Positions 1 to 64,000 of a stretch of 64,000 nucleotides of DNA are shown here, one piece after another. The stretch lies in contig NZ_PYFP01000001.1 in assembly GCF_003056055.1 (NCBI RefSeq), positions 434,001 to 498,000 of the forward strand, given 5' to 3'. Under the pieces are notes generated by a model. The model saw only the letters and a list, made by a program, of their open reading frames with translations, was not told where the DNA came from and did no database searches. Made by a program: the position numbers and the translations under genes. This DNA comes from Glaciimonas sp. PCH181 (GTDB lineage: Bacteria > Pseudomonadota > Gammaproteobacteria > Burkholderiales > Burkholderiaceae_D). Every line of letters begins with the position of its first letter. Positions within the stretch are counted from its first letter, which is position 1.

Positions 1-137
1 TGGCTGATCGCGTAATGGTAATGCGCCACGGCGAGTGTATAGAAGCGCAATCGGCAATCGCCTTGTTCAACCATCCGCAACATTTTTATACGCGCCAGTT
101 AATGGCCTCACGACCCTTGTCAGGAGGTTCTTTATGA
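1..137 (+). CDS. Peptide-type ABC transporter ATPase, C-terminal end (partial)
   Basis: The window opens inside a gene. Reading from base 3, about 44 residues are seen, including ADRVMVMRHGECIEA and a NHPQHFYTRQLMAS segment, before a TGA at 135-137. This is the usual tail after the H-loop of DppD/OppD-type ATPases ('D-R-V-x-V-M-x-x-G-x-x-v-E' then 'hpxHpYTrxL'). The stop overlaps the ATG of the next ATPase gene (ATGA at 134-137), so the two ATPases are translationally coupled and probably form the heterodimer of one importer with the binding protein at 2378. The rest of the transporter, including the permeases, should lie upstream of the window. Confidence 0.8.
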   Translation, partial: ADRVMVMRHGECIEAQSAIALFNHPQHFYTRQLMASRPLSGGSL

Positions 138-1132
138 CACAGCCATTGCTTGAAGTGCGTGGGCTGAACGTTCGCTATCGTACGCCGCATGGTCTGCTGA
201 CAGCCTTGCAAGCGGTCGATCTGGTGGTGCAGCAAGGCGAAACCGTGGCCTTGATCGGAGAATCAGGATGTGGCAAAACTTCGCTCGGCAAGACGCTAGT
301 AGGGCTGAATCATGCCGACTGCGGCCAGATTCTGTATCAGGGTGTCGATCTGGCACCGCTGTCGCGCCGCCAGTGGAAACCGTATCGCGGTGGCATTCAG
401 ATGGTGTTTCAAGACTCTTTGTCCGCGCTTGACCCACGTCAGCGCGTCGTTAATGCGATTGATTTGCCGTTGCGGTTGCATAGTCGGCTTGACGCTGCTG
501 GCCGTCTGGCGCGTCGCAGTGAATTGTTTACGCAGGTCGGCCTGGACGAAACGCTGGCGCAACGTTTTCCGCATCAGTTATCGGGTGGACAGCGGCAACG
601 CCTGAACATAGCGCGTGCATTGGCGACCGGGCCGCAACTGATCGTCTGCGACGAACCGGTATCGGCGCTGGATGTCAGCTTGCAGGCGCAAATTATCGAT
701 TTGCTACAAGACCTTCAGCGCAGGCTGGGCATCGCCTACCTTTTTATCAGCCATGATTTGGCCGTGGTTGAACAGATCGCCACTCGGATTGCAGTGATGT
801 ATTTGGGGCGCATCGTCGAAATTTTGCCCAAGAGCAAACTATGGACACACGCAGCGCATCCCTATACCCGGTTGCTGCTGGATGCCATTCCACGCCCGAT
901 GCCGGGGATGCGGCGTGCCGCTGTGGCTGCGTCGGCGCTGGCCGATGCCGAGCCGCCAAGTCCTTACGCTCGACCGACCGGATGCAGCTTTGCAAACCGT
1001 TGTCCCCATGCCGCTCCGACTTGCAGAGATCAAGACCCGGCGTTGTCTTCGTTGTCTGGAGATCATGCTGTGGCCTGTCATTTTCCGGTTGTCTGGCAGA
1101 AACAGTCACCATCGATACGGGGCCTGATATGA
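134..1132 (+). CDS. Oligopeptide/dipeptide-type ABC transporter ATP-binding protein (DppF/OppF family)
   Basis: A 332-residue nucleotide-binding subunit of a family-5 (peptide/nickel/opine type) importer. Walker A is GESGCGKTS at residues 42-50, the signature is LSGGQRQR, Walker B is LIVCDEP followed by SALD, and the switch is ISHD. The C-terminal cysteine-rich OppF/DppF domain is present (GCSFANRCPHAAPTC). I start it at 134 because a GGAGG lies at 123-127 and because this start overlaps the stop of the preceding ATPase; an upstream extension in the same frame reads into that gene. Its stop (TGA 1130-1132) overlaps the ATG of the SfnB-like gene at 1129. It energises uptake of a substrate delivered by the binding protein at 2378; neighbours suggest an organosulfur compound rather than a peptide. 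Confidence 0.93.
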   Translation: MTQPLLEVRGLNVRYRTPHGLLTALQAVDLVVQQGETVALIGESGCGKTSLGKTLVGLNHADCGQILYQGVDLAPLSRRQWKPYRGGIQMVFQDSLSALDPRQRVVNAIDLPLRLHSRLDAAGRLARRSELFTQVGLDETLAQRFPHQLSGGQRQRLNIARALATGPQLIVCDEPVSALDVSLQAQIIDLLQDLQRRLGIAYLFISHDLAVVEQIATRIAVMYLGRIVEILPKSKLWTHAAHPYTRLLLDAIPRPMPGMRRAAVAASALADAEPPSPYARPTGCSFANRCPHAAPTCRDQDPALSSLSGDHAVACHFPVVWQKQSPSIRGLI

Positions 1133-2358
1133 CAATTTCTGAGATACCTGCAGTTCCCGACGTGGGCGCATTGTTGATCGCCGCAGAGCACTTGTCACAA
1201 GAACTGGCGCTGGCGGCGGCTGCGGCAGATCGCCATCGTCTGTTGCCGTTTGATGCCATGCATGCCCTACGTCGCCAACGCCTCGGTGCGCTAAGAGTAC
1301 CGCAGGCCTATGGCGGAGCCGGGGCAACCTGGGACGCGGTTGCAAAGTTATTCATTTTGCTTGCGCAAGGCGACGCAAGCGTGGCGCAGGCTTTTTTATC
1401 CCATTATGTTTTCGTGGAGCGTTTGCGTCTGATGGGAAGTCACGATCAGTGTCTGCGATTGTTGCCGCTGGCTGCGGGCGGCACATTGTTCGGCGGCGCT
1501 GCTGCTGAACGCGGTGGCCGTTTTCGTGGTGAGCTGGCGACGCGCCTGACGGCCGACGGCGCAGGCTATCGACTGAACGGGACCAAACACTACTCAACCG
1601 GCGCTTTGTTTGCCGATGTGTTGAAAATACGTGCGCTTGATGAACGGGATCGGATGATTTCTGTACTGATACCCGCCGATCGTGCAGGCATAGAACGGAT
1701 TGACGACTGGAACGGCATGGGCCAGCGCTGCACCGCTAGCGGCACTACTACGCTGAGCAATGTTGCAGTCGCCGCAGACGAGATCATGCCGATGGCGGTC
1801 TGGACCAGTCAACGGCATCATACCGGGGCAGCCGCGCAGATCATCCATTGCGCGATAGATGCAGGCATAGCGCTGGCGGCGGTGCGCGATGCGACAAGCT
1901 GGATACGCAGTGGCAGCCTTGATAAAAGCGACCCGCATACCTTGCATACGTTAGGACGAATGGCGGCACGTGCCCACGCCGCCGAAGCCATCGTGTTAAG
2001 CGCTGCGCAGACTTTGGAAAATGCTGCACACCTGCGGTTTTCAGGTCCCGCACATTTGAAAGGACAAGCCGATGTGAACGCCGAGGCAGCAGCCTTAGAC
2101 GCGTCGCTGGCAACCGCACGCGCCAAGATCATCTCCACCCAGGCCGCGCTGGAGGTGACCCAAAAGCTGTTTGATATCGGCGGCATTGCCGATCAGGAGC
2201 CGGGCAATTTGCCACAACATCGCCAACACGACCATCTCGACCGTCATTGGCGCAATGCGCGCACCCATACCACGCACGATCCTGTGGCTTACAAGTGCCG
2301 TGCAATTGGTGATTATTTGTTGAACGGCAATGCGCCGCCGCTGACTTTTTCTTATTGA
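1129..2358 (+). CDS. SfnB/DszC-type acyl-CoA dehydrogenase-fold flavin oxidoreductase, copy 1
   Basis: A 409-residue protein of the acyl-CoA dehydrogenase fold, most like the SfnB/DszC flavin-dependent monooxygenase branch used in sulfur scavenging (established for the family). Visible features are the N-terminal helical domain (RLGALRVPQAYGGAG), a middle beta domain (GGAAAERGG, NGTKHYSTGA, DWNGMGQRCTASGTTT) and the terminal RHWRNARTHTTHDPVAYK motif typical of DszC-like enzymes. It would use reduced flavin from a separate reductase, which is not in the window. It is paralogous to the gene at 4024; both flank the binding-protein gene. The start overlaps the ATPase stop (ATGA), so it belongs to the transporter operon. 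The substrate is unknown. Confidence 0.85.
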   Translation: MTISEIPAVPDVGALLIAAEHLSQELALAAAAADRHRLLPFDAMHALRRQRLGALRVPQAYGGAGATWDAVAKLFILLAQGDASVAQAFLSHYVFVERLRLMGSHDQCLRLLPLAAGGTLFGGAAAERGGRFRGELATRLTADGAGYRLNGTKHYSTGALFADVLKIRALDERDRMISVLIPADRAGIERIDDWNGMGQRCTASGTTTLSNVAVAADEIMPMAVWTSQRHHTGAAAQIIHCAIDAGIALAAVRDATSWIRSGSLDKSDPHTLHTLGRMAARAHAAEAIVLSAAQTLENAAHLRFSGPAHLKGQADVNAEAAALDASLATARAKIISTQAALEVTQKLFDIGGIADQEPGNLPQHRQHDHLDRHWRNARTHTTHDPVAYKCRAIGDYLLNGNAPPLTFSY

Positions 2359-2377
2359 TCTTAAGGACGAACTACTT

Positions 2378-4024
2378 ATGAAATTTGATTTTGAAGATTT
2401 GAACCGTCGCCAGATGCTGCACATGATGCTGGCCGCTGCTGGCTCTGCTGCGACCGTCGGTATGCTGCCGTCTGCCTTGGCAGCGCAGGCTGGGACGGCC
2501 AGCGAGGGCGCTATAGTCAAAGGTGGCACCTTGTTCGCTAACGTCGCGCCAGAACCGACAGGGCTGGTGGCCGGTATCAATATATCGAGTCCGGCGGTCG
2601 TCATTTCTGCCAGTATTTTCGACGGGCTGGTGAGCTATGACAACAATTACCAACCGCAGCCGCAACTGGCACAATCGTGGGAGCAATCGAAGGATAGCAA
2701 GACCATTACTTTTCATTTGCGTAAAGGTGTGCTGTGGCACGACGGCACACCGTTTACGTCCGCCGACGTGCAGTATTCTATTCTGAACGTCGTCAAGAAA
2801 ACCCATCCGCGCGGCGCCTCTAATTTGGCTAAAGTCATCGCAGTAGAAACGCCAGATGAACATACTGTAGTTTTCCGGCTCAGCGGTCGAGCACCGGTAT
2901 TGTGGGCTGTCCTGTTCGGGACCGAAACGCAGATTGTGCCCAAGCATCTATATGAAGGCACCAATCCGCTGACTAATCCGTGGAACGCCAAGCCGATCGG
3001 CACCGGTGCGTTTGTGTTCAAAGAATGGGTGCGCGGCAGCCATGTCACGCTGGAACGTAATCCGCATTATTGGGACAAAGACAAGCCTTACCTCGACCGT
3101 ATCATCTTCAAGATGATTCCAGACGCAGGGGCACGTGCCGTCGCGCTGGAAAGTGGCGAAATTCAGTTTGCGGCCAACAATCCAGTGCCGGAAAGCGATG
3201 TTGCACGCCTGCAAAAAAATCCACGGTTGTTACTCGATACCGTAGGCTGGGAAGCACCGGCACCAATGTTTTTCTTTGATTTCAACTTCCGTCGCCCGTT
3301 GTTCAAGGATATCCGCGTACGCAAGGCATTTGCTCATGCCATCAACCGCAAAGCGCTGGCTGAAATCGTCTGGTATGGCCTCGCCAGCGTGGCTGAAAGT
3401 TGCGTGCCGAGCTTTCAAAAGCAGTTTTTCAAGCCCAATTTGCCGCAATACGAGTTCAATCCCAAGCGCGCCGAGCAACTACTTGACGAGGCTGGGCTCA
3501 AGCGTGGTGCCGATGGCGTGCGACTGCGCATCGACCATATCACCGAAGTATCCTACGGTCAGGTCTATCTGCGTGCGGCAGAAGCCATGCGTCAGCAATT
3601 GAAGAACGTGGGCATTGAGATGACATTGGTCAATCTCGATCTGGCGACGATGATCCGCAAGCTGTATACGGACCGTGATTTTGATACCGCATCGATGTGG
3701 TATTCGGCTTATCCCGATCCGCAGATCGGGGTTACAAGGCGATTCTGGAGCAAAAATATCAAGGATGGAACGCCGTCGAGTAACGCCTCCAATTATTCAA
3801 ATCCGGCCATGGATCGCATCATCGAAGGCATTCAGGAGGAGGGTGATATCGCCCGGCGCAAGATATTGATAGACCAGATGCAAGAGCTGGTGCAAACCGA
3901 TGTCGCGTCAATTAATTTGCTGGAAATCAAATTTTTTGGATTCTATTCCAAGAAATTACATGGCCTGCGCAAGGGACCGATGCTGTTCTATTCAAGCCTG
4001 GCAGATGCATGGCTGGAGAAATAA
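2378..4024 (+). CDS. Periplasmic substrate-binding protein, family 5 (peptide/nickel type)
   Basis: A 548-residue extracellular solute-binding protein of SBP family 5. The N-terminus carries a twin-arginine-like signal (NRRQML followed by a hydrophobic stretch ending near PSALAAQAG). Family hallmarks follow: LAQSWEQSKDSKTITFHLRK, WHDGTPFTSADV, the IGTGAFVFKEW region and VRKAFAHAINR. An AAGGA lies eight bases before the ATG. It is the recognition subunit for the importer whose ATPases sit at 1-1132. It lies between two SfnB-like oxidoreductase genes, so the ligand is probably the compound those enzymes oxidise. The stop TAA shares a base with the ATG of the next gene (TAATG, 4022-4026), which indicates translational coupling. 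Confidence 0.92.
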   Translation: MKFDFEDLNRRQMLHMMLAAAGSAATVGMLPSALAAQAGTASEGAIVKGGTLFANVAPEPTGLVAGINISSPAVVISASIFDGLVSYDNNYQPQPQLAQSWEQSKDSKTITFHLRKGVLWHDGTPFTSADVQYSILNVVKKTHPRGASNLAKVIAVETPDEHTVVFRLSGRAPVLWAVLFGTETQIVPKHLYEGTNPLTNPWNAKPIGTGAFVFKEWVRGSHVTLERNPHYWDKDKPYLDRIIFKMIPDAGARAVALESGEIQFAANNPVPESDVARLQKNPRLLLDTVGWEAPAPMFFFDFNFRRPLFKDIRVRKAFAHAINRKALAEIVWYGLASVAESCVPSFQKQFFKPNLPQYEFNPKRAEQLLDEAGLKRGADGVRLRIDHITEVSYGQVYLRAAEAMRQQLKNVGIEMTLVNLDLATMIRKLYTDRDFDTASMWYSAYPDPQIGVTRRFWSKNIKDGTPSSNASNYSNPAMDRIIEGIQEEGDIARRKILIDQMQELVQTDVASINLLEIKFFGFYSKKLHGLRKGPMLFYSSLADAWLEK

Positions 4025-5244
4025 TGACGACACTTAATAAACACGCAGCTGAGGTGTTGCATCCGCATCAATTGTTAGCGGCGTCACATGAAATCGGTAT
4101 TTGGCTGGCGACTGAGGCGGCGCAATGGGATCTGGCAGGGGAACCGAATCTGGCTGCCTTCGACCGGATCCGGACGCTACGGCTAGGGGCCATGCGGGTG
4201 CCGCGATCGCTGGGCGGCGCGGGCGGGCGCATTCGCGATGTCACGGCGATGATTATTGCGCTTGCCCGTGGAGATTCTAGCGTGGCGCAGGCGCTGCTGC
4301 CGCATTTCGTATTTGTAGAACGTACGCTGCTAATGGCGACGCCTGCACAAGCCGCCGATTTACTCGCACAGGTTGCTTCGGGTGCGCTGGTGGGCGGCGC
4401 ATCGGCCGAGCGCGGCGGCAAGTTTCGTGGCGAGGTGCGCACCTTGCTGGCGGCCAGCGAGGGCGGCTATCGGCTGAACGGCATCAAGCAATATTCTACC
4501 GGTGCGTTGATCGGTGATCTGATAAAGGTGCTGGCAGTGGATGAAGCTGGCGACAGCGTTTTGGCAGTCTTGCCGGTAGGACGCGCAGGGATTGTTCGCC
4601 ATAACGATTGGAACGGTCTGGGTCAGCGCGGGACCGTCAGCGGGACTACGGAGCTGCAAAATGTTTATGTAGAAGAGCATGAAGTGATGCGTGTGGCACG
4701 CTGGCAGACCGAACGCCATCATACCGGCGCGGCTTCGCAGATCATCCATAGCGCCATCGAAGTCGGGATCGCGTTGGCCGCGCTGGAAGACGCCGCAAGC
4801 TGGGCCCGCAGAGGCGTGCGTCCAGTCAAGGAAAGCGGCGTACAGCGCGCGCAGGACGATCCGTATATTTTGCAGACGTTGGGTCAGATTTCTGCACAGG
4901 CGCATGCCGCAGAAGCGTTCGTACTGCACGCCGCCGAGCGTATCGACGCTGCTGCTGATGCGCGCTATGGCGCTGGCGATCCGGCCATCGTAGAAAAGCT
5001 GGCAATCGACGCTTCTATCATCACCGCCGAAGCCAAGGCAATATCAACTGAGGCAGCTTTATTCGCAGGGCAAGCGCTGTTCGATGTAGGTGGCGCGTCA
5101 ACTACCTTACGTAGCCATAATTTCGACCGGCACTGGCGCAACGCGCGCACGCACACGACACACGATCCTGTCGCGTACAAATATCGCGTCATCGGCGATT
5201 ACAACCTCAACGGGGAACCGCCCCCGATCAGCTACGGCTATTGA
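4024..5244 (+). CDS. SfnB/DszC-type acyl-CoA dehydrogenase-fold flavin oxidoreductase, copy 2
   Basis: A 406-residue paralogue of the protein at 1129. It shares RLGAMRVPRSLGGAG, GGASAERGGKFRGE, NGIKQYSTGAL, DWNGLGQRGTVSGTT and the terminal RHWRNARTHTTHDPVAYKYR. I start it at 4024, where the ATG overlaps the TAA of the binding protein; an in-frame ATG at 4009 lies inside that gene and is less likely. The pair may act on successive oxidation states, as flavin monooxygenases of this family do in dibenzothiophene and dimethylsulfone use, or on different members of a substrate class. The end is followed within 40 bases by the rhodanese gene, so one operon is likely. Confidence 0.87.
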   Translation: MTTLNKHAAEVLHPHQLLAASHEIGIWLATEAAQWDLAGEPNLAAFDRIRTLRLGAMRVPRSLGGAGGRIRDVTAMIIALARGDSSVAQALLPHFVFVERTLLMATPAQAADLLAQVASGALVGGASAERGGKFRGEVRTLLAASEGGYRLNGIKQYSTGALIGDLIKVLAVDEAGDSVLAVLPVGRAGIVRHNDWNGLGQRGTVSGTTELQNVYVEEHEVMRVARWQTERHHTGAASQIIHSAIEVGIALAALEDAASWARRGVRPVKESGVQRAQDDPYILQTLGQISAQAHAAEAFVLHAAERIDAAADARYGAGDPAIVEKLAIDASIITAEAKAISTEAALFAGQALFDVGGASTTLRSHNFDRHWRNARTHTTHDPVAYKYRVIGDYNLNGEPPPISYGY

Positions 5245-5282
5245 AGACGCTTAGCCTTACCTTTATCCGGATTACTACTTTG

Positions 5283-6857
5283 ATGATTTCTGCAGAAACC
5301 CTCCATCGCTGGCTACACGATGGGGATGAAATTGCCGTGTTCGACGTGCGCGAACACGGCCAGTATGGCGAAGGACATTTGTTCTATGCCGTCTCTTTAC
5401 CTTACAGCGTGCTTGAACGCGACGTATTTCGCCTCGCCCCCAAACGCGCCGTCAGATTGGTGGTGTATGGCGATGAGCAGGAATTGGTCTTGCGTGCCGC
5501 CGACCGTCTCGCCACAGTGGGTTATACCAATGTGCATTGTCTGACAGGGGGCGTTGCTGCATGGTTAGCCTATGGGCAGATGTTGTTCAAAGGTGTCAAC
5601 CTGCCGTCAAAGGCTTTTGGCGAGCTGGTGGAAACCCATTACCATACGCCTCGACTTAGTGCTGCCGAGTTGGCGGCGAAACAGGCGGCTGGTGAGAAGT
5701 TAGTTGTCCTTGATGGGCGGCCATTTACCGAATATCAAAAAATGAGTATTCCCGGTGCCATCTGTTGTCCTAATGGCGAACTCGGCTATCGCATTGATGA
5801 TTTGGTTGACGATGATAGCACCACCATCGTTATTAATTGTGCCGGTCGTACGCGCAGCATCATGGGCGCACAAACCTTGATCAACCTGGCTATCCGCAAC
5901 CCGGTCTTCGCATTAGAGAATGGGACACAGGGCTGGTTTCTCGCAGATTTACCATTGCAGCACGGGCAGCAACGGCGTTATCCGGCATCGGGGCAAAAGG
6001 GTGAAGGGCGGATTGCCGCTGCAACGGCATTGGCCGAACGTACCGGTGTAATGTGGGTGGACGCAGCGCAGGTTGGGCGCTGGTGGCAAGATCCGCTGCG
6101 CAGTGTCTTCTTGTGCGATGTACGCACGCATGAAGAGTTTTGCACCGGCAGTCTGCCCGGCGCGCAGCACACGCCCGGTGGCCAGTTACAGCAGGCGCTG
6201 GATCTGTATGTGGGGGTGCGGCACGCCACGCTGGTGTTGATTGATGACGATAATATCCGTGCGCCACTCACCGCAAGCTGGTTGCGGCAGCTCGGACATC
6301 AGGCTTACGTATTGATCGGTGGCGTGCGCAGCGGCCTGTCAGTCAACGTATCGCAGCCGCATTACCCAGCGCCGTTGCCGCTGGTGTCGGTTGCCGAACT
6401 GGCGGCTGAGCTTCTGGCGGGAACTGTCGAAGTCATTGAGTTACGCGATAGCCAGGCATTTCGGAAGGCACATATTGCAGGCAGCCGCTGGGCAATCCGT
6501 CCCCATTTGGCTGCGGTGATTGCATCTGCTTTGCAGCCAGTGGTTCTGGTGAGCGATGATCCGCACATCGCCGCATGGGCGATTGCCGACTTGCCACCGT
6601 CATTACAGGCCGGTATCCGCGCGCTGGATGGTGGTTTCTCCGCCTGGCGGGCAGCCGGTTTGCCAAGCATATCCACACCGGCTTTACCTGCCGATGCGCA
6701 ATGCATTGACTATCTGTTTTTTACCCATGACCGACATGACGGCAATAAGGTCGCAGCCCGGCAATATCTAGACTGGGAGCTAGCCTTGCTCGGGCAATTG
6801 AATGCGCAAGAACTTGCCGCATTCCGTCTGCCTGATGTTGCTGCACACGTCAGTTGA
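5283..6857 (+). CDS. Four-domain rhodanese (sulfurtransferase) protein
   Basis: A 524-residue protein made of four rhodanese-like domains (roughly residues 1-105, 115-230, 250-360 and 370-475), each with the D-x-R or equivalent and a GG-x-x-x-W-type turn. Only domain 2 has a cysteine at the active loop (INCAGRTRS, Cys186); the equivalent loops of domains 1, 3 and 4 carry Asp-rich sequence (VYGDEQE, LIDDDN, VSDDPH), so those are probably structural. Rhodaneses transfer sulfane sulfur between thiosulfate-like donors and thiol or cyanide acceptors. I use the ATG at 5283; a TTG at 5241 overlapping the preceding stop is possible. Its place at the end of a transporter/SfnB operon supports a role in handling sulfur released from the imported compound. 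Confidence 0.85.
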   Translation: MISAETLHRWLHDGDEIAVFDVREHGQYGEGHLFYAVSLPYSVLERDVFRLAPKRAVRLVVYGDEQELVLRAADRLATVGYTNVHCLTGGVAAWLAYGQMLFKGVNLPSKAFGELVETHYHTPRLSAAELAAKQAAGEKLVVLDGRPFTEYQKMSIPGAICCPNGELGYRIDDLVDDDSTTIVINCAGRTRSIMGAQTLINLAIRNPVFALENGTQGWFLADLPLQHGQQRRYPASGQKGEGRIAAATALAERTGVMWVDAAQVGRWWQDPLRSVFLCDVRTHEEFCTGSLPGAQHTPGGQLQQALDLYVGVRHATLVLIDDDNIRAPLTASWLRQLGHQAYVLIGGVRSGLSVNVSQPHYPAPLPLVSVAELAAELLAGTVEVIELRDSQAFRKAHIAGSRWAIRPHLAAVIASALQPVVLVSDDPHIAAWAIADLPPSLQAGIRALDGGFSAWRAAGLPSISTPALPADAQCIDYLFFTHDRHDGNKVAARQYLDWELALLGQLNAQELAAFRLPDVAAHVS

Positions 6858-6974
6858 AATACGGCGCAGATTCTCCTTAGCGACTACGCGTGCGCTAACT
6901 ATTTAAGTAATTATTTAAGTAATGAGCGCACCGCCAGCCGGGATGCGCGGTGCTGCATATTTTGCGGTGAACCA

Positions 6975-7505
6975 TTGTCCCCAAAACTTAATGTCGAACG
7001 CCGAACGCGCATCAGCGCTTTCTTGATGTTCGGTCGGAAAATCGTTGTGGTAACCGCTTTACTGGGCTGTGGCGTCGTTTCCATTCTTTCAGCAAAGTCC
7101 GCTTCTTCTTTGACGCAGTTAATTGTGTGGCGCTTTGTAACCGGCGTCGGCATAGGCGCGGCGATGCCTGTGGTGGCGACGTTCGTTGCCGAGTACGCTA
7201 CAGATCGCAACAGGCCGACGGCCCTGGCGGCATCTTATTGCGGCTTTCTACTGGGCGGAAACTGCGCTGGTATTCTGACGGCTGCTTTCAGCGACCATTT
7301 CGGCTGGGAGGGTATACCCGGTAATTTATGCATGCCAGGCATTGCGCCCGGCAACATGGCGCTGGGCGATCTGGCGTTAGCGTTGAAATGGGTACGTACT
7401 AACATAGGCGGTTTCGGCGGTGATGCCGAGCATGAACAGGGAGGGGCAACCTTAAGAGCAATTTATATTCCTCAGTTTTCGTCTAATCCAACAATCCGCC
7501 ACTAA
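6975..7505 (+). pseudogene. Fused relic: MFS (aromatic acid/H+ symporter type) fragment joined to carboxylesterase fragment
   Basis: An open frame of about 176 codons without a good start. The first part (FGRKIVVVTALLGCG, WRFVTGVGIGAAMPV, ASYCGFLLGG, HFGWE) matches the central part of aromatic-acid/H+ symporters (MFS), with the first membrane segment missing. Directly after it comes a type-B carboxylesterase piece (APGNMALGDLALALKWVRTNIGGFGGDAEH). The two families are not normally fused, the esterase piece lacks its catalytic serine region, and the frame then runs into unrelated residues. I read this as the join of two decayed genes, not a working fusion protein. Confidence 0.75.
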
Positions 7506-7559
7506 AAAGGCTGCGGTTTTTGAAGCGGCTTTTGAAGTGGTAGTGATAGTTGACGTACC

Positions 7560-7735
7560 CCGGTAAACGCCTGAAACATTTGGGAACCCGCAGGGCAGCG
7601 ATATCTGCGGTCGCCTTTTCTTGGTTTACTTTCTTTTAGTGCGGGCGCCGAGCTGAAGCAAAAGAAAGTGACCGGCTGCCGGGCCGCCTTCGGTAAACTA
7701 TCCACGGAGAGCCCGCCGTTTTAAATAACCAAAAT
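7560..7735. repeat. Candidate dispersed repeat with 10-bp perfect inverted repeat
   Basis: A gene-free stretch between a relic and the LysR gene. It contains the exact inverted repeat ACTTTCTTTT (7628-7637) and AAAAGAAAGT (7660-7669) around a 22-base GC-rich spacer that includes GGCGCC. Similar ACTTTCTTTT/AAAAGAAAGT hairpins recur between genes in several Burkholderiales and xanthomonads (from memory, not checked here). It could also act as a bidirectional transcription stop for the genes on either side. The repeat nature needs other copies in the genome, which this window does not show. Confidence 0.4.
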
Positions 7736-7738
7736 CCT

Positions 7739-8650
7739 CTACTTCTTAATCCGCCAAGGCGGCAACGGCGCAAATTCTTCCACGACATACTCAATAAATT
7801 TCTTCACCCGAGCAGACATGCCCCGGCGTTGCGGAACAAGCGCAATAACGTCAGCAGAGGGAATATCCCATTCAGGAAGCAGTTCAGTCAACCTGCCGCC
7901 CCTGACGTTTTCAGCGACATCCCACTCAGAACGAATCATGATTCCCTTCGCAAGCAAGGCCCATTGGTGAATAACTTCGCCATCATTGCAAGCCAAAATT
8001 GGATCAACACGAACACTCTGATGAATCCGTCCTTTTGAAAACCTCCAGAGACTCACATCCTCGTTGTTTTCTCGTAATACGAGACAGTGATGCTGGGAGA
8101 GAGATTCAGGATCAGACGGCATTCCCATGCGCCGAATGTAAGCCGGTGCGGCACACAAAATTCTCGCATTCTCTGCAATTTTGTATGCAACAAGACTAGA
8201 GTCAGTCAACGCGCCAATGTGAAATGTAACGTCAGCATTGTGTGCCGCGCTGGAGGTAAAACGATCGAATAAAGTAAGCGAAATTTTCACTTCAGGAAAC
8301 GTTGTCTGAAATTGTGCCACGAGAGGTGCTATATAACGACGACCAAATCCAAGCGGCGCGTTTATTCGAAGATGCCCTGCTACAACTGCCCGACGTGCGC
8401 TGAGCTGTTCAAATAAAATATCATTTTCGGCGCAAATCGCCGTGCCTTTTTCTAGTAACAGCTCGCCTTCATCGGTCAGTCGCATGCTTCGGGTTGAGCG
8501 ATCAAGCAACCGCACCCCTAATCTTATTTCTAGTTGTTGTAAGCGCTGGGTGATCGCTGGCGGCGTGACGTTGATCTCTCTTGCCGCAGCGGCGAGACTG
8601 CCTGCCTTCACCAAAATCAAAAAAAAGCGAATATCGTGGATGGGAATCAT
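7739..8650 (-). CDS. LysR-family transcriptional regulator
   Basis: A 303-residue LysR protein. The N-terminal winged helix-turn-helix is clear in residues 1-60 (FFLILVKAGSLAAAAREI, VTPPAITQRLQQLE, LGVRLLDRSTRSMRLTDEG), followed by the periplasmic-binding-like effector domain (APLGFGRRYIAPLVAQF). It is transcribed away from the HAD/PLP-enzyme pair that starts 82 bases from its own start, the standard layout for a LysR protein that controls its divergent neighbours. A TTAAG-N5-CTTAA palindrome (8653-8667) sits right next to its start codon and is a likely binding site. The effector is unknown; a hydroxy-amino acid is plausible given the target genes. Confidence 0.92.
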   Translation of the reverse strand: MIPIHDIRFFLILVKAGSLAAAAREINVTPPAITQRLQQLEIRLGVRLLDRSTRSMRLTDEGELLLEKGTAICAENDILFEQLSARRAVVAGHLRINAPLGFGRRYIAPLVAQFQTTFPEVKISLTLFDRFTSSAAHNADVTFHIGALTDSSLVAYKIAENARILCAAPAYIRRMGMPSDPESLSQHHCLVLRENNEDVSLWRFSKGRIHQSVRVDPILACNDGEVIHQWALLAKGIMIRSEWDVAENVRGGRLTELLPEWDIPSADVIALVPQRRGMSARVKKFIEYVVEEFAPLPPWRIKK

Positions 8651-8651
8651 T

Positions 8652-8668
8652 ATTAAGTAAAACTTAAT
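8652..8668. promoter_or_regulatory. Candidate LysR operator in divergent promoter
   Basis: The 81-base gap between the LysR gene and the HAD gene holds a perfect 6+6 palindrome, ATTAAG-TAAAA-CTTAAT. Its length and its place beside the LysR start codon fit a LysR box that would allow autoregulation and control of the divergent operon. The assignment rests on symmetry and context only. Confidence 0.45.
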
Positions 8669-8731
8669 TTAACAGTAGTTTTCATTTAACCATATTTTCA
8701 AAGCAGGCAGTCATAATCTACAAACACAAAC

Positions 8732-9379
8732 ATGATTGAGATTGAAATGGCACAAAAATATCAAGCGGTTTTATGCGATTTACTCACTGCGCTTTTGGAT
8801 TCCTGGTCCGTATGGAACAAGACCGCAGGCTCGGAAGAAACCGGGCGTATCTGGCGCGCAGAATACCTCAGACTTACCTATGGCTGCGGCGCTTATCAAC
8901 CCTATGAAGAATTAGTCGAACAAGCGGCAAAAAATAGTGGCATCGCACCATCGCTAGCGAAAGAGCTAGAACAAAATTGGCTGGCATTGGATCCATGGCC
9001 CGGGGTTGTTTCGACGCTGACAGCATTAAAAAAAACGCATCGCATTGGTGTTGTTACCAACTGCTCTGAAAGACTTGGGCGCATCGCCGCTGACAGAGTA
9101 GGTGTTCCATTCGATATCGTCGTCACCTCAGAGCAGGCCGGTTTTTACAAACCACATCCACGGCCTTATGAATTGGCATTGGAGGAGCTTGGCTTGCCCG
9201 CCGAGCAAGTCCTCTTCGTTGCGGGTTCTGGCTATGATTTATTTGGCACCGCCAAAGTCGGTCTCGACACTTTTTGGCACAACCGCATCGGTTTGACGTC
9301 GCCTGCCGGAGCACCTGCGCCGATGGCTGAATCGGCAGAAATTTCAGATGTTCTTCAATTCGTAGCCACAACACAGTAA
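8732..9379 (+). CDS. HAD-superfamily hydrolase (haloacid dehalogenase type II-like)
   Basis: A 215-residue HAD hydrolase. The nucleophile Asp is in VLCDLLTALLDSW (Asp16), motif II is GVVTNCSERLG, the Lys/acidic region is SEQAGFYKPHPRPYE and motif IV is VAGSGYDLFGTAKVG. The usual DxxGT loop is DLLTA here, so the second part of motif I is unusual. An alternative start is the ATG at 8747. It is followed 11 bases later by a D-hydroxyaspartate dehydratase-like gene, an association I have met in other Burkholderiales. The substrate is not clear; a phosphatase or a dehalogenase acting on a small acid are both possible. Confidence 0.85.
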   Translation: MIEIEMAQKYQAVLCDLLTALLDSWSVWNKTAGSEETGRIWRAEYLRLTYGCGAYQPYEELVEQAAKNSGIAPSLAKELEQNWLALDPWPGVVSTLTALKKTHRIGVVTNCSERLGRIAADRVGVPFDIVVTSEQAGFYKPHPRPYELALEELGLPAEQVLFVAGSGYDLFGTAKVGLDTFWHNRIGLTSPAGAPAPMAESAEISDVLQFVATTQ

Positions 9380-9390
9380 TAGGAACTGAA

Positions 9391-10551
9391 ATGGATAATT
9401 TTCCTCAAACTTTGACATCAAAGTTAACCGATCTTGAAACCCCGGTACTGGTCCTGGATAGAGATCGGATGGATCAAAATATACAAAAAATGCGTTCAAA
9501 CCTTGCCCGGTTTTCTGTGAATTTCAGGCCGCACGTCAAAACTAACAAGTCCATTGACGTTGTCAAGAATATGCTTGGCGATACCTCTGGCGCAATTACA
9601 GTATCAACGTTGAAGGAAGCCGAATATTTTTCAGCGCATGGTTTTAAAGATATTTTGTATGCTGTGGGCATTATTCCCAGCAAATTCGACCATGTGATCA
9701 GGGTTCGTCAAGCTGGTACAAAACTGATCGTCGTATTAGATAGCCTTGAAATTGCACAGGCACTGGGCGACAAGGCGAAACAAGCGCGCACTAGCTTCGA
9801 CGTAATGATAGAAATTGACTGTGATGGTCATCGGTCTGGTGTTGATCCGGAGTCGGCATCGCTCATTGAAATCGGTAAAGCATTGGTCGCTGGTGGACAA
9901 AATCTCATCGGCGTAATGACGCATGCCGGAAACTCTTATAACTGTCGGTCTATCGATGCCATAAAAAAGATGGCTATGCAGGAACGCGATGCCGCAGTTC
10001 GCTGCGCGAATCGCTTGCGTGATGCTGGCATTGCGTGCCCTACAGTCAGCGTCGGCTCGACGCCGACTGCCATGCTCGCCGATAATCTCGACGGTGTGAC
10101 TGAAGTGCGTGCAGGTGTTTTCGTTTTTGAAGATTTAGTGATGGCGGGATTGGGCGTTTGCGGCGCAGAAGACATCGCGCTTTCAGTGCTGACCACGGTC
10201 ATAGGCCATCAAAAGGAAAAAGGCTGGATTATCACGGATGCAGGCTGGATGGCGATGTCGCGCGACCGTGGAACTAGCAAACAACCAGTCGATCAGGGAT
10301 ATGGCCTGGTATGCGATCTAAACGGTGAGCTGCTATCCGATGTTTTGGTCGTAGACGCCAATCAGGAGCACGGCGTAATCGCGCATCGCTCAGGCGATCC
10401 GGCGAAGACCCCTGATCTTCCCATCGGTACGATGCTGCGCATACTGCCAAATCACGCTTGCGCCACCAGCGCGCAACATGCGCAATACCACGTTGTTCAT
10501 CGCGATTCTTTCGACATCTTGGCAGTGTGGGCGCGATTTAGAGGTTGGTAG
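9391..10551 (+). CDS. DSD1-family PLP enzyme (D-threo-3-hydroxyaspartate dehydratase / D-threonine aldolase-like)
   Basis: A 386-residue fold-III PLP enzyme of the alanine racemase N-terminal/D-serine dehydratase-like class. The PLP lysine lies in RPHVKTNKS, and the C-terminal metal site typical of the family is seen in the QEHGVI segment and in NHACATSAQH (His and Cys of the zinc pair). Family members cleave D-threonine, D-threo-hydroxyaspartate or D-serine (established). It forms an operon with the HAD gene, probably under the divergent LysR protein. The window does not show which D-hydroxy amino acid is used. A hairpin at 10594-10620 may end the transcript. Confidence 0.88.
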   Translation: MDNFPQTLTSKLTDLETPVLVLDRDRMDQNIQKMRSNLARFSVNFRPHVKTNKSIDVVKNMLGDTSGAITVSTLKEAEYFSAHGFKDILYAVGIIPSKFDHVIRVRQAGTKLIVVLDSLEIAQALGDKAKQARTSFDVMIEIDCDGHRSGVDPESASLIEIGKALVAGGQNLIGVMTHAGNSYNCRSIDAIKKMAMQERDAAVRCANRLRDAGIACPTVSVGSTPTAMLADNLDGVTEVRAGVFVFEDLVMAGLGVCGAEDIALSVLTTVIGHQKEKGWIITDAGWMAMSRDRGTSKQPVDQGYGLVCDLNGELLSDVLVVDANQEHGVIAHRSGDPAKTPDLPIGTMLRILPNHACATSAQHAQYHVVHRDSFDILAVWARFRGW

Positions 10552-10593
10552 GATAGCTGCTGCCGCAGAGGTTGCGCTTAAGTCAAAAGTCAA

Positions 10594-10620
10594 ACTCGCA
10601 TCTTTATAGTTGATGCGAGT
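10594..10620 (+). terminator. Hairpin downstream of the DSD1 gene
   Basis: A perfect 9-base stem, ACTCGCATC and GATGCGAGT, encloses a 9-base loop, 43 bases after the DSD1-family stop. There is no clear T-run, so it may be a weak or bidirectional terminator between the convergent PLP-enzyme and acetyltransferase genes. Confidence 0.45.
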
Positions 10621-10682
10621 CTGAATTCCTCAGCGAGAATAATGTGCGATCTTCCTCGTCGCGCAATAACGTCAAAAATTTC

Positions 10683-11138
10683 TTACTTCGGGGGCTGGTA
10701 CAACATATCGATATGAGGGATGCCCGTGTCGTCATATAGTTCGCCGACGGTAGCAAATCCTAACGTGCCGTAAAAAACTTCCAACTGCGCTTGCGCGCTG
10801 ATGCGGATCGGTAAGCCGGGATAGAGATCTGAAGTTTGCGCTATTGCCTGTTGCATCAACGTCTGGCCGACGCCTTTCCCACGAGATTGTTCGGAGACGA
10901 TGACGCGTCCTATGGAAGGTTCAGGATAGCGTAGCTTAGGTGGAACAATACGGGCATAGGCTTGCAACGTCCCGTTATCGTCATAACCCAAGCCGTGCCA
11001 GCAAGACTGATCGAGGCCATCGGCATCGAGATAGAGGCAGTTTTGTTCGATAACGAAGACGCGCTGCCTTAAATTGAGTGCGTCATAAAGTTGCTCTAAC
11101 GAAAGTCGGTGAAAAGGTTGCCAATACCAATGCATCAT
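10683..11138 (-). CDS. elaA: ElaA-family GNAT N-acetyltransferase
   Basis: A 151-residue single-domain GNAT protein. ElaA hallmarks are the N-terminal LYDALNLRQRVFVIEQNCLYLDADGLDQ region, YARIVPP, IGRVIVSEQSRGKGVGQTLM (acetyl-CoA pyrophosphate loop) and AQAQLEVFYGTLGFATVGE near the end. The acceptor substrate of ElaA is not well defined. It faces the DSD1-family gene. The hypothetical frame at 11139 abuts its start exactly, but I see no functional link. Confidence 0.9.
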   Translation of the reverse strand: MMHWYWQPFHRLSLEQLYDALNLRQRVFVIEQNCLYLDADGLDQSCWHGLGYDDNGTLQAYARIVPPKLRYPEPSIGRVIVSEQSRGKGVGQTLMQQAIAQTSDLYPGLPIRISAQAQLEVFYGTLGFATVGELYDDTGIPHIDMLYQPPK

Positions 11139-11405
11139 TTAGTTTCCCATCGCGTTAATGACATGGCGCATCGCCGCTTGTCCCGCTGCAAGTTTACTTA
11201 ATGTTTGTATGTCGCGGTTAAAGTTTGTATTAAGTTGGCATTCGCTTCTGAATAGCCCTTCATCGCTAATCTGATCAGGGTGTAATGGAATACGTGTCAA
11301 AGGCCATTTTTCTCCCCTGACGATCATTCCGAGCCAATTTTTAGATATGAAAAAAGTGTAGACCGTCAACGCAGCGCGGCTCTCGTGATGCTGCATTACG
11401 TTCAT
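11139..11405 (-). CDS. Hypothetical protein, 88 residues (doubtful)
   Basis: An open frame of 88 codons ending one base before the ATG of the acetyltransferase gene. I do not recognise it. It has one mildly hydrophobic stretch near the N-terminus (LTVYTFFISKNWLGMIV) and no repeated or charged pattern. The exact abutment with elaA would suit an operon, but I see no strong ribosome site and the frame may be chance. Confidence 0.3.
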   Translation of the reverse strand: MNVMQHHESRAALTVYTFFISKNWLGMIVRGEKWPLTRIPLHPDQISDEGLFRSECQLNTNFNRDIQTLSKLAAGQAAMRHVINAMGN

Positions 11406-11590
11406 CCTGGAAAATCGAGGGCGGCGAAGAATGCCGTAGCGGAAGGCGAACTCTTTGCCGCGCTGCTAACATCGGTAGCCATTAGCAATATCTTTAGCTT
11501 AGCGCTTTAGTCGGGCGTTACCTACTCGCCATATCACGCTGCGGCTCGCACAAAACTTCCTGGCTCACGACTACACAGCATATTTGCACT

Positions 11591-11605
11591 GGTGCACGCT
11601 GCACC
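11591..11605. promoter_or_regulatory. 15-base palindrome, candidate operator
   Basis: GGTGCA-CGC-TGCACC is a perfect 6+6 inverted repeat, 320 bases upstream of the small leader frame and the MFS gene. Symmetric GGTGCA-type sites are used by several dimeric regulators, including some IclR members. The regulator is not identifiable from the sequence. Confidence 0.35.
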
Positions 11606-11704
11606 TTGAATGTGCAGAAATGTGATTCTTTGGTGAATTAGGCAACCGAATATAAGACAAAAACGGCAAATTCAGCTGGTATGAGATTTGCTAAGATAAA
11701 AATA

Positions 11705-11830
11705 ATCTCTTATATAAATCAAAAAACCATATATGAAACAAAAATGCGCTTTCATATTCAAGGAAATCTGCTATATTTATTTGACTTAAATCATATTTGG
11801 TTTAATGTTTTATATATGAGACAAAAAGCG
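11705..11830 (+). promoter_or_regulatory. AT-rich promoter/operator block A (upstream of MFS gene)
   Basis: This block contains ATATATGAAACAAA (11729-11742), which with TTTCATAT (11750-11757) also forms an 8+8 inverted repeat ATATGAAA/TTTCATAT; CTGCTATATTT (11768-11778); TTGACTTAAA (11781-11790), a possible -35; ATGTTTTATATAT (11805-11817); and a second ATATATGAGACAAA. The three words at 11729, 11768 and 11805 recur exactly in block B at 13571-13630, ahead of the SDR-led operon. This marks a shared regulatory site, probably for the IclR-family protein encoded at 16004. Confidence 0.6.
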
Positions 11831-11924
11831 ATTGTTTAGCCTCGATGGGTTTTCCCATTGCGGCATTCAAAGGCAGTCGCTGGGATGGGTACGCAGCTAC
11901 CTACACTAACTAGCCAGAGGCATC

Positions 11925-12080
11925 ATGAGCGAAACTGCATTGCGTAATGTCGGCAACAGCCTTGCCGATTTGTGGACGTCCCGCATGGGCGTCGTCGTTA
12001 TTCATTGGACTGGCACGCCTTGCTGCCGCCAATTGAATGCTGCTGAATACAATCCTTCGATCACTTGGAGGATGGTATGA
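11925..12080 (+). CDS. Small upstream frame (51 residues) overlapping the MFS start
   Basis: An ATG at 11925 with AGAGG four bases before it opens a 51-codon frame whose TGA (12078-12080) overlaps the MFS start codon (ATGA at 12077-12080). I do not recognise the peptide. It is not hydrophobic and has a CC pair near residue 33. It may be a translational coupling leader for the transporter, or the degraded end of an older gene. It is too short for confident calling. Confidence 0.35.
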   Translation: MSETALRNVGNSLADLWTSRMGVVVIHWTGTPCCRQLNAAEYNPSITWRMV

Positions 12081-13384
12081 AATCCAATAGCGGCCGCTGG
12101 TATGGCGTCATTACACTGTTCGTGATCGTCGCCATTTCCTATATAGACCGGATCAACATCTCGGTACTGATCACCGATCCGGCATTTCTGGCGCACATCG
12201 GGATTGCTAAAGCAGATCGCGCCAGTCAGGGCTTTCTCGCTACGGCATTCATGCTGGGCTATGGCATATCCGCTTTCATCTTCACGCCGTTTTGCGCGGC
12301 ACTATTCGGTGTCCGCCGGAGTTTGATTTATGGCTTGATCATGTGGGGCCTGGTGACATTTCTGACGCCTTATTTTCATGGCTATGGGATTTTGGTGGCT
12401 TCGCGCATCTTGCTTGGTGTGGCGGAGGGACCGCTGTTTTCTCTCGCGTCGTCATATATCAAGGCGCATTTCGCCAACCACGAAAATGGCAAGCCTAACT
12501 CCTTCGTCAATATGGGAACTGGGCTAGGTCTGGCGCTCGGTTATCCTATCATCGGCTATATGTTGGTCAGTTTTCATTGGGAAGTTTCGTTCTACCTGCT
12601 GGCGTTGTTGAACATTGCTTTAGGTATTCCGCTGGTGATGGCTTTTGTGCGGATGCCGAAGATGGCAGCCTATATGGACCGACCGAACTCGGTTGGCGAT
12701 GCAGTCAAGCAAGCTGGCGATATTATCCGTGGCGCTCTGAAAACCCGCAATCTACTAGTGATCACCATACTGACATCTGCTGCGCTGGCTTATCTATGGG
12801 GCAGCAGTAATTGGCTGCCCGCGTATCTGAAAGATGCACGCGGTTTTTCGATCAAGGAAATGGGCTGGCTGGCGTCCTTGCCGCAGTACGCGTTAGTGCT
12901 GGCGGTGCTGCTTGGCGGGATCATTATCGATAAGGTCGAGCGGCAGCGGGTTCCGTTCATTTTCATGGCGGCGAGTGTCGGCGTGGCGCTGTCGGTGTTG
13001 CTAGCGATCAATGTGCAGAATCCTTATATGGCAGCCTACAGTCTGATCGCCGCCAATTTCTTCTGGGGTTTGTTAAGTCCGGCGATTCCCAGCACGGTGC
13101 AATATTATTCGCGTCCCGAACACACGGCCAGCGCCTTCGGCGTCGTCAATGGAACGGGTAGCCTTGTTGCGGGTTTCATGCCCGCCATTATGGGCGGCGT
13201 CATCAGCGCAGTGGCTGCCGGTTCCGGCGCAAGCGGCGGAGCAGGGGCGGGATTTTTCGCAGGTTTTGCACTGTTGATTGGTACGCAAATGGTGGTGTTT
13301 ATCTGTGGCTTCATCCTTTGGCTGCGAGAACGCGGTTATACCCAGTCAGCGCAGTCGGAATCGCAAGGCGTCGTTACGCAATGA
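12077..13384 (+). CDS. MFS transporter, anion:cation symporter (ACS) family
   Basis: A 435-residue, 12-segment major facilitator. It has the ACS-family signature of the first helix (SYIDRINISVL), then QGFLATAFMLGYG, GVAEGPLFSLASSYI and a central loop near residues 200-230. ACS members import organic anions such as sugar acids, phthalate or hydroxy-aromatic acids with protons. I start it at the ATG at 12077, seven to ten bases after GGAGG; an upstream TTG in frame at 12065 is inside that ribosome site. It heads the catabolic island but is separated from the enzymes by a 338-base gap with its own promoter-like block. Probable role: uptake of the island's substrate. Confidence 0.92.
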   Translation: MKSNSGRWYGVITLFVIVAISYIDRINISVLITDPAFLAHIGIAKADRASQGFLATAFMLGYGISAFIFTPFCAALFGVRRSLIYGLIMWGLVTFLTPYFHGYGILVASRILLGVAEGPLFSLASSYIKAHFANHENGKPNSFVNMGTGLGLALGYPIIGYMLVSFHWEVSFYLLALLNIALGIPLVMAFVRMPKMAAYMDRPNSVGDAVKQAGDIIRGALKTRNLLVITILTSAALAYLWGSSNWLPAYLKDARGFSIKEMGWLASLPQYALVLAVLLGGIIIDKVERQRVPFIFMAASVGVALSVLLAINVQNPYMAAYSLIAANFFWGLLSPAIPSTVQYYSRPEHTASAFGVVNGTGSLVAGFMPAIMGGVISAVAAGSGASGGAGAGFFAGFALLIGTQMVVFICGFILWLRERGYTQSAQSESQGVVTQ

Positions 13385-13722
13385 TGGAGGCGGCCGGTGC
13401 TGGCGTGTTCCGGCATCGGCTGCGCCAGATAAATATGCTCTATTGACAAGATTCGCACTGCGGCAATTCCAGACGCCTGTATAAGCTTGCGTGCGGAAAA
13501 TTTCATATATAAATCAGCAAGTTACGTTAAAAATAAAAGTAGTAAAAAGCCTTATCTTTTTTAAAGATACCTGCTATATTTCTACTTAAGATGTTTTATA
13601 TATAGATTAGTAGTTTATATATGAAACAAATAGATTTCTTACTCAGCGTAATACGTCTCCGGAAAATATCCGGACCGCGGAGTAAATAATAAGAGAGCGC
13701 AAGAGAGAGACATAAGAGAGAT
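13385..13722 (+). promoter_or_regulatory. AT-rich promoter/operator block B (upstream of SDR-led operon)
   Basis: No gene in 338 bases. The AT-rich part (13500-13640) repeats the words of block A: CTGCTATATTT (13571-13581), ATGTTTTATATAT (13591-13603) and ATATATGAAACAAA (13617-13630), plus TTTCATATATAAATCA (13501-13516), whose ATATAAATCA also occurs near 11712. The arrangement suggests two or more operator copies around a promoter. A purine-rich ribosome site (AGAGAG repeats) precedes the ATG at 13723. Confidence 0.6.
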
Positions 13723-14487
13723 ATGACCCAAAGCACACAATTACTGGCAGGACGACGCATTTTGATTACCGGTGCTGCACGCGGACTGGGATTGGCATTC
13801 GTTACTGCTGTCGCTGAAGCTGGTGCCACCGTCGCGATGGCCGACATCCTGCACGATAGTTTGCAAGTTGCCGTGGCCGATCTTCAGCAGCGCGGTTTGA
13901 AGGTTGCAGGTTTTGCGCTTGACTTGGGCGATCCGGCATCGGTCGAGCAGTGCGCCAGCCATGCCATCGACTGGTTAGGCGGACTGGACGGATTGGTCAA
14001 CAACGCCGCCGTTACCAATTCCGGCGGCCGCACTTCTGAGCAGTTGGAAGTCGACATGTGGGACAAAGTGATGAACGTCAATGTGCGCGGTACCTGGCTG
14101 ATGACGAACGCCTGCCTGCCAGCGCTGCGTCAGTCTGGCCGTGGCAGCATCGTCAATCTGTCGTCTGACACACCGTTGTGGGGTGCGCCTAATTTGCTGG
14201 CATATGTCGCCAGTAAGGGCGCGATACTCGGCATGACGCGCTCATTGGCGCGCGAGCTGGGCGGCGATAACATCACCGTCAATGCGATAGCCCCGGGCCT
14301 GACGCTAGTCGAGGCCACCGAATACGTGCCGAAAGCACGGCATCAGGTATATCACGATCATCGTGCGATCCAGCGTGACCAGTTGCCTGAAGACGTTTGT
14401 GGCGCAGTGATTTTTGCCTTATCCGATCTATCGCGGTTTTATACCGGACAAGTCATGGCTGTCAATGGCGGCTTTGTGATGAACTAA
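13723..14487 (+). CDS. Short-chain dehydrogenase/reductase (SDR), classical
   Basis: A 254-residue classical SDR. The cofactor motif is TGAARGLG (residues 16-23), followed by an acidic residue (ADILHD) at the end of the second strand, which suggests NAD(H). NNAAV, the catalytic serine region (IVNLSSDTPLWG) and YVASKG (Tyr and Lys) are present, and the C-terminus has YTGQVMAVNGGF. It probably oxidises a hydroxyl or a cis-dihydrodiol in the pathway. It is the first gene of a run of closely spaced + strand genes reaching to 26905. Confidence 0.9.
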   Translation: MTQSTQLLAGRRILITGAARGLGLAFVTAVAEAGATVAMADILHDSLQVAVADLQQRGLKVAGFALDLGDPASVEQCASHAIDWLGGLDGLVNNAAVTNSGGRTSEQLEVDMWDKVMNVNVRGTWLMTNACLPALRQSGRGSIVNLSSDTPLWGAPNLLAYVASKGAILGMTRSLARELGGDNITVNAIAPGLTLVEATEYVPKARHQVYHDHRAIQRDQLPEDVCGAVIFALSDLSRFYTGQVMAVNGGFVMN

Positions 14488-14529
14488 TTCTCAATTTCTG
14501 GACAACTGAACACTAGCAAGGAGATAACG

Positions 14530-15069
14530 ATGACCGATTTATCCGAACAAAAGAATATCAAGCCGACGTGGGCACAAGCCGATGGCAGCAGTTTCAGCCA
14601 GTGGATGGAAACCCGCGTAGCACGCTTTTCGAGCCGTAAATACGATTGGAACGCACTAAAGTTCCAGGCAGATCACGACCCCAAATACCGCCGTGCGCAA
14701 ATGCGTTATATCGGCACCGGCGGCACCGGCGTGGCAGCGGATAGCAGCGTGATTCCGTCCGAGCATTTCACGTTTTCGACGATGATCATCCCCGCCGGTC
14801 ATGAAGGCCCGCCGCATCTACACGTCGATGTCGAGGAAGTATTTTTTATGTTGCGCGGCAAGCTCAAGCTGGTATTGGAAAAAGACGGCGAGCGTTACGA
14901 AACGATTCTGACCGAGCGCGATGTAGTGTCGATCCCGCCGGGCGTGTATCGCGAAGAAATCAATATCGGCGACGAAGATGCGTTGATGTGCGTGATGCTA
15001 GGCGCAAAAACGCCGATCACGCCAACTTATCCGCCCGATCATCCATTGGCAAAAATCAAGCGCGGCTGA
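14530..15069 (+). CDS. Cupin-domain protein
   Basis: A 179-residue single-cupin protein. Cupin motif 1 is complete (GPPHLHVDVEEVFFMLRGKL, with the His-x-His and Glu metal ligands). In motif 2 (IPPGVYREEIN) the usual histidine is replaced, so metal binding may be altered. An SD-like AAGGAG lies just before the ATG. Cupins in catabolic clusters serve as dioxygenases, isomerases or decarboxylases; the sequence does not decide. Two bases separate it from the hydrolase gene, so they are co-translated. Confidence 0.85.
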   Translation: MTDLSEQKNIKPTWAQADGSSFSQWMETRVARFSSRKYDWNALKFQADHDPKYRRAQMRYIGTGGTGVAADSSVIPSEHFTFSTMIIPAGHEGPPHLHVDVEEVFFMLRGKLKLVLEKDGERYETILTERDVVSIPPGVYREEINIGDEDALMCVMLGAKTPITPTYPPDHPLAKIKRG

Positions 15070-15070
15070 C

Positions 15071-15994
15071 ATGAACATGACAGCGCCTGTAACCACCGCC
15101 ACCGCAGAAATGCAGGAAACACTCGCCTTGCTGGATGCGCAGTTTCCAGAATCCAGTATCGATATTGACGGCAGCATAGTGTCTTATCGCAGCTGTGGCA
15201 GCGCTGTGGAAAGCGGTCGCTGTGTCGTCCTGTTGCACGGCATTGGATCGAGTGCGGCGTCGTGGTTGCAGTGTGCGTTGGCATTACCAAAAGATGTGCG
15301 AGTAATTGCCTGGAATGCGCCCGGTTATGGCAATTCGACACCGTTGCCGATGACACATCCGGCTGCAGCGGATTACGCGTTGCGGTTGCAGCAGTTATTG
15401 CAGGCCTTAGAGGTGAGTGATTGCCTGCTGGTGGGGCATTCGCTGGGCGCAATCATGGGATCGGCCTACATGGCTGCGGGTTATGGCCGGGGCCGGGTCA
15501 GGCAACTATTGCTGCTCAGTCCGGCGCAGGGCTACGGCAGCGAAGACAAGCGCCAGCGTGGGCAAGAGATGGTGCGGCAACGCTTTGATGCGCTGACGAC
15601 ATTGGGTTTGACGGGAATGGCGCAGAAAAGCCCGGAGCGGATGCTGTCGGCGCAAGCCGCCGATGCAGCCCGTGCCTGGGTGAGCTGGAATACGCAAAGT
15701 TTGCAACCGGCAGGTTATATGCAAGCGGTACAGATGCTGTGCAACGACGATATTCACCAGCATCTGGCAGTGATTGCCGGTCAATCAGCGTTGTCAACAG
15801 TACCGATAACAATGGCGGCTGCGGTATATTGCGGCGACGCCGATATTGTCACATCGCCGCAGGACAGTCGAACGCTGGCTGAGAGTTTTCAGTTGCCGTT
15901 TCAGCTAATCGACGGTGCCGGTCATGCTTGCTATATCGAGCAGCCGGAAGCAGTCGCGGCAATGCTACGTCGTCACCTTTATCAACTTTCTTGA
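15071..15994 (+). CDS. Alpha/beta hydrolase
   Basis: A 307-residue alpha/beta-fold hydrolase. The oxyanion region is VLLHGIGSSAASW, the nucleophile elbow is VGHSLGA (Ser), the acid is likely in VYCGDADIVTS and the terminal histidine is in DGAGHACYIEQPE. In ring-cleavage pathways such enzymes (the MhpC/BphD branch) hydrolyse C-C bonds of cleavage products or open lactones and enol-lactones. Here it lies beside a cupin and ahead of the IclR regulator. The substrate is not known. Confidence 0.88.
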   Translation: MNMTAPVTTATAEMQETLALLDAQFPESSIDIDGSIVSYRSCGSAVESGRCVVLLHGIGSSAASWLQCALALPKDVRVIAWNAPGYGNSTPLPMTHPAAADYALRLQQLLQALEVSDCLLVGHSLGAIMGSAYMAAGYGRGRVRQLLLLSPAQGYGSEDKRQRGQEMVRQRFDALTTLGLTGMAQKSPERMLSAQAADAARAWVSWNTQSLQPAGYMQAVQMLCNDDIHQHLAVIAGQSALSTVPITMAAAVYCGDADIVTSPQDSRTLAESFQLPFQLIDGAGHACYIEQPEAVAAMLRRHLYQLS

Positions 15995-16003
15995 GACAAG
16001 ATC

Positions 16004-16841
16004 ATGAATAAACCAGAGTTGCCAGAAGAAGAAATGCAAGAAAAATACCTCGTGCCGGGATTGGAACGCGGTTTGCGTCTGTTAAGCGAATTCAACCGTC
16101 AGGACAAAAGCTTGTCCGCACCGGAACTGGCGCGCCGTCTGAGTGTGCCGCGTTCGACCGTGTTCCGACTGTTGACTACGTTAGAACGCATGGGATTCGT
16201 CGAACGCAACGAAGGCGGTCGTGATTACCGTCTTGGCATGGCAGTACTGCGCCTGGGTTTCGAGTATCTGGCATCGCTGGAACTGACTGAAATCGGTCGG
16301 CCGCTGCTGGATCGCCTGCGTGATCAGATTTCCTATCCCTGCAATCTGGTGGTGCGCGATGGCCGTTCGATCGTGTATGTCGCCAAGTCAGTGACGCCGA
16401 CTGCTTTTGTCAGTTCGGTCAATGTCGGTACACGTTTGCCAGCGCACGCTACTGTGCTCGGTCGTGTCCTGTTGGAAGACCTGTCATTGGCGGAATTGCG
16501 CCAACTATATCCAGAAGAACATCTGGAGAGTTTTTCCAGCAACACACCTAAAACCGTCGTCGAATTATTCGACATGGTGCAGCACGATTGCAAACGCGGT
16601 TATGTATTGCAGGAAGGTTTTTTTTGAAACCGGCATTTCCACCGTCGCGGCACCGGTACGTGACCATTCCGGCAAAGTTGTGGCAGCGATGGGGGCGACG
16701 ATACCGTTGCCGCACATCGACCCTGCTCAGCTGGACGATATCGTGCGCTGCGTGCGCGAAACTGCCGGTGAATTATCCGGTTTGCTTGACCATGCTCCCG
16801 AAAAATCGGGCGGCAAGGTTGTTCACATGTGGCGGGGATAA
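16004..16841 (+). pseudogene. IclR-family regulator with +1 frameshift in a T7 run
   Basis: The first frame (16004-16627, 207 codons) encodes the IclR helix-turn-helix (LERGLRLLSEFNRQ, SAPELARRLSVPRSTVFRLL) and most of the effector domain, then stops at TGA right after seven T residues (16618-16624). In the +1 frame the protein continues without loss as FFETGISTVAAPVRDHSGKV to WRG and stops at 16841. Six T residues would restore one protein of about 278 residues, the normal IclR size. This may be a sequencing error, a real mutation, or a slippage site that yields some full-length protein. Its likely targets are the duplicated AT-rich operators at 11705 and 13500. Confidence 0.85.
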
Positions 16842-16847
16842 AACAGC

Positions 16848-17657
16848 ATGAGCATGATTCGACTTGACGGCAAGGTTGCCGTCGTTACCGGCGGCTCTTC
16901 TGGCATTGGCCTTGCCACCGCAGAATTGCTGCTAGAAGCGGGCGCGGCGGTAGCATTGTGTGGACGTAATCAAGAACGCCTGACGCAAGTCGAAGCCATG
17001 CTGCGGCTGCGTTTTCCGCAAGCCAAACTTTATTGCGCAGTATGCGATGTGCTGTCGCAAGAGCAGGTACAACAGTTCGCCGACGAGGTTGCAGAACGAC
17101 TTGGTCCGGTATCGATGCTGGTCAACAATGCAGGGCAGGGACGGGTATCGACTTTCGCCGACACTGAGGATGGCGCGTGGATGGAAGAGCTGCGCCTGAA
17201 GTTTTTCTCGGTGATTTACCCGACCCGAGCGTTCCAGCCTCAACTAGAAAAAATGGCGAAGGCGGATGGCACTGCTGCCATCGTATGCGTCAATTCACTG
17301 CTGGCGATTCAGCCCGAGCCGCACATGGTAGCGACCTCTGCCGCCCGCGCCGGTGTCCACAATCTGGTTCGTTCATTAGCTACTGAATTCAGCCCGCTGG
17401 GCATTCGCGTCAACGGCATTCTCATCGGTCTGGTGGAATCCGGGCAATGGCGACGTCGGTATGAGGCGCGTACAGAACGCGAATTATCCTGGGAACAATG
17501 GACTCAGGCACTTGCACAAAAGAAAAATATTCAACTCGGCCGTTTAGGCCATCCACAGGAAGCCGCACGCGCCATCATGTTTTTGGCGACGGCACTTTCT
17601 TCGTACACAACAGGCAGTCATATTGACGTTTCAGGAGGACTTTCTCGCCATGCCTAA
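16848..17657 (+). CDS. SDR-fold oxidoreductase with non-canonical active site
   Basis: A 269-residue SDR. The cofactor site is normal (TGGSSGIGLATA, then CGRNQERL with Arg, which suggests NADP(H)), as are NNAGQG and the C-terminal TGSHIDVSGG. The catalytic Tyr-x-x-x-Lys is absent: the aligned segment reads VATSAARAGVHNL, so Thr163 and Arg167 occupy these places. An SDR subgroup with this ATSAAR segment exists (from memory). It overlaps the start of the ThDP enzyme gene by eight bases. It might be an atypical reductase, or act without hydride transfer to a carbonyl. Confidence 0.85.
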   Translation: MSMIRLDGKVAVVTGGSSGIGLATAELLLEAGAAVALCGRNQERLTQVEAMLRLRFPQAKLYCAVCDVLSQEQVQQFADEVAERLGPVSMLVNNAGQGRVSTFADTEDGAWMEELRLKFFSVIYPTRAFQPQLEKMAKADGTAAIVCVNSLLAIQPEPHMVATSAARAGVHNLVRSLATEFSPLGIRVNGILIGLVESGQWRRRYEARTERELSWEQWTQALAQKKNIQLGRLGHPQEAARAIMFLATALSSYTTGSHIDVSGGLSRHA

Positions 17658-19362
17658 TAAAACCAAAACCATCCATCAGGTTACTGTCGGCTGCGCCATC
17701 GCAGCCTTTCTCGAACAGTGCAATGTCAAGGCGGCCTTCGGCGTCATTTCGATTCACAACATGCCGATTCTTGACGCTTTCGGTGAACGCGGCAAGATTC
17801 GTTTCGTGATGTCGCGCGGCGAAGCTGGCGGCGCTAACATGGCCGATGCGTATGCTCGCACTACCGGCGGTCTGGGCGTTTGCCTGACCAGCACCGGCAC
17901 TGCTGCAGGCAATGCTGCCGGTGCCATGGTTGAAGCATTGACCGCCGGTACGCCGCTGCTGCATCTGACCGGCCAGATCGAGACGCCTTATCTGGATCAG
18001 AGTCTGTCTTATATCCATGAAGCGCCGGATCAACTGACCATGCTCAAAGCGATTTCGAAGGCAGCATTCCGCGTGCGCAGCATCGATACCGCGATCAGCA
18101 CCATCAAACTGGCGGTGCAAACTGCGCTGACACCGCCGATGGGGCCGGTCAGTGTCGAGATTCCGATTGACATTCAGGCAGCCTTGATTCCGATGCCGTC
18201 GGATTTGCGACCATTGCCGATTCCATCCAATACGCCATCGGCGCATGCGCTGGATGAACTGGCCGCACGACTGGTCAAAGCCAAGCGGCCAATGCTGTGG
18301 GTGGGCGGTGGTGCACGCCATGCCAGCAAGCAAGTTAAACGTCTGCTTGATATGGGTTTCGGCCTGGTCACCACCACGCAAGGTCGCGGTATTGTGCCGG
18401 AAGACGATCCGCGTTCGCTGGGTGCTTTCAACTTGCATAAACCGGTCGAGAATTTTTACCAGACTTGTGATGCAGTCGTTGTAGTGGGTTCGCGCCTGCG
18501 CGGCAATGAAACCTTAAAGTACGAGCTGAAATTACCGCAAGCCCGTTATCGCATCGATGCTGATCCAGCTGCCGAAGGCCGTTGCTATAACAGTGATTAT
18601 TTCGTCTGCGGTGATGCTGCACTGGCGCTGGATGGTTTAGCAGATCGATTGCAGGAGTTGAAATCGCTAGACGTCGATCCGACATTTATCGGTGATTTGC
18701 AAAAGGCGCGTGAAAGCGCGTTGCATGGTCTGATCGATGGGCTGGGTCCTTACAGCGCGTTAGTCGAACAGTTGCAAAAAGCTGCCGGGCGCAATTTCAA
18801 TTGGGTGCGTGATGTTACTGTCTCCAACAGCACCTGGGGCAATCGTTATCTGCGGATTTTCGATCCACTGGCAGGCGTGCATGCGCTCGGCGGCGGTATC
18901 GGACAAGGTTTGGCGATGGGCATCGGCGCGGCGGTCGGCGCAGCGGTGACGGCATCGGGGAAAAAGACTTTCTGTCTGGCCGGTGATGGTGGTTTTATCC
19001 TGAATCTGGGCGAGCTGGCAACGGCCGTGCAAGAACGTGCCGATATGGTCATCGTCCTGATGAACGACCAGAGTTACGGGGTCATCAAGAATATTCAAGA
19101 TGCGCAATACGGCGGTCGTCGCCACTACGTTGAATTGCATACGCCGGATTACGCACTGTTATCGCAGTCGTTACGTCTGCGTCATACCCGCATCAGCGAT
19201 CTGGCCGATATCGAGAAAGGATTACGTATGGCGTTGGCCGAGCCGGGTCCGTTCATGCTGGAAATCGACATGTTATCGATCGGTAAATTTAAAACCGCTT
19301 TCGCGGGGCCACCGGTGAATGAAGAAAAAGTCGCAGAAAAATCCATCGCCACGGTAGCTTGA
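17650..19362 (+). CDS. Thiamine diphosphate-dependent enzyme (acetolactate synthase/decarboxylase-like)
   Basis: A 570-residue three-domain ThDP protein. The N-terminal PYR domain has the activating glutamate region (RFVMSRGEAGGANMADAYAR) and GVCLTSTGTAAGNAAG. A central domain (MLWVGGGARHA) follows, and the C-terminal PP domain has the Mg/ThDP motif starting at GDGGFILNLGEL and ending in VLMNDQSYG. The start at 17650 follows AGGAGG (17633-17638). Family members decarboxylate 2-oxo acids or join them to aldehydes. In this island it could decarboxylate a 2-oxo acid formed after ring cleavage. It is followed by aspartate dehydrogenase after 10 bases. Confidence 0.9.
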   Translation: MPNKTKTIHQVTVGCAIAAFLEQCNVKAAFGVISIHNMPILDAFGERGKIRFVMSRGEAGGANMADAYARTTGGLGVCLTSTGTAAGNAAGAMVEALTAGTPLLHLTGQIETPYLDQSLSYIHEAPDQLTMLKAISKAAFRVRSIDTAISTIKLAVQTALTPPMGPVSVEIPIDIQAALIPMPSDLRPLPIPSNTPSAHALDELAARLVKAKRPMLWVGGGARHASKQVKRLLDMGFGLVTTTQGRGIVPEDDPRSLGAFNLHKPVENFYQTCDAVVVVGSRLRGNETLKYELKLPQARYRIDADPAAEGRCYNSDYFVCGDAALALDGLADRLQELKSLDVDPTFIGDLQKARESALHGLIDGLGPYSALVEQLQKAAGRNFNWVRDVTVSNSTWGNRYLRIFDPLAGVHALGGGIGQGLAMGIGAAVGAAVTASGKKTFCLAGDGGFILNLGELATAVQERADMVIVLMNDQSYGVIKNIQDAQYGGRRHYVELHTPDYALLSQSLRLRHTRISDLADIEKGLRMALAEPGPFMLEIDMLSIGKFKTAFAGPPVNEEKVAEKSIATVA

Positions 19363-19372
19363 GGAGAATGAC

Positions 19373-20179
19373 ATGCTGCATGTTTCAATGATCGGTTGTG
19401 GTGCCATCGGCATCGGCGTGATGGAGTTGCTGAAAAGCGACCCGGAAGTCGCTTTCGATATGGTCATCGTACCCGAGGCGCATATGGAAGCGGCGCGTCC
19501 GGTCGTGTTTTCACTGGCACCGCATGCGCGTGTTGTCAATCGGCTGGAAGAACGGGGAGATCGTCCTGACCTGCTGATCGAGTGTGCTGGGCATCGCGCT
19601 ATCGAGGAGCACATCATTCCTGCATTGAAACGCGGTATTCCTTGCATGGTTGTTTCTATCGGTGCGTTGTCTGAGCTGGGCTTGGTAGAGCGGCTGGAAG
19701 CGGCAGCCCGCGAAGGCAAGACCCAGGTACAACTGCTATCAGGCGCAATCGGTGCGATCGATGCCTTATCGGCAGCGCGTGTCGGCGGCCTTGATTCCGT
19801 CATCTACACCGGACGTAAACCACCGGCAGCATGGAAGGACACGCCAGCCGATGGTTTATTCGATCTCGATAATTTGCAAACCGCTACCGTCATTTTTGAA
19901 GGCACGGCACGCGAGGCCGCACGTCTGTATCCAAAAAATGCCAACGTCGCCGCGACCTTATCGTTAGCCGGTCTGGGACTGGATCACACGCAGGTGCGCT
20001 TGCTGGCCGATCCCGGTGTCACCGAGAACGTGCATCACGTTGAGGCCAAAGGCGAGTTTGGCGGTTTTGAATTGACCATGCGCGGCAAGCCTCTCGCTGC
20101 GAATCCTAAAACCTCCGCGTTGACCGTATTCAGTGTGGTACGTGCGCTTGGCAATCGCGCCCACGCTTTATCTATTTGA
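19373..20179 (+). CDS. L-aspartate dehydrogenase family protein
   Basis: A 268-residue NAD(P)-dependent protein of the aspartate dehydrogenase (NadX-like) family. It has a Rossmann motif (MIGCGAIGIGV), ECAGHRAIEEHI, VSIGAL, and the family's C-terminal domain (PKNANVAATLSLAGLGLDHTQV, EFGGFELTMRGKPLAANPKTS). The characterised reaction is reversible L-aspartate + NAD(P)+ to iminoaspartate/oxaloacetate + ammonia. In a catabolic island with RidA it may instead reduce or form an imino acid intermediate. The AGGAG ribosome site is clear and the gene sits in the middle of the operon. Confidence 0.88.
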   Translation: MLHVSMIGCGAIGIGVMELLKSDPEVAFDMVIVPEAHMEAARPVVFSLAPHARVVNRLEERGDRPDLLIECAGHRAIEEHIIPALKRGIPCMVVSIGALSELGLVERLEAAAREGKTQVQLLSGAIGAIDALSAARVGGLDSVIYTGRKPPAAWKDTPADGLFDLDNLQTATVIFEGTAREAARLYPKNANVAATLSLAGLGLDHTQVRLLADPGVTENVHHVEAKGEFGGFELTMRGKPLAANPKTSALTVFSVVRALGNRAHALSI

Positions 20180-20191
20180 GTGAAGAGTGAC

Positions 20192-21685
20192 ATGAGTGAC
20201 TTGAACGACATGAATCCAAATGAGACATTGCCGATCTGCATCGCAGGAAACTGGCGTTTGGGACAAGGCGATCGCTATGCTAGCTTGTATCCCGCCACTG
20301 GCGAACCGATTGCGTGGCTAAACGCCGCCAGCATCGCCGACGTGGAAGAAGCGATTGCTGGTGCCGATCACGCCTTCCGCACCAGCGGCTGGGCGCAGCG
20401 CAAGCCGCATGAACGGGCAACGGTGCTGCATCGCGTCGCCCAGTTGATCCGCGATCAGTCGGAATATCTGGCGCAGCGCCAACGTCTGGACAACGGCAAG
20501 CCGATTACCGAAACGCGCGCATTGGTGGCCAGCGCCGCGAACACTTTCCAGTTCTTTGCCGCTGCTTGCGAAACATTGGAAGACACCATTACGCCGATGC
20601 GGGGCGACAACCTGACGATGAGCGTATATGAACCCATGGGCGTGGTCGCCGCCATCACACCCTGGAACTCGCCAATCGCTAGCGAGGCGCAGAAGATGGC
20701 CCCTGCGCTGGCCGCTGGCAATGCCGTGGTTGTCAAGCCAGCCGAAGTAACGCCGTTAATGGCGCTGGAGCTGGCCAGAATTTGTGAGGAAGCCGGTGTT
20801 CCCAAGGGACTAATCAGTGTATTGCCGGGCAAGGGTTCAATAATTGGTGACGCCATCACGCTGCATCCGCTGGTACGGCGTGTATCGTTCACTGGCGGCA
20901 CCACTACCGGCAAACATATTGCCCACATTGCTGCTGACAAAATGATGCCGGTATCGTTGGAGTTGGGCGGAAAATCACCCACGATGGTGTTCGAAGATGC
21001 TGATCTGGAACATGCGGTGGCGGGTGTCTTGTACGGGATTTTCAGTTCGTCCGGCGAGTCTTGTATAGCCGGTTCGCGCTTGTTTGTTGCCCGTGGTATT
21101 TACGAACATTTTATTGAAAGACTCGCTGCCGGGGCTGCGGCTTTACGCGTTGGCGATCCAGCCGATGAACGTACGCAGTTGGGACCATTGATTACTCCGC
21201 GTCATCGTGATTCGATTGAATCGTATGTGGCGATGGGCGTCGAAGACGGCGGCCAGATTCGTACCGGCGGTATGCGTCCAGAAGGTAAATTATTCGAACG
21301 CGGAAATTACTATCTTCCAACCATCATCGAAGGCCTGACCAACGAACAACGCATTTGCCAGGAAGAGATTTTTGGACCGGTATTGGTGGCGATGCCCTTC
21401 GATAACGAAGAAGATTTGATCGCGCAGGCGAACGACAGTGTTTACGCATTGGCGGCGGGCATCTGGACTCGCGACTATAAAAAAGCCTGGCGCTTTGGTC
21501 GCGCAGTGCAAGCCGGGAATGTCTGGATCAATACCTATAAGCAACTATCGATTTCAACCCCGTTCGGCGGTTGGCGTGATAGTGGGCTAGGGCGCGAAAA
21601 AGGACGGCTGGGAATTTTGCAATACATGGAGCAAAAGAGCATGTATTGGGGTTTGAATGAACAACCGTTACCGTGGGCAGGCTGA
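20192..21685 (+). CDS. Aldehyde dehydrogenase (NAD(P)+-dependent, ALDH superfamily)
   Basis: A 497-residue ALDH. It has the PWNSPI motif, the general-base Glu257 (LELGGKSP) and the catalytic Cys291 (SSGESCIAGSRL), then EEIFGPVL and the C-terminal PFGGWRDSGLGREKG. It most resembles the branch with 2-hydroxy- and 2-aminomuconic semialdehyde and betaine aldehyde dehydrogenases. An extradiol-type ring-cleavage gene follows directly, so a muconic semialdehyde-type substrate is plausible. I use the ATG at 20192; a GTG at 20180 immediately after the preceding stop is an alternative. Confidence 0.92.
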   Translation: MSDLNDMNPNETLPICIAGNWRLGQGDRYASLYPATGEPIAWLNAASIADVEEAIAGADHAFRTSGWAQRKPHERATVLHRVAQLIRDQSEYLAQRQRLDNGKPITETRALVASAANTFQFFAAACETLEDTITPMRGDNLTMSVYEPMGVVAAITPWNSPIASEAQKMAPALAAGNAVVVKPAEVTPLMALELARICEEAGVPKGLISVLPGKGSIIGDAITLHPLVRRVSFTGGTTTGKHIAHIAADKMMPVSLELGGKSPTMVFEDADLEHAVAGVLYGIFSSSGESCIAGSRLFVARGIYEHFIERLAAGAAALRVGDPADERTQLGPLITPRHRDSIESYVAMGVEDGGQIRTGGMRPEGKLFERGNYYLPTIIEGLTNEQRICQEEIFGPVLVAMPFDNEEDLIAQANDSVYALAAGIWTRDYKKAWRFGRAVQAGNVWINTYKQLSISTPFGGWRDSGLGREKGRLGILQYMEQKSMYWGLNEQPLPWAG

Positions 21686-21740
21686 GCGGGTTTGCGGTAA
21701 TGACGGACTAGTAACCAAGGGTAGTGCGAGGAGACGCAAC

Positions 21741-22706
21741 ATGGATGTATTAGGTATTGATGAAATTACATACGGCGCCGACGATTTGCCGTTGTGTAAG
21801 CAATTTTTTTCCGACTGGGGTATGACGCTCGCGGAAGAGACTGAACAGGTGTTGGTATTCGTAACGCAAAACGGTTGTCGGGTAGTCGTCAAACACAGCG
21901 ACGACCCCGACTTGCCACCAGCAATCGAAGCAGGGCCGACGTTGCGTGAAGTAGTCTGGGGTGTATCGGCACAAGAAGTTTTGGAACGTTTTGCTGGGCG
22001 GATTGCAGCCATGCCCGGTTATGTAAATCAAGGCACACGAATTGGCTGTACGGATCCAAACGGTCTGGCGGTGCGCTTTCAGGTCACACAAAAACGCGAG
22101 ATCGATCTCGAATGTGCGGAAATGAATACCTGGTCGCATAAACATCGCATCAACCAGCGCAGCCCGGCATACGAAAGCGCCGCGCCGATTGAAGTCGGCC
22201 ACGTAGTGTTTTTTGTCAAAGATGTAAAAGCGTGTGAAAGCTTTTATTGCGACAATTTCGGCTTCGTGCCGTCCGATCATTATCCGGGCCGTGGCGCTTT
22301 CTTGCGCTGTGCCGCAGATGGCGGTCATCACGATATTTTTCTGTTGCAACCGCCCGAGCCGCGCGCCGGATTGAATCATGTCGCATTCACCGTACGTGAT
22401 ATCCATGAAGTCTTTGGCGGCGGCTTGCACATGTCGCGCAAAGGCTGGGACACGCAACTCGGCCCCGGTCGCCATCCGATTTCATCGGCTTATTTTTGGT
22501 ACTTCCGTAATCCCGCAGGCGGCCTGATTGAGTACTACGCCGATGAAGATCAGCTTAACGAAGAATGGCAGCCACGCGATTTCGAACCGGGCCCGACGGT
22601 GTTCGCCGAATGGGCGATCGACGGTGGCATTGACGGCAATACCCGCCGTCAAAAAAATGCCGATGCTCCCAGTGGCAAGTTTCTGACCGACCGCGCTAAA
22701 TCCTGA
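21741..22706 (+). CDS. VOC-fold protein, probable extradiol ring-cleavage dioxygenase
   Basis: A 321-residue two-domain vicinal-oxygen-chelate protein. Domain 2 keeps the type I extradiol 2-His-1-Glu metal set: His in VGHVVFFVKDV, His in LNHVAFTVRDI and Glu in GLIEYYADED, with a conserved tyrosine in AYFWYFRNPAGG. I start it at 21741, which has GAGGAG twelve bases before the ATG and places the first VOC strand at the N-terminus. Upstream in-frame sequence overlaps the ALDH gene and is less likely. It probably opens a catechol-, hydroxypyridine- or aminophenol-type ring between two carbons. Confidence 0.87.
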   Translation: MDVLGIDEITYGADDLPLCKQFFSDWGMTLAEETEQVLVFVTQNGCRVVVKHSDDPDLPPAIEAGPTLREVVWGVSAQEVLERFAGRIAAMPGYVNQGTRIGCTDPNGLAVRFQVTQKREIDLECAEMNTWSHKHRINQRSPAYESAAPIEVGHVVFFVKDVKACESFYCDNFGFVPSDHYPGRGAFLRCAADGGHHDIFLLQPPEPRAGLNHVAFTVRDIHEVFGGGLHMSRKGWDTQLGPGRHPISSAYFWYFRNPAGGLIEYYADEDQLNEEWQPRDFEPGPTVFAEWAIDGGIDGNTRRQKNADAPSGKFLTDRAKS

Positions 22707-22720
22707 TACGAGGTAATTCC

Positions 22721-23866
22721 ATGTCTGCATTAAAAATCGGTATTCTCGGCGGCGGCATCGGCGGTTTGACTGCGGCGATTGCGTTGCATCGCGCCGGTCA
22801 TGACGTCGTCGTGTACGAGCAATCCAAGCAGTTCCTGCGCGTTGGCGCGGATATTAATCTGACCCCGAACGCGGTACGTGCGCTGGACGGACTGGGCATA
22901 GGCGAAGCGGTCCGTCGTACCGCAGCACGGCCGACACATCGCATCAGCCGGACCTGGGATAGCGGCGCGGAAACCTCTCGTCTCGAAATGGGCGATACCG
23001 CCGAAAAGAAATATGGCGCACCGCAGTTGACGATACATCGCGCCGATCTGCTGGCAGCGCTAGCAGAAATATTTCCTGCGGAACGTGTGAGGTTTGCAAA
23101 GCGCGCCGAAACGATCTCGCAGGAAGATCAAGGCATCGTTCTAGCATTTACCGATGGCAGCACCGATAAAGTGGATGTACTGATCGGCGGCGACGGCATT
23201 CACTCGGCAGTCCGCAGCGCGATGTTTGGTGCGGAAAGTCCGCGCTTTACCGGCGTGGTGGCGTTCCGTGCGGTGATTCCGGCTAACAGTGTTGCCGATG
23301 TCCCGAACCTGCAGGCATTCACAAAATGGTGGGGGCCCAATCCAGAAAGCCAGATCGTCACTTTTCCACTGAATCGCGGCAAGGATATTTTTATCTTCGC
23401 TACAACGGCACAAGAAACCTGGCATCTGGAATCATGGACGACTCCCGGCAGTGTGCAGGAATTGCGCGATAGTTACGCCGATTTTCATGGTGATGCGCGG
23501 GCTTTGCTGGATGCCTGCGATGAAGTCTTGAAGACCGCCTTGTATGAACGCGATCCTTTGCCGCATTGGTCCAAGGGCAATATGACGCTGCTAGGTGATG
23601 CCTGCCATCCGATGATGCCATTCATGGCGCAAGGCGCTGGTATGGCGATCGAAGATGCGGTGGTATTAGCGCGTTGTCTGGCAAATGCCACGACGTTGGC
23701 GGCGGTTGCCGATGCCTTGCAGTGCTATCAAGAACTGCGTCTGGAACGTACCAGCAAGATCCAGATAGGTTCGCGTGGCAATAATTGGCTGCGTGATGGC
23801 GGCAATGCCGATTGGGTCTACGGCTATGACGCGTGGACGGTGCCGCTGGAAACCGAAACGGTGTAA
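22721..23866 (+). CDS. FAD-dependent aromatic monooxygenase (NicC/salicylate hydroxylase-like)
   Basis: A 381-residue class A flavoprotein monooxygenase. It has the GxGxxG dinucleotide motif (GILGGGIGGLTAA, residues 6-18), the DG motif (VLIGGDGIHSAVR) and the GD motif (MTLLGDACHPMMPFMAQGAG). The general family para- or ortho-hydroxylates aromatic acids; close relatives include salicylate hydroxylase and 6-hydroxynicotinate 3-monooxygenase. It follows the VOC dioxygenase by 14 bases, consistent with hydroxylation to give the substrate for ring cleavage. Confidence 0.9.
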   Translation: MSALKIGILGGGIGGLTAAIALHRAGHDVVVYEQSKQFLRVGADINLTPNAVRALDGLGIGEAVRRTAARPTHRISRTWDSGAETSRLEMGDTAEKKYGAPQLTIHRADLLAALAEIFPAERVRFAKRAETISQEDQGIVLAFTDGSTDKVDVLIGGDGIHSAVRSAMFGAESPRFTGVVAFRAVIPANSVADVPNLQAFTKWWGPNPESQIVTFPLNRGKDIFIFATTAQETWHLESWTTPGSVQELRDSYADFHGDARALLDACDEVLKTALYERDPLPHWSKGNMTLLGDACHPMMPFMAQGAGMAIEDAVVLARCLANATTLAAVADALQCYQELRLERTSKIQIGSRGNNWLRDGGNADWVYGYDAWTVPLETETV

Positions 23867-23869
23867 ATC

Positions 23870-24196
23870 ATGACTGCACAGCCACAGACAATGTTGCTGA
23901 CCGTACTGCTGAAGCACGATCAGACAAAGAACCTGGAGCAAATCCAGGACCACATGAAAAGTGTCGATTGGTGGGAACGTTTTCCTGTGGCGGGCACGCG
24001 TGTGGTGTCGTGGACGGTGGCGATGGGATTGGGCCAGATCGTTACTCTGGAACTGCCGCCGTCGCTGCTGCCGCAGGTGAATGTCGAACTCGAACGTTCG
24101 GCCTGGGGTGTGTTTCGCACCGAATGTTATCCCACTTACGATTTTGTACCTGTGCGTGAGCGTATTCGCGAACGCGTAAACAATGGAGGCCAATAA
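23870..24196 (+). CDS. Small conserved-looking protein of unknown function, 108 residues
   Basis: I do not recognise a firm family. The protein has a beta-rich start (MLLTVLLKHDQ), WWERFP near residue 35, VVSWTVAMGLGQIVTLELPP in the middle and an Arg-rich C-terminus. The pattern (about 100 residues, alternating hydrophobic strands) resembles dimeric alpha-beta barrel or muconolactone-isomerase-sized proteins, but this is a guess. It starts four bases after the monooxygenase stop, and its TAA overlaps the next ATG (TAATG), so it is a true member of the operon. Confidence 0.75.
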   Translation: MTAQPQTMLLTVLLKHDQTKNLEQIQDHMKSVDWWERFPVAGTRVVSWTVAMGLGQIVTLELPPSLLPQVNVELERSAWGVFRTECYPTYDFVPVRERIRERVNNGGQ

Positions 24197-24429
24197 TGAG
24201 CGAATTAAGGCAGGAAGTTTATCTCAACCCACATCAGGCGCGCCGCCGCCCACCGACCCCGTATGAAGATTTGCTGGGCGATTCTATTGAGCGTGCGTTT
24301 GCCGCAGGCATTCACGATCTTGAAGGTTTAGTGGCGCATCTGAATCGCACCGGCCCCGGTTGCCTGCAAAACGAAGGCGTCTGGACCGAAGCCCTGTATC
24401 AGGAAGAAATGACAAGACTGGCTGCTTGA
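24196..24429 (+). CDS. Small protein of unknown function, 77 residues
   Basis: It is coupled to the preceding gene by TAATG. The sequence is rich in charged residues with a Pro-rich segment (ARRRPPTPYEDLLGDSIERA) and predicted helices (LEGLVAHLNRTG, WTEALYQEEMTRLAA). Short proteins of this look near Rieske oxygenases are sometimes annotated as recombinase-like helix-turn-helix domain proteins (from memory, unverified). There is no signal sequence and there are no cysteines in a binding pattern. It could be an accessory or assembly factor of the oxygenase. Confidence 0.7.
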   Translation: MSELRQEVYLNPHQARRRPPTPYEDLLGDSIERAFAAGIHDLEGLVAHLNRTGPGCLQNEGVWTEALYQEEMTRLAA

Positions 24430-24457
24430 GCAGACCAATCCATTCAGGAGAGTAGTG

Positions 24458-25495
24458 ATGAGAACAATAGCCAATGACCCAGTGGAAGCAGTCCTTGCCG
24501 CTGGTTTGAAAGATTTGTGGTATCCGATTTGCCCATCCGAATTTGTTGCCGAGCGGCCAGTCTCGCTGCGACGTCTGGGCAAAAAATTTGTGCTCTGGCG
24601 AGAAGCTTCAGGCAAGCTGCATGCACTCGAAGATCATTGCCCGCATCGTGGCGCACCCTTGTCGATGGGGATCGCCATGGGCGACCGTATCGCTTGCGGT
24701 TATCACGGCGTGCAAGTGCGTTTCGATGGCGTCGTCACCAGCGTACCGGGAAGCCCGGGATGCAAGCTGGAAGGTGCAAAGGCAACGCGTTCATTCCATG
24801 TGCAAGAGGCCTGCGGCGCGATTTTTCTTTATAACTCTACCGTCAATGTCGACCAGCCGCCGCCGTTGCGCTTGCCCGAGGAGTTGACCAGCGATGAGTA
24901 TTCTCACTTCCTTTGCTATACCGAGTGGAAGGGCGGTTATCGCTATGTCACCGACAACGTCATGGATCCGATGCACGGTACTTTCCTGCATAAGCAATCG
25001 CACTCGATGGCCGAGGGCGATAACACGGCGACCTTCCGCGTGCGCGAAACCGATCTCGGCTTTGTGTTCGAAAAAGAAGGCCAGCGCGGCGTTAATTTCG
25101 ATTGGACCGAATGGGCCGATACCGGTCTGCATTGGATGCGCCTGGCGATTCCGTATCCAAAAACGGGCGGTCCCGGCGGCAGTTTTTTCATTATCGGCAG
25201 CTATACCCCGATTACCGATAACGTTGCCGCAGTATTCCATTGGCGTTGCCGCAAGCTAAGCGGTTGGCAACGCGATACCTGGCGCTTCCTGTATCGGAAT
25301 CGTCTGGAAGCGCGCCATTGGACTGTGCTGGAGCAAGATCGCGTGGTGTTGGAAATGATGGAGCCGGATGCCAATCAACGTGAAATGCTGTACCAGCACG
25401 ACATGGGGTTGGTGCGCTGGCGTCGCCATATGCGCAATCTTGCTAAGGAACAATTGGAAAGAGAAGACGCAGCGGCTCCTACGAAGGCAGCGTGA
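24458..25495 (+). CDS. Rieske non-heme iron oxygenase, VanA-type
   Basis: A 345-residue oxygenase component. The Rieske [2Fe-2S] ligands are Cys61-x-His63 (CPHRG) and Cys80-x2-His83 (CGYHG). The mononuclear iron site is in DNVMDPMHGTFLHKQSH (Asp, His, His). Size and layout match the single-component VanA/phthalate-dioxygenase group, which works with a VanB-type reductase; that reductase is encoded two genes later at 25955. AGGAG precedes the start. It may hydroxylate the ring or remove an O- or N-methyl group from the substrate entering the pathway. Confidence 0.93.
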   Translation: MRTIANDPVEAVLAAGLKDLWYPICPSEFVAERPVSLRRLGKKFVLWREASGKLHALEDHCPHRGAPLSMGIAMGDRIACGYHGVQVRFDGVVTSVPGSPGCKLEGAKATRSFHVQEACGAIFLYNSTVNVDQPPPLRLPEELTSDEYSHFLCYTEWKGGYRYVTDNVMDPMHGTFLHKQSHSMAEGDNTATFRVRETDLGFVFEKEGQRGVNFDWTEWADTGLHWMRLAIPYPKTGGPGGSFFIIGSYTPITDNVAAVFHWRCRKLSGWQRDTWRFLYRNRLEARHWTVLEQDRVVLEMMEPDANQREMLYQHDMGLVRWRRHMRNLAKEQLEREDAAAPTKAA

Positions 25496-25908
25496 ACAAG
25501 ATGTCTAGAGTCCGGCATGTGAAGACTGACCAGGTGCCGGAATCTGCATCGGGCACCTGGTCCAATTGTCTGGTTATCGGCAACGAAGTAGTGATGTCAG
25601 GCATGACCGCACATCCTGCTTCACGTGATGCGACGCTGGATACTTACGCGCAGACATTGGTGGTACTGGGTAAGTTGCGTGATCTGGTGGAAGCCGCTGG
25701 CGGATCGCTCGGCAGCATCTACAAGTTGGTCATTTATGTGAAAGATATCGGCGACAAGGATGAAGTAGGGCGAGCACGCCGCGACTTCTTCCGGGCACCG
25801 TATCCCTGTTCAACGCTGGTGCAAGTCAGTGGGCTGGTATTTCCCGAACTGACCGTCGAGATTGATGCCTTTGCGCGGTTGGACATTGATTTACAGGCTG
25901 TGGAATAA
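25492..25908 (+). CDS. RidA-family (YjgF/YER057c/UK114) protein
   Basis: A 138-residue RidA-like protein (WSNCLVIGNEVVMSGMT, TYAQTLVVLGKLRDLVEAAGG, VIYVKDI, PCSTLVQVSGLVFPELTVEIDAFA). RidA proteins hydrolyse reactive enamines/imines; some relatives are 2-aminomuconate deaminases in aromatic catabolism. I start it at the GTG at 25492, which overlaps the Rieske stop (GTGA) and has GAAGG four bases before it; an ATG at 25501 is possible. Together with the aspartate dehydrogenase it is the strongest hint that the pathway substrate contains nitrogen. Confidence 0.9.
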   Translation: MNKMSRVRHVKTDQVPESASGTWSNCLVIGNEVVMSGMTAHPASRDATLDTYAQTLVVLGKLRDLVEAAGGSLGSIYKLVIYVKDIGDKDEVGRARRDFFRAPYPCSTLVQVSGLVFPELTVEIDAFARLDIDLQAVE

Positions 25909-25954
25909 GCCACCGCTTTGCAATGCGTTTGTATAAGTTCGGTATGAGGTTTTT

Positions 25955-26905
25955 ATGAGTAATTCTCTGATTTCGGTGCGGGTTCAGGCCATGCGCTTCG
26001 AAGCAAAAGGTATCGTCAGCGTAGAGCTGGTGGCGCTAGACGACGCTGACTTGCCGCCGTTTGAGGCCGGTTCGCATGTCGATCTCCATTTAGGTAACGG
26101 TATTGTGCGCAGCTATTCATTATTGAACGCGCCGACGGAGCGCCATCGCTACGTAGTTGGCGTGCTGAACGATCGCAACAGCCGTGGCGGTTCGCGTTAT
26201 GTGCATGAGCAGTTGCGGGTCGGTTCCAGTATCACCATTTCCGCACCGCGAAATAATTTTGCGCTCGATGCATCTGCACGCCACTCGGTGTTGATTGCTG
26301 GCGGCATCGGTATCACGCCGATCTCCTGCATGCTGAATCAACTGCGCAGTCAGGACAAATCGGCAGAGCTACTGTATTGCGCCAGATCGCGCAGCGAAGC
26401 GGCTTTTAGTACGTTGCTGTTGCAGCAGGCGGGTGTCACCGGTCATTTCGACGACGAACAAGGCGCACCGCCAGATTTGCGCGCCTATCTGGCAAGCAAG
26501 CCGAAGGACGCGCATTTCTATTGCTGCGGCCCGACCCCAATGCTGAATGCATTCGAAGCCATATGCGACGAACTCGGGCTGCCAAACGTCCATATCGAGC
26601 GCTTCGCTGCCGCTGAAAATGTTGAAGCGGTGCAAAGCGACGCTTACGTTGCAGAGCTTGCGCGCAGTAAAAAAACCATCTCTGTGCCAGCTGGAAAATC
26701 GTTACTGGATGCGCTGTTGGACGCTGGTCTGGAGATAGAGCATAGCTGCCGCGAAGGCGTGTGCGGTTCTTGCGAGACACGCGTGCTGGAAGGCGAACCG
26801 GAACATCGCGACGGCGTGCTCAGCAAAAGCGAACGGGCATCAAACAAGATGATGATGGTCTGCGTGTCGGGCTGCAAGGGACGGCGGCTGGTACTCGATT
26901 TGTAG
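25955..26905 (+). CDS. VanB/PDR-type oxidoreductase (FMN, NAD, plant-type [2Fe-2S])
   Basis: A 316-residue reductase with an N-terminal flavin domain (RSYSLLNAP), an NAD domain (VLIAGGIGITPISCMLNQL, YCCGPTPML) and a C-terminal plant-type ferredoxin domain (HSCREGVCGSCETRVLEG and MMVCVSGCKG, four cysteine ligands). This order is that of phthalate dioxygenase reductase/VanB. It should pass electrons from NADH to the Rieske oxygenase at 24458. It is the last enzyme gene of the operon and is followed by an intrinsic terminator. Confidence 0.93.
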   Translation: MSNSLISVRVQAMRFEAKGIVSVELVALDDADLPPFEAGSHVDLHLGNGIVRSYSLLNAPTERHRYVVGVLNDRNSRGGSRYVHEQLRVGSSITISAPRNNFALDASARHSVLIAGGIGITPISCMLNQLRSQDKSAELLYCARSRSEAAFSTLLLQQAGVTGHFDDEQGAPPDLRAYLASKPKDAHFYCCGPTPMLNAFEAICDELGLPNVHIERFAAAENVEAVQSDAYVAELARSKKTISVPAGKSLLDALLDAGLEIEHSCREGVCGSCETRVLEGEPEHRDGVLSKSERASNKMMMVCVSGCKGRRLVLDL

Positions 26906-26918
26906 CGAGCAGGTTTTG

Positions 26919-26947
26919 AATACCCGTCATTGTTCGGGTATTTTTTT
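26919..26947 (+). terminator. Intrinsic terminator after the catabolic operon
   Basis: The stem AATACCCG (26919-26926) pairs with CGGGTATT (26935-26942) around an 8-base loop and runs into a T-tract (seven T residues from 26941). It lies 14 bases after the reductase stop, so the porin downstream is expected to have its own promoter. Confidence 0.85.
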
Positions 26948-27094
26948 GGACTCAATTTTTTTCGGAACGTTGATTCACTGGCGAGACAAATCGCTGTCCA
27001 TCAACGGTGCCATGCAGAACACATCTCGTAGGCGTGGGGCATATGGGAGCAGTGAACACGGTTAAGGCCGTGGTTATCATAGAAGGGGAGAGAC

Positions 27095-28180
27095 ATGAAA
27101 AAGATACTGATGGCCGTGGCAGCGACAAGTTTGACGGCAAGTGCTTTTGCACAAAGCAACGTGACGATTTACGGCAGTCTGGATGCCGGGGTTGCTTACG
27201 TTAATAATCTGGGTGGCAAATCCGTTGTGCGTCTTGATCAAGGCACGATGCAGCCTGACCGTATCGGTTTTCGCGGTAGCGAAGATTTGGGCGGTAACCT
27301 GAAAGCTAACTTTCAGCTCGAAAGTGGTTTCTCGACAGATACCGGTGCGCAGCCGTCGCCAGGCAAACTGTTCAATCGTATGAGTTCGGTCGGGCTCTCG
27401 GGCGATTTCGGTGCCGTCACGATGGGCCATATGCCTGATATCGTATTTGATTATGCTGGCAAATTCAGCAACGGCTATCAATTAACCAACTGGTACTTAT
27501 TCCATCCCGGAAATCTGGATAGTCTGGCCAACACCTTCCAGTTCGACAATGCCGTGCGTTACACCACGCCGACATTTTCCGGGCTGCAAACGAGCGGCAT
27601 GGTGGGTTTTGGCGAAGTAGCTGGCAGCAGCAGCACGGGGCGCAACCTTAGCGCTGGCGCCACCTATACCAATGGCCCGCTGCGGGCTGTGCTGGCGTAT
27701 TCCAAGTTGAACAATCGTGCCGCCGGTTACGCCGGAGCATTTCTCAGCAGCGTTGGTCTGGGCAGTGCGGCAACCGTATTCAACAGCCTGACGACAGTCG
27801 CCGCAGGGCTTGGTTACACCATCGGAAATGTGCGGCTAAACACCGTCTACACGCAGGTCAAGATCGATTTGCCGAGTGATGCGGCGCCAAAGCAGAAGAA
27901 CTTCGATCTGGGTGCAGCCTGGCATTATGCTGCCGCAGACACGCTGAATGTCGGCTACAGCCTGTCCAAGCTAGAAGGTGCGCGCTGGAATACAGTAAGT
28001 TTGAGTAATGTACATGCGCTGTCTAAACGTACTGAACTATATGTGCAGGCAGCTTATCAGCGTGCTGGTGGCGACGCGAAGTATGCTGTCATGAATGGCA
28101 CTGGTAATGCCGGATCGACTGGCGTTGCGGGTGGCCCAAGCCAGTTGGTAACGACGGTTGGTATGCATCATTCGTTCTAA
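27095..28180 (+). CDS. Outer membrane porin, Gram-negative (Omp32-like) family
   Basis: A 361-residue trimeric-type porin. A signal peptide is clear (MKKILMAVAATSLTASAFA), followed by the family start SNVTIYGSLDAGVAYV, then GFRGSEDLGGNLKANFQLESGF, FNRMSSVGLSGDFGAVTMG and a terminal beta-strand ending in GMHHSF (terminal Phe). GGGGAG precedes the ATG. Burkholderiales carry many such paralogues, often next to catabolic operons whose substrate they admit. Here it lies just after the oxygenase operon, but a terminator separates them, so shared control is only likely. Confidence 0.93.
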   Translation: MKKILMAVAATSLTASAFAQSNVTIYGSLDAGVAYVNNLGGKSVVRLDQGTMQPDRIGFRGSEDLGGNLKANFQLESGFSTDTGAQPSPGKLFNRMSSVGLSGDFGAVTMGHMPDIVFDYAGKFSNGYQLTNWYLFHPGNLDSLANTFQFDNAVRYTTPTFSGLQTSGMVGFGEVAGSSSTGRNLSAGATYTNGPLRAVLAYSKLNNRAAGYAGAFLSSVGLGSAATVFNSLTTVAAGLGYTIGNVRLNTVYTQVKIDLPSDAAPKQKNFDLGAAWHYAAADTLNVGYSLSKLEGARWNTVSLSNVHALSKRTELYVQAAYQRAGGDAKYAVMNGTGNAGSTGVAGGPSQLVTTVGMHHSF

Positions 28181-28483
28181 TTCTAATCGCTGGTTCGGCA
28201 TCCTTTTCTTCTGAATATCGAATCAAAACTAAAAACCCACATTCTCTCGGAGAGTGTGGGTTTTTAGTTTTTGTGGGTTGCTTAAAATGGATCGAAGCCT
28301 TATTGCATTTTTTAACTACCGACCCTTCCGCCTCACCGTGAAATCTTACTCGCGGCGCAAAGCATCAACTGCTGACGTAGCCATCCGTGGCTAGGATCTT
28401 TGTCAAAGCGTGCATCCAAGCTGAATATAAGCTAAACCTCTTGGCAGGGACCGCAAGACGCGCTTCGTAGTATAAAAATTTCT
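28181..28483. other. Convergent intergenic region
   Basis: About 300 bases between the porin and the PAP2 gene. It holds the terminator described separately and a small TAGCCA-TCCG-TGGCTA hairpin (28378-28393). No gene is seen. Confidence 0.5.
28226..28270. terminator. Strong bidirectional intrinsic terminator after the porin
   Basis: Perfect 16-base arms, AAACTAAAAACCCACA (28226-28241) and TGTGGGTTTTTAGTTT (28255-28270), with a smaller CTCT-CGG-AGAG stem inside. The A-rich left side and T-rich right side let it work in both directions, ending the porin mRNA on + and possibly the PAP2 mRNA on -. Confidence 0.85.
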
Positions 28484-29194
28484 TCAATGAAGGTATTTCA
28501 CAATTCCCAAACCAAGCAGCCGGACATCATAAAACATCAGACTTATTTCAGTAGAGATAATGAAAATGATCGCCTGGAAAGCAGCCGGATATTTATTCAA
28601 TAATGTCTGGTATGGCGCATCATAAAGTTTGACTATGCCTTTACGATTGCAAAGGGCCACACAGGCCGTTCCTAAAAGAGCGCCTGCTAAAATATCTGTC
28701 GTGTAATGTAACCCGAGATACACACGCGGTAACGCAATAAACAACAGAACATATAAAAATACGCAGGCCCCAGCTCTTTTCGAAATGAGAAATATTCCCA
28801 TCGCCAGACTAAAAAATAAGGTGGCGTGATCGCTTGGGAAAGAATTCCAAATATATAAAGCCTGGCTCTTCGGCTCAGATAAGCCGATATAGGCATGATA
28901 GGGAAGTGCGGGGTTTGCGATGGGACGGGGTTGAAATGGTCCTAGATTATTAATTAATCTGGTGATGCCGACGGCGATAACGCATCCGATCAGCGTTGCG
29001 ACAATAATCCGTTTGGAATTTGATTTTGGATCGGTATCCCGGAACCAGAAAAACCAAATAATTCCCATGATCGGGAAGCCTTTGACCAAATCTGAATTGG
29101 CCATGTAATGGACGATTTGATTGAAATGTGCCGAGGCAGAATTAAACTGTCCCATCCAATTGATCACCATCAAATTCAAAGAATTATTCCACAT
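28484..29194 (-). CDS. PAP2-family membrane phosphatase
   Basis: A 236-residue integral membrane protein of the PAP2/BcrC superfamily. The three phosphatase motifs are visible: the end of motif 1 as GPFQPRP, motif 2 as NSFPSDHATLFF (PSxH type) and motif 3 as LPRVYLGLHYTTDIL (SR/R-x5-H-x3-D type). Five to six hydrophobic segments are present. Such enzymes dephosphorylate undecaprenyl pyrophosphate or other lipid phosphates. It lies beside, but divergent from, the exopolysaccharide locus, where undecaprenyl pyrophosphate recycling would be useful. Confidence 0.88.
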   Translation of the reverse strand: MWNNSLNLMVINWMGQFNSASAHFNQIVHYMANSDLVKGFPIMGIIWFFWFRDTDPKSNSKRIIVATLIGCVIAVGITRLINNLGPFQPRPIANPALPYHAYIGLSEPKSQALYIWNSFPSDHATLFFSLAMGIFLISKRAGACVFLYVLLFIALPRVYLGLHYTTDILAGALLGTACVALCNRKGIVKLYDAPYQTLLNKYPAAFQAIIFIISTEISLMFYDVRLLGLGIVKYLH

Positions 29195-30344
29195 TTTCGC
29201 GATCCTTCACCGTAATAGTCTGGTTGATGGCTGGCCCTGTGTCATGCAACTTCTGAAATAATATGTGCGCTAGTGGTGGCGGAGATTCAGCATCGCTACG
29301 TTAAAAGTATAAAAATTGGATGCGTAAATTAGAAGCTAATGCACATTAAAGTGCGCGCGTTATGCGTTGTTTTATGTGTCACATGGCCGCATTTTTTTGC
29401 GCTAAATTTTTTCGGGTATGAATGCTATACACAACCAACTGCCGATCAGTATCGGCAATGAGGTGCTGCTAATGTATGTAAATGTTGCATATTTAAACCG
29501 ATCCGGCAATCACTTTTATTCGATGGCTGCGATTTAGCTACAGTCATCCGATACTTGGGACAGAAATGGAAATGGTGCGTCACAATACAGTTGCTGGGGC
29601 ACGTTTAAGGTGATTCACTTGCGTGCATCAGTTGCCGTTGATCTGATCAAATAACAATCATTTAAACAAGGTCAGATGGATTCATTCGTGGGCAGCCGGG
29701 GTATGCAGAATGTCGTTTAATTTTTGATTATTCTAAACGGTAATAGCGCTCACGAAGTAATTTTTTCTTAAAAATATTGCGTCGCAGCATGTTCTTGCCT
29801 CCCTCCGTTGAGGTGCATATTTTTAATTTGCAATTGCATAATAAATTTCTTGTTTTTTAGTATTTTTCCACCTATTCTCAAACCTTCAAGGCACCAGATG
29901 TCAAGCGGAATTGGCTCACGGAAACAGCGCATTTAATATTTTTATGAAACTCCGAAAGTTATTTTTGCTGTATCGCAACATATCTCATATCGCACTTAAA
30001 AATCCGTAATTTTTTTCTCTTGTTTTGAAAGCATGCGGAGAAATACAGTTACCGAATCAAAATTTATAGCAGCACTTACTGATTTCTCTATCAGGGAATC
30101 ACGCAAAAATGCATCAGGGATTTAATAACATTGGAATCATTAAGTCGGTCTAAAAAATGGCCGTCAGGTTGAGTCTTTTGTAGTCTGCAATGCTTCTTTC
30201 ATCTGTAGTTTCTCGGTAAATACGCATCTATCTTAACGACTGATTCTGCACATCTACATTGCAGAAAAAAGGCCTTATGTAAATGTGGATTCACGTTTCA
30301 TCGCGCATTTTTTGACGCAATTTTATGTACCAAAAGGGGATTAA
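29195..30344. other. Gene-poor region upstream of the exopolysaccharide locus
   Basis: An unusually long gap of about 1,150 bases, AT-rich, with no long open frame. It contains a perfect TGCCGAT-CAGT-ATCGGCA hairpin (29440-29457), a candidate 20-codon minus-strand gene with a very strong ribosome site (29728-29790), and scattered T-runs. The length suggests a heavily regulated promoter or a small RNA for the eps genes. I could not fix a promoter: no convincing sigma-54 -24/-12 pair was found. Confidence 0.6.
29728..29790 (-). CDS. Candidate very small basic protein, 20 residues
   Basis: On the minus strand GGAGGGAGG (complement of 29798-29806) lies seven bases before an ATG that opens a 20-codon frame ending in TAA. 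The peptide starts MLRRNIFKKK and is strongly basic, with about nine Lys/Arg and no acidic residue except near the end. A ribosome site this strong is unusual for chance. I know no match. It may be a leader peptide or a small membrane- or RNA-binding peptide. Confidence 0.4.
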   Translation of the reverse strand: MLRRNIFKKKLLRERYYRLE

Positions 30345-31631
30345 ATGAAAAGACGTTTGAGACACTTTGCTGAAGTTAACCGGCTGCCTTGGAAAACTAT
30401 TATTCTTATGCCGATTTTTTCATGCATGTCGACCCATGCGGCCACCAGCGATTTGGTGCCTACCGAATACATACCGCTTCCGGAGGTTCTGATTGCGCCG
30501 CCCGATGCGATAACCCCTTATGTCGCATACGGCGTTAATTACGATAACAATTTATTGCGATTGCCAAATTCGGCGACTGCGCAAGCGATGGGAATAGGCA
30601 GTAGCTTGTCTGATTTTTCGCGTAGAGCGGAAGCCGGTGTGGTGGCCGACGAAAGAATCGGGCAACAACATCTGAGTGCGAATCTGAATGTCGCCAAAGT
30701 CGATTACAACCGATTTACGGCACTCGATCATCTGGATAAAAATGCCTCCGCCAATTGGAATTGGCATCTGGGAAATCACGTCGAAGGGAATGTCGGCGCT
30801 AATTACGCGCAGGGCCTGACGCCTTTTGTCGATTTCCATTTATTACAAGCAAATATACGTACGCAAGTGAATGAGTACATAGATGGGTCCTGGTTGTTTC
30901 ACCCCAGCTGGCGTGTCAATGCTGGCTTGGTGCATAGCGATTTATCGTATGACTTAAGCTCGCAGGCGCCACTCAACAATACGCAGAATCAAGCCCTTTT
31001 GGGGCTGGATTATCTTGCTATCAGCGGTAGCACCGTCGGTCTGCAACTACGTCATATTCGCGCAAACTTTCCCAACCCTCAGCAGGATGGCGGCTTGTCC
31101 GTGGCTAACAGTTACGATCAGAACGAGCTCAAGGCAAAAATAGATTGGCTGTTCAGCGGTAAGACGCGATTTCATTTCCTGGGTGGCTGGGTCGACAGAA
31201 AACAAGATGCGTTTTCTGTGCGGAATTTTAGCGGGTTTAATTCTCGTGTATCAGCAGATTGGTCGCCGACAGGAAAAATCGATCTCACCGTTGCGGCATG
31301 GCGCGAGATTGGCGCGGTGGATGATCTCACCACAGTCTATTCGTTGAACCGTGGTGCCAGCTTTGGTGCGAGTTGGAATTATTCTGAAAAAATACGTTTA
31401 GTAGCGCAATACAAATATGAAAAAAGAGATTTCAGTCATTCGACGGATTCTGGTCTTCTCGGGACCGATCCGAACGATGTTTTACACAATATGGCACTGA
31501 CGCTGGTCTACAAGCCAACGTTGCGCTGGGAATTTCAATTATCCGGCAGTCGCAGCACCCAAAGTTCAGCCAACGCTACTGGTGGCTACACAAGTAACGC
31601 CGTGATGCTGAATACGCGCTTCTTATTTTAA
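30345..31631 (+). CDS. epsL: EpsL-like outer membrane beta-barrel protein of exopolysaccharide export
   Basis: A 428-residue protein with a long signal region (to about SCMSTHAATS) followed by alternating beta-strand sequence. Features typical of EpsL-type barrels are VAYGVNYDNNLLRLP near the start, repeated aromatic strand ends such as WNWHLGN, WRVNAGLVHSDLSY and TRFHFLGGWVDRKQD, and a final strand ending in NTRFLF. In exosortase-B-type loci EpsL is a putative outer membrane exopolysaccharide component. It is the first gene of the locus, 12 bases ahead of the phosphoglucosyl transferase gene. Confidence 0.8.
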   Translation: MKRRLRHFAEVNRLPWKTIILMPIFSCMSTHAATSDLVPTEYIPLPEVLIAPPDAITPYVAYGVNYDNNLLRLPNSATAQAMGIGSSLSDFSRRAEAGVVADERIGQQHLSANLNVAKVDYNRFTALDHLDKNASANWNWHLGNHVEGNVGANYAQGLTPFVDFHLLQANIRTQVNEYIDGSWLFHPSWRVNAGLVHSDLSYDLSSQAPLNNTQNQALLGLDYLAISGSTVGLQLRHIRANFPNPQQDGGLSVANSYDQNELKAKIDWLFSGKTRFHFLGGWVDRKQDAFSVRNFSGFNSRVSADWSPTGKIDLTVAAWREIGAVDDLTTVYSLNRGASFGASWNYSEKIRLVAQYKYEKRDFSHSTDSGLLGTDPNDVLHNMALTLVYKPTLRWEFQLSGSRSTQSSANATGGYTSNAVMLNTRFLF

Positions 31632-31643
31632 TGGGGGGATAAA

Positions 31644-33026
31644 ATGACTGAGAATGATATCCCTCTGGTTTCATTCTTCAAGCGCTTGCTTGATCCGGTC
31701 ATTATTCTCGGCCTGCTATATCTGGTCATCACGGTACAGGACGAATTGTTTACTGGGAATTATCTGATTTTGATGATTCTCACTTTCTTCGTGTCCTCTT
31801 ATGTCTATGAACAAATTGACCTGTACCGTAATTTGCACGTTGGAAGACAACTTGCCTATGCCGGAGATATATTTTTTGGATGGGCGATTATTGTCGTTAT
31901 CCTGATGTTGATAGGGCAGGGTACGGGGCTGCGCGATGAATTTTCCGATCACGTTATATTTATGTGGTTTGCGCTTGCGCCATTCGCGCTTCTATTAAGT
32001 CGGATGACCGCTTATCGGCTGGTATTCAATTTTGGAAAAGATCATGAAGTACGCTCGGCAGTGATCATCGGGTCGAATGATCCCGGCGTGGATTTGCTCA
32101 GACGCCTTACGTTGCGGAGTAATGCAAGCATCACAATGTGCGGATTTTTCGATGATCGCGATCAGGTCGTCAGACCCTCCGGTTTGCACTGCCCGCATCT
32201 CGGGGCGATTGAAAATGTAGGCCCTTATGTGCGTGAACACAAGATTAAGACGATTTTTATCTGTTTGCCAATGTCGCCGCATCCCAGAATGTTATGTCTG
32301 ATGGAAGAGTTGCGGGATACGACTGCATCAATCTATTTCGTCCCCGATATTTATACCTTTGATTTGATACAGGCGCGTCTCGATCAAGTTGGTGGGGTTC
32401 CTGTTATCGGCATTTGCGAGACACCGTTCATCGGCCTGCGCAGTCTGGTAAAGCGCGGCAGCGATATTGTTCTTGCGACGCTGATTCAGATCATGCTATT
32501 GCCAGTGATGTTTGTCATTGCGATAGGCGTCAAATTATCTTCTCCGGGGCCGATCATTTTTGCACAGCGCCGTTATGGATTGGATGGCGAAGAAATAGTG
32601 GTCTATAAATTCCGCTCGATGGGCGTCTGCGAGGACGGTGCAGTAGTCAATCAGGCGAAGAAAAATGATGTACGAGTGACGCGCTTTGGCGGCTTTCTTC
32701 GCCGTACTTCACTCGACGAATTGCCGCAATTTATCAACGTATTGCAAGGCCGTATGAGTATCGTCGGTCCTCGCCCACATGCAGTCGCCCATAACGAAAT
32801 GTATCGCAAGCTCATCAAGGGTTACATGCTGCGGCACAAGGTCAAGCCCGGCATAACGGGATGGGCGCAGGTGAACGGTTTTCGCGGAGAAACCGATACG
32901 CTGGACAAAATGCGATCAAGGATTGAATACGATCTGGAGTATCTGCGCAACTGGTCTCTGGCGCTGGATTTATGGATCATTGTTCGTACCGTCAAAGAAG
33001 TGTTGAAGAAAGACAATGCCTATTAG
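31644..33026 (+). CDS. epsE: Undecaprenyl-phosphate glucose phosphotransferase (EpsE/GumD/WcaJ type)
   Basis: A 460-residue polyprenyl-phosphate hexose-1-phosphate transferase. Four N-terminal membrane segments (residues 10-115), a CoA-binding-like Rossmann middle (SAVIIGSNDPGVDLLRRL) and a further membrane helix precede the catalytic domain, which shows KFRSMG, RTSLDELPQFINVL, GRMSIVGPRPHAVAHN and KPGITGWAQVNGFRGET. It starts the repeat unit by moving glucose-1-phosphate from UDP-glucose to undecaprenyl phosphate at the inner membrane. The family assignment is firm; glucose as the sugar is inferred from the WcaJ/GumD-type C-terminus. Confidence 0.92.
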   Translation: MTENDIPLVSFFKRLLDPVIILGLLYLVITVQDELFTGNYLILMILTFFVSSYVYEQIDLYRNLHVGRQLAYAGDIFFGWAIIVVILMLIGQGTGLRDEFSDHVIFMWFALAPFALLLSRMTAYRLVFNFGKDHEVRSAVIIGSNDPGVDLLRRLTLRSNASITMCGFFDDRDQVVRPSGLHCPHLGAIENVGPYVREHKIKTIFICLPMSPHPRMLCLMEELRDTTASIYFVPDIYTFDLIQARLDQVGGVPVIGICETPFIGLRSLVKRGSDIVLATLIQIMLLPVMFVIAIGVKLSSPGPIIFAQRRYGLDGEEIVVYKFRSMGVCEDGAVVNQAKKNDVRVTRFGGFLRRTSLDELPQFINVLQGRMSIVGPRPHAVAHNEMYRKLIKGYMLRHKVKPGITGWAQVNGFRGETDTLDKMRSRIEYDLEYLRNWSLALDLWIIVRTVKEVLKKDNAY

Positions 33027-33155
33027 TGTATGGGTGCGCAACGTCGCTCATGGTAATGCATAAAAAATTTATAGAAGCGAACGCTCAGGTTTCTTTTGTT
33101 CCTTATAGTGCACGCCATATTGGCCTATGGTGCGTCCTTTTCTAGGGGAAAGATC

Positions 33156-33767
33156 ATGCAGAGAGCCAGGTTATTTACTTGTTTCCTATTCGCTGCGCAT
33201 TGCAGTGCCGCGATAGCTGCGACGCCCATTTTTGAACTGAGTATGCACACGACCGGATTGCCGTCTCTGTTAGCGACCGATGCTGATAGGTCTGGCGTGG
33301 CAGTCCCTAACTGGCGCAACGTCTTCCAAACTGGCTTGGCAACTTACCCCGCGCAGTTTCCCTCTATTTCTTTGGCTTCGGTCGTTGGCGCGGCGAAAGA
33401 TTTGAGTGATAAAAAGAGTGAAGGAAATGTCGCGCCGATGATTTTTTTGAGCAATAAAATTGATGATTTTGTATCCAACAATCTGGCTTCTGATATCAAT
33501 ATTCCGGACGATTCGTTGTATTTTTTTCTGAAACATTTCAAGGTGCGATCATCACAACAGCCTGGGCACTGGGTCATGTTTCTGGTTGCGTTCTGCTTTG
33601 TTTTATACCAAGGTCGCCGTCGTCCGCTACGCACCGCCATTGGCTTTTATTCTGTACCGAAACGGATCGGGCCAGCAGGCCTCTGGCAGTTTTTCGCAAG
33701 ATCGTTTTTTCTTTCTCGAAAAAAGCAAGCCGCGCTGACGCAAGCTGATGCGACTTCGGGAGGCTAA
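33156..33767 (+). CDS. Unknown secreted protein of the eps locus, with PEP-CTERM-like hydrophobic segment
   Basis: A 203-residue protein starting at the ATG at 33156, which has AGGGGAAAG before it. The N-terminus is a signal peptide (FTCFLFAAHCSAAIAATP). Residues 135-156 read QPGHWVMFLVAF then CFVLYQGRRR: a short Pro-containing lead, a Trp, one hydrophobic helix and an Arg cluster. That order is the PEP-CTERM sorting-signal order, but here it is followed by about 47 more basic residues. It fills the gap between epsE and epsD. I know no family. It may be a membrane-anchored eps accessory protein. Confidence 0.65.
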   Translation: MQRARLFTCFLFAAHCSAAIAATPIFELSMHTTGLPSLLATDADRSGVAVPNWRNVFQTGLATYPAQFPSISLASVVGAAKDLSDKKSEGNVAPMIFLSNKIDDFVSNNLASDINIPDDSLYFFLKHFKVRSSQQPGHWVMFLVAFCFVLYQGRRRPLRTAIGFYSVPKRIGPAGLWQFFARSFFLSRKKQAALTQADATSGG

Positions 33768-33772
33768 TTGTG

Positions 33773-34777
33773 ATGCGCTCTGAATTTTTTAATTACGTGC
33801 GTTTTCTTTGCACCGTATTGCCTGCGAGGCGGGTGAGTTCATTGATGCTGCTGGTGTCGCTTACCGCAATGTGTCTATCTGCCTGTCATGATCAGGGGAA
33901 GGCCGCGAGCAAAATATTGGCGAGAGTGAATGGCGACAACATTACAACAGGTCAGTTAGACGCAGAGTTGGTGCGAATAAGTGGCATGCAAGAAACAGGC
34001 ATCGACACTTCGCCAACCATGCGCAAGCAGGTACTGGAGGCATTGATTGACCGGCAGGTGTTGCTGGATGCGGCGTTGCGTAACAAAATTAATCGTGATG
34101 CTGAAGTGATGCAGACCATCGAGCGATTCAAGACTCAGGTGATCGTGCAAGCCTATCTGGAATCTAAGGCGGCGAATTCGGTTAAACCGACTACAGACGA
34201 AATCGATACTTATTATCAGTCGCACCCGGAATTATTTGCGCACCGTAAGATTCTTGATATCCGCCAACTACGTATCGCGCCGCAGGACTTTAGCGCGCCA
34301 CTAAAGGCAGTGATGGATTCGGCGACATTGCTGGAACAGGTGGAGGCGTGGCTGATTGTGCACAAAATTGCGTATGCGGATGCTGCACTTTCCTACACCA
34401 GCGCGGACATGCCCGCCGAAATCATCGTTCAACTTCAACAGTTGGGAGGAAACCACCTGTTTATCCTAAAAGAAGAAGATCAGGTGCTGCTCTGTGCATT
34501 GAATGATCTGAGGGAAAGCCCGGTGATGAAAGCCGCCGCTATCGCGCAAATCGAACGCTATTTATTCAATAATAAAATGCATGAAGTCGCTGTCGCAGAA
34601 ATCGCACGTCTACGATCTTCGGCAAAAATCGACTATCTGGACAAGGCTGCTTCGGGTGTCGAGGAGGACTCGCCTGCATCGGTGGTATTACCCGATGTAA
34701 AGCCCGATAAGTCATCAATGGCTATAAGCGCACCCGGGGGCAGGACGGCTGGTCACGATGCGGCAAAACTTAAATGA
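33773..34777 (+). CDS. epsD: EpsD-family peptidyl-prolyl cis-trans isomerase, lipoprotein
   Basis: A 334-residue SurA/PrsA-like protein. It has a lipoprotein signal (LMLLVSLTAMCLSAC, lipobox cysteine at LSAC), a SurA-N-like helical domain (VNGDNITTGQLDAELVR, QVLEALIDRQVLLDAAL) and a degenerate parvulin-type region around IDTYYQSHPELFAHRKI. EpsD proteins occur only in eps/exosortase-B-type loci and probably help fold outer membrane export parts. GGGAGG at 33758-33763 serves the ATG at 33773; a GTG at 33770 is also in frame. It overlaps no other gene but is followed at 50 bases by epsA. Confidence 0.85.
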   Translation: MRSEFFNYVRFLCTVLPARRVSSLMLLVSLTAMCLSACHDQGKAASKILARVNGDNITTGQLDAELVRISGMQETGIDTSPTMRKQVLEALIDRQVLLDAALRNKINRDAEVMQTIERFKTQVIVQAYLESKAANSVKPTTDEIDTYYQSHPELFAHRKILDIRQLRIAPQDFSAPLKAVMDSATLLEQVEAWLIVHKIAYADAALSYTSADMPAEIIVQLQQLGGNHLFILKEEDQVLLCALNDLRESPVMKAAAIAQIERYLFNNKMHEVAVAEIARLRSSAKIDYLDKAASGVEEDSPASVVLPDVKPDKSSMAISAPGGRTAGHDAAKLK

Positions 34778-34826
34778 GGTGGTTGATTTTTCCATAAAAA
34801 ATTCACTTAACCGGACGAGGGTGATC

Positions 34827-35615
34827 ATGAAACGATTCTATGGAATTTTGCTAGCGCTGTTGCTGGCAGTTTTTGCGATTTCTGCCTATGCGTCGGATAC
34901 GCCGCTGGGCGCGGGAGACGCCTTAAAAATTTCGGTATTCGGCAATCCGGATTTAAGTCTGGAAACAAAAGTCAGCGAAGCAGGCAACATTACATTTCCC
35001 CTTATCGGAAACGTCAATGTTAACGGTCTGTCGACTTCGGATGCTGAAAAAAAGATCTCCGGCCTGCTGATCGATGGTGGCTTTCTGCGCAACGCTGAAG
35101 TCAATATTTTGGTTACTGAGTTGCAAAGTCAACAGGTATCGATTCTTGGACAAGTTTTGCGCCCCGGTCGCTATCCGATTAGCGGAACGCGTAACGTTAC
35201 CGACATGCTGGCAGTGGCGGGCGGTGTCGGTCCTGAGGGCGGCGATACTGCTACCGTAGTCCGTACCCGCGATGGAAAAACTACTAAGCAAGTAATCAAT
35301 CTGGTTGAGATGATTCAGTCATCCGACATGAAGGAAAATCTCACGCTGATCAACGGTGACATGGTGTACGTAGATCGCGCGCCCAAATTTTATATCTATG
35401 GCGAGGTGCAGCATCCCGGCGGTTATCGGTTGGAACGGAATATGACCGTGGTTCAGGCGTTATCGATCGGCGGCGGTCTTACGCCGCGGGGAACTGAACG
35501 GGGCTTGCGTGTTAAACGACGCGATACGAGCGGAAGTGTGCAGATGATCGATGTAAAAAATGATGAAGTGTTGCGGCCGGATGACGTTGTCTATGTAAAG
35601 GAAAGTTTGTTCTGA
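34827..35615 (+). CDS. epsA: Polysaccharide export protein EpsA (Wza family)
   Basis: A 262-residue outer membrane export protein. A signal peptide (LLALLLAVFAISAYA) is followed by the polysaccharide export motif (LGAGDALKISVFGNPDLSLETKVSEAGNITFPLIG) and two SLBB domains (VSILGQVLRPGRYPI, FYIYGEVQHPGGYRL). There is no lipobox cysteine, unlike E. coli Wza. I start it at 34827 after GAGGGTG; longer in-frame sequence upstream overlaps epsD and lacks a signal. It forms the channel for the finished polymer with EpsL and the Wzz-like EpsF. Confidence 0.92.
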   Translation: MKRFYGILLALLLAVFAISAYASDTPLGAGDALKISVFGNPDLSLETKVSEAGNITFPLIGNVNVNGLSTSDAEKKISGLLIDGGFLRNAEVNILVTELQSQQVSILGQVLRPGRYPISGTRNVTDMLAVAGGVGPEGGDTATVVRTRDGKTTKQVINLVEMIQSSDMKENLTLINGDMVYVDRAPKFYIYGEVQHPGGYRLERNMTVVQALSIGGGLTPRGTERGLRVKRRDTSGSVQMIDVKNDEVLRPDDVVYVKESLF

Positions 35616-35674
35616 CATCAGTTGCGGGTGCTGATGCCGCCCCTTCTTTTCTTGCGGATTCGAGAGGATATTTC

Positions 35675-37090
35675 ATGACTTTTTCTCAGCTTTTAATCAT
35701 TCTGCGCGCACGCTACAAGATCATTCTTTTAACGTTGATCGTCACGGTCACGGTCACGGCGGTTGTCACTCTGCTGTTGCCAAAAACCTATAAGACTTCA
35801 ACGACGCTGCTGCTGAATTATAAAGGGACCGATCCCGTCTCCGGCCAGATATTGGCACAGCAACTGGTGTCCGGTTATATGGCGACTCAGCTCGATATCG
35901 TCACCGGCAGAAGCGTTGCATTGAAAGTAGTTGATAACCTGGGCCTGACGAATAATCCCGGCTTTAAGGAGCGCTTTGCCAAACTGCGAAATGCTAATGG
36001 TTCAATCCGTGAGTGGTTGGGCGATACTTTGCTGAAAATGGTCGAGGTGACACCTTCACGGGATAGTAGTCTGATTGAAATCATTGCGAAGGGGAGCGAC
36101 CCCAGATTCACTGCCAAGATTGCCAATGGCTTTGCCGACGCTTATCAGCAGCTCAATCTGCAAATCAAGACTGCACCGTTGCAGCAAGCCTCTAAGTATT
36201 TTTCCGGACAGGTCAAAACTTTGCGTGCCGATCTGGAAGACGCGCAGGATAAGCTGGCCAAATACCAGCAAAAGCACGGCTTGGTCAGCATTGACGGCCA
36301 TCTTGACGTCGAAACCGCACGGCTGAATGAGTTGTCCAGCCAATTGGTGCAGGCGCAGGGGCTAGCGATGGAAGGGTCGTCGCGCGGTAATCAGGCGATG
36401 AGTCGTGGCGGTAGGGATTCGCCCGATGTGATAGCGAATCCGTTGCTACAAAATTTGAAATCGTCGTTGGCGCAAGCCGAAGGAAAATTTGCGTTGCTGG
36501 CGCAGAATCTGGCTCCGAATCATCCACAGTATCAGGCTGCTAAGGCAGAGGTCGACCGACTGCGCTATGAGCTGAACAGCAATATCAGTGCGACCAATAA
36601 CGGTGCTGCGAATAATGGCCGGATTTTGCGGCAGCGTGCAGCGGAGGTCAGCGCCGCGCTGGCAGCACAAACAAGCAAAGTATTGCAACTCAATCTGGCG
36701 CGTGGCGAACTCACGGTTCTCGCCAAGGATGTCGATAATGCGCAGCGGGCCTACGATGCGGCTAATCTGCGGTTGTCCCAGACTGAGCTAGAAGGACAGT
36801 CGAATCAATCGGACGTTAGCGTACTTAATCCGGCAGCAGTGCCGATGCTTCCGGCCAGCCCGAATATACTGCTTAATCTCGTGTTGTCGATCTTGTTGGG
36901 CAGCATGCTTGGATTGGCATTAGCGCTATTGATGGAAATGGCAAATCGTCGCATCAGGTCCGCTAACGATGTAGCAATTGTGCTGCAAGCGCCGATGCTC
37001 GGCACCATCGACTGGGGTAAACCACCGCGCAAATTCGCGCTCTCGAATCTGTCGTTATCCCGACGCACAATGATAGGCTGGAAAGGCTAA
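35675..37090 (+). CDS. epsF: Chain-length determinant protein EpsF (Wzz/PCP family)
   Basis: A 471-residue polysaccharide co-polymerase. It has an N-terminal membrane helix (ILLTLIVTVTVTAVVTLLLP), a long periplasmic coiled-coil part rich in Gln/Leu (residues 180-360, for example VKTLRADLEDAQDKLAKYQQKH) and a second membrane helix after the proline-rich PMLPASPNILLNLVLSILLG. It sets polymer length together with its partner kinase EpsG, encoded five bases later. A GAGAGG site precedes the ATG. Confidence 0.9.
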   Translation: MTFSQLLIILRARYKIILLTLIVTVTVTAVVTLLLPKTYKTSTTLLLNYKGTDPVSGQILAQQLVSGYMATQLDIVTGRSVALKVVDNLGLTNNPGFKERFAKLRNANGSIREWLGDTLLKMVEVTPSRDSSLIEIIAKGSDPRFTAKIANGFADAYQQLNLQIKTAPLQQASKYFSGQVKTLRADLEDAQDKLAKYQQKHGLVSIDGHLDVETARLNELSSQLVQAQGLAMEGSSRGNQAMSRGGRDSPDVIANPLLQNLKSSLAQAEGKFALLAQNLAPNHPQYQAAKAEVDRLRYELNSNISATNNGAANNGRILRQRAAEVSAALAAQTSKVLQLNLARGELTVLAKDVDNAQRAYDAANLRLSQTELEGQSNQSDVSVLNPAAVPMLPASPNILLNLVLSILLGSMLGLALALLMEMANRRIRSANDVAIVLQAPMLGTIDWGKPPRKFALSNLSLSRRTMIGWKG

Positions 37091-37095
37091 TAGAT

Positions 37096-37971
37096 ATGAA
37101 TAATCTCGTCACCCCTATGGTGAGTTCTGCAGCCGCCGCCAGGAATGATGCAAACATCAGCCGCATGCTGGTCGAGCAAGGCAAGATCACATTGGAGCAG
37201 GTAGACAGCGTGAAGCGGCTGCAGTTAGAAGATGGCTGTAGCTTTGGCGAGGCGGCCCAGCGGCTGGGGCTGGTCAGCGAATCGGATATTCAGCATGTGC
37301 TATCGCATCAGTTTGACTATCCTTATCAAACCTTTGGTCAGGGGGACTATCCCTCTGCTCTGGCGGCCGCTTATCACCCTTTCAGCGCGGAAGTCGAAAC
37401 GCTCCGTAGCGTGCGCAGTCAATTAATGCTGCATTGGTTTGCTGCCGGGCATAAAACGCTGGCGATTGCGAGTGTCAATCCCGGCGATGGCACTAGCATG
37501 TTGGCGGCTAATCTGGCGGTCGTATTCTCGCAATTGGGCAGGCAGACGCTCTTGGTCGATGCTAATCTGCGCAATCCTTCTCAGCACAAGATATTCAATT
37601 TGGGGGCAGGACGCGGCCTGTCTGATGTATTGGCGGGACGTGCCGGTATGGACATGGTCGCAATGGCCGAATCCTTCATCGATCTGTCGTTGTTTCCCGC
37701 CGGTTCGCCAGTCCCTAATCCGCAAGAATTGATTAATCGTCCCAGCTTTAACCTGATCAATGACGGGCTGCGGGATCGCTTCGACATCATTTTGTATGAC
37801 ACGCCTGCATTTTCGACTGCGGCCGATGCGTTGACGATTGCTGTCCGTGCTGGCGGCGTTCTTCTGGTCGTCAGAAAGAACCATACGAGCATGGCCGATC
37901 TCGGCGCGTTCAGCGATCAGTTGCGCCGTTGCGGGACGGAAGTCGTCGGCTCTGTTCTGGTGAGCTTTTGA
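37096..37971 (+). CDS. epsG: Chain-length determinant tyrosine kinase-like EpsG with altered P-loop
   Basis: A 291-residue bacterial tyrosine-kinase-type protein. Residues 20-80 form a general-secretion-type helical domain (RMLVEQGKITLEQVDSV, FGEAAQRLGLVSESDI), then a MinD-like ATPase domain. The Walker A loop is VNPGDGTSMLAANL: Thr133 stands where BY-kinases have Lys (EpsG relatives usually have Arg). Walker A' (LLVDANLRNP) and B (IILYDTPAFS) are kept. There is no C-terminal tyrosine cluster. It works with EpsF in chain-length control; its ATPase or kinase activity is doubtful. Confidence 0.87.
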   Translation: MNNLVTPMVSSAAAARNDANISRMLVEQGKITLEQVDSVKRLQLEDGCSFGEAAQRLGLVSESDIQHVLSHQFDYPYQTFGQGDYPSALAAAYHPFSAEVETLRSVRSQLMLHWFAAGHKTLAIASVNPGDGTSMLAANLAVVFSQLGRQTLLVDANLRNPSQHKIFNLGAGRGLSDVLAGRAGMDMVAMAESFIDLSLFPAGSPVPNPQELINRPSFNLINDGLRDRFDIILYDTPAFSTAADALTIAVRAGGVLLVVRKNHTSMADLGAFSDQLRRCGTEVVGSVLVSF

Positions 37972-38100
37972 GGGGGAATAGATTAATCCTTGTCGTCTGG
38001 CAGAGCGCGCCGTAGACGTTACCAGGGCCGCCCCACCACTGCGCGATTTTGTTGCATTGATTGCTTCGATTGTGTTGCATTCCTATGGGTCATCCGTCGT

Positions 38101-39408
38101 ATGTTCTATTTCACAGATATCAGGAATTTTATTTTTCCTCGCCAAATGGATCTGGCTGTGCCAAACAAAAGATTGGTATTGTGGATTTTGTTTGGCGCGT
38201 TGACTTATCAGGCGATTTTGTGCGCGGTGCATACCAGAGTGCATACCATTTCGATGGCCGATGTGGCGATCGCAGAAGCCTGTATTTATCTCGCCTGCAT
38301 TGTCGTGCTGATCAAACGTATTCGACTTGAATTCGTTGCCTTCGCTACGTTGGTGGCAGCCTACTTATTCTTGCTGGCAATTTTTCGTAATCAGCTCGAT
38401 CCTAAGGGCTTTCGTGATGTGATGATTCCGATTTTTTTCTATGGACTAGGACGGCAAATCGGCGATCTCAACTATGCAGACCGCTTACTAAAAATCATGG
38501 TTGTGCTGGTATTGATTTTCGGATTTTTTGAATTATGGTTTTTGGATGCATTTTCTCAAATCTTCAATATTTTTTCCTATTACGTCAGTCAAGGCAGTCT
38601 GGCCGCTGGCAGTAATTGGGCCAAGGATAGCGTGCTCGGTCTGAACGGCATGCGTCCGGAGGGCATTGGGCGCACGATCTTGCCATCGCTGCTCGGCAGC
38701 CATCGCGTATCGTCAATATTTTTGGAGCCTGTTTCACTGGGCAATTTTGCAGTCATCGTTGCAGCGTGGGGCTTATCAAAGCGACGTGAAGACATCAAAG
38801 GCATGATTTTCTTTGTGCTTGCGGCCGTCACCATGATTGCCTTAAGCGACTCGCGTTACGGGATCATCACTGTCGGTATGCTGATATTAATGCGCTGCTT
38901 GCCGCTGGGAAGAAGCTATATCTGGATGATTATTTTACCTTTGCTGAGTGTGTTGCTGCTGCTGAGTATTGGCGCATTGCTTGGCGATCACTACGGTGAC
39001 AACATCCTTGGGCGGCTGTATGTCAGCGGAAAAATATTACGCGATATGGAGTTGGGAATGCTGTTCGGACTGGATGGTTATCAGCTCGGCTATGGCGATA
39101 TGGGCTATCCCTATTTGCTGACACGATTAGGGGTGTTGCTATGCCTCTTTTTGTGGGTCGCATTCTGGATGCTCAAAATGGAAGATGAAAGAGGCAATCG
39201 GTTTCGCGCCTATATCACTTTGTACATGTCTTTGATTCTGTGCGTCAGCGGAACTTCATTATTTGCGCTAAAAACCGCCGGTATTTTATGGTTTTTGATT
39301 GGCTGTTTCGGTGTTCGTCAACAAGCGCCGACCGCGCTCCATCCCGCTAAGGCATCGCAATTCTTCGATCGATTCAGCCAGCAGAAGGAAGCACCCAATG
39401 TCTATTAA
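38101..39408 (+). CDS. Wzy-like polysaccharide polymerase / O-antigen ligase-like membrane protein
   Basis: A 435-residue protein with about ten to twelve hydrophobic segments and a large periplasmic loop (residues 160-215, with GMRPEGIGRTILPSLLGSHRVSSIFLEP). This SSIFLEP loop and the DSRYG segment after it are usual in Wzy polymerases. The start is uncertain: ATG at 38101 or 38146, neither with a good ribosome site. Between EpsG and a GT4 transferase its role is most likely to link repeat units in the periplasm. It overlaps the next gene by 11 bases. Confidence 0.8.
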   Translation: MFYFTDIRNFIFPRQMDLAVPNKRLVLWILFGALTYQAILCAVHTRVHTISMADVAIAEACIYLACIVVLIKRIRLEFVAFATLVAAYLFLLAIFRNQLDPKGFRDVMIPIFFYGLGRQIGDLNYADRLLKIMVVLVLIFGFFELWFLDAFSQIFNIFSYYVSQGSLAAGSNWAKDSVLGLNGMRPEGIGRTILPSLLGSHRVSSIFLEPVSLGNFAVIVAAWGLSKRREDIKGMIFFVLAAVTMIALSDSRYGIITVGMLILMRCLPLGRSYIWMIILPLLSVLLLLSIGALLGDHYGDNILGRLYVSGKILRDMELGMLFGLDGYQLGYGDMGYPYLLTRLGVLLCLFLWVAFWMLKMEDERGNRFRAYITLYMSLILCVSGTSLFALKTAGILWFLIGCFGVRQQAPTALHPAKASQFFDRFSQQKEAPNVY

Positions 39409-40522
39409 AGTTGTGCACATTGTGCGTCAGTATTCTCCCTCGATTGGTGGAATGGAAGATGTCGTCCAGAATATCGCGCGGCAACAACGCGAGCGCCATG
39501 ATCAGGAGCCGAGGATCGTGACGCTGAACCGCTTATTCAGAAATTCGACCGAAGTTCTCGCACCGGCAGCGCAGATCAACGGCGTCGGTGTGGTACGTTT
39601 GCCGTTTCACGGCAGCAGCCGATATCCGGTTTGCCCGCAAGTGTTGCAGCATATCGCCGACGCCGATGTGATTCATGTTCATGGCATCGATTTCTTTTTT
39701 GACTATCTGGCGCTGACCCGGCTTGTCCATCGACGCCCGCTAGTTGCCTCTACCCATGGCGGATTTTTCCATACTAATTTTGCATCCAGATTCAAAAAAG
39801 TCTATTTCAATACGGTTACGCGGGCATCGTCTCTGATCTACGACAAGATCATTGCGACTAGCGGCAATGATGGGAAAATTTTTGAAAAAATTGTCCAGCC
39901 ACACAAATTGACCGTCATCGAAAATGGCGTCAATGTTGAAAAATACAGCGGGCAATCTTCTCCGACGCCAACCCGGACCCTCATTTATTTCGGACGATGG
40001 TCTATCAATAAAGGCTTGCGCGAAACGCTTGCGCTATTTAAAAAGTTGGTCGCCCGTCAGGCCGGATGGAAGTTAATCATTGCAGGCCGGGAATACGATC
40101 ACAGTGCGGATGAATTCCGTGTTTGGCTAGGTGAACACGGATTGACGGATGCCGTCCAGATAGTGCCGAATCCTTCGGATCACGAATTGGCCGCCCTGAT
40201 TGGACAATCCAGCTATTTTATTTGTCTATCGCGGCATGAGGGCTTCGGCATCGCACCGATTGAGGCGATGAGTGCTGGATTGACGCCGATACTCAGCGAC
40301 ATCCCGCCATTTCGCCATCTGATTGAGCAGTCCGGAATCGGGTTGCTGCTAGCGGATAACAGCGCCGACGAGAATGTCGCCCAACTGCTAAATATGTACA
40401 CAGAGGCGCAATTGACCTATACGCATCGGCGTGATCAGGCGCAGCAGTTTGTAGAGCGTTATAACTGGGCGCACATCGCCGATAAATACGTGGATATTTA
40501 CAAGAGTCTGGTTACTTCATAA
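39398..40522 (+). CDS. Glycosyltransferase family 4 (possible GumH-like mannosyltransferase)
   Basis: A 374-residue GT-B enzyme. The N-terminal domain opens MSIKVVHIVRQYSPSIGGME; the C-terminal donor domain has IYFGRWSINKGLRETLALF, WKLIIAGREYD and the E-x7-E motif in RHEGFGIAPIEAMSAGLTP. A ribosome site GAAGGA precedes the ATG at 39398, inside the end of the polymerase gene. GT4 enzymes of this kind often add mannose from GDP-mannose. With ManC in the same locus, an alpha-mannosyl transfer onto the glucose-glucose lipid, as by GumH/AceC, is plausible but not proven. Confidence 0.85.
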   Translation: MSIKVVHIVRQYSPSIGGMEDVVQNIARQQRERHDQEPRIVTLNRLFRNSTEVLAPAAQINGVGVVRLPFHGSSRYPVCPQVLQHIADADVIHVHGIDFFFDYLALTRLVHRRPLVASTHGGFFHTNFASRFKKVYFNTVTRASSLIYDKIIATSGNDGKIFEKIVQPHKLTVIENGVNVEKYSGQSSPTPTRTLIYFGRWSINKGLRETLALFKKLVARQAGWKLIIAGREYDHSADEFRVWLGEHGLTDAVQIVPNPSDHELAALIGQSSYFICLSRHEGFGIAPIEAMSAGLTPILSDIPPFRHLIEQSGIGLLLADNSADENVAQLLNMYTEAQLTYTHRRDQAQQFVERYNWAHIADKYVDIYKSLVTS

Positions 40523-40575
40523 GACGAAAAAAGGCTATTGGCATTCTAATGTCGCATCGTTTAAGGTGGTATCAA

Positions 40576-41640
40576 ATGATGAAAATTTTCTTCATGACGA
40601 TAGTTGAACAATCCTTTCTGGCGTTGCGTACGTGGTTGCGCCGGTTATGCGTGGCAATGGCAGTCGGATGCCTCCTTGCAAGTCATTTGGCAAACGCCGG
40701 TTGTCTGGATAATGCGCGGATGGTGGGTGTTAATTTGAGTGGTGCCGAGTTCGCCTCTGAAAAATTGCCGGGTACTATTTTTAAGGATTACGTGTATCCC
40801 GATGTAGCCGATATGCGCCATTTTCAATCGGTGGGAATGAATACTTTTCGGCTGCCGTTTTTATGGGAGCGGATACAGCCGCAATTATTCGCCCCACTTA
40901 ATCCGACTGAGTTACAGCGCATAGTGGACACCGCCGCAGCCGCACAATCGTTGGGCGTCTGTCTGATTTTAGATGTTCACAATTACGGCGAATATCGTGG
41001 CAATCCAATCGGATCGACCGAGGTGCCGCGTGCAGCCTTGGGGGATTTGTGGGTGCGACTTTCAGCTACATTCAAAGACCCCGCCAACGTCGCGTTTGGC
41101 CTTATGAATGAACCTAGTAAACTGCCGACCGCCGATTGGGCCGCCACTGCGCAGCAGACCCTGAACGCACTGCGTAAAAATGGCGCAAAAAATCTGATTT
41201 TGGTGCCGGGAGGCAGTTGGAGCGGTGCGCATGCCTGGTTTGCGAAAGATGGTGCGATCTCAAATGCTGATGCCTTCCGCACATTTCACGATCCCGCCAA
41301 TAATTACTTGATCGAAACGCATCAGTACGCCGATGCAAATTTTTCTGGCACCCACAGTAGTTGTATTGATCCAGCGCGTTTGAGCGTGATTATGAGCAAC
41401 ATCACGCAATGGGCGACTTCCACTAAGCAGCGCTTGTTTCTGGGGGAATTCGGCGTTCCCGCTAATCAGCAATGTCTGGATGCCTTGGCGGCAATTGTCG
41501 GCGCAATGAAAGGCAGTCCTGTTTGGGGTGGTTGGACATATTGGGCTGCGGGACAGTGGTTGGGCAGTTATCCGTTCAGTATTCAGTTCGATAGCAGTGG
41601 CGATAAGCCGCAATTGGCTATTTTGAAAAATGGCATGTAA
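40576..41640 (+). CDS. Secreted glycoside hydrolase family 5 (endoglucanase-like)
   Basis: A 354-residue GH5 enzyme with a long signal region (WLRRLCVAMAVGCLLASHLANA). The acid/base is Glu179 (GLMNEPSK) and the nucleophile Glu291 (LFLGEFGVP); LILDVHNYGEYRG and WGGWTYWAAGQW are also GH5 features. AAGGTGG seven bases before supports the ATG at 40576. Glucanases in polymer loci trim or release the chain or remove misplaced polymer from the periplasm, as in cellulose, acetan and gellan-type systems. Its presence implies a beta-1,4-glucan-like stretch in the polymer made here. Confidence 0.9.
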   Translation: MMKIFFMTIVEQSFLALRTWLRRLCVAMAVGCLLASHLANAGCLDNARMVGVNLSGAEFASEKLPGTIFKDYVYPDVADMRHFQSVGMNTFRLPFLWERIQPQLFAPLNPTELQRIVDTAAAAQSLGVCLILDVHNYGEYRGNPIGSTEVPRAALGDLWVRLSATFKDPANVAFGLMNEPSKLPTADWAATAQQTLNALRKNGAKNLILVPGGSWSGAHAWFAKDGAISNADAFRTFHDPANNYLIETHQYADANFSGTHSSCIDPARLSVIMSNITQWATSTKQRLFLGEFGVPANQQCLDALAAIVGAMKGSPVWGGWTYWAAGQWLGSYPFSIQFDSSGDKPQLAILKNGM

Positions 41641-41695
41641 CTTGAAGGCTGAATGAATATTCAAATTTTTCGTTTCCAGCCGGAATGAGAGTGCG

Positions 41696-43177
41696 ATGAA
41701 GCAGGTAAATGCTAGCAGCAGCGTGGCATCTGGATCGATCTGGTCGATCATAGACAACCTTGCCCAGCAAGTATTGGCATTCGCCATCTTTGCTGTACTG
41801 GCTCGGTTTTTAAGTCCTGAAGCTTTTGGCTTGCTAACAGTCGCGCATCTTTTCATTTTGTTCACCCGGCTGGTGGTATTTGATGCGATTGCTATGCCCG
41901 TGGTGCGGTCTGCGGAGCCTAACGACAGGCTTTATTCATGGGTGTTTACGTATTGCACGTTGGCCGGGATCGTACTTGCGGCAGCGATGTTTTTTTCTGC
42001 GGGCGTCGTTTCTGCATTGTTTCGTGCGCCGGAGTTGAAAATCGTATTACAGGGTATGAGCGCCTCCATTCTTTTCTTCGGTCTGGTGCGGGCGCATGAA
42101 GCCCGGCTAGTGCGTAACATGCTTTTTCGGCAGCTTGCTATTCGCTCAATTGTCTCCGTCAGTTTGGGTGGCATCGTCGGCATCTCGCTGGCTGTTAAGG
42201 GTTGGGGCGGAATGGCGTTAGTGGTGCAGCAGGTGACGGCGTCGGGCCTGGCATTGGTGCTGGTGGTGGCGCAAAGTCGCTGGCTACCGCAGATTGTTTT
42301 TGACCCCACTTTGACGCGCTCATTCAGGCGCGATATCCGACAGGTGGCGCTTGCTGGCGTGCTTGGATTTGCCAACACCAACGGCGATTCTCTGCTAGTC
42401 AGTATATTTCTGGGGCCCTATGCCACTGGCTTGTATAACCTGGCAAAACGGATGACGTCGGCGGTGTATCTGATTATCTCCAGTTCGCTGCACAGAGTTG
42501 CACTGCCAGTGTTCTCCGATGCCGGGACGGATGTGATTGCGCTGCGTCAAGGCTATTTGAAAATCGTCGGTATCACGCTCTTTTGCGCCGCGCCTTTGCT
42601 GTGTTTTCAGGCGGTACTGGCAAAGCCTTTGGTAGAGATTTTTTTCGGCGCGAAATGGTCACCTGCTGCACCGACAGTTGGCGCTCTGGCGATTTTGTAT
42701 TTGGTATCGTCCATTGGAGACTTGAATGACTATCTATTTTTCGCCATAGGAAAACGCTGGATACCGGTGCTGCTTGGCGTCGCACAAATAACGCTTGCCA
42801 CTGCGCTGGCTGCGGCTTTTTACCAATTCGGCTTGTTGGGTATGAGTCTATCGTTTTGCGGTGCGCATTTGCTGTTGTTTCCCGTGTCGCAAACATTGTT
42901 GAATCGCGCGCTGGGGCTGAGTCCACGGATGTTGTGGTATGCGCTGGCACCGCCGGTGGTGGGCAGTGTCATGCTGTTTTTTGGATTAGCCGGTTATCTG
43001 GTACTTATGCCGAATAATTTCGCAGATGCCACCTTGCTGGTGGGTGGTGTATTTGTGGCTGGCTTGTTATATCCCGTCATCGTGGCAATTACAGGCTGGC
43101 ATATCAGAGCAATTAATAGTTCGTGGCATGAAATGCTGCTCTATGCCCTCCGCTTGCGCCACGCATTTTTACGTTGA
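41696..43177 (+). CDS. Oligosaccharide flippase (Wzx / lipopolysaccharide biosynthesis protein family)
   Basis: A 493-residue integral membrane protein of the polysaccharide transport family, with about 12 to 14 hydrophobic segments starting at GSIWSIIDNLAQQVLAFAIF and the RFLSPEAFGLLTVA motif typical of this group. It is expected to flip the undecaprenyl-linked repeat unit across the inner membrane for the Wzy-like polymerase at 38101. It follows the GH5 gene by 55 bases, in the same direction. Confidence 0.9.
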   Translation: MKQVNASSSVASGSIWSIIDNLAQQVLAFAIFAVLARFLSPEAFGLLTVAHLFILFTRLVVFDAIAMPVVRSAEPNDRLYSWVFTYCTLAGIVLAAAMFFSAGVVSALFRAPELKIVLQGMSASILFFGLVRAHEARLVRNMLFRQLAIRSIVSVSLGGIVGISLAVKGWGGMALVVQQVTASGLALVLVVAQSRWLPQIVFDPTLTRSFRRDIRQVALAGVLGFANTNGDSLLVSIFLGPYATGLYNLAKRMTSAVYLIISSSLHRVALPVFSDAGTDVIALRQGYLKIVGITLFCAAPLLCFQAVLAKPLVEIFFGAKWSPAAPTVGALAILYLVSSIGDLNDYLFFAIGKRWIPVLLGVAQITLATALAAAFYQFGLLGMSLSFCGAHLLLFPVSQTLLNRALGLSPRMLWYALAPPVVGSVMLFFGLAGYLVLMPNNFADATLLVGGVFVAGLLYPVIVAITGWHIRAINSSWHEMLLYALRLRHAFLR

Positions 43178-43278
43178 CCTCGATATCAGATAAAGGACTG
43201 ATTTAGGAGGTATAGAAGATTCGCTGGAGAGATTTATCGTCGTTGCTTCCGGGTATTGTATCTTCACAGGAGTAGCCA

Positions 43279-44049
43279 ATGCGTACAGAAAAAATGATTC
43301 CACTCGCTGGTTTTCCGGTGATCAAAACAACTTCAGCGGCGTTGGCGACGGAGTTGATTCACGCTGTGCAGGGGGATAAAAAGATGGTGCTGTTTTTTGC
43401 CAATACAAATTTTATTGTGCAGTGCCGCCATCTGTTAGACAAGTTGGTAGGCCATTCGGTGACGATTGTGAATGATGGTGTCGGCATGGATATCGCAGCC
43501 TTTTTATTCCATCGTGAGAGTTTTATAGAAAATTTGAACGGCACCAATTTTATTCCTTATTTCTTTTCCGTCACCCGCAGACCTTTACGCGTCTTTCTAT
43601 TGGGTGGAAAGCCAGAGATTGCAGGCAAAGCGGCAGCGTATGTTCGCGACGTCCTGGGCCAGACGGTGGTGGGATATTGCGACGGTTATGCAGGTATGGA
43701 TGAAAATCGTGCAACGTTGACAGAGATCATCAATCGCGCCAAGGCGGAGGTCGTATTGGTGGCGCTGGGCAATCCGCATCAGGAAGAGTGGATTCTCAGC
43801 AATCGTTCTATGTTGAACGCAAATGTGACTATCGGCGTCGGTGCCTTGTTCGATTTTTGGAGCGGTGATAAGCCGCGTGCGCCAAGGTTTGTGCAACGCA
43901 TCCGTCTTGAATGGTTTTATCGGCTTTGCCTTGAGCCGCGCCGCTTATGGCAGCGCTACACGGTCGATATTATCCGATTTTTGATGTTATGCAGGAAGCA
44001 CCGAGGCGACGCCGCTGCTGTGCTTAGTAAACTTGAAAGTGGCAAATAA
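43279..44049 (+). CDS. WecB/TagA/CpsF (GT26) glycosyltransferase, GumM-like
   Basis: A 256-residue GT26 enzyme. Conserved elements are FFANTNFIVQCRH, VNDGVGMDIAA (catalytic Asp region), VFLLGGKPEIAGKAA, VALGNPHQEEWI, GVGALFDFWSG and the basic C-terminal APRFVQRIRLEWFYRL. GT26 members bind the membrane through this basic tail and add the second sugar to a lipid-linked acceptor; GumM adds glucose to Glc-PP-undecaprenol in xanthan synthesis. AGGAG lies ten bases before the ATG. In this locus it is the best candidate for that second transfer. Confidence 0.9.
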   Translation: MRTEKMIPLAGFPVIKTTSAALATELIHAVQGDKKMVLFFANTNFIVQCRHLLDKLVGHSVTIVNDGVGMDIAAFLFHRESFIENLNGTNFIPYFFSVTRRPLRVFLLGGKPEIAGKAAAYVRDVLGQTVVGYCDGYAGMDENRATLTEIINRAKAEVVLVALGNPHQEEWILSNRSMLNANVTIGVGALFDFWSGDKPRAPRFVQRIRLEWFYRLCLEPRRLWQRYTVDIIRFLMLCRKHRGDAAAVLSKLESGK

Positions 44050-44121
44050 CGCAGTCTGGTGAGTTTGAGTTATTTGCATCGAAAAATTGAAAACCTTCAT
44101 TTCTTGAGCGCTGGATGACGT

Positions 44122-45540
44122 ATGAAAATCTACCCTGTGATTCTTGCTGGCGGTTCCGGGACGCGCTTATGGCCTCTCTCGCGTGAGGCATTGCCTAAGC
44201 AATTGCTGCCGCTGTGTTCCACATTTTCGATGCTGCAAGAGACCTCGCAACGCTTGTCCACGTGGTCGGAATTAATGCCGCCGTTAATCACTTGCGGTAA
44301 CGAACATCGGTTTTTGGTTGCGGAACAATTGCGCGCCATCAACATCGCTCCGTTAGGTATTTTGTTAGAACCCGAAGGCAGAAATACCGCGCCATCGGTA
44401 GCTGTCGCGGCACATTTTCTGTTGAAGCAGGATAAAGATGCGGTGATGCTGGTACTGCCCGCCGATCATGTTATCGCTGACGTGCCCGCTTTTCATACGG
44501 CGATGCAGCGTCTTCTGGGAGCTGTGGAACTCGGCGCACTAGCGACCTTCGGTATTGTGCCGACTGGACCTGAAACTGGCTATGGCTATATCCGCCGGGG
44601 CAGGGCGCTGGATGTTGATGAGGGATGTTATGCGGTTGAACAATTTGTAGAAAAACCCGATCTTGCGACAGCAGAAGCATTTATTGCGGATCAGGCTTAT
44701 AGCTGGAATAGCGGCATGTTTCTATTTCAGGCGGCGAGTTATCTCGAAGAGTTACGTGCATTTCGGCCAGCCATTGCCGATAGCTGCGAAAAAGCGTTTT
44801 CCGGTGCTTATCATGATCTGGATTTCTGCCGTTTGGATGAGGCATCGTTTGCGGCCTGTCCGGCGGAATCGATTGACTATGCGGTGATGGAACATACCCG
44901 GCATGCGGTCGTGGTGCCAACCGAAATGGGCTGGAGCGATGTGGGATCGTGGTCGGCGCTTTGGGAAATACTGGCGGCCGATGCCGACGGCAATGTCGTA
45001 CGCGGGGACGTGTATTCAGACCATGTTCAGAACTCGATGATTCGCGCAGAAAATCGTTTTGTCGCAGTGATTGGCGTAGAAGATTTGATTGTGGTGGAAA
45101 CCAAGGATGCGGTGTTAGTGGTGCACAAAGATCATGTACAGCGCGTCAAGAAAGTTGTCGATGACCTCAAGAAAAATAGCCGCACAGAGCATATGAATCA
45201 CGCCAACGTCTATCGCCCGTGGGGAAGCTATGAGGGCATCGATATTGGTGACCGTTATCAGGTAAAGCGCATTACGGTGAAACCGGGCGGAAAATTGTCG
45301 CTGCAAATGCATCATCACCGCGCTGAACATTGGGTGGTTGTCAGCGGCACCGCGCGCATTACGTGCGGAAAAGAAGAAAAATTTCTTACCGAGAATGAGT
45401 CTACTTATATACCGATTGGCGTGACGCACCGGCTGGAAAATCCCGGCAAGATGCCGCTGCATTTGATTGAGGTGCAGTCAGGTGGCTATTTGGGCGAGGA
45501 CGATATTGTACGGTTTGACGATATTTATAAGCGCAGTTAA
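44122..45540 (+). CDS. manC: Mannose-1-phosphate guanylyltransferase / mannose-6-phosphate isomerase (bifunctional)
   Basis: A 472-residue type II PMI-GMP enzyme. The N-terminal nucleotidyltransferase domain has VILAGGSGTRLWPLSREALPK with its Lys, and FVEKP; the C-terminal cupin isomerase domain has RPWGSYEGID, VKPGGKLSLQMHHHRAEHW and PIGVTHRLENPG. It makes GDP-mannose, so mannose (or fucose, rhamnose or another derivative) is part of the polymer. No phosphomannomutase gene lies in the window. Confidence 0.94.
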   Translation: MKIYPVILAGGSGTRLWPLSREALPKQLLPLCSTFSMLQETSQRLSTWSELMPPLITCGNEHRFLVAEQLRAINIAPLGILLEPEGRNTAPSVAVAAHFLLKQDKDAVMLVLPADHVIADVPAFHTAMQRLLGAVELGALATFGIVPTGPETGYGYIRRGRALDVDEGCYAVEQFVEKPDLATAEAFIADQAYSWNSGMFLFQAASYLEELRAFRPAIADSCEKAFSGAYHDLDFCRLDEASFAACPAESIDYAVMEHTRHAVVVPTEMGWSDVGSWSALWEILAADADGNVVRGDVYSDHVQNSMIRAENRFVAVIGVEDLIVVETKDAVLVVHKDHVQRVKKVVDDLKKNSRTEHMNHANVYRPWGSYEGIDIGDRYQVKRITVKPGGKLSLQMHHHRAEHWVVVSGTARITCGKEEKFLTENESTYIPIGVTHRLENPGKMPLHLIEVQSGGYLGEDDIVRFDDIYKRS

Positions 45541-45593
45541 GCGCTAGTGTTGACGCATTTTCTAACGAGGGATTTTCTTGGGAGGATTCAATC

Positions 45594-46586
45594 ATGTCGC
45601 TCATTTCAAAGGTTCCGTTTAGATCGCTTCTTTTTACGACCTCCGTGATAACGCGCAATATTTTGCAGAGGAGATCAATCTTAAGATTGAGGACATGGCG
45701 CAGGGCAATCCTATTACTTGTTAATGGCAGGCAGCACGTGCAGTTGATCCGCATCCTTAGTCATCCGCAATCTGCGCAATTAATGCTGAATAATCCCGAG
45801 ATGTCTTATAAATATTTGCGGAATTACATTTCCTTTGATATCTCTACAAAGAATAGTCTGGCGATATTAATCGGACATTATTCTTATCTGCAAAAGCATT
45901 TCAAAGAGGATTTTTTGAATCTTGTCTATCATCGTCCGATTCCGCTCTGGTCAAAAACTATCAACGATGTGACTTTTGAAATAGCGATGGATTTTCCGCA
46001 TACGATCGATTACGAAGGGGATTTATGTCTGGTATTCAAAAAAGATCAGGTCAGTATTTATCGGATCATTTTTGTTATAGCGAATGGCAATTCATTTCAG
46101 CTTGAGGACGATAACGTCATCTTTCTTTCCAGTGTTCAGGGAATGCGTGATTTTGAAGGTGTGAAACTAGCGACAAAGCTTTGCCATGATATTCAGCCCG
46201 CACATTTATTGATGGCTGCGCTGAGTGGTGTAGGAAAGGCGCTTGGTTTTGACACGATTGTGAGTATTGGGAATAAAAACCAGATTTCGCAGGGGGTGAA
46301 ATTCTATTTTTCTTACGATAAGTTTTTTGATAATTATGGTGATCGTGTTCCCGATACAAATTTTTATAAGATTCCGCTTCCTTATAAAGAAAAACCGTTA
46401 GATTTCATTGAAAACCACCACCGCAAGAGAACACAAAAAAAGCGTCAATTTAAAAATGACATCAGAGATGAGGTCGCGCTAGCAATGGTCCAATTTTTTG
46501 TGAAAGAAGTTGATGAAAAAATAACTATTAAAGAGGCGGCAAAAAATATGCTGACCACTTCTTACATCGGCGATGGTTATAGCTGA
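45594..46586 (+). CDS. VirK/YbjX family protein (DUF535)
   Basis: A 330-residue protein with the VirK/YbjX pattern: an N-terminal basic helix, HYSYLQKHF, the FVIANG and LSSVQGM segments, HDIQPAHLLMAALSGVGKALGF and a lysine-rich tail. GGGAGG precedes the ATG. The biochemical role is not established; relatives affect outer membrane lipid A remodelling and virulence. Its position between manC and a GumK-like gene is unusual and suggests a link to envelope or polymer assembly. The AT-rich base composition of its second half differs from its neighbours and may indicate later acquisition. Confidence 0.85.
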   Translation: MSLISKVPFRSLLFTTSVITRNILQRRSILRLRTWRRAILLLVNGRQHVQLIRILSHPQSAQLMLNNPEMSYKYLRNYISFDISTKNSLAILIGHYSYLQKHFKEDFLNLVYHRPIPLWSKTINDVTFEIAMDFPHTIDYEGDLCLVFKKDQVSIYRIIFVIANGNSFQLEDDNVIFLSSVQGMRDFEGVKLATKLCHDIQPAHLLMAALSGVGKALGFDTIVSIGNKNQISQGVKFYFSYDKFFDNYGDRVPDTNFYKIPLPYKEKPLDFIENHHRKRTQKKRQFKNDIRDEVALAMVQFFVKEVDEKITIKEAAKNMLTTSYIGDGYS

Positions 46587-46702
46587 ACTATCTCTTGCGC
46601 GCTTCAGATTGGTGTTTGTTGAGAAAGTCCTTGGCGGTAAAAGCCTCGCGCGAAGGCTATGCCACGATATACGTTGCCTGACATCAAACTAAGGAGAAGG
46701 TA

Positions 46703-47815
46703 ATGCGATCTTTGGTGATTACTGCCCATGATTACCGATCACGGCGCAAGGTCAACATGCATTTCATTGCGGCCGAGTTAAAAAAATATGGGGAGACCAG
46801 TTTTTTTTCTTGCCAGTATAGTTTTCTGTCGCAGTTGAAATCTGATCCCAGAAGCGCGTTAAATCATCTCGCCAATAAAGTTGAGGTACACGATGGCGTA
46901 CGTTGTTTTCTCTGGAAGACATTCATCCATCCGATTAATTTGCGTAAGAATATTTTGTTTCCGGTCGAAAAGTTTCTATTCAGTCGCTATGTCGCTTTTC
47001 CCAGTCCAGTGTTGGTGGAATGGATAAAACAAGCCGATATCGTGTTTTTTGAAAGCGGTATTGCGCCGATTTTCTTCGATCTTGTCCAACGTCTCAATCC
47101 ACTGGCAAAAACGGTCTACATTGCGTCGGATGATCTTGATACGATCAATGTCGCATCGTATGTAAAGTCTGTGTTTGCGCGGGTCGCTTTTAAGATGGAT
47201 GCGCTTTGCCTGACATCGCGCCTGATGGCGGAGGGTATGCCGGGGGTAGAAAACTGTTATGTGATTCCGCACGGTTTCGATTTTTCGGTGGAAGAGCACG
47301 CTGATCCATCGCCTTACGACGCAGGTTTACATGCGGTATCGGTTGGGTCGATGTTGTTTGATCCACTTTTTTTTGTGATGGCGTCCAGACTTTTCCCTGA
47401 GGTCACGTTTCACATTATCGGATGCGGCAGGGGCGCGCATCCGGGCTATGAAAAAAATGTGATAGTGCATGAGGAAATGCGCCATCAGACCACGCTGCCT
47501 TACATCAAGCACGCAGCGATCGGCATCGCGCCATACCGTTCCGAAGAAGTACCGCGCTATCTCTCCGATACGTCGATGAAGTTAATGCAATACGATTTTT
47601 TTAAATTGCCTGCGGTCTGTCCGGCTAGCGTTGTGGGCGACTACACTTCGCGCTTTGGGTATATACCGGGCAATGCCGACTCCATCGCGCATGCCATGCG
47701 GGCGGCCCTGTCTGCGCCAAGGCTCGCGCCGAAGAGAACGCCGTTGCGCTGGTCGGAAGTGGTGGAGCGGATGCTGGCCCCAGAAACATTTTCGGATACC
47801 GGGCTTGTGCCATGA
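46703..47815 (+). CDS. GumK-like glucuronosyltransferase (GT70) family protein
   Basis: A 370-residue GT-B transferase. The N-terminal domain (ITAHDYRSRRKVNMHFIAAEL) and the central KTVYIASDDLDTI, YVIPHGFDF, AVSVGSMLFDP and SDTSMKLMQYDFFKLPAVCP segments match GumK-type enzymes, which add glucuronic acid from UDP-GlcA to a lipid-linked mannose. AAGGAGAAGG lies before the ATG. It is the last recognisable gene of the locus. No UDP-glucose dehydrogenase gene is in the window, so the donor would be made elsewhere. Confidence 0.75.
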   Translation: MRSLVITAHDYRSRRKVNMHFIAAELKKYGETSFFSCQYSFLSQLKSDPRSALNHLANKVEVHDGVRCFLWKTFIHPINLRKNILFPVEKFLFSRYVAFPSPVLVEWIKQADIVFFESGIAPIFFDLVQRLNPLAKTVYIASDDLDTINVASYVKSVFARVAFKMDALCLTSRLMAEGMPGVENCYVIPHGFDFSVEEHADPSPYDAGLHAVSVGSMLFDPLFFVMASRLFPEVTFHIIGCGRGAHPGYEKNVIVHEEMRHQTTLPYIKHAAIGIAPYRSEEVPRYLSDTSMKLMQYDFFKLPAVCPASVVGDYTSRFGYIPGNADSIAHAMRAALSAPRLAPKRTPLRWSEVVERMLAPETFSDTGLVP

Positions 47816-48211
47816 ACCGTGGACAATAAGATTGTTATCCTAAGATCAGCCTAAAGTCGTAAGGAAAATCTGGCACCATCTCTGAGAGAACCCTTGAACC
47901 GGATGCGATTGCATAACGATACCTGACCGCAACCACCAACATCGACGTAAAGCGGCTTTGGATGAAAAAGATTGATGCAATTAAGACGTATACGGCGCTT
48001 CGATTGAAGCCATTTTTGGTACATCCTACAATCGCAGCCGCACAGTCAATAGGTCATTAATTCACCTTTTAGGCCATAAATAATGACGTTTTAGGTTACG
48101 GGCTACTTTTGCGTTAGGCACTGCAATGTTTCTCTGCGTTGGCTGCTGATGAAAGCAATCCTACGCTGCACCTACAAATGTGCATCTGTCGGCAGTGATG
48201 GTTCACTTTTC
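47816..48211. other. Degraded gene-free stretch
   Basis: About 400 bases with no supported gene, between the eps locus and an ABC ATPase relic. Short frames are broken by stops in all directions. No insertion-sequence ends or direct repeats were noticed. The stretch probably belongs to the same decay zone as the next feature. Confidence 0.5.
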
Positions 48212-48500
48212 TTAATGCAGAATCTTCGATAAAAATTCTTTCGCGCGATCTGAAGTCGGGTTGGCAAAAAACGCATCTTTACTGCCATTTTCGACAATCT
48301 GTCCCTGATCCATAAACACGACCCGGTGCGCGACTTTTTGGCAAAACCCATTTCGTGTGTGACGCACATCATCGTCATCCCCTCTTGCGCCAGTTCGATC
48401 ATGACATCTAGCACCTCATTGATCATTTCTGGATCGAGCGCAGAGGTGGGTTCATCGAACAACATGGCAATCGGGTCCATCGATAGGGAGCGAACCGAGA
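48212..48500 (-). pseudogene. Relic of amino-acid ABC transporter ATPase (GlnQ/GltL type)
   Basis: The minus strand encodes [19 protein letters not shown] (Walker B and D-loop) and THEMGFAKK, then the frame shifts; the shifted frame goes on as [18 protein letters not shown], and then [18 protein letters not shown], to a TAA at 48212-48214. One A lost from a run of six would explain the shift. Upstream only a weak trace (VRSLSMDP) of the signature helix remains, and Walker A is gone. So the gene is truncated at its 5' end and frameshifted, and not functional. Confidence 0.85.
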
Positions 48501-48626
48501 TACCGGGAGTATCTGCTTTCGTTGGAAAATGGCACTGATTCCGACTAATAGCACGAATTCGTTCCTATGGCGTTCCAGCAAAACTGATCCTTATTGAGGC
48601 TGTGCCTGGGGCGCGCAACCACGACA

Positions 48627-49532
48627 TCATGTAAACAATAGTCCAGCCTCCAGTAGTCTTTGCTCGACGTCTTTTGATGCTTCACGCAAAGCATGATGCA
48701 AGAACGGCGAGAGTGGGTTATTCAGCGAACGTTGATGCTCAAGTATTCCAATTTCGCGGTAGAAAACGCTCGTTCCCAAAGAGAGTACCCGCACTTTGAG
48801 GGCGCTGCCGTCCATGACCAGCCATAGGGGAACGATTGACATACCTAGCCCTCGCTCTACCATTTTGATGATGACGGACGGCTCGTCGAACTCCAACCCT
48901 TCATTGACCGCGATGCGCCGCCGCCGGAGGTATTGATCGACTTGGCGGCCGCCGGTAGAAAAGCGGTTGTATCGAATAAATTGATGCTCGCGAATCAGGT
49001 CCGTCAGCTTTGTGTGGGTCGAATTTAACGGGGCAATGATGCCGTAGGGCTCGCGGAGTATCGTCTCCCAGCTATGATCTTTTGAAATGTGCGTTGGGCG
49101 AATTATGATTCCCATGTCAATTTCACACGCATCAATTTTTGCCATGATATGCAATGACATTCCCGGGACGATGTTGACTATGACGCGTGGATATTGTTTT
49201 TTTAGCCTTTGTAGTGCATCGCCTAATAGCTGATTTTGCACGCTGGTGATGGCACCGATCTGGATGCTGCCGCCAAAATCGAGCGAGCCTGCGGTGACCT
49301 TCATTTTTTCGTATAGCGCTACGATTTCAAGCGCCAGAGGCAGTAGATTGCACGCTGCTGGACTCAGACTCACCGATTTTGCAGAGCGATCAAACAATTC
49401 GCAGTGAAATTCATCCTCAAGTCGCTTGATCTGCGCACTGACGGCGGACTGACTCAGGCCAACTTTGTCACCTGCAACCGAGAAGGATGCGGCGTTGGCT
49501 GCAGCTATAAATGTTTTCAGATTTCGAATCAT
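48627..49532 (-). CDS. LysR-family transcriptional regulator
   Basis: A 301-residue LysR protein. The helix-turn-helix is in MIRNLKTFIAAANAASFSVA, VGLSQSAVSAQIKRLE and CELFDRSAKSVSLSPA. A longer frame starts at 49580, but the ATG at 49532 gives the standard LysR N-terminus. It is divergent from the VOC-family gene at 49638, 105 bases away, so it may regulate that gene. The effector is unknown. Confidence 0.9.
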   Translation of the reverse strand: MIRNLKTFIAAANAASFSVAGDKVGLSQSAVSAQIKRLEDEFHCELFDRSAKSVSLSPAACNLLPLALEIVALYEKMKVTAGSLDFGGSIQIGAITSVQNQLLGDALQRLKKQYPRVIVNIVPGMSLHIMAKIDACEIDMGIIIRPTHISKDHSWETILREPYGIIAPLNSTHTKLTDLIREHQFIRYNRFSTGGRQVDQYLRRRRIAVNEGLEFDEPSVIIKMVERGLGMSIVPLWLVMDGSALKVRVLSLGTSVFYREIGILEHQRSLNNPLSPFLHHALREASKDVEQRLLEAGLLFT

Positions 49533-49637
49533 GAGCAACCAAATTTTAGGGGCTAAGCCAGTAAAGTATGCATTGTACAACTTAATCTTAATGTCTTATC
49601 CTATCGATACTTATTTAAAATATTCAGAGGATATAGC

Positions 49638-50066
49638 ATGGCTAGCAATAACATTCCGCCGTTCCATCTTGCCTTTCCTGTCAACGATTTGGCTGCAGCG
49701 CGCACGTTTTACGGTGAATTACTTGAATGCCCCGAGGGACGTAGTTCGGATGCCTGGATAGATTTTAATTTTTTCGGCCATCAGATCGTGGCGCATCTTG
49801 CACCGGCAGAAACCGCAAAAGCAGTCACCGGCGACGTCGATGGGAAACAGGTGCCGGTCCGTCATTTCGGAGCGGTGCTTCCTATGGAGCAGTGGGAAAA
49901 ACTTGCCGCCAAACTAACGGCAGAAAAGATTGAATTCGTGATCGAACCGTATATTCGCTTTAAGGGCGAGACAGGTGAGCAAGCAACGATGTTTTTTTAT
50001 GACCCGTCCGGTAATGCGATTGAATTTAAGGCGTTCGGGGACATTAACCAATTATTCGCAAAATAA
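49638..50066 (+). CDS. VOC-family (glyoxalase/dioxygenase-like) protein
   Basis: A 142-residue single VOC protein ([65 protein letters not shown]). His near the start and Glu in AIEFKAF are the expected metal ligands. A GAGG precedes the ATG. Such small VOC proteins include lyases, resistance proteins and isomerases; the sequence does not say which. It is probably the target of the divergent LysR protein. Confidence 0.88.
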
Positions 50067-50075
50067 AAACGTAAA

Positions 50076-50147
50076 GGGGCGTTCGGCAAAAGGAGATTAG
50101 CCATCTAATTGATTGTGGTGGCTGAATTCCCCTTTTTGCTGACGCCC
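50076..50147. terminator. Long imperfect hairpin after the VOC gene
   Basis: GGGGCGTTCGGCAAAAGG (from 50076) pairs with CCCCTTTTTGCTGACGCCCC (from 50128), and inside these TTAGCCA pairs almost fully with TGGCTGA. The whole 72 bases can fold into one near-complete rod. It lies 10 bases after the VOC stop and before the convergent pntB relic. It may be a terminator or the remains of a small inverted-repeat element. Confidence 0.45.
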
Positions 50148-50182
50148 CAACTGCTTTCGGTAATAAAGTTTTCTGGTATGGG

Positions 50183-50515
50183 TTAATCGACCATCTTCAC
50201 CATCGACTCAATCACTTTCTTCGCATCCCCAAACACCATCATGGTTTTATCCATGTAGAACAACTCGTTATCCAATCCGGCATAACCAGAGGCCATCGAG
50301 CGTTTGTTGACGATGACCGTTTTGGCTTTGTAGGCCTCCAGAATCGGCATCCCCGCAATCGACGATTTCGGATCTTTCGTCGCCGGATTCACCACATCAT
50401 TTGCGCCCCGCACCAGCACCAGCACCACATCCGCCTGGGCAAACTCACTATTGATGTCTTCCATCTCAAACACCTGATCGTAGGGCACTTCCGCCTCGGC
50501 CAATAACACATTCAT
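50183..50515 (-). pseudogene. Relic of NAD(P) transhydrogenase beta subunit (PntB), C-terminal domain III
   Basis: The minus-strand frame from about 50515 encodes [62 protein letters not shown] and [19 protein letters not shown]: the NADP(H)-binding domain of PntB. The membrane domain and the start of domain III are absent. The frame is open for 44 more codons upstream (to 50647), but these residues are not PntB-like, so the 5' part has been replaced. The domain alone cannot translocate protons. Confidence 0.85.
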
Positions 50516-50696
50516 ATAGAAATACGGTGAATATTCGACATCGTTGAATAAGTCACGCTGGTAACTAGATAAGTTGTTATGACTTTGCACAAAATCAAAT
50601 AATTTCCTGTGTAAAAGTTCACTATCGGTTTCATTCGAAGGCTGCATTTGCCTGATTTGCTGAGGCGACTACAATGAATGCATGGAGGTGATCACT

Positions 50697-50897
50697 ATGC
50701 ATCCACATGTAGATTGGAAAGAAGCACCAAAAAGTGCACGCTGGTGGGCAATTGACGCGAATGGTTACGCGCACTGGTTTCTTATTCCCCATGTAGCGAG
50801 CTTTACCGACTTTTGGTTCGCAGAAGAAGTACCGGCACCGACGTTCGGCTATAAAGGTGTCTGGCAAAAAAGTCTGGTAGAGCGTCCGCCAACGTAG
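50697..50897 (+). CDS. Small protein with strong ribosome site, 66 residues, unknown
   Basis: The ATG at 50697 is preceded by GGAGGTGATC (50684-50693), nearly the full anti-SD complement. The 66-residue product is tryptophan-rich (WKEAPKSARWWAIDANGYAHWF, in two runs) and ends VWQKSLVERPPT. It has the look of small phage-type proteins that begin D-W-K-x-A-P, but no firm family can be named. It is alone on its strand between a relic and a lipoprotein gene. Confidence 0.6.
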   Translation: MHPHVDWKEAPKSARWWAIDANGYAHWFLIPHVASFTDFWFAEEVPAPTFGYKGVWQKSLVERPPT

Positions 50898-50979
50898 GAG
50901 GAAAATGCCCAAACGATGCTGAACTGAAAGCGCATTGAGACGTCGAAACGCATGTCGACAACCTTTCAGGAGTCCCATC

Positions 50980-51174
50980 ATGAAACGTCTCACTCTTTTG
51001 CTGATGTTAGCCACGCTACTCGCAGGATGTGTCGCCGAACCCTGGGGGCCGGGTGGTGGAGATTATTACCACGGCACAGGGGTAGGCCGGGATCGAGATC
51101 GCGATCAAGAACGTAGCGAAAGCCGTTATAACGATCCAGGAGAAAGTCCTGGCGAGGGTGGCGGCTATCATTAG
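50980..51174 (+). CDS. Small lipoprotein, 64 residues
   Basis: It starts at the ATG at 50980 after CAGGAG. The signal is MKRLTLLLMLATLLAGC with lipobox LAGC, followed by a Gly-rich segment (GPGGGDYYHGTG), a charged stretch of alternating Arg/Asp (RDRDRDQERSESR) and GEGGGYH. There is no known domain. It is predicted to be anchored in the outer or inner membrane. Confidence 0.7.
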   Translation: MKRLTLLLMLATLLAGCVAEPWGPGGGDYYHGTGVGRDRDRDQERSESRYNDPGESPGEGGGYH

Positions 51175-51277
51175 CCGCTTGCCTGTTCAAATCAAATTTT
51201 CTGTAATCTCCTATCCTAAACTTGCTTTTCCAATAACCTTCAACGACTAAAACGAAGGCACAAAGAGGAGAGTTGCT

Positions 51278-51982
51278 ATGGATCACCAGCAAAACCTGAC
51301 GCCAGCATCCGAATTAGCCAAAAAGAACATAGTACGTTTCCCCAATGAAAGCTACGAATACCGACTTGCGCGCGAGGCGCTGCTGGCCGAGGAAATCGAT
51401 CTGCGACGCCACATCGAACGCGTGGCTGAGCAACGCCGCGCTTTGCCGCCGGGCGGCATCGTTCCCAAGGAGTATCAATTTGTGGGTGAAGACGGTCCTG
51501 TAGTATTTTCCGATTTATTTGGCGACAAAGAGACCCTCGCGATCTATAGCTATATGTATGGTGCTCAGCGCGAACAGCCTTGTCCGATGTGTACTTCGTT
51601 GCTCTCTGCATGGGATGGCGAGGCGGCTGATGTAGCGCAGCGTATTGCGTTGGTGGTGGTGGCGCGTTCGCCAATTGAACGCCTGATCGCATTCAAGAAG
51701 CAGCGCGGCTGGCAACATCTGAGGCTTTTTTCTGATATTCGCGGGGATTACACCCGTGCATATGTGCATGCCGAGGACGCCAATATTCCGGCTTTCAATG
51801 TGTTCACCCGGCGCGATGGTGCGATTCGCCATTTCTGGAGCGGGGAGATGGGTTTTCAGACTGCCGATCCCGGCCCGGATCCACGCGGTGCACCTGATTT
51901 AATGCCGCTCTGGACTATTCTCGATAGCACGCCGGAGGGGCGTGGGGGCAACTGGTATCCCAAACTACACTATCCCGCATAA
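51278..51982 (+). CDS. DUF899 family (thioredoxin-like fold) protein
   Basis: A 234-residue DUF899 protein: ASELAKKNIVRFPNESYEYR at the start, LREALLAEEIDLRRHIERVA-type helix, YMYGAQREQPCPMCTSLLSAWDG with a CxxC pair (CPMC), VVARSPIERLIAFKKQRGW and FSDIRGDYTRAY. Family members are predicted thioredoxin-like dithiol proteins of unknown reaction. GAGGAG precedes the ATG. No neighbours suggest a partner. Confidence 0.9.
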   Translation: MDHQQNLTPASELAKKNIVRFPNESYEYRLAREALLAEEIDLRRHIERVAEQRRALPPGGIVPKEYQFVGEDGPVVFSDLFGDKETLAIYSYMYGAQREQPCPMCTSLLSAWDGEAADVAQRIALVVVARSPIERLIAFKKQRGWQHLRLFSDIRGDYTRAYVHAEDANIPAFNVFTRRDGAIRHFWSGEMGFQTADPGPDPRGAPDLMPLWTILDSTPEGRGGNWYPKLHYPA

Positions 51983-52096
51983 CGTAACGCTTTTGCAGTG
52001 AGACCGCATACTACAACGCAGGGTCGCCGTGCTCACTTGACGATCAGAGCGCGGATAGTTGTGTTTAAAGCGAAATAATGACCTCGCTTGGGGTAA

Positions 52097-52816
52097 TTAT
52101 TTTTGAGGAACATTGGAAATGCCAGACATCAGATGATCGTTGCTGATCGTATTAAAGAATTCCATATTATTTTTTGAGCCGAGTTTTTTCATCAGCGTTT
52201 GTTTCTGTGCGCTGACTGTTTTAACGCTGCGTTGTGTCATCGTGGCGATTTCTGTCAGGCTCAATCCGCGTTTTAATAAACGTATATGTTCAATCTCGGT
52301 GGCAGAGAGCTTGACTTGGGAGATGGCCGGCGAGCGTGGGTTTCTGCCCAGTGTCAACATGTGCTTCAGCATATCCTGCGCTGTCGCGCTATCCATATAC
52401 TTATTGCCGGAGCGGACTTCTTGGACCGCAATAAGTACATTTTTCAGATCACTATTTTTTCGCACAAAGCCTTGTACACCGCATTCCAATGCGTTGTGGG
52501 CAGTTGTAAAGTCTTCGCGTGCTGACAAGATGATAATTTTTAGCGTCGGAAATGATAGGCGGATTTTTTTTATCATAGGCAAACCGTCTGGCATCGCATC
52601 ACCATAAAACGAATAGTCGCAAATCAAGATATCGCAGGCTTGCTCCGAGAGCGCTTTAAAAGCGTCCGATACATTTTGGGCGGTGGCAACAATCCGAATA
52701 TTTTTGTCACTCTCTAAAATGGTTGTTACGCCATGCAGAATAATGGGATGGTCGTCCGCAACGATGACGTCGCAAGCAGAGTGAGAAGGCTGAAAAGTAG
52801 GTGGCGCGGTCATCAT
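52097..52816 (-). CDS. RcsB-like response regulator (NarL/FixJ type)
   Basis: A 239-residue response regulator. The receiver has VIVADDHPIILHGV (acidic pair), the phosphoacceptor Asp in ILICDYSFYGDAMPDG and the KxP-like area near GFVRKNSD. The LuxR-type helix-turn-helix is LSATEIEHIRLLKRGLSLTEIATMTQRSVKTVSAQK. The extended loop after the phospho-Asp is like that of RcsB. It is divergent from the hybrid kinase at 53086, its likely phosphodonor. RcsB-type regulators often govern capsule or exopolysaccharide genes; this could include the nearby eps locus. Confidence 0.9.
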   Translation of the reverse strand: MMTAPPTFQPSHSACDVIVADDHPIILHGVTTILESDKNIRIVATAQNVSDAFKALSEQACDILICDYSFYGDAMPDGLPMIKKIRLSFPTLKIIILSAREDFTTAHNALECGVQGFVRKNSDLKNVLIAVQEVRSGNKYMDSATAQDMLKHMLTLGRNPRSPAISQVKLSATEIEHIRLLKRGLSLTEIATMTQRSVKTVSAQKQTLMKKLGSKNNMEFFNTISNDHLMSGISNVPQK

Positions 52817-53085
52817 ATGTTTGTCTTTTTTTCCTTTAGTAAAAGGCAGTTTGATACTAATCGATAGCCGTCGATAGATGGATTACGTTGATCGTATTCG
52901 ATGCATTGAAGTCGTGTCTGGCCGATTTGGTGCTAAAAGAATTATCTCAATTACGGACAAAAATGGCGATCAGAGGTCTCTCTTTTTTGCCGCGAAATGG
53001 CTCTATAGTGGCAAGAGTTTTCTGAGTTTAAGGGAGTGGCGGATACAGATGCTATGCTGCAACAATATCAAAATACAAAAATGTC

Positions 53086-56000
53086 ATGGCATATCCCTCT
53101 TCAACCGACCGCATGACAACGATTTCGCGCAGATTTTTAAGGGCGCGCACCTATTTAATCGTCGCAGTATTAAGCCTGTTGCTTGCGCTATTCATCGGCC
53201 TCTTGCTGTTGTTTACGCTCTGGGATCGCAGCGAATGGGCGCAAGAAAATTATGCCGATTTGCTGAGGCAAATTTCTCAACAAGAATATTTCATTGCGAA
53301 GTATGCCAATGTTGTGCCGGGATATTTATGCAGTTCGGATGCGACCTGCAAGAACTTGTTGCATGAGGGCGACGATTTACCTGCGATTGGACAACTCAAG
53401 GAAACCGTATTGCCAACCGGAGAAAGGTTTTGGACCTTACGCAGCGCACCATTCGCGGGTGCCTCTCCGGTTGTTTTACCGCAAGACACTGAAAGAAAAT
53501 TATTTGCGCTGGGTAGTCGTTTTGCACGATTCGACCAAGTGTTTTGGGGAAGTTCAGAGAGTATCGATCAATCATTATTGCTATCTGCGGACGGTACGCT
53601 AAGTTTTTTTATGCAACATGCAGCCGGGCAGACGCTTGATGTCGACAAGATGACGCGCTTCTCACATATGAAGCTGCGTGCCTTTCAAGAAATCCTGCGC
53701 GACTATCCTTCATCGGCCAATGCTGACGGTGTTTTCTGGACCGAGTCTATGGTCGACCCATTTACCGGTCGTAATATTTTTACCAGTTTTATTCCCTTGC
53801 GTGACGATCAGGGAAAGATCATTGGATACGCTTCCAGTGATGTATCGCCCGATGCCGTGGCCCGACGTAGCAAGATAAGCGGCGATGCGTTTCAGCGGCA
53901 GCTGGGATCGGTTTTGCTGTATTCCGATTGGGGACATTTAATGCTGGTGGATGGTCGCGCACCGACCACCGAAGAGGTCGCGTTATACCGTCATCTGGAT
54001 GATGACGATGGCTATGATACTTACACCCGCTTGCTGCAATTTCGCCTGACCGATGCGGTGCTGGAAGTCAGTTATGCGGTTCCCAACATCCAGTGGCGAG
54101 TGCTTTACGCCGTCAGTGTCTGGTCGGTTCTGTGGGATAAGGTTGTGCCAATTGGCATCGGCATACTGCTATTTTTATTGCTAATCGCGAATGTATTTTT
54201 CGATACCCGACGGATTACCCGGCTGGTGATCCGGCCCGCAGCGTTGCAGGCCAAACGACTTGCCGATAGCGAGAATTTTAATCGTACCGTAGTCGAAACT
54301 TCGCCGGTCGGTCTGGCTGTTTTACGCGTGCGCGACGGCAGCGTCATATTGCAGAATTCGCAATTTGTGCCGTTGGTGCAATGGCAGTTATTCGATAGTA
54401 ACGATCGGCGAATAAGCGGTCAGACATGGTCGATACTATCGTCGCAAAATGCGTTGGATGTGCTGCATCTGGAGGATAGCGACAGCGGTCAGTTCTATCA
54501 AATTGGGATTGCTTCGGCGATGCTCGCGGATGAACCGGTCATGATTTGCGTGCTAAGCGATATGACAGATCGCAAGCGGACTGAGCAGGCGTTGGCACAG
54601 GCCAAGCAACTGGCGGAATCTGCAAGCGCGGCGAAAAGCATGTTTCTCGCGACCATCAGTCACGAAATCCGCACGCCTTTGTATGGCATGCTGGCTTCCA
54701 TCGAGCTAATGGCAAAAACGCAGCTGGATGACGAGCAGCATCAGTTGTCCCACACAATGGACAGTTCTGCACGCACGCTGAAAGATGTCTTGAACGATGC
54801 GTTGGATTTCACGAAGGGTGAAACGGAAACCGCAGAGTTGGATCGCCAGGAATTCAATTTAACTAAAGATATTGAGGCGGTTGTCCAAAGTTTTTGGTCG
54901 CGGGCATCGTTAAAAGGACTGCAATTATTTTGCTTCGTCGATCCCGCATTAGACGGCTTTTGGTGGGGAGATGCGCTGAAGCTGACGCAGATACTGAATA
55001 ATCTGATTAATAACGCCGTCAAATTTACCGCTCACGGCAGCGTCACCGTGACAGGAAAATTACTGACAACCGGGCCAGATGGTGCACGCATCTCACTTTC
55101 GGTCACTGACACCGGACCGGGCGTGGACGCGGAAGACCGGGAACGGATTTTTCAACCGTTTGGGCAGGCCAGCAGCACTATTGCCGGGGAACAGTTTCCA
55201 GGTACCGGCCTCGGTCTTTTTATATGCAAGAAATTCGTCGCCGCTATGGATGGCGCGATCAGCCTTACTTCCACGCCGGGAAAAGGCGCAACCTTCACCG
55301 TCAGCATCCCGCTCAGTCTTTCTACTAAAGCTGATGTTGCCGATGTACTTCACGGTTTAACCTTTGATATCAATGCAATTCCGGCATACACAGATTATTT
55401 ATCCTTACTAATAAACGCGCATGGTGGCGTCGTTGCAGGGCGCAAGGATGATTTATTAGAACGGGACGGTCATTTGGCGCGAATTGATATAGTGCTCATG
55501 CCCGTTACCAATGCAGATCGTTCTGAACGTAAGACGATGACACGGCCTGACGCGGTGTTTTTGGATCTATCCTTTCCTTATCGGCCATTTCTTAAAGGAC
55601 GTGACGGATTTGCTAATTCCCTTTCAGCGACAGCCGCGCTTGACGCCATCTTAATAGTTACGGGGCGTAAAGCAGCTGTCCCGCAGCAAGCTACGCAGCT
55701 TGCGATGGAAGGGAGCACGTGCAGGACCGACGCACGCGTCCTGATGGTGGACGACCAAGCGATTAATCGTCTTTTGCTGGATAAACAATTGGCTTATTTC
55801 GGCTGTCATGTCACTGCTGCCGAAAGTGCGCAGGAAGCGCTGGATCAGATACAAAATGGGCAGCATTTCGATCTGATTTTGACCGATATAAATATGCCGG
55901 GCATGAGCGGTTATGCACTGGCCTCGGCGCTCAGAGCTAACGGCGTGACGATTCCTATTGTTGCTATCACGGCTAGCCTGCTGGCTGGCGAGCGTGAACA

Positions 56001-56466
56001 CGGCCTGGCAGCAGGCATGAATGGTTATCTGGTAAAACCGTTCGCTATGGATGACTTGGAAAAATTGTTGGAGCGTCATGTCGGTTTGCACAACGGTGCG
56101 GCTATGACGCTACTCAGTGATAGTCAGACGATTACCGCTGACCATGAGCAAGCGATTGCTAAAGCTTTTTCCGACGCTACGCAGATGTGGCAACCCGCGA
56201 TGTTAAAGGCTGCTGTCGTGGGGATTACCGAAGATATGGCCTTGCTGGCGGACGCTATTACACGCGCTGATCTGGCCTATCTCGGTCAGATTGTGCATCG
56301 GATTCAAGGGGGAATGGGCGCGCTCGATATGCGTCCTGCGATCTCGCTCTGCGCCACGATAGAAGGAAGTGTCGAGTATGATTGGCACGAGGAAGCATTC
56401 CGGCTAGCCCCTATTCTACAAACGATGTTAGAGCAGATTCGCCTCGACATCGACCCGGACGACTGA
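53086..56466 (+). CDS. RcsC/EvgS-like hybrid sensor histidine kinase with HPt domain
   Basis: A 1126-residue phosphorelay protein. From the N-terminus: membrane helix (YLIVAVLSLLLALFIGLLLL), a periplasmic sensor of about 300 residues with a Cys pair (YLCSSDATCKN), a second helix (IGIGILLFLLLIANVFF), a PAS-like segment, HisKA (ISHEIRTP, His526), HATPase (NLINNAVKFT, DTGPGV, GTGLGLFICKKF), an atypical second receiver-like region, a receiver (LTDINMPGMSG, Asp934) and a C-terminal HPt (HRIQGGMG, His1071). No strong ribosome site marks the start; 53113 is an alternative. The divergent RcsB-like gene is the expected output. Confidence 0.92.
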   Translation: MAYPSSTDRMTTISRRFLRARTYLIVAVLSLLLALFIGLLLLFTLWDRSEWAQENYADLLRQISQQEYFIAKYANVVPGYLCSSDATCKNLLHEGDDLPAIGQLKETVLPTGERFWTLRSAPFAGASPVVLPQDTERKLFALGSRFARFDQVFWGSSESIDQSLLLSADGTLSFFMQHAAGQTLDVDKMTRFSHMKLRAFQEILRDYPSSANADGVFWTESMVDPFTGRNIFTSFIPLRDDQGKIIGYASSDVSPDAVARRSKISGDAFQRQLGSVLLYSDWGHLMLVDGRAPTTEEVALYRHLDDDDGYDTYTRLLQFRLTDAVLEVSYAVPNIQWRVLYAVSVWSVLWDKVVPIGIGILLFLLLIANVFFDTRRITRLVIRPAALQAKRLADSENFNRTVVETSPVGLAVLRVRDGSVILQNSQFVPLVQWQLFDSNDRRISGQTWSILSSQNALDVLHLEDSDSGQFYQIGIASAMLADEPVMICVLSDMTDRKRTEQALAQAKQLAESASAAKSMFLATISHEIRTPLYGMLASIELMAKTQLDDEQHQLSHTMDSSARTLKDVLNDALDFTKGETETAELDRQEFNLTKDIEAVVQSFWSRASLKGLQLFCFVDPALDGFWWGDALKLTQILNNLINNAVKFTAHGSVTVTGKLLTTGPDGARISLSVTDTGPGVDAEDRERIFQPFGQASSTIAGEQFPGTGLGLFICKKFVAAMDGAISLTSTPGKGATFTVSIPLSLSTKADVADVLHGLTFDINAIPAYTDYLSLLINAHGGVVAGRKDDLLERDGHLARIDIVLMPVTNADRSERKTMTRPDAVFLDLSFPYRPFLKGRDGFANSLSATAALDAILIVTGRKAAVPQQATQLAMEGSTCRTDARVLMVDDQAINRLLLDKQLAYFGCHVTAAESAQEALDQIQNGQHFDLILTDINMPGMSGYALASALRANGVTIPIVAITASLLAGEREHGLAAGMNGYLVKPFAMDDLEKLLERHVGLHNGAAMTLLSDSQTITADHEQAIAKAFSDATQMWQPAMLKAAVVGITEDMALLADAITRADLAYLGQIVHRIQGGMGALDMRPAISLCATIEGSVEYDWHEEAFRLAPILQTMLEQIRLDIDPDD

Positions 56467-56510
56467 ACCGCGGTTGCATCAACCAATGAACAGTCCAAAC
56501 AATCATGCGA

Positions 56511-57047
56511 TTAAAGCATACGGCTTAAAATGTCGCGCTTATCAATCAGTTGATGCTTCACCACTGCGGCAATATGCAGGACTAACGTGACAGACACGGC
56601 AATACAGGCTACCCGATGAATCTTGAAAAAGAAGGCGTTCACGGCTGGATTGATGATCGGCTGAGGAATATCGATCAGCCAAAACAATGGAAATCCATGC
56701 GTCAGCATCAAAACCCCGCTGATTAACATCACAAATATGATCAGGTAAAACATCTCATGGGCCAAATGCGCCATATTCTTTTTCGGGCGTGATAAGTCAG
56801 TCGGGTAGGGGACGCTGGGCCGAAAAAATGCCCAGATATAACGAACGATCATGAGCGGTATCACCAAAGTGCCCAACGACATATTCAGCACCGAAAAGAA
56901 TGCAAAGTAGACGGTGCCGACCATCAGATGCAGGGAATATCCGGCAATCATCGTATAGATGATAATGACTGCAGCAATCCAATGCGCGCGGCGTGTCAGC
57001 GTGTCATAGCGTTCGTGTCGAGGAAGTGTGTCAATAGAAGTAGTCAT
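56511..57047 (-). CDS. Cytochrome b561
   Basis: A 178-residue four-helix membrane cytochrome of the prokaryotic b561 family. Candidate heme histidines lie in RRAHWIAAVIIIYTMIAGYSLHL, HLAHEMFYLIIFVMLISG and FKIHRVACIAVSVTLVLHIAA. It shuttles electrons in the inner membrane, probably ubiquinol to superoxide or a periplasmic acceptor. It is convergent with the hybrid kinase and unlinked to it by function as far as can be seen. Confidence 0.92.
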   Translation of the reverse strand: MTTSIDTLPRHERYDTLTRRAHWIAAVIIIYTMIAGYSLHLMVGTVYFAFFSVLNMSLGTLVIPLMIVRYIWAFFRPSVPYPTDLSRPKKNMAHLAHEMFYLIIFVMLISGVLMLTHGFPLFWLIDIPQPIINPAVNAFFFKIHRVACIAVSVTLVLHIAAVVKHQLIDKRDILSRML

Positions 57048-57554
57048 AAAATCTTAAAAGAGACGTCGCCGTAGGTGATGTTTATCGACGTATACCGATG
57101 CATCGTTCTACGATTGAGGGCGTCAGTTTGAAGGTTTTGAGCGCGGTTTCATACGCGACTAATCCGGAATGTGAAGCAGAAAAAAGGGATGGGCGATAGA
57201 GAAATGTCGCATTGTTTTCAGGCAGCGCATTGCGGCTACCCATGCCAGACTGACATTGTTACAAACAGCTTGGTTGTTCCGTTGGCAGCGATCGTTTGCC
57301 GACTAACGTGGTTATACTTCCTCAAAGAGTACGCATATTATTCATATGTTGTATTTCTTAAGCAGGTGAGGCGGGTCGTCTGTTTGTCGTAAATTTTAGA
57401 AATGTGGGCAGAAGCGTCAACTATCGCTGAGGGCGATAGTTACCAATTATGTGCAGGTGCAACGCCTGCCCATACTCGCTATCGACGCGCGTGGCGTGTC
57501 CTGCGCTCTGGTCAGAGTCTGCCAGGCAACCCTTTTTTTGGAGTATTTCCATTT
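57048..57554. other. Intergenic region upstream of agmatine deiminase
   Basis: About 500 bases between divergent genes. A 73-codon frame at 57171 has no coding character and is not called. A perfect hairpin lies at 57419-57441 and is listed separately. Promoters for the b561 and deiminase genes must lie here but were not resolved. Confidence 0.5.
57419..57441 (+). promoter_or_regulatory. 9-base perfect hairpin in the deiminase leader
   Basis: AACTATCGC-TGAGG-GCGATAGTT, 114 bases before the deiminase ATG. It has no T-run, so it is not a typical terminator. It could be an operator palindrome or an RNA stem in the 5' leader. Confidence 0.4.
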
Positions 57555-58640
57555 ATGTTCAAACGTCGCCATTGTCTTAATTTCCCCTTCAATCCTGACG
57601 CTGATACCGGCGCTGCCATTGCCGATTCTGGCGCGCATTTCTATATGCCCGAAGAATCTTTACCGCATGTCCGGACCTGGATGCAATGGCCTGCGCATGC
57701 CGATTTGTATGGCGATGCTGCGTACTTTGATCTGGTGCAACTGGATCTTGCCGGTCTTGCGCGCACGATTGCGCAATTTGAAGAGGTATACATGCTGGCG
57801 CGACCGGAGCAGATGGCGCATGTGCGTCATTTGTGCGGCCCGACTGTTAGCGTTTTTGCGATGGCTGTGGACGATATGTGGGCACGGGATTCTGGGCCGA
57901 TCTTTGTGAACAATGGCAACGGTCAGCAGGCAATATCGGACCTGAATTTTAACGGTTGGGGCAACAAGCAGCGGCATCGGGATGATGCCAAAGTCGCGAT
58001 GCAGGTAGGCCTTCTGCAGAAGCTATCACATCGAAAGGGAGGCTTAATCTCTGAAGGTGGCGCGATAGAAGTTGATGGCGATGGGACCGTACTGACGACC
58101 GAAAGCGCAATTATCAATACCAATCGCAATCCGGGTATGGACAAAAAACAATTGGAAGCGCAACTCAACGCCGCTCTGGGGACTTCGAAGGTCATCTGGT
58201 TGCCGGGCGTGCGCGGTGAGGATATTACCGACTGTCATATTGATTTGCTGGCGCGTTTTATCCGGCCGGGTTTGGTATTGGTCGAGTTAATGCCAGAGGG
58301 CGACACCTGCTCGGAAGCCAAAATGGCTGAGCACGCCGTCGCCGTACTCAGTACATCAACCGACGCCCGTGGCCGCAAGCTGGAAGTAGTGACGATGCGC
58401 CGCTCGCGGACGACTCGCTCGACTGAGCCGGACATGTGCAACGGTTATGCGAATTATTATGTCTGTAACGGTGCGGTCATTGTGCCGGAATTCGGCGATG
58501 CCAGCGCTGATGTCGCTGCTGCCGAAGTGCTGGCAGGACTGTATCCCGGTCGCAAAATCGTGCAGGTAAATGTCGATATTATTTGCGAGAATGGCGGCGG
58601 CATCCATTGTGTGACGCAACAGCAACCGACGGTTGCTTGA
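57555..58640 (+). CDS. aguA: Agmatine deiminase / peptidylarginine deiminase-type protein
   Basis: A 361-residue porphyromonas-type PAD family enzyme. Substrate-site elements are MQWPAH, VDDMWARDSGPIFV, FNGWGNK, DCHIDLLARF (His) and the catalytic Cys352 in NGGGIHC. It hydrolyses agmatine to N-carbamoylputrescine and ammonia (the AguA group) in polyamine metabolism. I start it at the ATG at 57555; an upstream in-frame ATG (57402) would add 51 residues not found in the family. No aguB partner is adjacent. Confidence 0.88.
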   Translation: MFKRRHCLNFPFNPDADTGAAIADSGAHFYMPEESLPHVRTWMQWPAHADLYGDAAYFDLVQLDLAGLARTIAQFEEVYMLARPEQMAHVRHLCGPTVSVFAMAVDDMWARDSGPIFVNNGNGQQAISDLNFNGWGNKQRHRDDAKVAMQVGLLQKLSHRKGGLISEGGAIEVDGDGTVLTTESAIINTNRNPGMDKKQLEAQLNAALGTSKVIWLPGVRGEDITDCHIDLLARFIRPGLVLVELMPEGDTCSEAKMAEHAVAVLSTSTDARGRKLEVVTMRRSRTTRSTEPDMCNGYANYYVCNGAVIVPEFGDASADVAAAEVLAGLYPGRKIVQVNVDIICENGGGIHCVTQQQPTVA

Positions 58641-58741
58641 GCGCTCTGTGAGTCTCATTTGATAGTTTGATGGCGCGGAGTAGGGCATTGGATGTCAACA
58701 AAGGTGCCCATTCATCAATCTTTTCATCATTGCGACGCTTT

Positions 58742-58770
58742 TCGGCTAGACACCTAGCCGATTATTTTCT
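58742..58770 (+). terminator. Possible terminator after agmatine deiminase
   Basis: TCGGCTAG and CTAGCCGA form a perfect 8-base stem with an ACAC loop, followed by ATTATTTT. It lies 100 bases after the deiminase stop. Confidence 0.45.
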
Positions 58771-58829
58771 TCCCCATCTTTCTCCCTTATAGCTACTGTT
58801 TTTCTCTTAGTCATTAAGCCAGTAAACCT

Positions 58830-58876
58830 AAAAAAGGTCTGATAGTTATCCAATGCGATTGGACACTATCAGACCT
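58830..58876 (-). terminator. Intrinsic terminator of the autotransporter gene
   Basis: AGGTCTGATAGT (58835-58846) pairs perfectly with ACTATCAGACCT (58865-58876), and the inner TCCAAT/ATTGGA extends the stem around a GCG loop. Read on the minus strand it is followed by a run of T residues (complement of the A-run at 58830-58835), 44 bases after the autotransporter stop. Confidence 0.85.
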
Positions 58877-58919
58877 GATTGCGCTGACATCAATTTGTTA
58901 GCCTATTTCTGCATCCTGA

Positions 58920-61900
58920 TCAGTCCAAATGCATGCGAATCCCTGCCGATATAACATTATTCAACTTCCCCGTCTGACCGAATTGCGCATCGTAGTTAGC
59001 ATGCCAACTCCAACGCTTGCTGACATCCGTCGCAATGCCGATACCAACCCACGCTGTATTGCGCTGCATGCCGATACCTTTTACAGACACATTTGTTCCT
59101 GCTACGCCGGTGTAGTTAGCCGCAAAATCCAAATTTCCGTTGTTAAATGCGTGCTGCCAGGCGGCATACATTTGCACGTTACTTTTTCCTGCAAACCAGT
59201 TGAATTTCGCATTGCCACGTGCGCCTAACAAGCCGGCAGTCTGTTGATAAGCCTGGCTATTGGCACTTAGGCCGAATGTGTTGCCCAACTCGCTAAAACC
59301 TCCACGCTTAACACGGTCATACGACACGCCTGCAAATGGCGTTACGCTTATGCTGCTGGTGAGTTGATGATCGAAGCCTGTCTCCAGATAGGCCGACAAC
59401 ACTTGATCCGTATGTTTTGCCTGCAAATTGATGGCTTCCGATCCGACAATCGCTGTCCGACTAACATTGCTATCAACCGTAGCAATACCTGCACGTCCAC
59501 TCACGTATGCATTGACGCCTGCTGCCTGCAACGCATAGCGACCGTAAAGTGACGCGCCAATGTTTTGACTTTTCGATTGGCCGCCAAAACGGTCGAAATT
59601 CGCTGTGCTGTCTGAATAGGCCAATGCTGCACCGATGATAGTGTCATCATTCAAACGCGTGTCGATACCAAACTGGCCGCCTGACAGTGTTGTGTTGGCG
59701 CTGGCAAAACCGTGCTGGGTTAATTTACCCGAGCTTGCTATAACGCTGGTCCAGATGCCAGTCTTGGCTGATGGATTGTCGCTGTTGTTATTGCCCAATT
59801 GCGCCAGCCGGTTCGACAGATCACGATTAATCGATTGCGATTGTTGAAACGTCAGTGCTTGTGCTGAACCATGAATTTGCCCTGACAAACTATCCAATAC
59901 ATCCGCTGCTGCCGAAAGATTATCAGTTTCTTGCATCGCTGCAGCATTCATCAAAAAGACTGCGTTGTCGCCGCCGGTTTGTTCTGTCGCGACCATTTCA
60001 TCTGCTACCCGTAATACTTTTTCAAGATTCTTTGCCGAGTTGATGCGTGTTGTATCGGTCGCAAAAGCTTGTTCAGCGACTACCTGCAAATCATGACGGC
60101 TGACGTGCAATTCGACGCTATTTTGATTTTTGGTTAAGGCGCTTTTGCTGAACAGTGTTGCTGCCGGTTTCACGATATCGCCACCACTTTCCTTAAATCC
60201 GACTTCGCTGAACTTGCCTTCTATTCCGCCGCCAGCCCGCATCACGACATCGGTCGTTCCCTGTGCTGTGATATAGCCGAATGATGCTTCATCTTTTTTC
60301 GGCGTCATGACTAACTTGGATTGCGCGCCTAGTGTTGCTTTACCGCCGATGGTCAATGGTGCGCCCATTTGCTTTTCCAGGGTCGCTTTTTCAGAGGTGT
60401 AATTGCCGCCAATAGCCAGACCGTTGCCCACTACTTGCATACCGCCGCTGTTAATAACGCTACCCTTTACACGACCGTTATCGCCTCGCAAATGACTTTT
60501 TGAGTCGATATTTACGTTGCTTGCGGTTGATCCGGTGATGTTTAGTGTGCCTGCGGTGACTTGACTATGCCCCTGATAAGTATTTTGACCGGACAAAGTC
60601 AGCATCCCCGGTCCGACTTTGATTAAACCTGCATCGCCGCTGATATCATTGCTAAAGTCTGAGTTCTGATCGTCAAAAATATAGCTTACGACATTGTCGC
60701 CTAGCGCCAGGCGCTTATCAAATAGGGCGGGACCTTTGATGGCTTTGCTGACGTTTAACATTCCCCAGCCGTATTTTTCCGATTCGCCCATGTCGGTGGC
60801 CGTCGATAAAATGGTCTGGCGCAGCAAGTCTGCGTTCATCGATGGATGAACCTGCTTGACCAGCGCCGCGGCTCCGGAGACGGCAGGTGCTGCGAAGGAA
60901 GTGCCGTTTGCAGATTTTCCGGTGATTTCAGAGACCATTTCTCCCGGTGCCGCCAGACACCAGTTGGATGCGACACCACAGCGATTGGCATAACTTGGCA
61001 TTTCAGCCTGCCCAAAGCCGTTGCCTGCAACATTTGCTTCGGTAACGGCGAGCCAACCTCTTTCCAGTTTTGGATCATTCAGCGGCATACCAGCCTCTGA
61101 TGAAGGATTTTTTTGACCCGAATTACCTGTCGCCCATACAAATAAACTGCCTCGTGCCACCATATCTTTGAATGAACGGAGATTGAGCTGGGATTTGGTT
61201 GGCTTGGTAATGTCTCCGGTTCCCATCGATAAATTCACGATTTTCGCTTTTGACAGACTAAAAATTTGAAGGGTTTGGATGTCAAGATGGGTCTTCAGAC
61301 CATTGTTATTGCCTTTGGCGCCGCTTGCAACAGCAAGCATAGTCACTTCTGGCGCAACGCCTATAGTCTTGCCGCCCAATACTTCCGCGACATGGGTGCC
61401 GTGGGCATTGCCGTTGCCGTCGCCGCTCATTTGAACGCGATCGCCGAACTCAGCGTGTTCCGCTAGAAAATCGGTATCGACGATGCCGATTTTTACGCCT
61501 TTACCAGTAATGCCGCGATTGCGCAGGTCTTTCATGCCAATCGGATCGGCGGCGTCAAATAGCGGACGATCCGCAGTAATTACCTTTGGTGTAACTGGCT
61601 TTATCGGCGGTGGAGTAACGATATCCGGCGTGACAGGTGTTATCGGCGGTGGCGTAACAATATTTGGCGTAACAGGTGTAATCGGCAGGAGAGTAATGAT
61701 CTGCGGGGTGACCGGCGTTATTGGTGTTACCACGGGCGTAGTTATTATCACTGGCGTGACAAGTTTTGTTACCGGTGCAGTGATGACTGTGGTTGGCGTA
61801 ACAGGTGTGGTCTTAGTAGAGATCGGCTTTGAAACGTAAGGATTTTGCGCTCCGCTGCCGCTGCCTCCGCCACCGCAACCGATGAGAAGCAAAGAAACGG

Positions 61901-61940
61901 CGATGCATGATGCGTCTTTTGTGATGAGGGATATTGGCAT
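58920..61940 (-). CDS. Subtilase (S8) autotransporter, lipoprotein-like N-terminus
   Basis: A 1006-residue autotransporter. A signal with LLIGC lipobox is followed by GGGGSGSG and a Pro/Thr-rich linker with four 13-residue repeats (residues 71-122). The S8 protease has Asp155 (IGIVDTD), His180 (AHGTHVAEV), Asn273 (TGNSG) and Ser348 (NGTSFAAPAVSG). A passenger-associated repeat (TLSGQNTYQGHSQVTAGTL) comes next, then a stalk, and the C-terminal beta-barrel from about residue 730, ending in GIRMHLD. It is presumably a surface-exposed or self-released protease. The catalytic triad is intact. The gene stands alone with its own terminator. Confidence 0.92.
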   Translation of the reverse strand: MPISLITKDASCIAVSLLLIGCGGGGSGSGAQNPYVSKPISTKTTPVTPTTVITAPVTKLVTPVIITTPVVTPITPVTPQIITLLPITPVTPNIVTPPPITPVTPDIVTPPPIKPVTPKVITADRPLFDAADPIGMKDLRNRGITGKGVKIGIVDTDFLAEHAEFGDRVQMSGDGNGNAHGTHVAEVLGGKTIGVAPEVTMLAVASGAKGNNNGLKTHLDIQTLQIFSLSKAKIVNLSMGTGDITKPTKSQLNLRSFKDMVARGSLFVWATGNSGQKNPSSEAGMPLNDPKLERGWLAVTEANVAGNGFGQAEMPSYANRCGVASNWCLAAPGEMVSEITGKSANGTSFAAPAVSGAAALVKQVHPSMNADLLRQTILSTATDMGESEKYGWGMLNVSKAIKGPALFDKRLALGDNVVSYIFDDQNSDFSNDISGDAGLIKVGPGMLTLSGQNTYQGHSQVTAGTLNITGSTASNVNIDSKSHLRGDNGRVKGSVINSGGMQVVGNGLAIGGNYTSEKATLEKQMGAPLTIGGKATLGAQSKLVMTPKKDEASFGYITAQGTTDVVMRAGGGIEGKFSEVGFKESGGDIVKPAATLFSKSALTKNQNSVELHVSRHDLQVVAEQAFATDTTRINSAKNLEKVLRVADEMVATEQTGGDNAVFLMNAAAMQETDNLSAAADVLDSLSGQIHGSAQALTFQQSQSINRDLSNRLAQLGNNNSDNPSAKTGIWTSVIASSGKLTQHGFASANTTLSGGQFGIDTRLNDDTIIGAALAYSDSTANFDRFGGQSKSQNIGASLYGRYALQAAGVNAYVSGRAGIATVDSNVSRTAIVGSEAINLQAKHTDQVLSAYLETGFDHQLTSSISVTPFAGVSYDRVKRGGFSELGNTFGLSANSQAYQQTAGLLGARGNAKFNWFAGKSNVQMYAAWQHAFNNGNLDFAANYTGVAGTNVSVKGIGMQRNTAWVGIGIATDVSKRWSWHANYDAQFGQTGKLNNVISAGIRMHLD
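61575..61730 (-). repeat. Four 39-base coding repeats in the autotransporter linker
   Basis: Four tandem units of 13 codons (PPPITPVTPDIVT and variants: LLPITPVTPNIVT, PPPIKPVTPKVIT, VTPITPVTPQIIT) make a flexible Thr/Pro stalk between the lipobox region and the protease. Because each unit is a multiple of three, copy-number change would alter linker length without breaking the frame. Copies differ at several positions, so they are not very recent. Confidence 0.8.
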
Positions 61941-62446
61941 TATTCACTTTCAAAAATACAGATCGAAAGGCTGCCGCTGGTTTGCCACTTATTGGGCAAG
62001 CCGCAGAATTTTCGCTGTAAGAGTTTGTCGATGCGAGGGAGCAGGTCCCTCGCCGTAAAGAAGACCATTTGCCAGAATTTAGGCAAGTTGCGTTCTGGAA
62101 GGTCTTAAATCACTATTTTTTTCACCGGCATTTTGAGAGGCTTACACCTTCAATTGCCGTTGCATCAATCGGTTGCAGTGATGCGATGAGGGAAGTATCG
62201 CGAAATGGCGAGAATTTAAGAATGGGATTTTTCCCAAAAAATGCAGTGGGTATCTGCTTCGGTAGCGCTAGCATCGACTACAATCTTGTCTATCCTGCTT
62301 ATGACTGAATTGGCACGCTATTGCAGTACGATGGCATTCGCCGTTTTCGGAGAAAAAGGGCATGCACGCGCAAGCTAGCCCTGAGCGCTTTACACTATGG
62401 ATATTTAATGCGGACTCAAAGAAACCATCCTGCGATGGAAGAAAAA
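61941..62446. other. Intergenic region between autotransporter and hydrolase
   Basis: About 500 bases between divergent genes. A 79-codon frame at 62069 has no ribosome site or coding character and is not called. No repeats or hairpins of note were seen. Confidence 0.45.
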
Positions 62447-63298
62447 ATGCAAAATGAACAACCTATTACGCATGCAGTAATTTTATTACACGGTTTATGC
62501 GGCTCGGCACTGGAAATGGGATCAATTCCCAAAGCGCTCAGGAAAAATGGTTGTGCAGTGATTGAGCTGGTCATACCCGACTATTCGGCAGGGCATGTTG
62601 ATGCCAGCATCACGCCCAATTGGGAAGATTGGTGTGCATTCGTCGAAAGTGAAATTTCCCGCCTGAAGGTGAATTTTAAGACAGTGTCTATTTGCGGCTT
62701 GAGCATGGGCGCGACTTTAGCGCTGGCCGTGGCGTCCCGCAGTAACGAGTTGATCGCCATCGTGGCGCTATCCCCTGTGCTGAGATATGACGGCTGGTCG
62801 ATCCCTTGGTATCAGCATCTAATGAAGCTTCCGTTTTTGTTGGGGTATAAAAATTGGTCGCACAAGGAAAGTGACCCATTTGGGATAAAAAATTTCGATA
62901 TGCGTAGACGAGTGGCGAACGCGCTCAAAAAAGATGGCGTCGCGGCCGTTGGCGCGGCAGCTATCCCGGCAAGGCAACTGCATGCCGCACAAAAAATGAT
63001 GGGTTATGTGCGCAATTCGCTTAAGCAAGTGAAAACGAATATTCTGGTGATCCATGCCATCGATGACGAAACCGCTTCACCCAAAAATCCAGAGCTAATT
63101 TTGGAGCATGTTAGTTCAGAAATGCGCAAAATAATTTGGCTGGGAGATTGTTATCATATTATTACTGTCGATAACGAACGTGAAATCGTCACCAACGAAA
63201 CGGTCCATTTTTTAAAGAAAAATATTGAGATGCATATTAATGACATGTCCTACAGAGACTTACAAAATAAATCTCCGTTAAAAGATCGACGTGGTTAA
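62447..63298 (+). CDS. Alpha/beta hydrolase (carboxylesterase/monoglyceride lipase-like)
   Basis: A 283-residue alpha/beta hydrolase. It has VILLHGLCGSALEMG (oxyanion), the nucleophile in ICGLSMGATLALAVA, the acid probably in VIHAIDDETASPKN and His in GDCYHIITVD. I use the ATG at 62447, which has GGAAG five bases before; 62435 and further upstream ATGs are also in frame. It resembles bacterial carboxylesterases of the Est30 type. It has no signal peptide, so it is cytoplasmic. The substrate is unknown. Confidence 0.85.
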   Translation: MQNEQPITHAVILLHGLCGSALEMGSIPKALRKNGCAVIELVIPDYSAGHVDASITPNWEDWCAFVESEISRLKVNFKTVSICGLSMGATLALAVASRSNELIAIVALSPVLRYDGWSIPWYQHLMKLPFLLGYKNWSHKESDPFGIKNFDMRRRVANALKKDGVAAVGAAAIPARQLHAAQKMMGYVRNSLKQVKTNILVIHAIDDETASPKNPELILEHVSSEMRKIIWLGDCYHIITVDNEREIVTNETVHFLKKNIEMHINDMSYRDLQNKSPLKDRRG

Positions 63299-63379
63299 TT
63301 TTTGCTAATCGTGCTTGAATCAGCTTAAATAACTAGGTAATGCCCAATATTATCTAGTATTAATTATTTGAAAACTGTA

Positions 63380-63835
63380 ATGAAATTAAAAAACTCTAGA
63401 ACGTGGAAGCAAAGCGGTATTCATTCAGTGTCCATCTGTTTTGTCGGATTTGCTATCGCATTTTGTCTACGTTATGTGTTGAATTCAGCATTGGATGAAT
63501 CCATGTCTATGCTATTTTTCTCGATGAATTGTATCGTCATGGCGTATTTCTTTGGCTTCTGGCACTCCACGGGACTATTGGCGATTAGCTTACCCACGGC
63601 GTTTTTCTTTTTCAGAAAGCCCTATTATTTCTTTGATGGTATTGCTATGAAGGATGCTTATATCGTTATTGTTTATGTAAGTATCATTTTGTTGGCCTCA
63701 TGGATAATCGAATGGTTGCAACGCGAGCGTTATGCTGCCGTTTTGCAGCAAAGGGTTTCTGAGACGCGCTATCAATTGTTGATTGAATCTGACCAAGCCA
63801 GACGTGTCGAACATGCCAGAAATGCGGCCGAGTAA
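63380..63835 (+). CDS. DUF4118 membrane protein without kinase domain
   Basis: A 151-residue protein with four hydrophobic segments (HSVSICFVGFAIAFCLRYVL, MLFFSMNCIVMAYFFGF, GLLAISLPTAFFFF, YIVIVYVSIILLASWII) that match the DUF4118 module found in KdpD-type sensor kinases. It is followed only by a short coiled-coil tail (QRERYAAVLQQRVSETRYQLL) that ends at a stop where a histidine kinase domain would be expected. It could be a truncated sensor or a stand-alone membrane protein. Confidence 0.7.
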   Translation: MKLKNSRTWKQSGIHSVSICFVGFAIAFCLRYVLNSALDESMSMLFFSMNCIVMAYFFGFWHSTGLLAISLPTAFFFFRKPYYFFDGIAMKDAYIVIVYVSIILLASWIIEWLQRERYAAVLQQRVSETRYQLLIESDQARRVEHARNAAE

Positions 63836-63929
63836 ATAGCTTTTGTGCGCGCAGAGTGCGTCATGTCGAATTAGGCGCATTCTTTTATTCTTTTCCATTT
63901 TTTGCTTTGATAGATTTCGGAGACCTAAT

Positions 63930-64000
63930 ATGAAAACCAGCGCCCGTAACCAATTTCACGGCAAGGTTAGCCACATTAAGACCGGTGCCGTCAACGATGA
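63930..64000 (+). CDS. TOBE/Mop molybdate-binding protein, N-terminus (partial)
   Basis: The ATG at 63930 follows CGGAG (63918-63922). The first 23 residues (MKTSARNQFHGKVSHIKTG, then AVNDE) match the start of small Mop-type TOBE-domain proteins that bind molybdate. The gene continues beyond the window. Confidence 0.7.
   Translation, partial: MKTSARNQFHGKVSHIKTGAVND

What the first reader, a model, noticed from the sequence alone, without database searches (positions are those of the whole stretch)
13723..26905. Large conserved-looking catabolic island with unknown, probably nitrogen-containing aromatic substrate
It combines a Rieske oxygenase with VanB-type reductase, FAD hydroxylase, extradiol VOC dioxygenase, semialdehyde-type ALDH, RidA, aspartate dehydrogenase, ThDP enzyme, cupin, two SDRs, hydrolase and IclR regulator. 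I recall a similar gene set, including aspartate dehydrogenase, in Pseudomonas aeruginosa around PA3498-PA3511, but know no firm substrate. RidA with AspDH points to an amino or imino intermediate. This is the best candidate in the window for an undescribed pathway.
Basis: partly seen in the sequence, partly recalled or inferred. Interest (0 to 1): 0.75.

Follow-up and report, generated by a model that had tools for sequence, protein, structure and literature searches.

The report
Candidate kynurenate-degradation operon
A 15-gene bacterial operon, conserved in many Burkholderia relatives and also found in Klebsiella and Acinetobacter, most likely breaks down kynurenic acid (a product of tryptophan) or a close relative; the chemistry of that pathway was described in the 1960s, and I found no paper that names its genes.

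Summary
One small HTH_62 gene (24196-24429) was missed, and IclR is frameshifted. Among 92 related loci nine enzymes form the core: VanA-type Rieske oxygenase, two SDRs, VOC extradiol dioxygenase, ThDP decarboxylase, ALDH, cupin, alpha/beta hydrolase and aspartate dehydrogenase; all nine are found in 68 of 92, in several gene orders. FAD hydroxylase, RidA and a 108-aa protein are accessory. In some genomes the core splits into an upper (Rieske, SDR, VOC, ThDP, ALDH) and a lower module (cupin, hydrolase, AspDH). A conserved xanthine-dehydrogenase-type molybdenum hydroxylase lies near or in the cluster in three genera. The upper module matches, step for step, the classical kynurenate route, whose genes I did not find in print. 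The lower module can open the remaining pyridine ring and release its nitrogen as iminosuccinate, the AspDH substrate; atoms balance. I favour kynurenate/quinaldate catabolism at 0.55. The substrate is inferred; no enzyme was assayed.

The parts
12077..13384 (+). MFS transporter, probable uptake of the substrate
   Evidence: MFS_1; also directly upstream of the cluster in Collimonas L005-L007; 19 of 92 loci
13723..14487 (+). SDR1; proposed cis-dihydrodiol dehydrogenase (inferred)
   Evidence: adh_short_C2 E 1.7e-55; directly follows the Rieske gene in L103, L104, L116, L117; in 76 of 92 loci
14530..15069 (+). Cupin; proposed ring-opening dioxygenase of the pyridine intermediate (hypothesis)
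   Evidence: Cupin_2; H96, H98, E102, E103 invariant in 21 and 23 sequences, Arg141 where cupins usually have the third His; best solved relative by sequence quercetinase QueD E 1.9e-5; 72 of 92 loci
15071..15994 (+). alpha/beta hydrolase; proposed amide hydrolase after ring opening (hypothesis)
   Evidence: Abhydrolase_6; GHSLGA motif conserved in 50 sequences; 71 of 92 loci
16004..16841 (+). IclR-family regulator, frameshifted at a poly-T tract near 16620 (first frame stops at 16627)
   Evidence: IclR_C and HTH_IclR on the first frame; continuation in another frame; median ORF of 87 IclR-family copies in related loci 278 codons
16848..17657 (+). SDR2; proposed enone reductase (inferred)
   Evidence: NCBIfam NF005468 446 bits vs cut-off 266; 87 of 92 loci
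17650..19362 (+). ThDP enzyme; proposed 2-oxo acid decarboxylase (inferred)
   Evidence: three TPP_enzyme domains; NF005470 909.9 bits vs cut-off 495; closest solved relatives are acetolactate synthases; 89 of 92 loci
19373..20179 (+). L-aspartate dehydrogenase; takes iminosuccinate/aspartate
   Evidence: NF009827 491.7 bits vs cut-off 226; AspDHs of Delftia, Klebsiella, P. aeruginosa and R. eutropha are described enzymes (PMC5554190 passages); 78 of 92 loci
20180..21685 (+). Aldehyde dehydrogenase; proposed to oxidise the aldehyde left by the ThDP enzyme (inferred)
   Evidence: Aldedh E 6.9e-166; 91 of 92 loci
21741..22706 (+). VOC-family extradiol dioxygenase; proposed cleavage of the dihydroxylated benzenoid ring (inferred)
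   Evidence: Glyoxalase PF00903; 2-His-1-Glu ligands H155, H214, E265 invariant in 21 sequences (numbering of the 322-aa translation from 21738)
22721..23866 (+). FAD hydroxylase (accessory), NicC-like but unlikely to be NicC by its residues
   Evidence: closest solved protein 6-hydroxynicotinate 3-monooxygenase E 1.6e-81; two NicC histidines align with Asn and Phe; 19 of 92 loci, in L067, L076 and L078 outside the operon
23870..24196 (+). 108-aa protein of unknown family (accessory)
   Evidence: no Pfam or NCBIfam match; 29 of 92 loci, 28 at a stricter threshold, all 28 with RidA
24196..24429 (+).
   Evidence: PF20552 E 4e-30; matched in 76 of 92 loci
24458..25495 (+). VanA-type Rieske oxygenase; proposed 7,8-dioxygenase (inferred)
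   Evidence: Rieske and VanA_C; model pLDDT 80.7; best Foldseek E-value to carbazole 1,9a-dioxygenase 7.8e-19; 88 of 92 loci
25492..25908 (+). RidA-family protein (accessory); proposed helper for iminosuccinate hydrolysis
   Evidence: Ribonuc_L-PSP; 29 of 92 loci
25955..26905 (+). VanB/PobB-type reductase (flavin, NAD, C-terminal 2Fe-2S)
   Evidence: Fer2 and NAD_binding_1; 76 of 92 loci; a ferredoxin plus FAD oxidoreductase instead in other loci
27095..28180 (+). Porin, probably part of the unit
   Evidence: Porin_4; found in 33 of 92 loci

Best explanation
The operon degrades kynurenic acid (4-hydroxyquinoline-2-carboxylate). In genera with the neighbouring molybdenum hydroxylase it may also take quinoline-2-carboxylate (quinaldate).

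Upper module (benzenoid ring): the Rieske oxygenase with its reductase makes the 7,8-dihydrodiol. One SDR oxidises it to 7,8-dihydroxykynurenate. The VOC enzyme cleaves it to 5-(3-carboxy-3-oxopropenyl)-4,6-dihydroxypicolinate. The other SDR reduces the side-chain double bond. The ThDP enzyme removes CO2 from the resulting 2-oxo acid, and the aldehyde dehydrogenase gives 5-(2-carboxyethyl)-4,6-dihydroxypicolinate.

Lower module (pyridine ring): the cupin cleaves the ring between C4 and C5 like a beta-dicarbonyl dioxygenase. The hydrolase splits the resulting 2-oxoglutaryl amide into 2-oxoglutarate and aminofumarate/iminosuccinate. Aspartate dehydrogenase turns that into aspartate; RidA, where present, speeds its hydrolysis to oxaloacetate and ammonia.

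Shown here: gene content, conservation, module split, enzyme families, VOC metal ligands, atom balance of the scheme. Inferred: substrate and order of steps. Hypothesis: the cupin and hydrolase reactions.
For: All nine core enzymes are found in 68 of 92 loci; each has one place in the scheme, with none left over. Every step balances. A ThDP decarboxylase plus ALDH after an extradiol cleavage is what the classical kynurenate intermediates require (names recalled from KEGG/EC).

The core separates at the boundary between the two rings. In four Pigmentiphaga genomes and Alcaligenaceae bacterium SAGV5, cupin and AspDH are absent from the VOC locus but sit about 2 kb apart elsewhere; in the two that I fetched the block reads cupin-hydrolase-IclR-AspDH. 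In Delftia that block has its own IclR beside the upper module.

AspDH needs a nitrogen on a carbon carrying COOH, as in the pyridine-2-carboxylate half. AspDHs from genera with this cluster are described enzymes.

A molybdenum hydroxylase with large subunits 64-79% identical to the reference lies downstream in nine Cupriavidus loci and one Ramlibacter, and in a Rieske-ThDP-VOC run in Caballeronia NK8. Quinaldate 4-oxidoreductase is of this type (recalled).

Best fold match of the Rieske model by E-value: carbazole 1,9a-dioxygenase. Tryptophan dioxygenase is in 40 of 50 cluster genomes against 34 of 200 genomes of the order.
Against: No enzyme or growth test was done. None of the neighbour families that I annotated makes kynurenate from kynurenine; rarer neighbours were not annotated. 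The window's own genome has no tryptophan dioxygenase, nor do 10 of the 50 cluster genomes, including six of the seven Herbaspirillum examined. The tryptophan dioxygenase contrast is confounded by genus and genome size.

SDR1 is missing from the Pigmentiphaga-type and Novosphingobium loci, so two SDRs may not be needed. The Rieske enzyme's relatives include demethylases and monooxygenases; guaiacol demethylase 7qwt has a slightly higher TM-score (0.72) than the top-ranked carbazole dioxygenase (0.70). The cupin has Arg at the usual third-His place, and its fold search was not specific. The ThDP enzyme's closest solved relatives are acetolactate synthases, not decarboxylases. The molybdenum hydroxylase is in only 11 of 92 loci.

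P. aeruginosa strain CHA secretes kynurenic acid, and a kynU mutant reaches 100 uM at 24 h (PMC4938989 passages). If that strain has the cluster, it is not removing all kynurenate under those conditions. PMC5554190 could not reproduce the reported activity of the R. eutropha AspDH.
Confidence: 0.55

Rival explanations
1. The pathway has the same logic but its main natural substrate is another fused-ring azaarene carboxylate (for example xanthurenate, a methoxylated quinaldate or another quinoline/quinoxaline acid), not kynurenate.
For: The core fits any bicyclic N-heteroaromatic acid that leaves an iminosuccinate unit. The accessory FAD hydroxylase (19 of 92) next to VOC could hydroxylate a phenolic quinoline such as xanthurenate. 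The lumichrome operon uses a similar toolkit of ThDP decarboxylase, xanthine oxidase, Rieske and extradiol enzymes on a quinoxaline (PMC12746152).
Against: The mapping to the classical kynurenate intermediates is complete without extra steps; FAD hydroxylase (19 of 92) and the three-subunit molybdenum hydroxylase (11 of 92) are absent from most of the loci examined.
Confidence: 0.22
2. A meta-cleavage pathway for a one-ring amino-aromatic (2-aminophenol, 3-hydroxyanthranilate or aminobenzoate type), with RidA as the 2-aminomuconate deaminase.
For: VOC dioxygenase, semialdehyde-like ALDH and RidA are all in the window; HpaE and 2-hydroxymuconic semialdehyde dehydrogenase models are among the best for the ALDH, below cut-off.
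Against: RidA is in only 29 of 92 loci. No FAH-type hydratase/decarboxylase or tautomerase was found among the cluster proteins of the window. ThDP enzyme, cupin and second SDR have no role.
Confidence: 0.1
3. A lignin-type aromatic pathway (VanA/VanB-like O-demethylation, then meta cleavage); AspDH is only anaplerotic.
For: The Rieske protein matches VanA_C, and guaiacol demethylase 7qwt is among its structural neighbours with TM-score 0.72.
Against: AspDH is kept in 78 of 92 loci and travels with cupin and hydrolase as a separate operon. A molybdenum hydroxylase neighbour points to an N-heterocycle.
Confidence: 0.06
4. A pyridine or nicotinate route, with the FAD hydroxylase as 6-hydroxynicotinate 3-monooxygenase.
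For: Closest solved relative is NicC; in L067, L076 and L083 a two-subunit molybdenum hydroxylase lies downstream of the cluster, with a related FAD hydroxylase beyond it in L067 and L076.
Against: The FAD hydroxylase was not found in 73 of 92 loci; two NicC histidines align with Asn and Phe here; a Rieske oxygenase and extradiol cleavage are not part of the nic route (recalled).
Confidence: 0.04

Closest known systems
Classical kynurenate pathway of Pseudomonas extracts (Hayaishi and co-workers, 1960s; one 1961 title seen in a reference list, intermediates and the other papers recalled)
   Same: An enzyme family is present for each described intermediate: ring dioxygenase, dihydrodiol dehydrogenase, extradiol dioxygenase, enone reductase, 2-oxo acid decarboxylase, aldehyde dehydrogenase; glutamate, alanine and acetate as end products (recalled) would fit 2-oxoglutarate plus aspartate/oxaloacetate
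   Different: That pathway was defined by metabolites and extracts; I know of no assigned genes. The cupin/hydrolase/AspDH lower half is my proposal
Lumichrome (riboflavin) catabolic operon lum of Nocardioides simplex (PMC12746152; abstract and first part of Methods and Results read)
   Same: Uses ThDP-dependent decarboxylation, a xanthine oxidase, a Rieske dioxygenase and an extradiol dioxygenase on a fused N-heterocycle
   Different: 25-gene operon with P450 and six putative hydrolases, alpha/beta Rieske subunits, two-protein ThDP enzyme; the parts read mention no aspartate dehydrogenase or cupin
2-Aminophenol / 3-hydroxyanthranilate meta pathway (amn/nba type, recalled)
   Same: Extradiol cleavage, semialdehyde dehydrogenase, RidA-family deaminase
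   Different: Needs the RidA-type deaminase and a hydratase/aldolase; has no ThDP enzyme, cupin, Rieske or AspDH
Nicotinate (nic) pathway (recalled)
   Same: NicC-like FAD hydroxylase; molybdenum hydroxylases near some clusters
   Different: Starts without a Rieske oxygenase; two NicC histidines not conserved in the window protein
Carbazole 1,9a-dioxygenase (Rieske component)
   Same: Best Foldseek E-value for the Rieske model; acts on an N-heteroaromatic
   Different: 21% identity in the fold alignment; other Rieske oxygenases score nearly as well

Membership tests
Classical kynurenate pathway | Ring-hydroxylating oxygenase plus electron carrier | tested here: met
   Families present: Rieske in 88 and VanB-type reductase in 76 of 92 loci, ferredoxin plus FAD oxidoreductase in others; reaction not assayed
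Classical kynurenate pathway | Extradiol dioxygenase with intact metal site | tested here: met
   H155, H214, E265 invariant in 21 sequences
Classical kynurenate pathway | 2-oxo acid decarboxylase followed by aldehyde dehydrogenase | tested here: inconclusive
   ThDP enzyme in 89 and ALDH in 91 of 92 loci, but the ThDP protein's closest solved relatives are acetolactate synthases and no reaction was assayed
Classical kynurenate pathway | Two NAD(P) reductases/dehydrogenases (dihydrodiol, enone) | tested here: inconclusive
   SDR2 in 87 but SDR1 in 76 of 92 loci; SDR1 missing in Pigmentiphaga-type and Novosphingobium loci
Classical kynurenate pathway | Growth on, and turnover of, kynurenate | not testable with these tools
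   needs culture and enzyme work
Quinaldate route | Molybdenum hydroxylase linked to the cluster | tested here: inconclusive
   11 of 92 loci in three genera, large subunits 64-79% identical to the reference, some matched only in part; none in the window
2-Aminophenol-type meta pathway | RidA-type 2-aminomuconate deaminase always present | tested here: not met
   RidA in 29 of 92 loci
2-Aminophenol-type meta pathway | Hydratase/decarboxylase of the FAH family and aldolase | tested here: not met
   no such family among the window cluster proteins
Nicotinate pathway (NicC) | NicC substrate-binding histidines | tested here: not met
   His to Asn and His to Phe in the alignment to 5eow; their role in NicC is recalled
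Aspartate dehydrogenase | Passes the curated family cut-off | tested here: met
   NF009827 491.7 bits against 226
VanAB O-demethylase | Demethylation of an aryl methyl ether | not testable with these tools
   VanA_C domain present but shared by other Rieske oxygenases

The most novel reading that the evidence does not exclude
The operon is the missing genetic basis of bacterial kynurenate mineralisation and supplies sequences for its long-described enzymes. Its lower half is an undescribed pyridine-ring opening: a cupin cuts a 4,6-dihydroxypicolinate as if it were a beta-dicarbonyl, and a hydrolase and aspartate dehydrogenase then deliver the ring nitrogen directly as aspartate alongside 2-oxoglutarate. 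The same unit in Klebsiella pneumoniae and Acinetobacter baumannii would let these bacteria consume a host signalling metabolite.
Probability: 0.4. Interest if true: 0.78.

Novelty: new variant of a known kind. Interest (0 to 1): 0.62.

Why it matters
If right, it gives genes to a tryptophan-related pathway whose chemistry was described over 60 years ago (recalled; I know of no sequence assigned to EC 1.13.11.10, 1.14.99.2 or 1.3.1.18, and a search for these numbers gave nothing relevant). It offers a physiological role for the aspartate dehydrogenases of many bacteria. It predicts a new way to open a pyridine ring. Kynurenic acid is a neuroactive and immune-modulating metabolite, so a widespread bacterial sink, also present in Klebsiella pneumoniae and Acinetobacter baumannii records, would matter for host-microbe metabolism. 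The claim is directly testable with a few gene deletions and enzyme assays.

Tried and rejected
Substrate ideas dropped: one-ring amino-aromatics (RidA accessory, ThDP and cupin unexplained); nicotinate (FAD hydroxylase accessory, NicC histidines replaced); lignin-type demethylation (AspDH and lower module unexplained).

Tried without gain: promoter and terminator scan (fewer hits than in shuffles); Rfam (no match); cupin fold search (generic cupins, model pLDDT 66.9); tryptophan dioxygenase as a neighbour marker (not on the VOC contig in the three genomes where I compared contigs, G411, G421 and G438; frequency contrast confounded); six distant VOC relatives at 32-39% identity: no nine-enzyme cluster around L107-L109 and L112, while L110 and L111 were unreadable with my ORF scorer; ten literature searches, the cap, several with capped lists (30 of 67, 20 of 64, 40 of 560, 25 of 165 shown). 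P. aeruginosa PAO1 itself could not be fetched by name.

Selection to bear in mind: the 92 loci are the 80 best of 529 VOC relatives plus 12 that I picked from other searches; identity thresholds and the ORF caller were mine. For tryptophan dioxygenase I gave 50 of the 80 loci. For the lower module I gave 11 genomes. Only the commoner neighbour families were annotated.


Full report
What is in the sequence. Two details were missed. A 77-aa HTH_62 protein lies at 24196-24429, its start overlapping the end of the preceding gene. The IclR gene is frameshifted at a poly-T tract near 16620; the remainder continues in another frame to 16841. Whether that is real or a sequencing error cannot be told here. 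An MFS gene upstream and a porin gene downstream keep their places in Collimonas relatives. Promoter and terminator scans gave fewer hits than shuffles, and Rfam gave none.

Conservation. A scan of one genome per species found 529 relatives of the VOC protein; the best 80 loci were kept. I added 12 loci from other searches, giving 92. All nine core enzymes (Rieske, SDR1, VOC, SDR2, ThDP, ALDH, cupin, hydrolase, AspDH) are found in 68 of 92. Single counts: VOC 92 (the query), ALDH 91, ThDP 89, Rieske 88, SDR2 87, IclR 87, AspDH 78, reductase 76, SDR1 76, cupin 72, hydrolase 71. Accessory: RidA 29, 108-aa protein 29, FAD hydroxylase 19. Many of the 24 incomplete loci are on short or cut contigs or are split clusters (below); L020, L045, L082, L115 and L118 lack genes without a full excuse of that kind. 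The HTH_62 gene is matched in 76 of 92.

The cluster is patchy. A VOC relative at E 1e-30 is in 15 of 398 genomes of the phylum, nine with a best match of 49% identity or more and six at 32-39%; at E 1e-60 it is in 12 of 145 of the family and 3 of 25 of the genus of Pseudomonas jinjuensis. Besides P. jinjuensis itself, the other two of those three have the window's 14 genes in the same order (L153, L154). Named carriers of the full nine include Klebsiella pneumoniae (L117, between speB and an M48 peptidase/tkt) and Acinetobacter baumannii (L116), both in records listed as plasmids.

Modules. Gene order varies while content stays. In four Pigmentiphaga genomes and Alcaligenaceae bacterium SAGV5 the cupin, hydrolase, AspDH and SDR1 genes are missing from the VOC locus. 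In the two I fetched, the block reads cupin-hydrolase-IclR-AspDH (L140, L144). In Delftia the same block, with its own IclR, stands just before SDR1-IclR-SDR2-ThDP (L145) and on to ALDH-VOC-Rieske-reductase (L047). So there is an upper unit (Rieske, SDR, VOC, ThDP, ALDH) and a lower unit (cupin, hydrolase, AspDH).

Electron transfer also varies: a VanB-type reductase here; a non-heme iron oxygenase ferredoxin plus an FAD-dependent oxidoreductase in Klebsiella, Acinetobacter and Caballeronia; the Pfam domains of two such proteins from other loci are a Rieske ferredoxin and a ferredoxin-reductase-type flavoprotein.

Neighbours. A three-subunit xanthine-dehydrogenase-type hydroxylase with a CoxG-like protein lies roughly 2-8 kb downstream of the cluster in nine Cupriavidus loci and one Ramlibacter, and in a ferredoxin-HTH_62-Rieske-ThDP-VOC-hydroxylase run in Caballeronia NK8: 11 of 92 loci, some seen only in part. 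Large subunits are 64-79% identical to the reference across these three genera. Enzymes of this type hydroxylate N-heterocycles; quinaldate 4-oxidoreductase, which makes kynurenate, is one (recalled). A different, two-subunit type lies by L067, L076 and L083. The window's genome has such hydroxylases, but none in the window. Uptake systems are diverse: NMT1/THI5-like ABC, MFS, TctC, porins.

Enzymes. The VOC protein keeps its 2-His-1-Glu ligands. The Rieske model (pLDDT 80.7) has its best Foldseek E-value to carbazole 1,9a-dioxygenase, with guaiacol demethylase and others close. AspDHs of Delftia sp. Cs1-4, K. pneumoniae, P. aeruginosa and R. eutropha JMP134 are described enzymes, although the authors could not reproduce the reported activity of the R. 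eutropha one (PMC5554190, passages read); I did not confirm that each is the cluster copy. The cupin keeps HxH and Glu but has Arg at the usual third-His place. The FAD hydroxylase is closest to 6-hydroxynicotinate 3-monooxygenase but differs at two of its histidines. The ThDP enzyme's closest solved relatives are acetolactate synthases.

Interpretation. The classical kynurenate route runs kynurenate, 7,8-dihydrodiol, 7,8-dihydroxykynurenate, oxopropenyl-, oxopropyl-, formylethyl- and carboxyethyl-4,6-dihydroxypicolinate (recalled from KEGG and EC entries; [quoted passage not shown] Each step can be given one upper-module enzyme or SDR. The lower module can finish the job: cleaving C4-C5 of the remaining ring with O2, then hydrolysing the amide, yields 2-oxoglutarate and iminosuccinate, and AspDH takes the latter. 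All steps balance. This explains AspDH, which a benzene-only pathway does not. The cupin and hydrolase reactions are my hypothesis.

Against. No assay; tryptophan dioxygenase is absent from the window's genome and from 10 of 50 cluster genomes, and its frequency of 40 of 50 against 34 of 200 genomes of the order is confounded by genus. SDR1 is not universal. P. aeruginosa CHA secretes kynurenic acid, and its kynU mutant accumulates it (PMC4938989, passages read).

Literature. Ten searches of the held library listed no paper that assigns genes to kynurenate degradation. Several lists were capped and the library lacks most subscription journals, so novelty is not proven. The lumichrome operon paper (PMC12746152; abstract and outline, first part of the Methods and Results section) shows a similar enzyme toolkit on another fused N-heterocycle. 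Text searches within the Delftia PS-11 and C. necator JMP134 genome papers gave no mention of kynurenine compounds.

Verdict. A real, conserved, patchily distributed and probably horizontally exchanged catabolic operon. Kynurenate/quinaldate is the best-supported substrate (0.55), another fused azaarene acid the main rival (0.22).

Noticed in passing
window 16004-16841: IclR regulator frameshifted at a poly-T tract; relatives have a longer ORF (median 278 codons of 87 copies). Could be real loss of control or a sequencing error.
   Followed up: partly
window 9391-10551: A D-threonine aldolase / 3-hydroxy-D-aspartate aldolase-like gene; a 51% identical relative lies just downstream of the cluster in Delftia L047, L055 and L056, in L047 next to another RidA-family gene.
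   Followed up: partly
L115: Caballeronia sp. NK8 has a second partial copy (Rieske, ThDP, VOC) followed by molybdenum hydroxylase genes on pNK84, besides the full cluster on pNK83 (L120).
   Followed up: partly
L155 (same genus as the window): Another species of the window's genus carries a much more diverged cluster (VOC 62%, Rieske 55%), while the three other species of the genus listed in that sample have no VOC relative at E 1e-60: suggests horizontal exchange.
   Followed up: no
L142 4038-16990: Pigmentiphaga region with a distant AspDH (48%), another molybdenum hydroxylase (31% to the Cupriavidus one) and two distant cupins (36%): possibly a sister pathway for another heterocycle.
   Followed up: no
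window 23870-24196: 108-aa protein with no Pfam or NCBIfam match; all 28 loci that have it at the stricter threshold also have RidA. Function unknown.
   Followed up: no
PA3505 in PMC9732424: A Tn-seq paper lists PA3505 (the P. aeruginosa AspDH locus, as recalled) as predicted essential in three of four host-like media, under nicotinate metabolism in a table and pyrimidine biosynthesis in the text (passages).
   Followed up: no
window 30345-31631: EpsL outer-membrane protein of XrtB/PEP-CTERM-associated polysaccharide systems (NCBIfam hit), unrelated to the finding.
   Followed up: no
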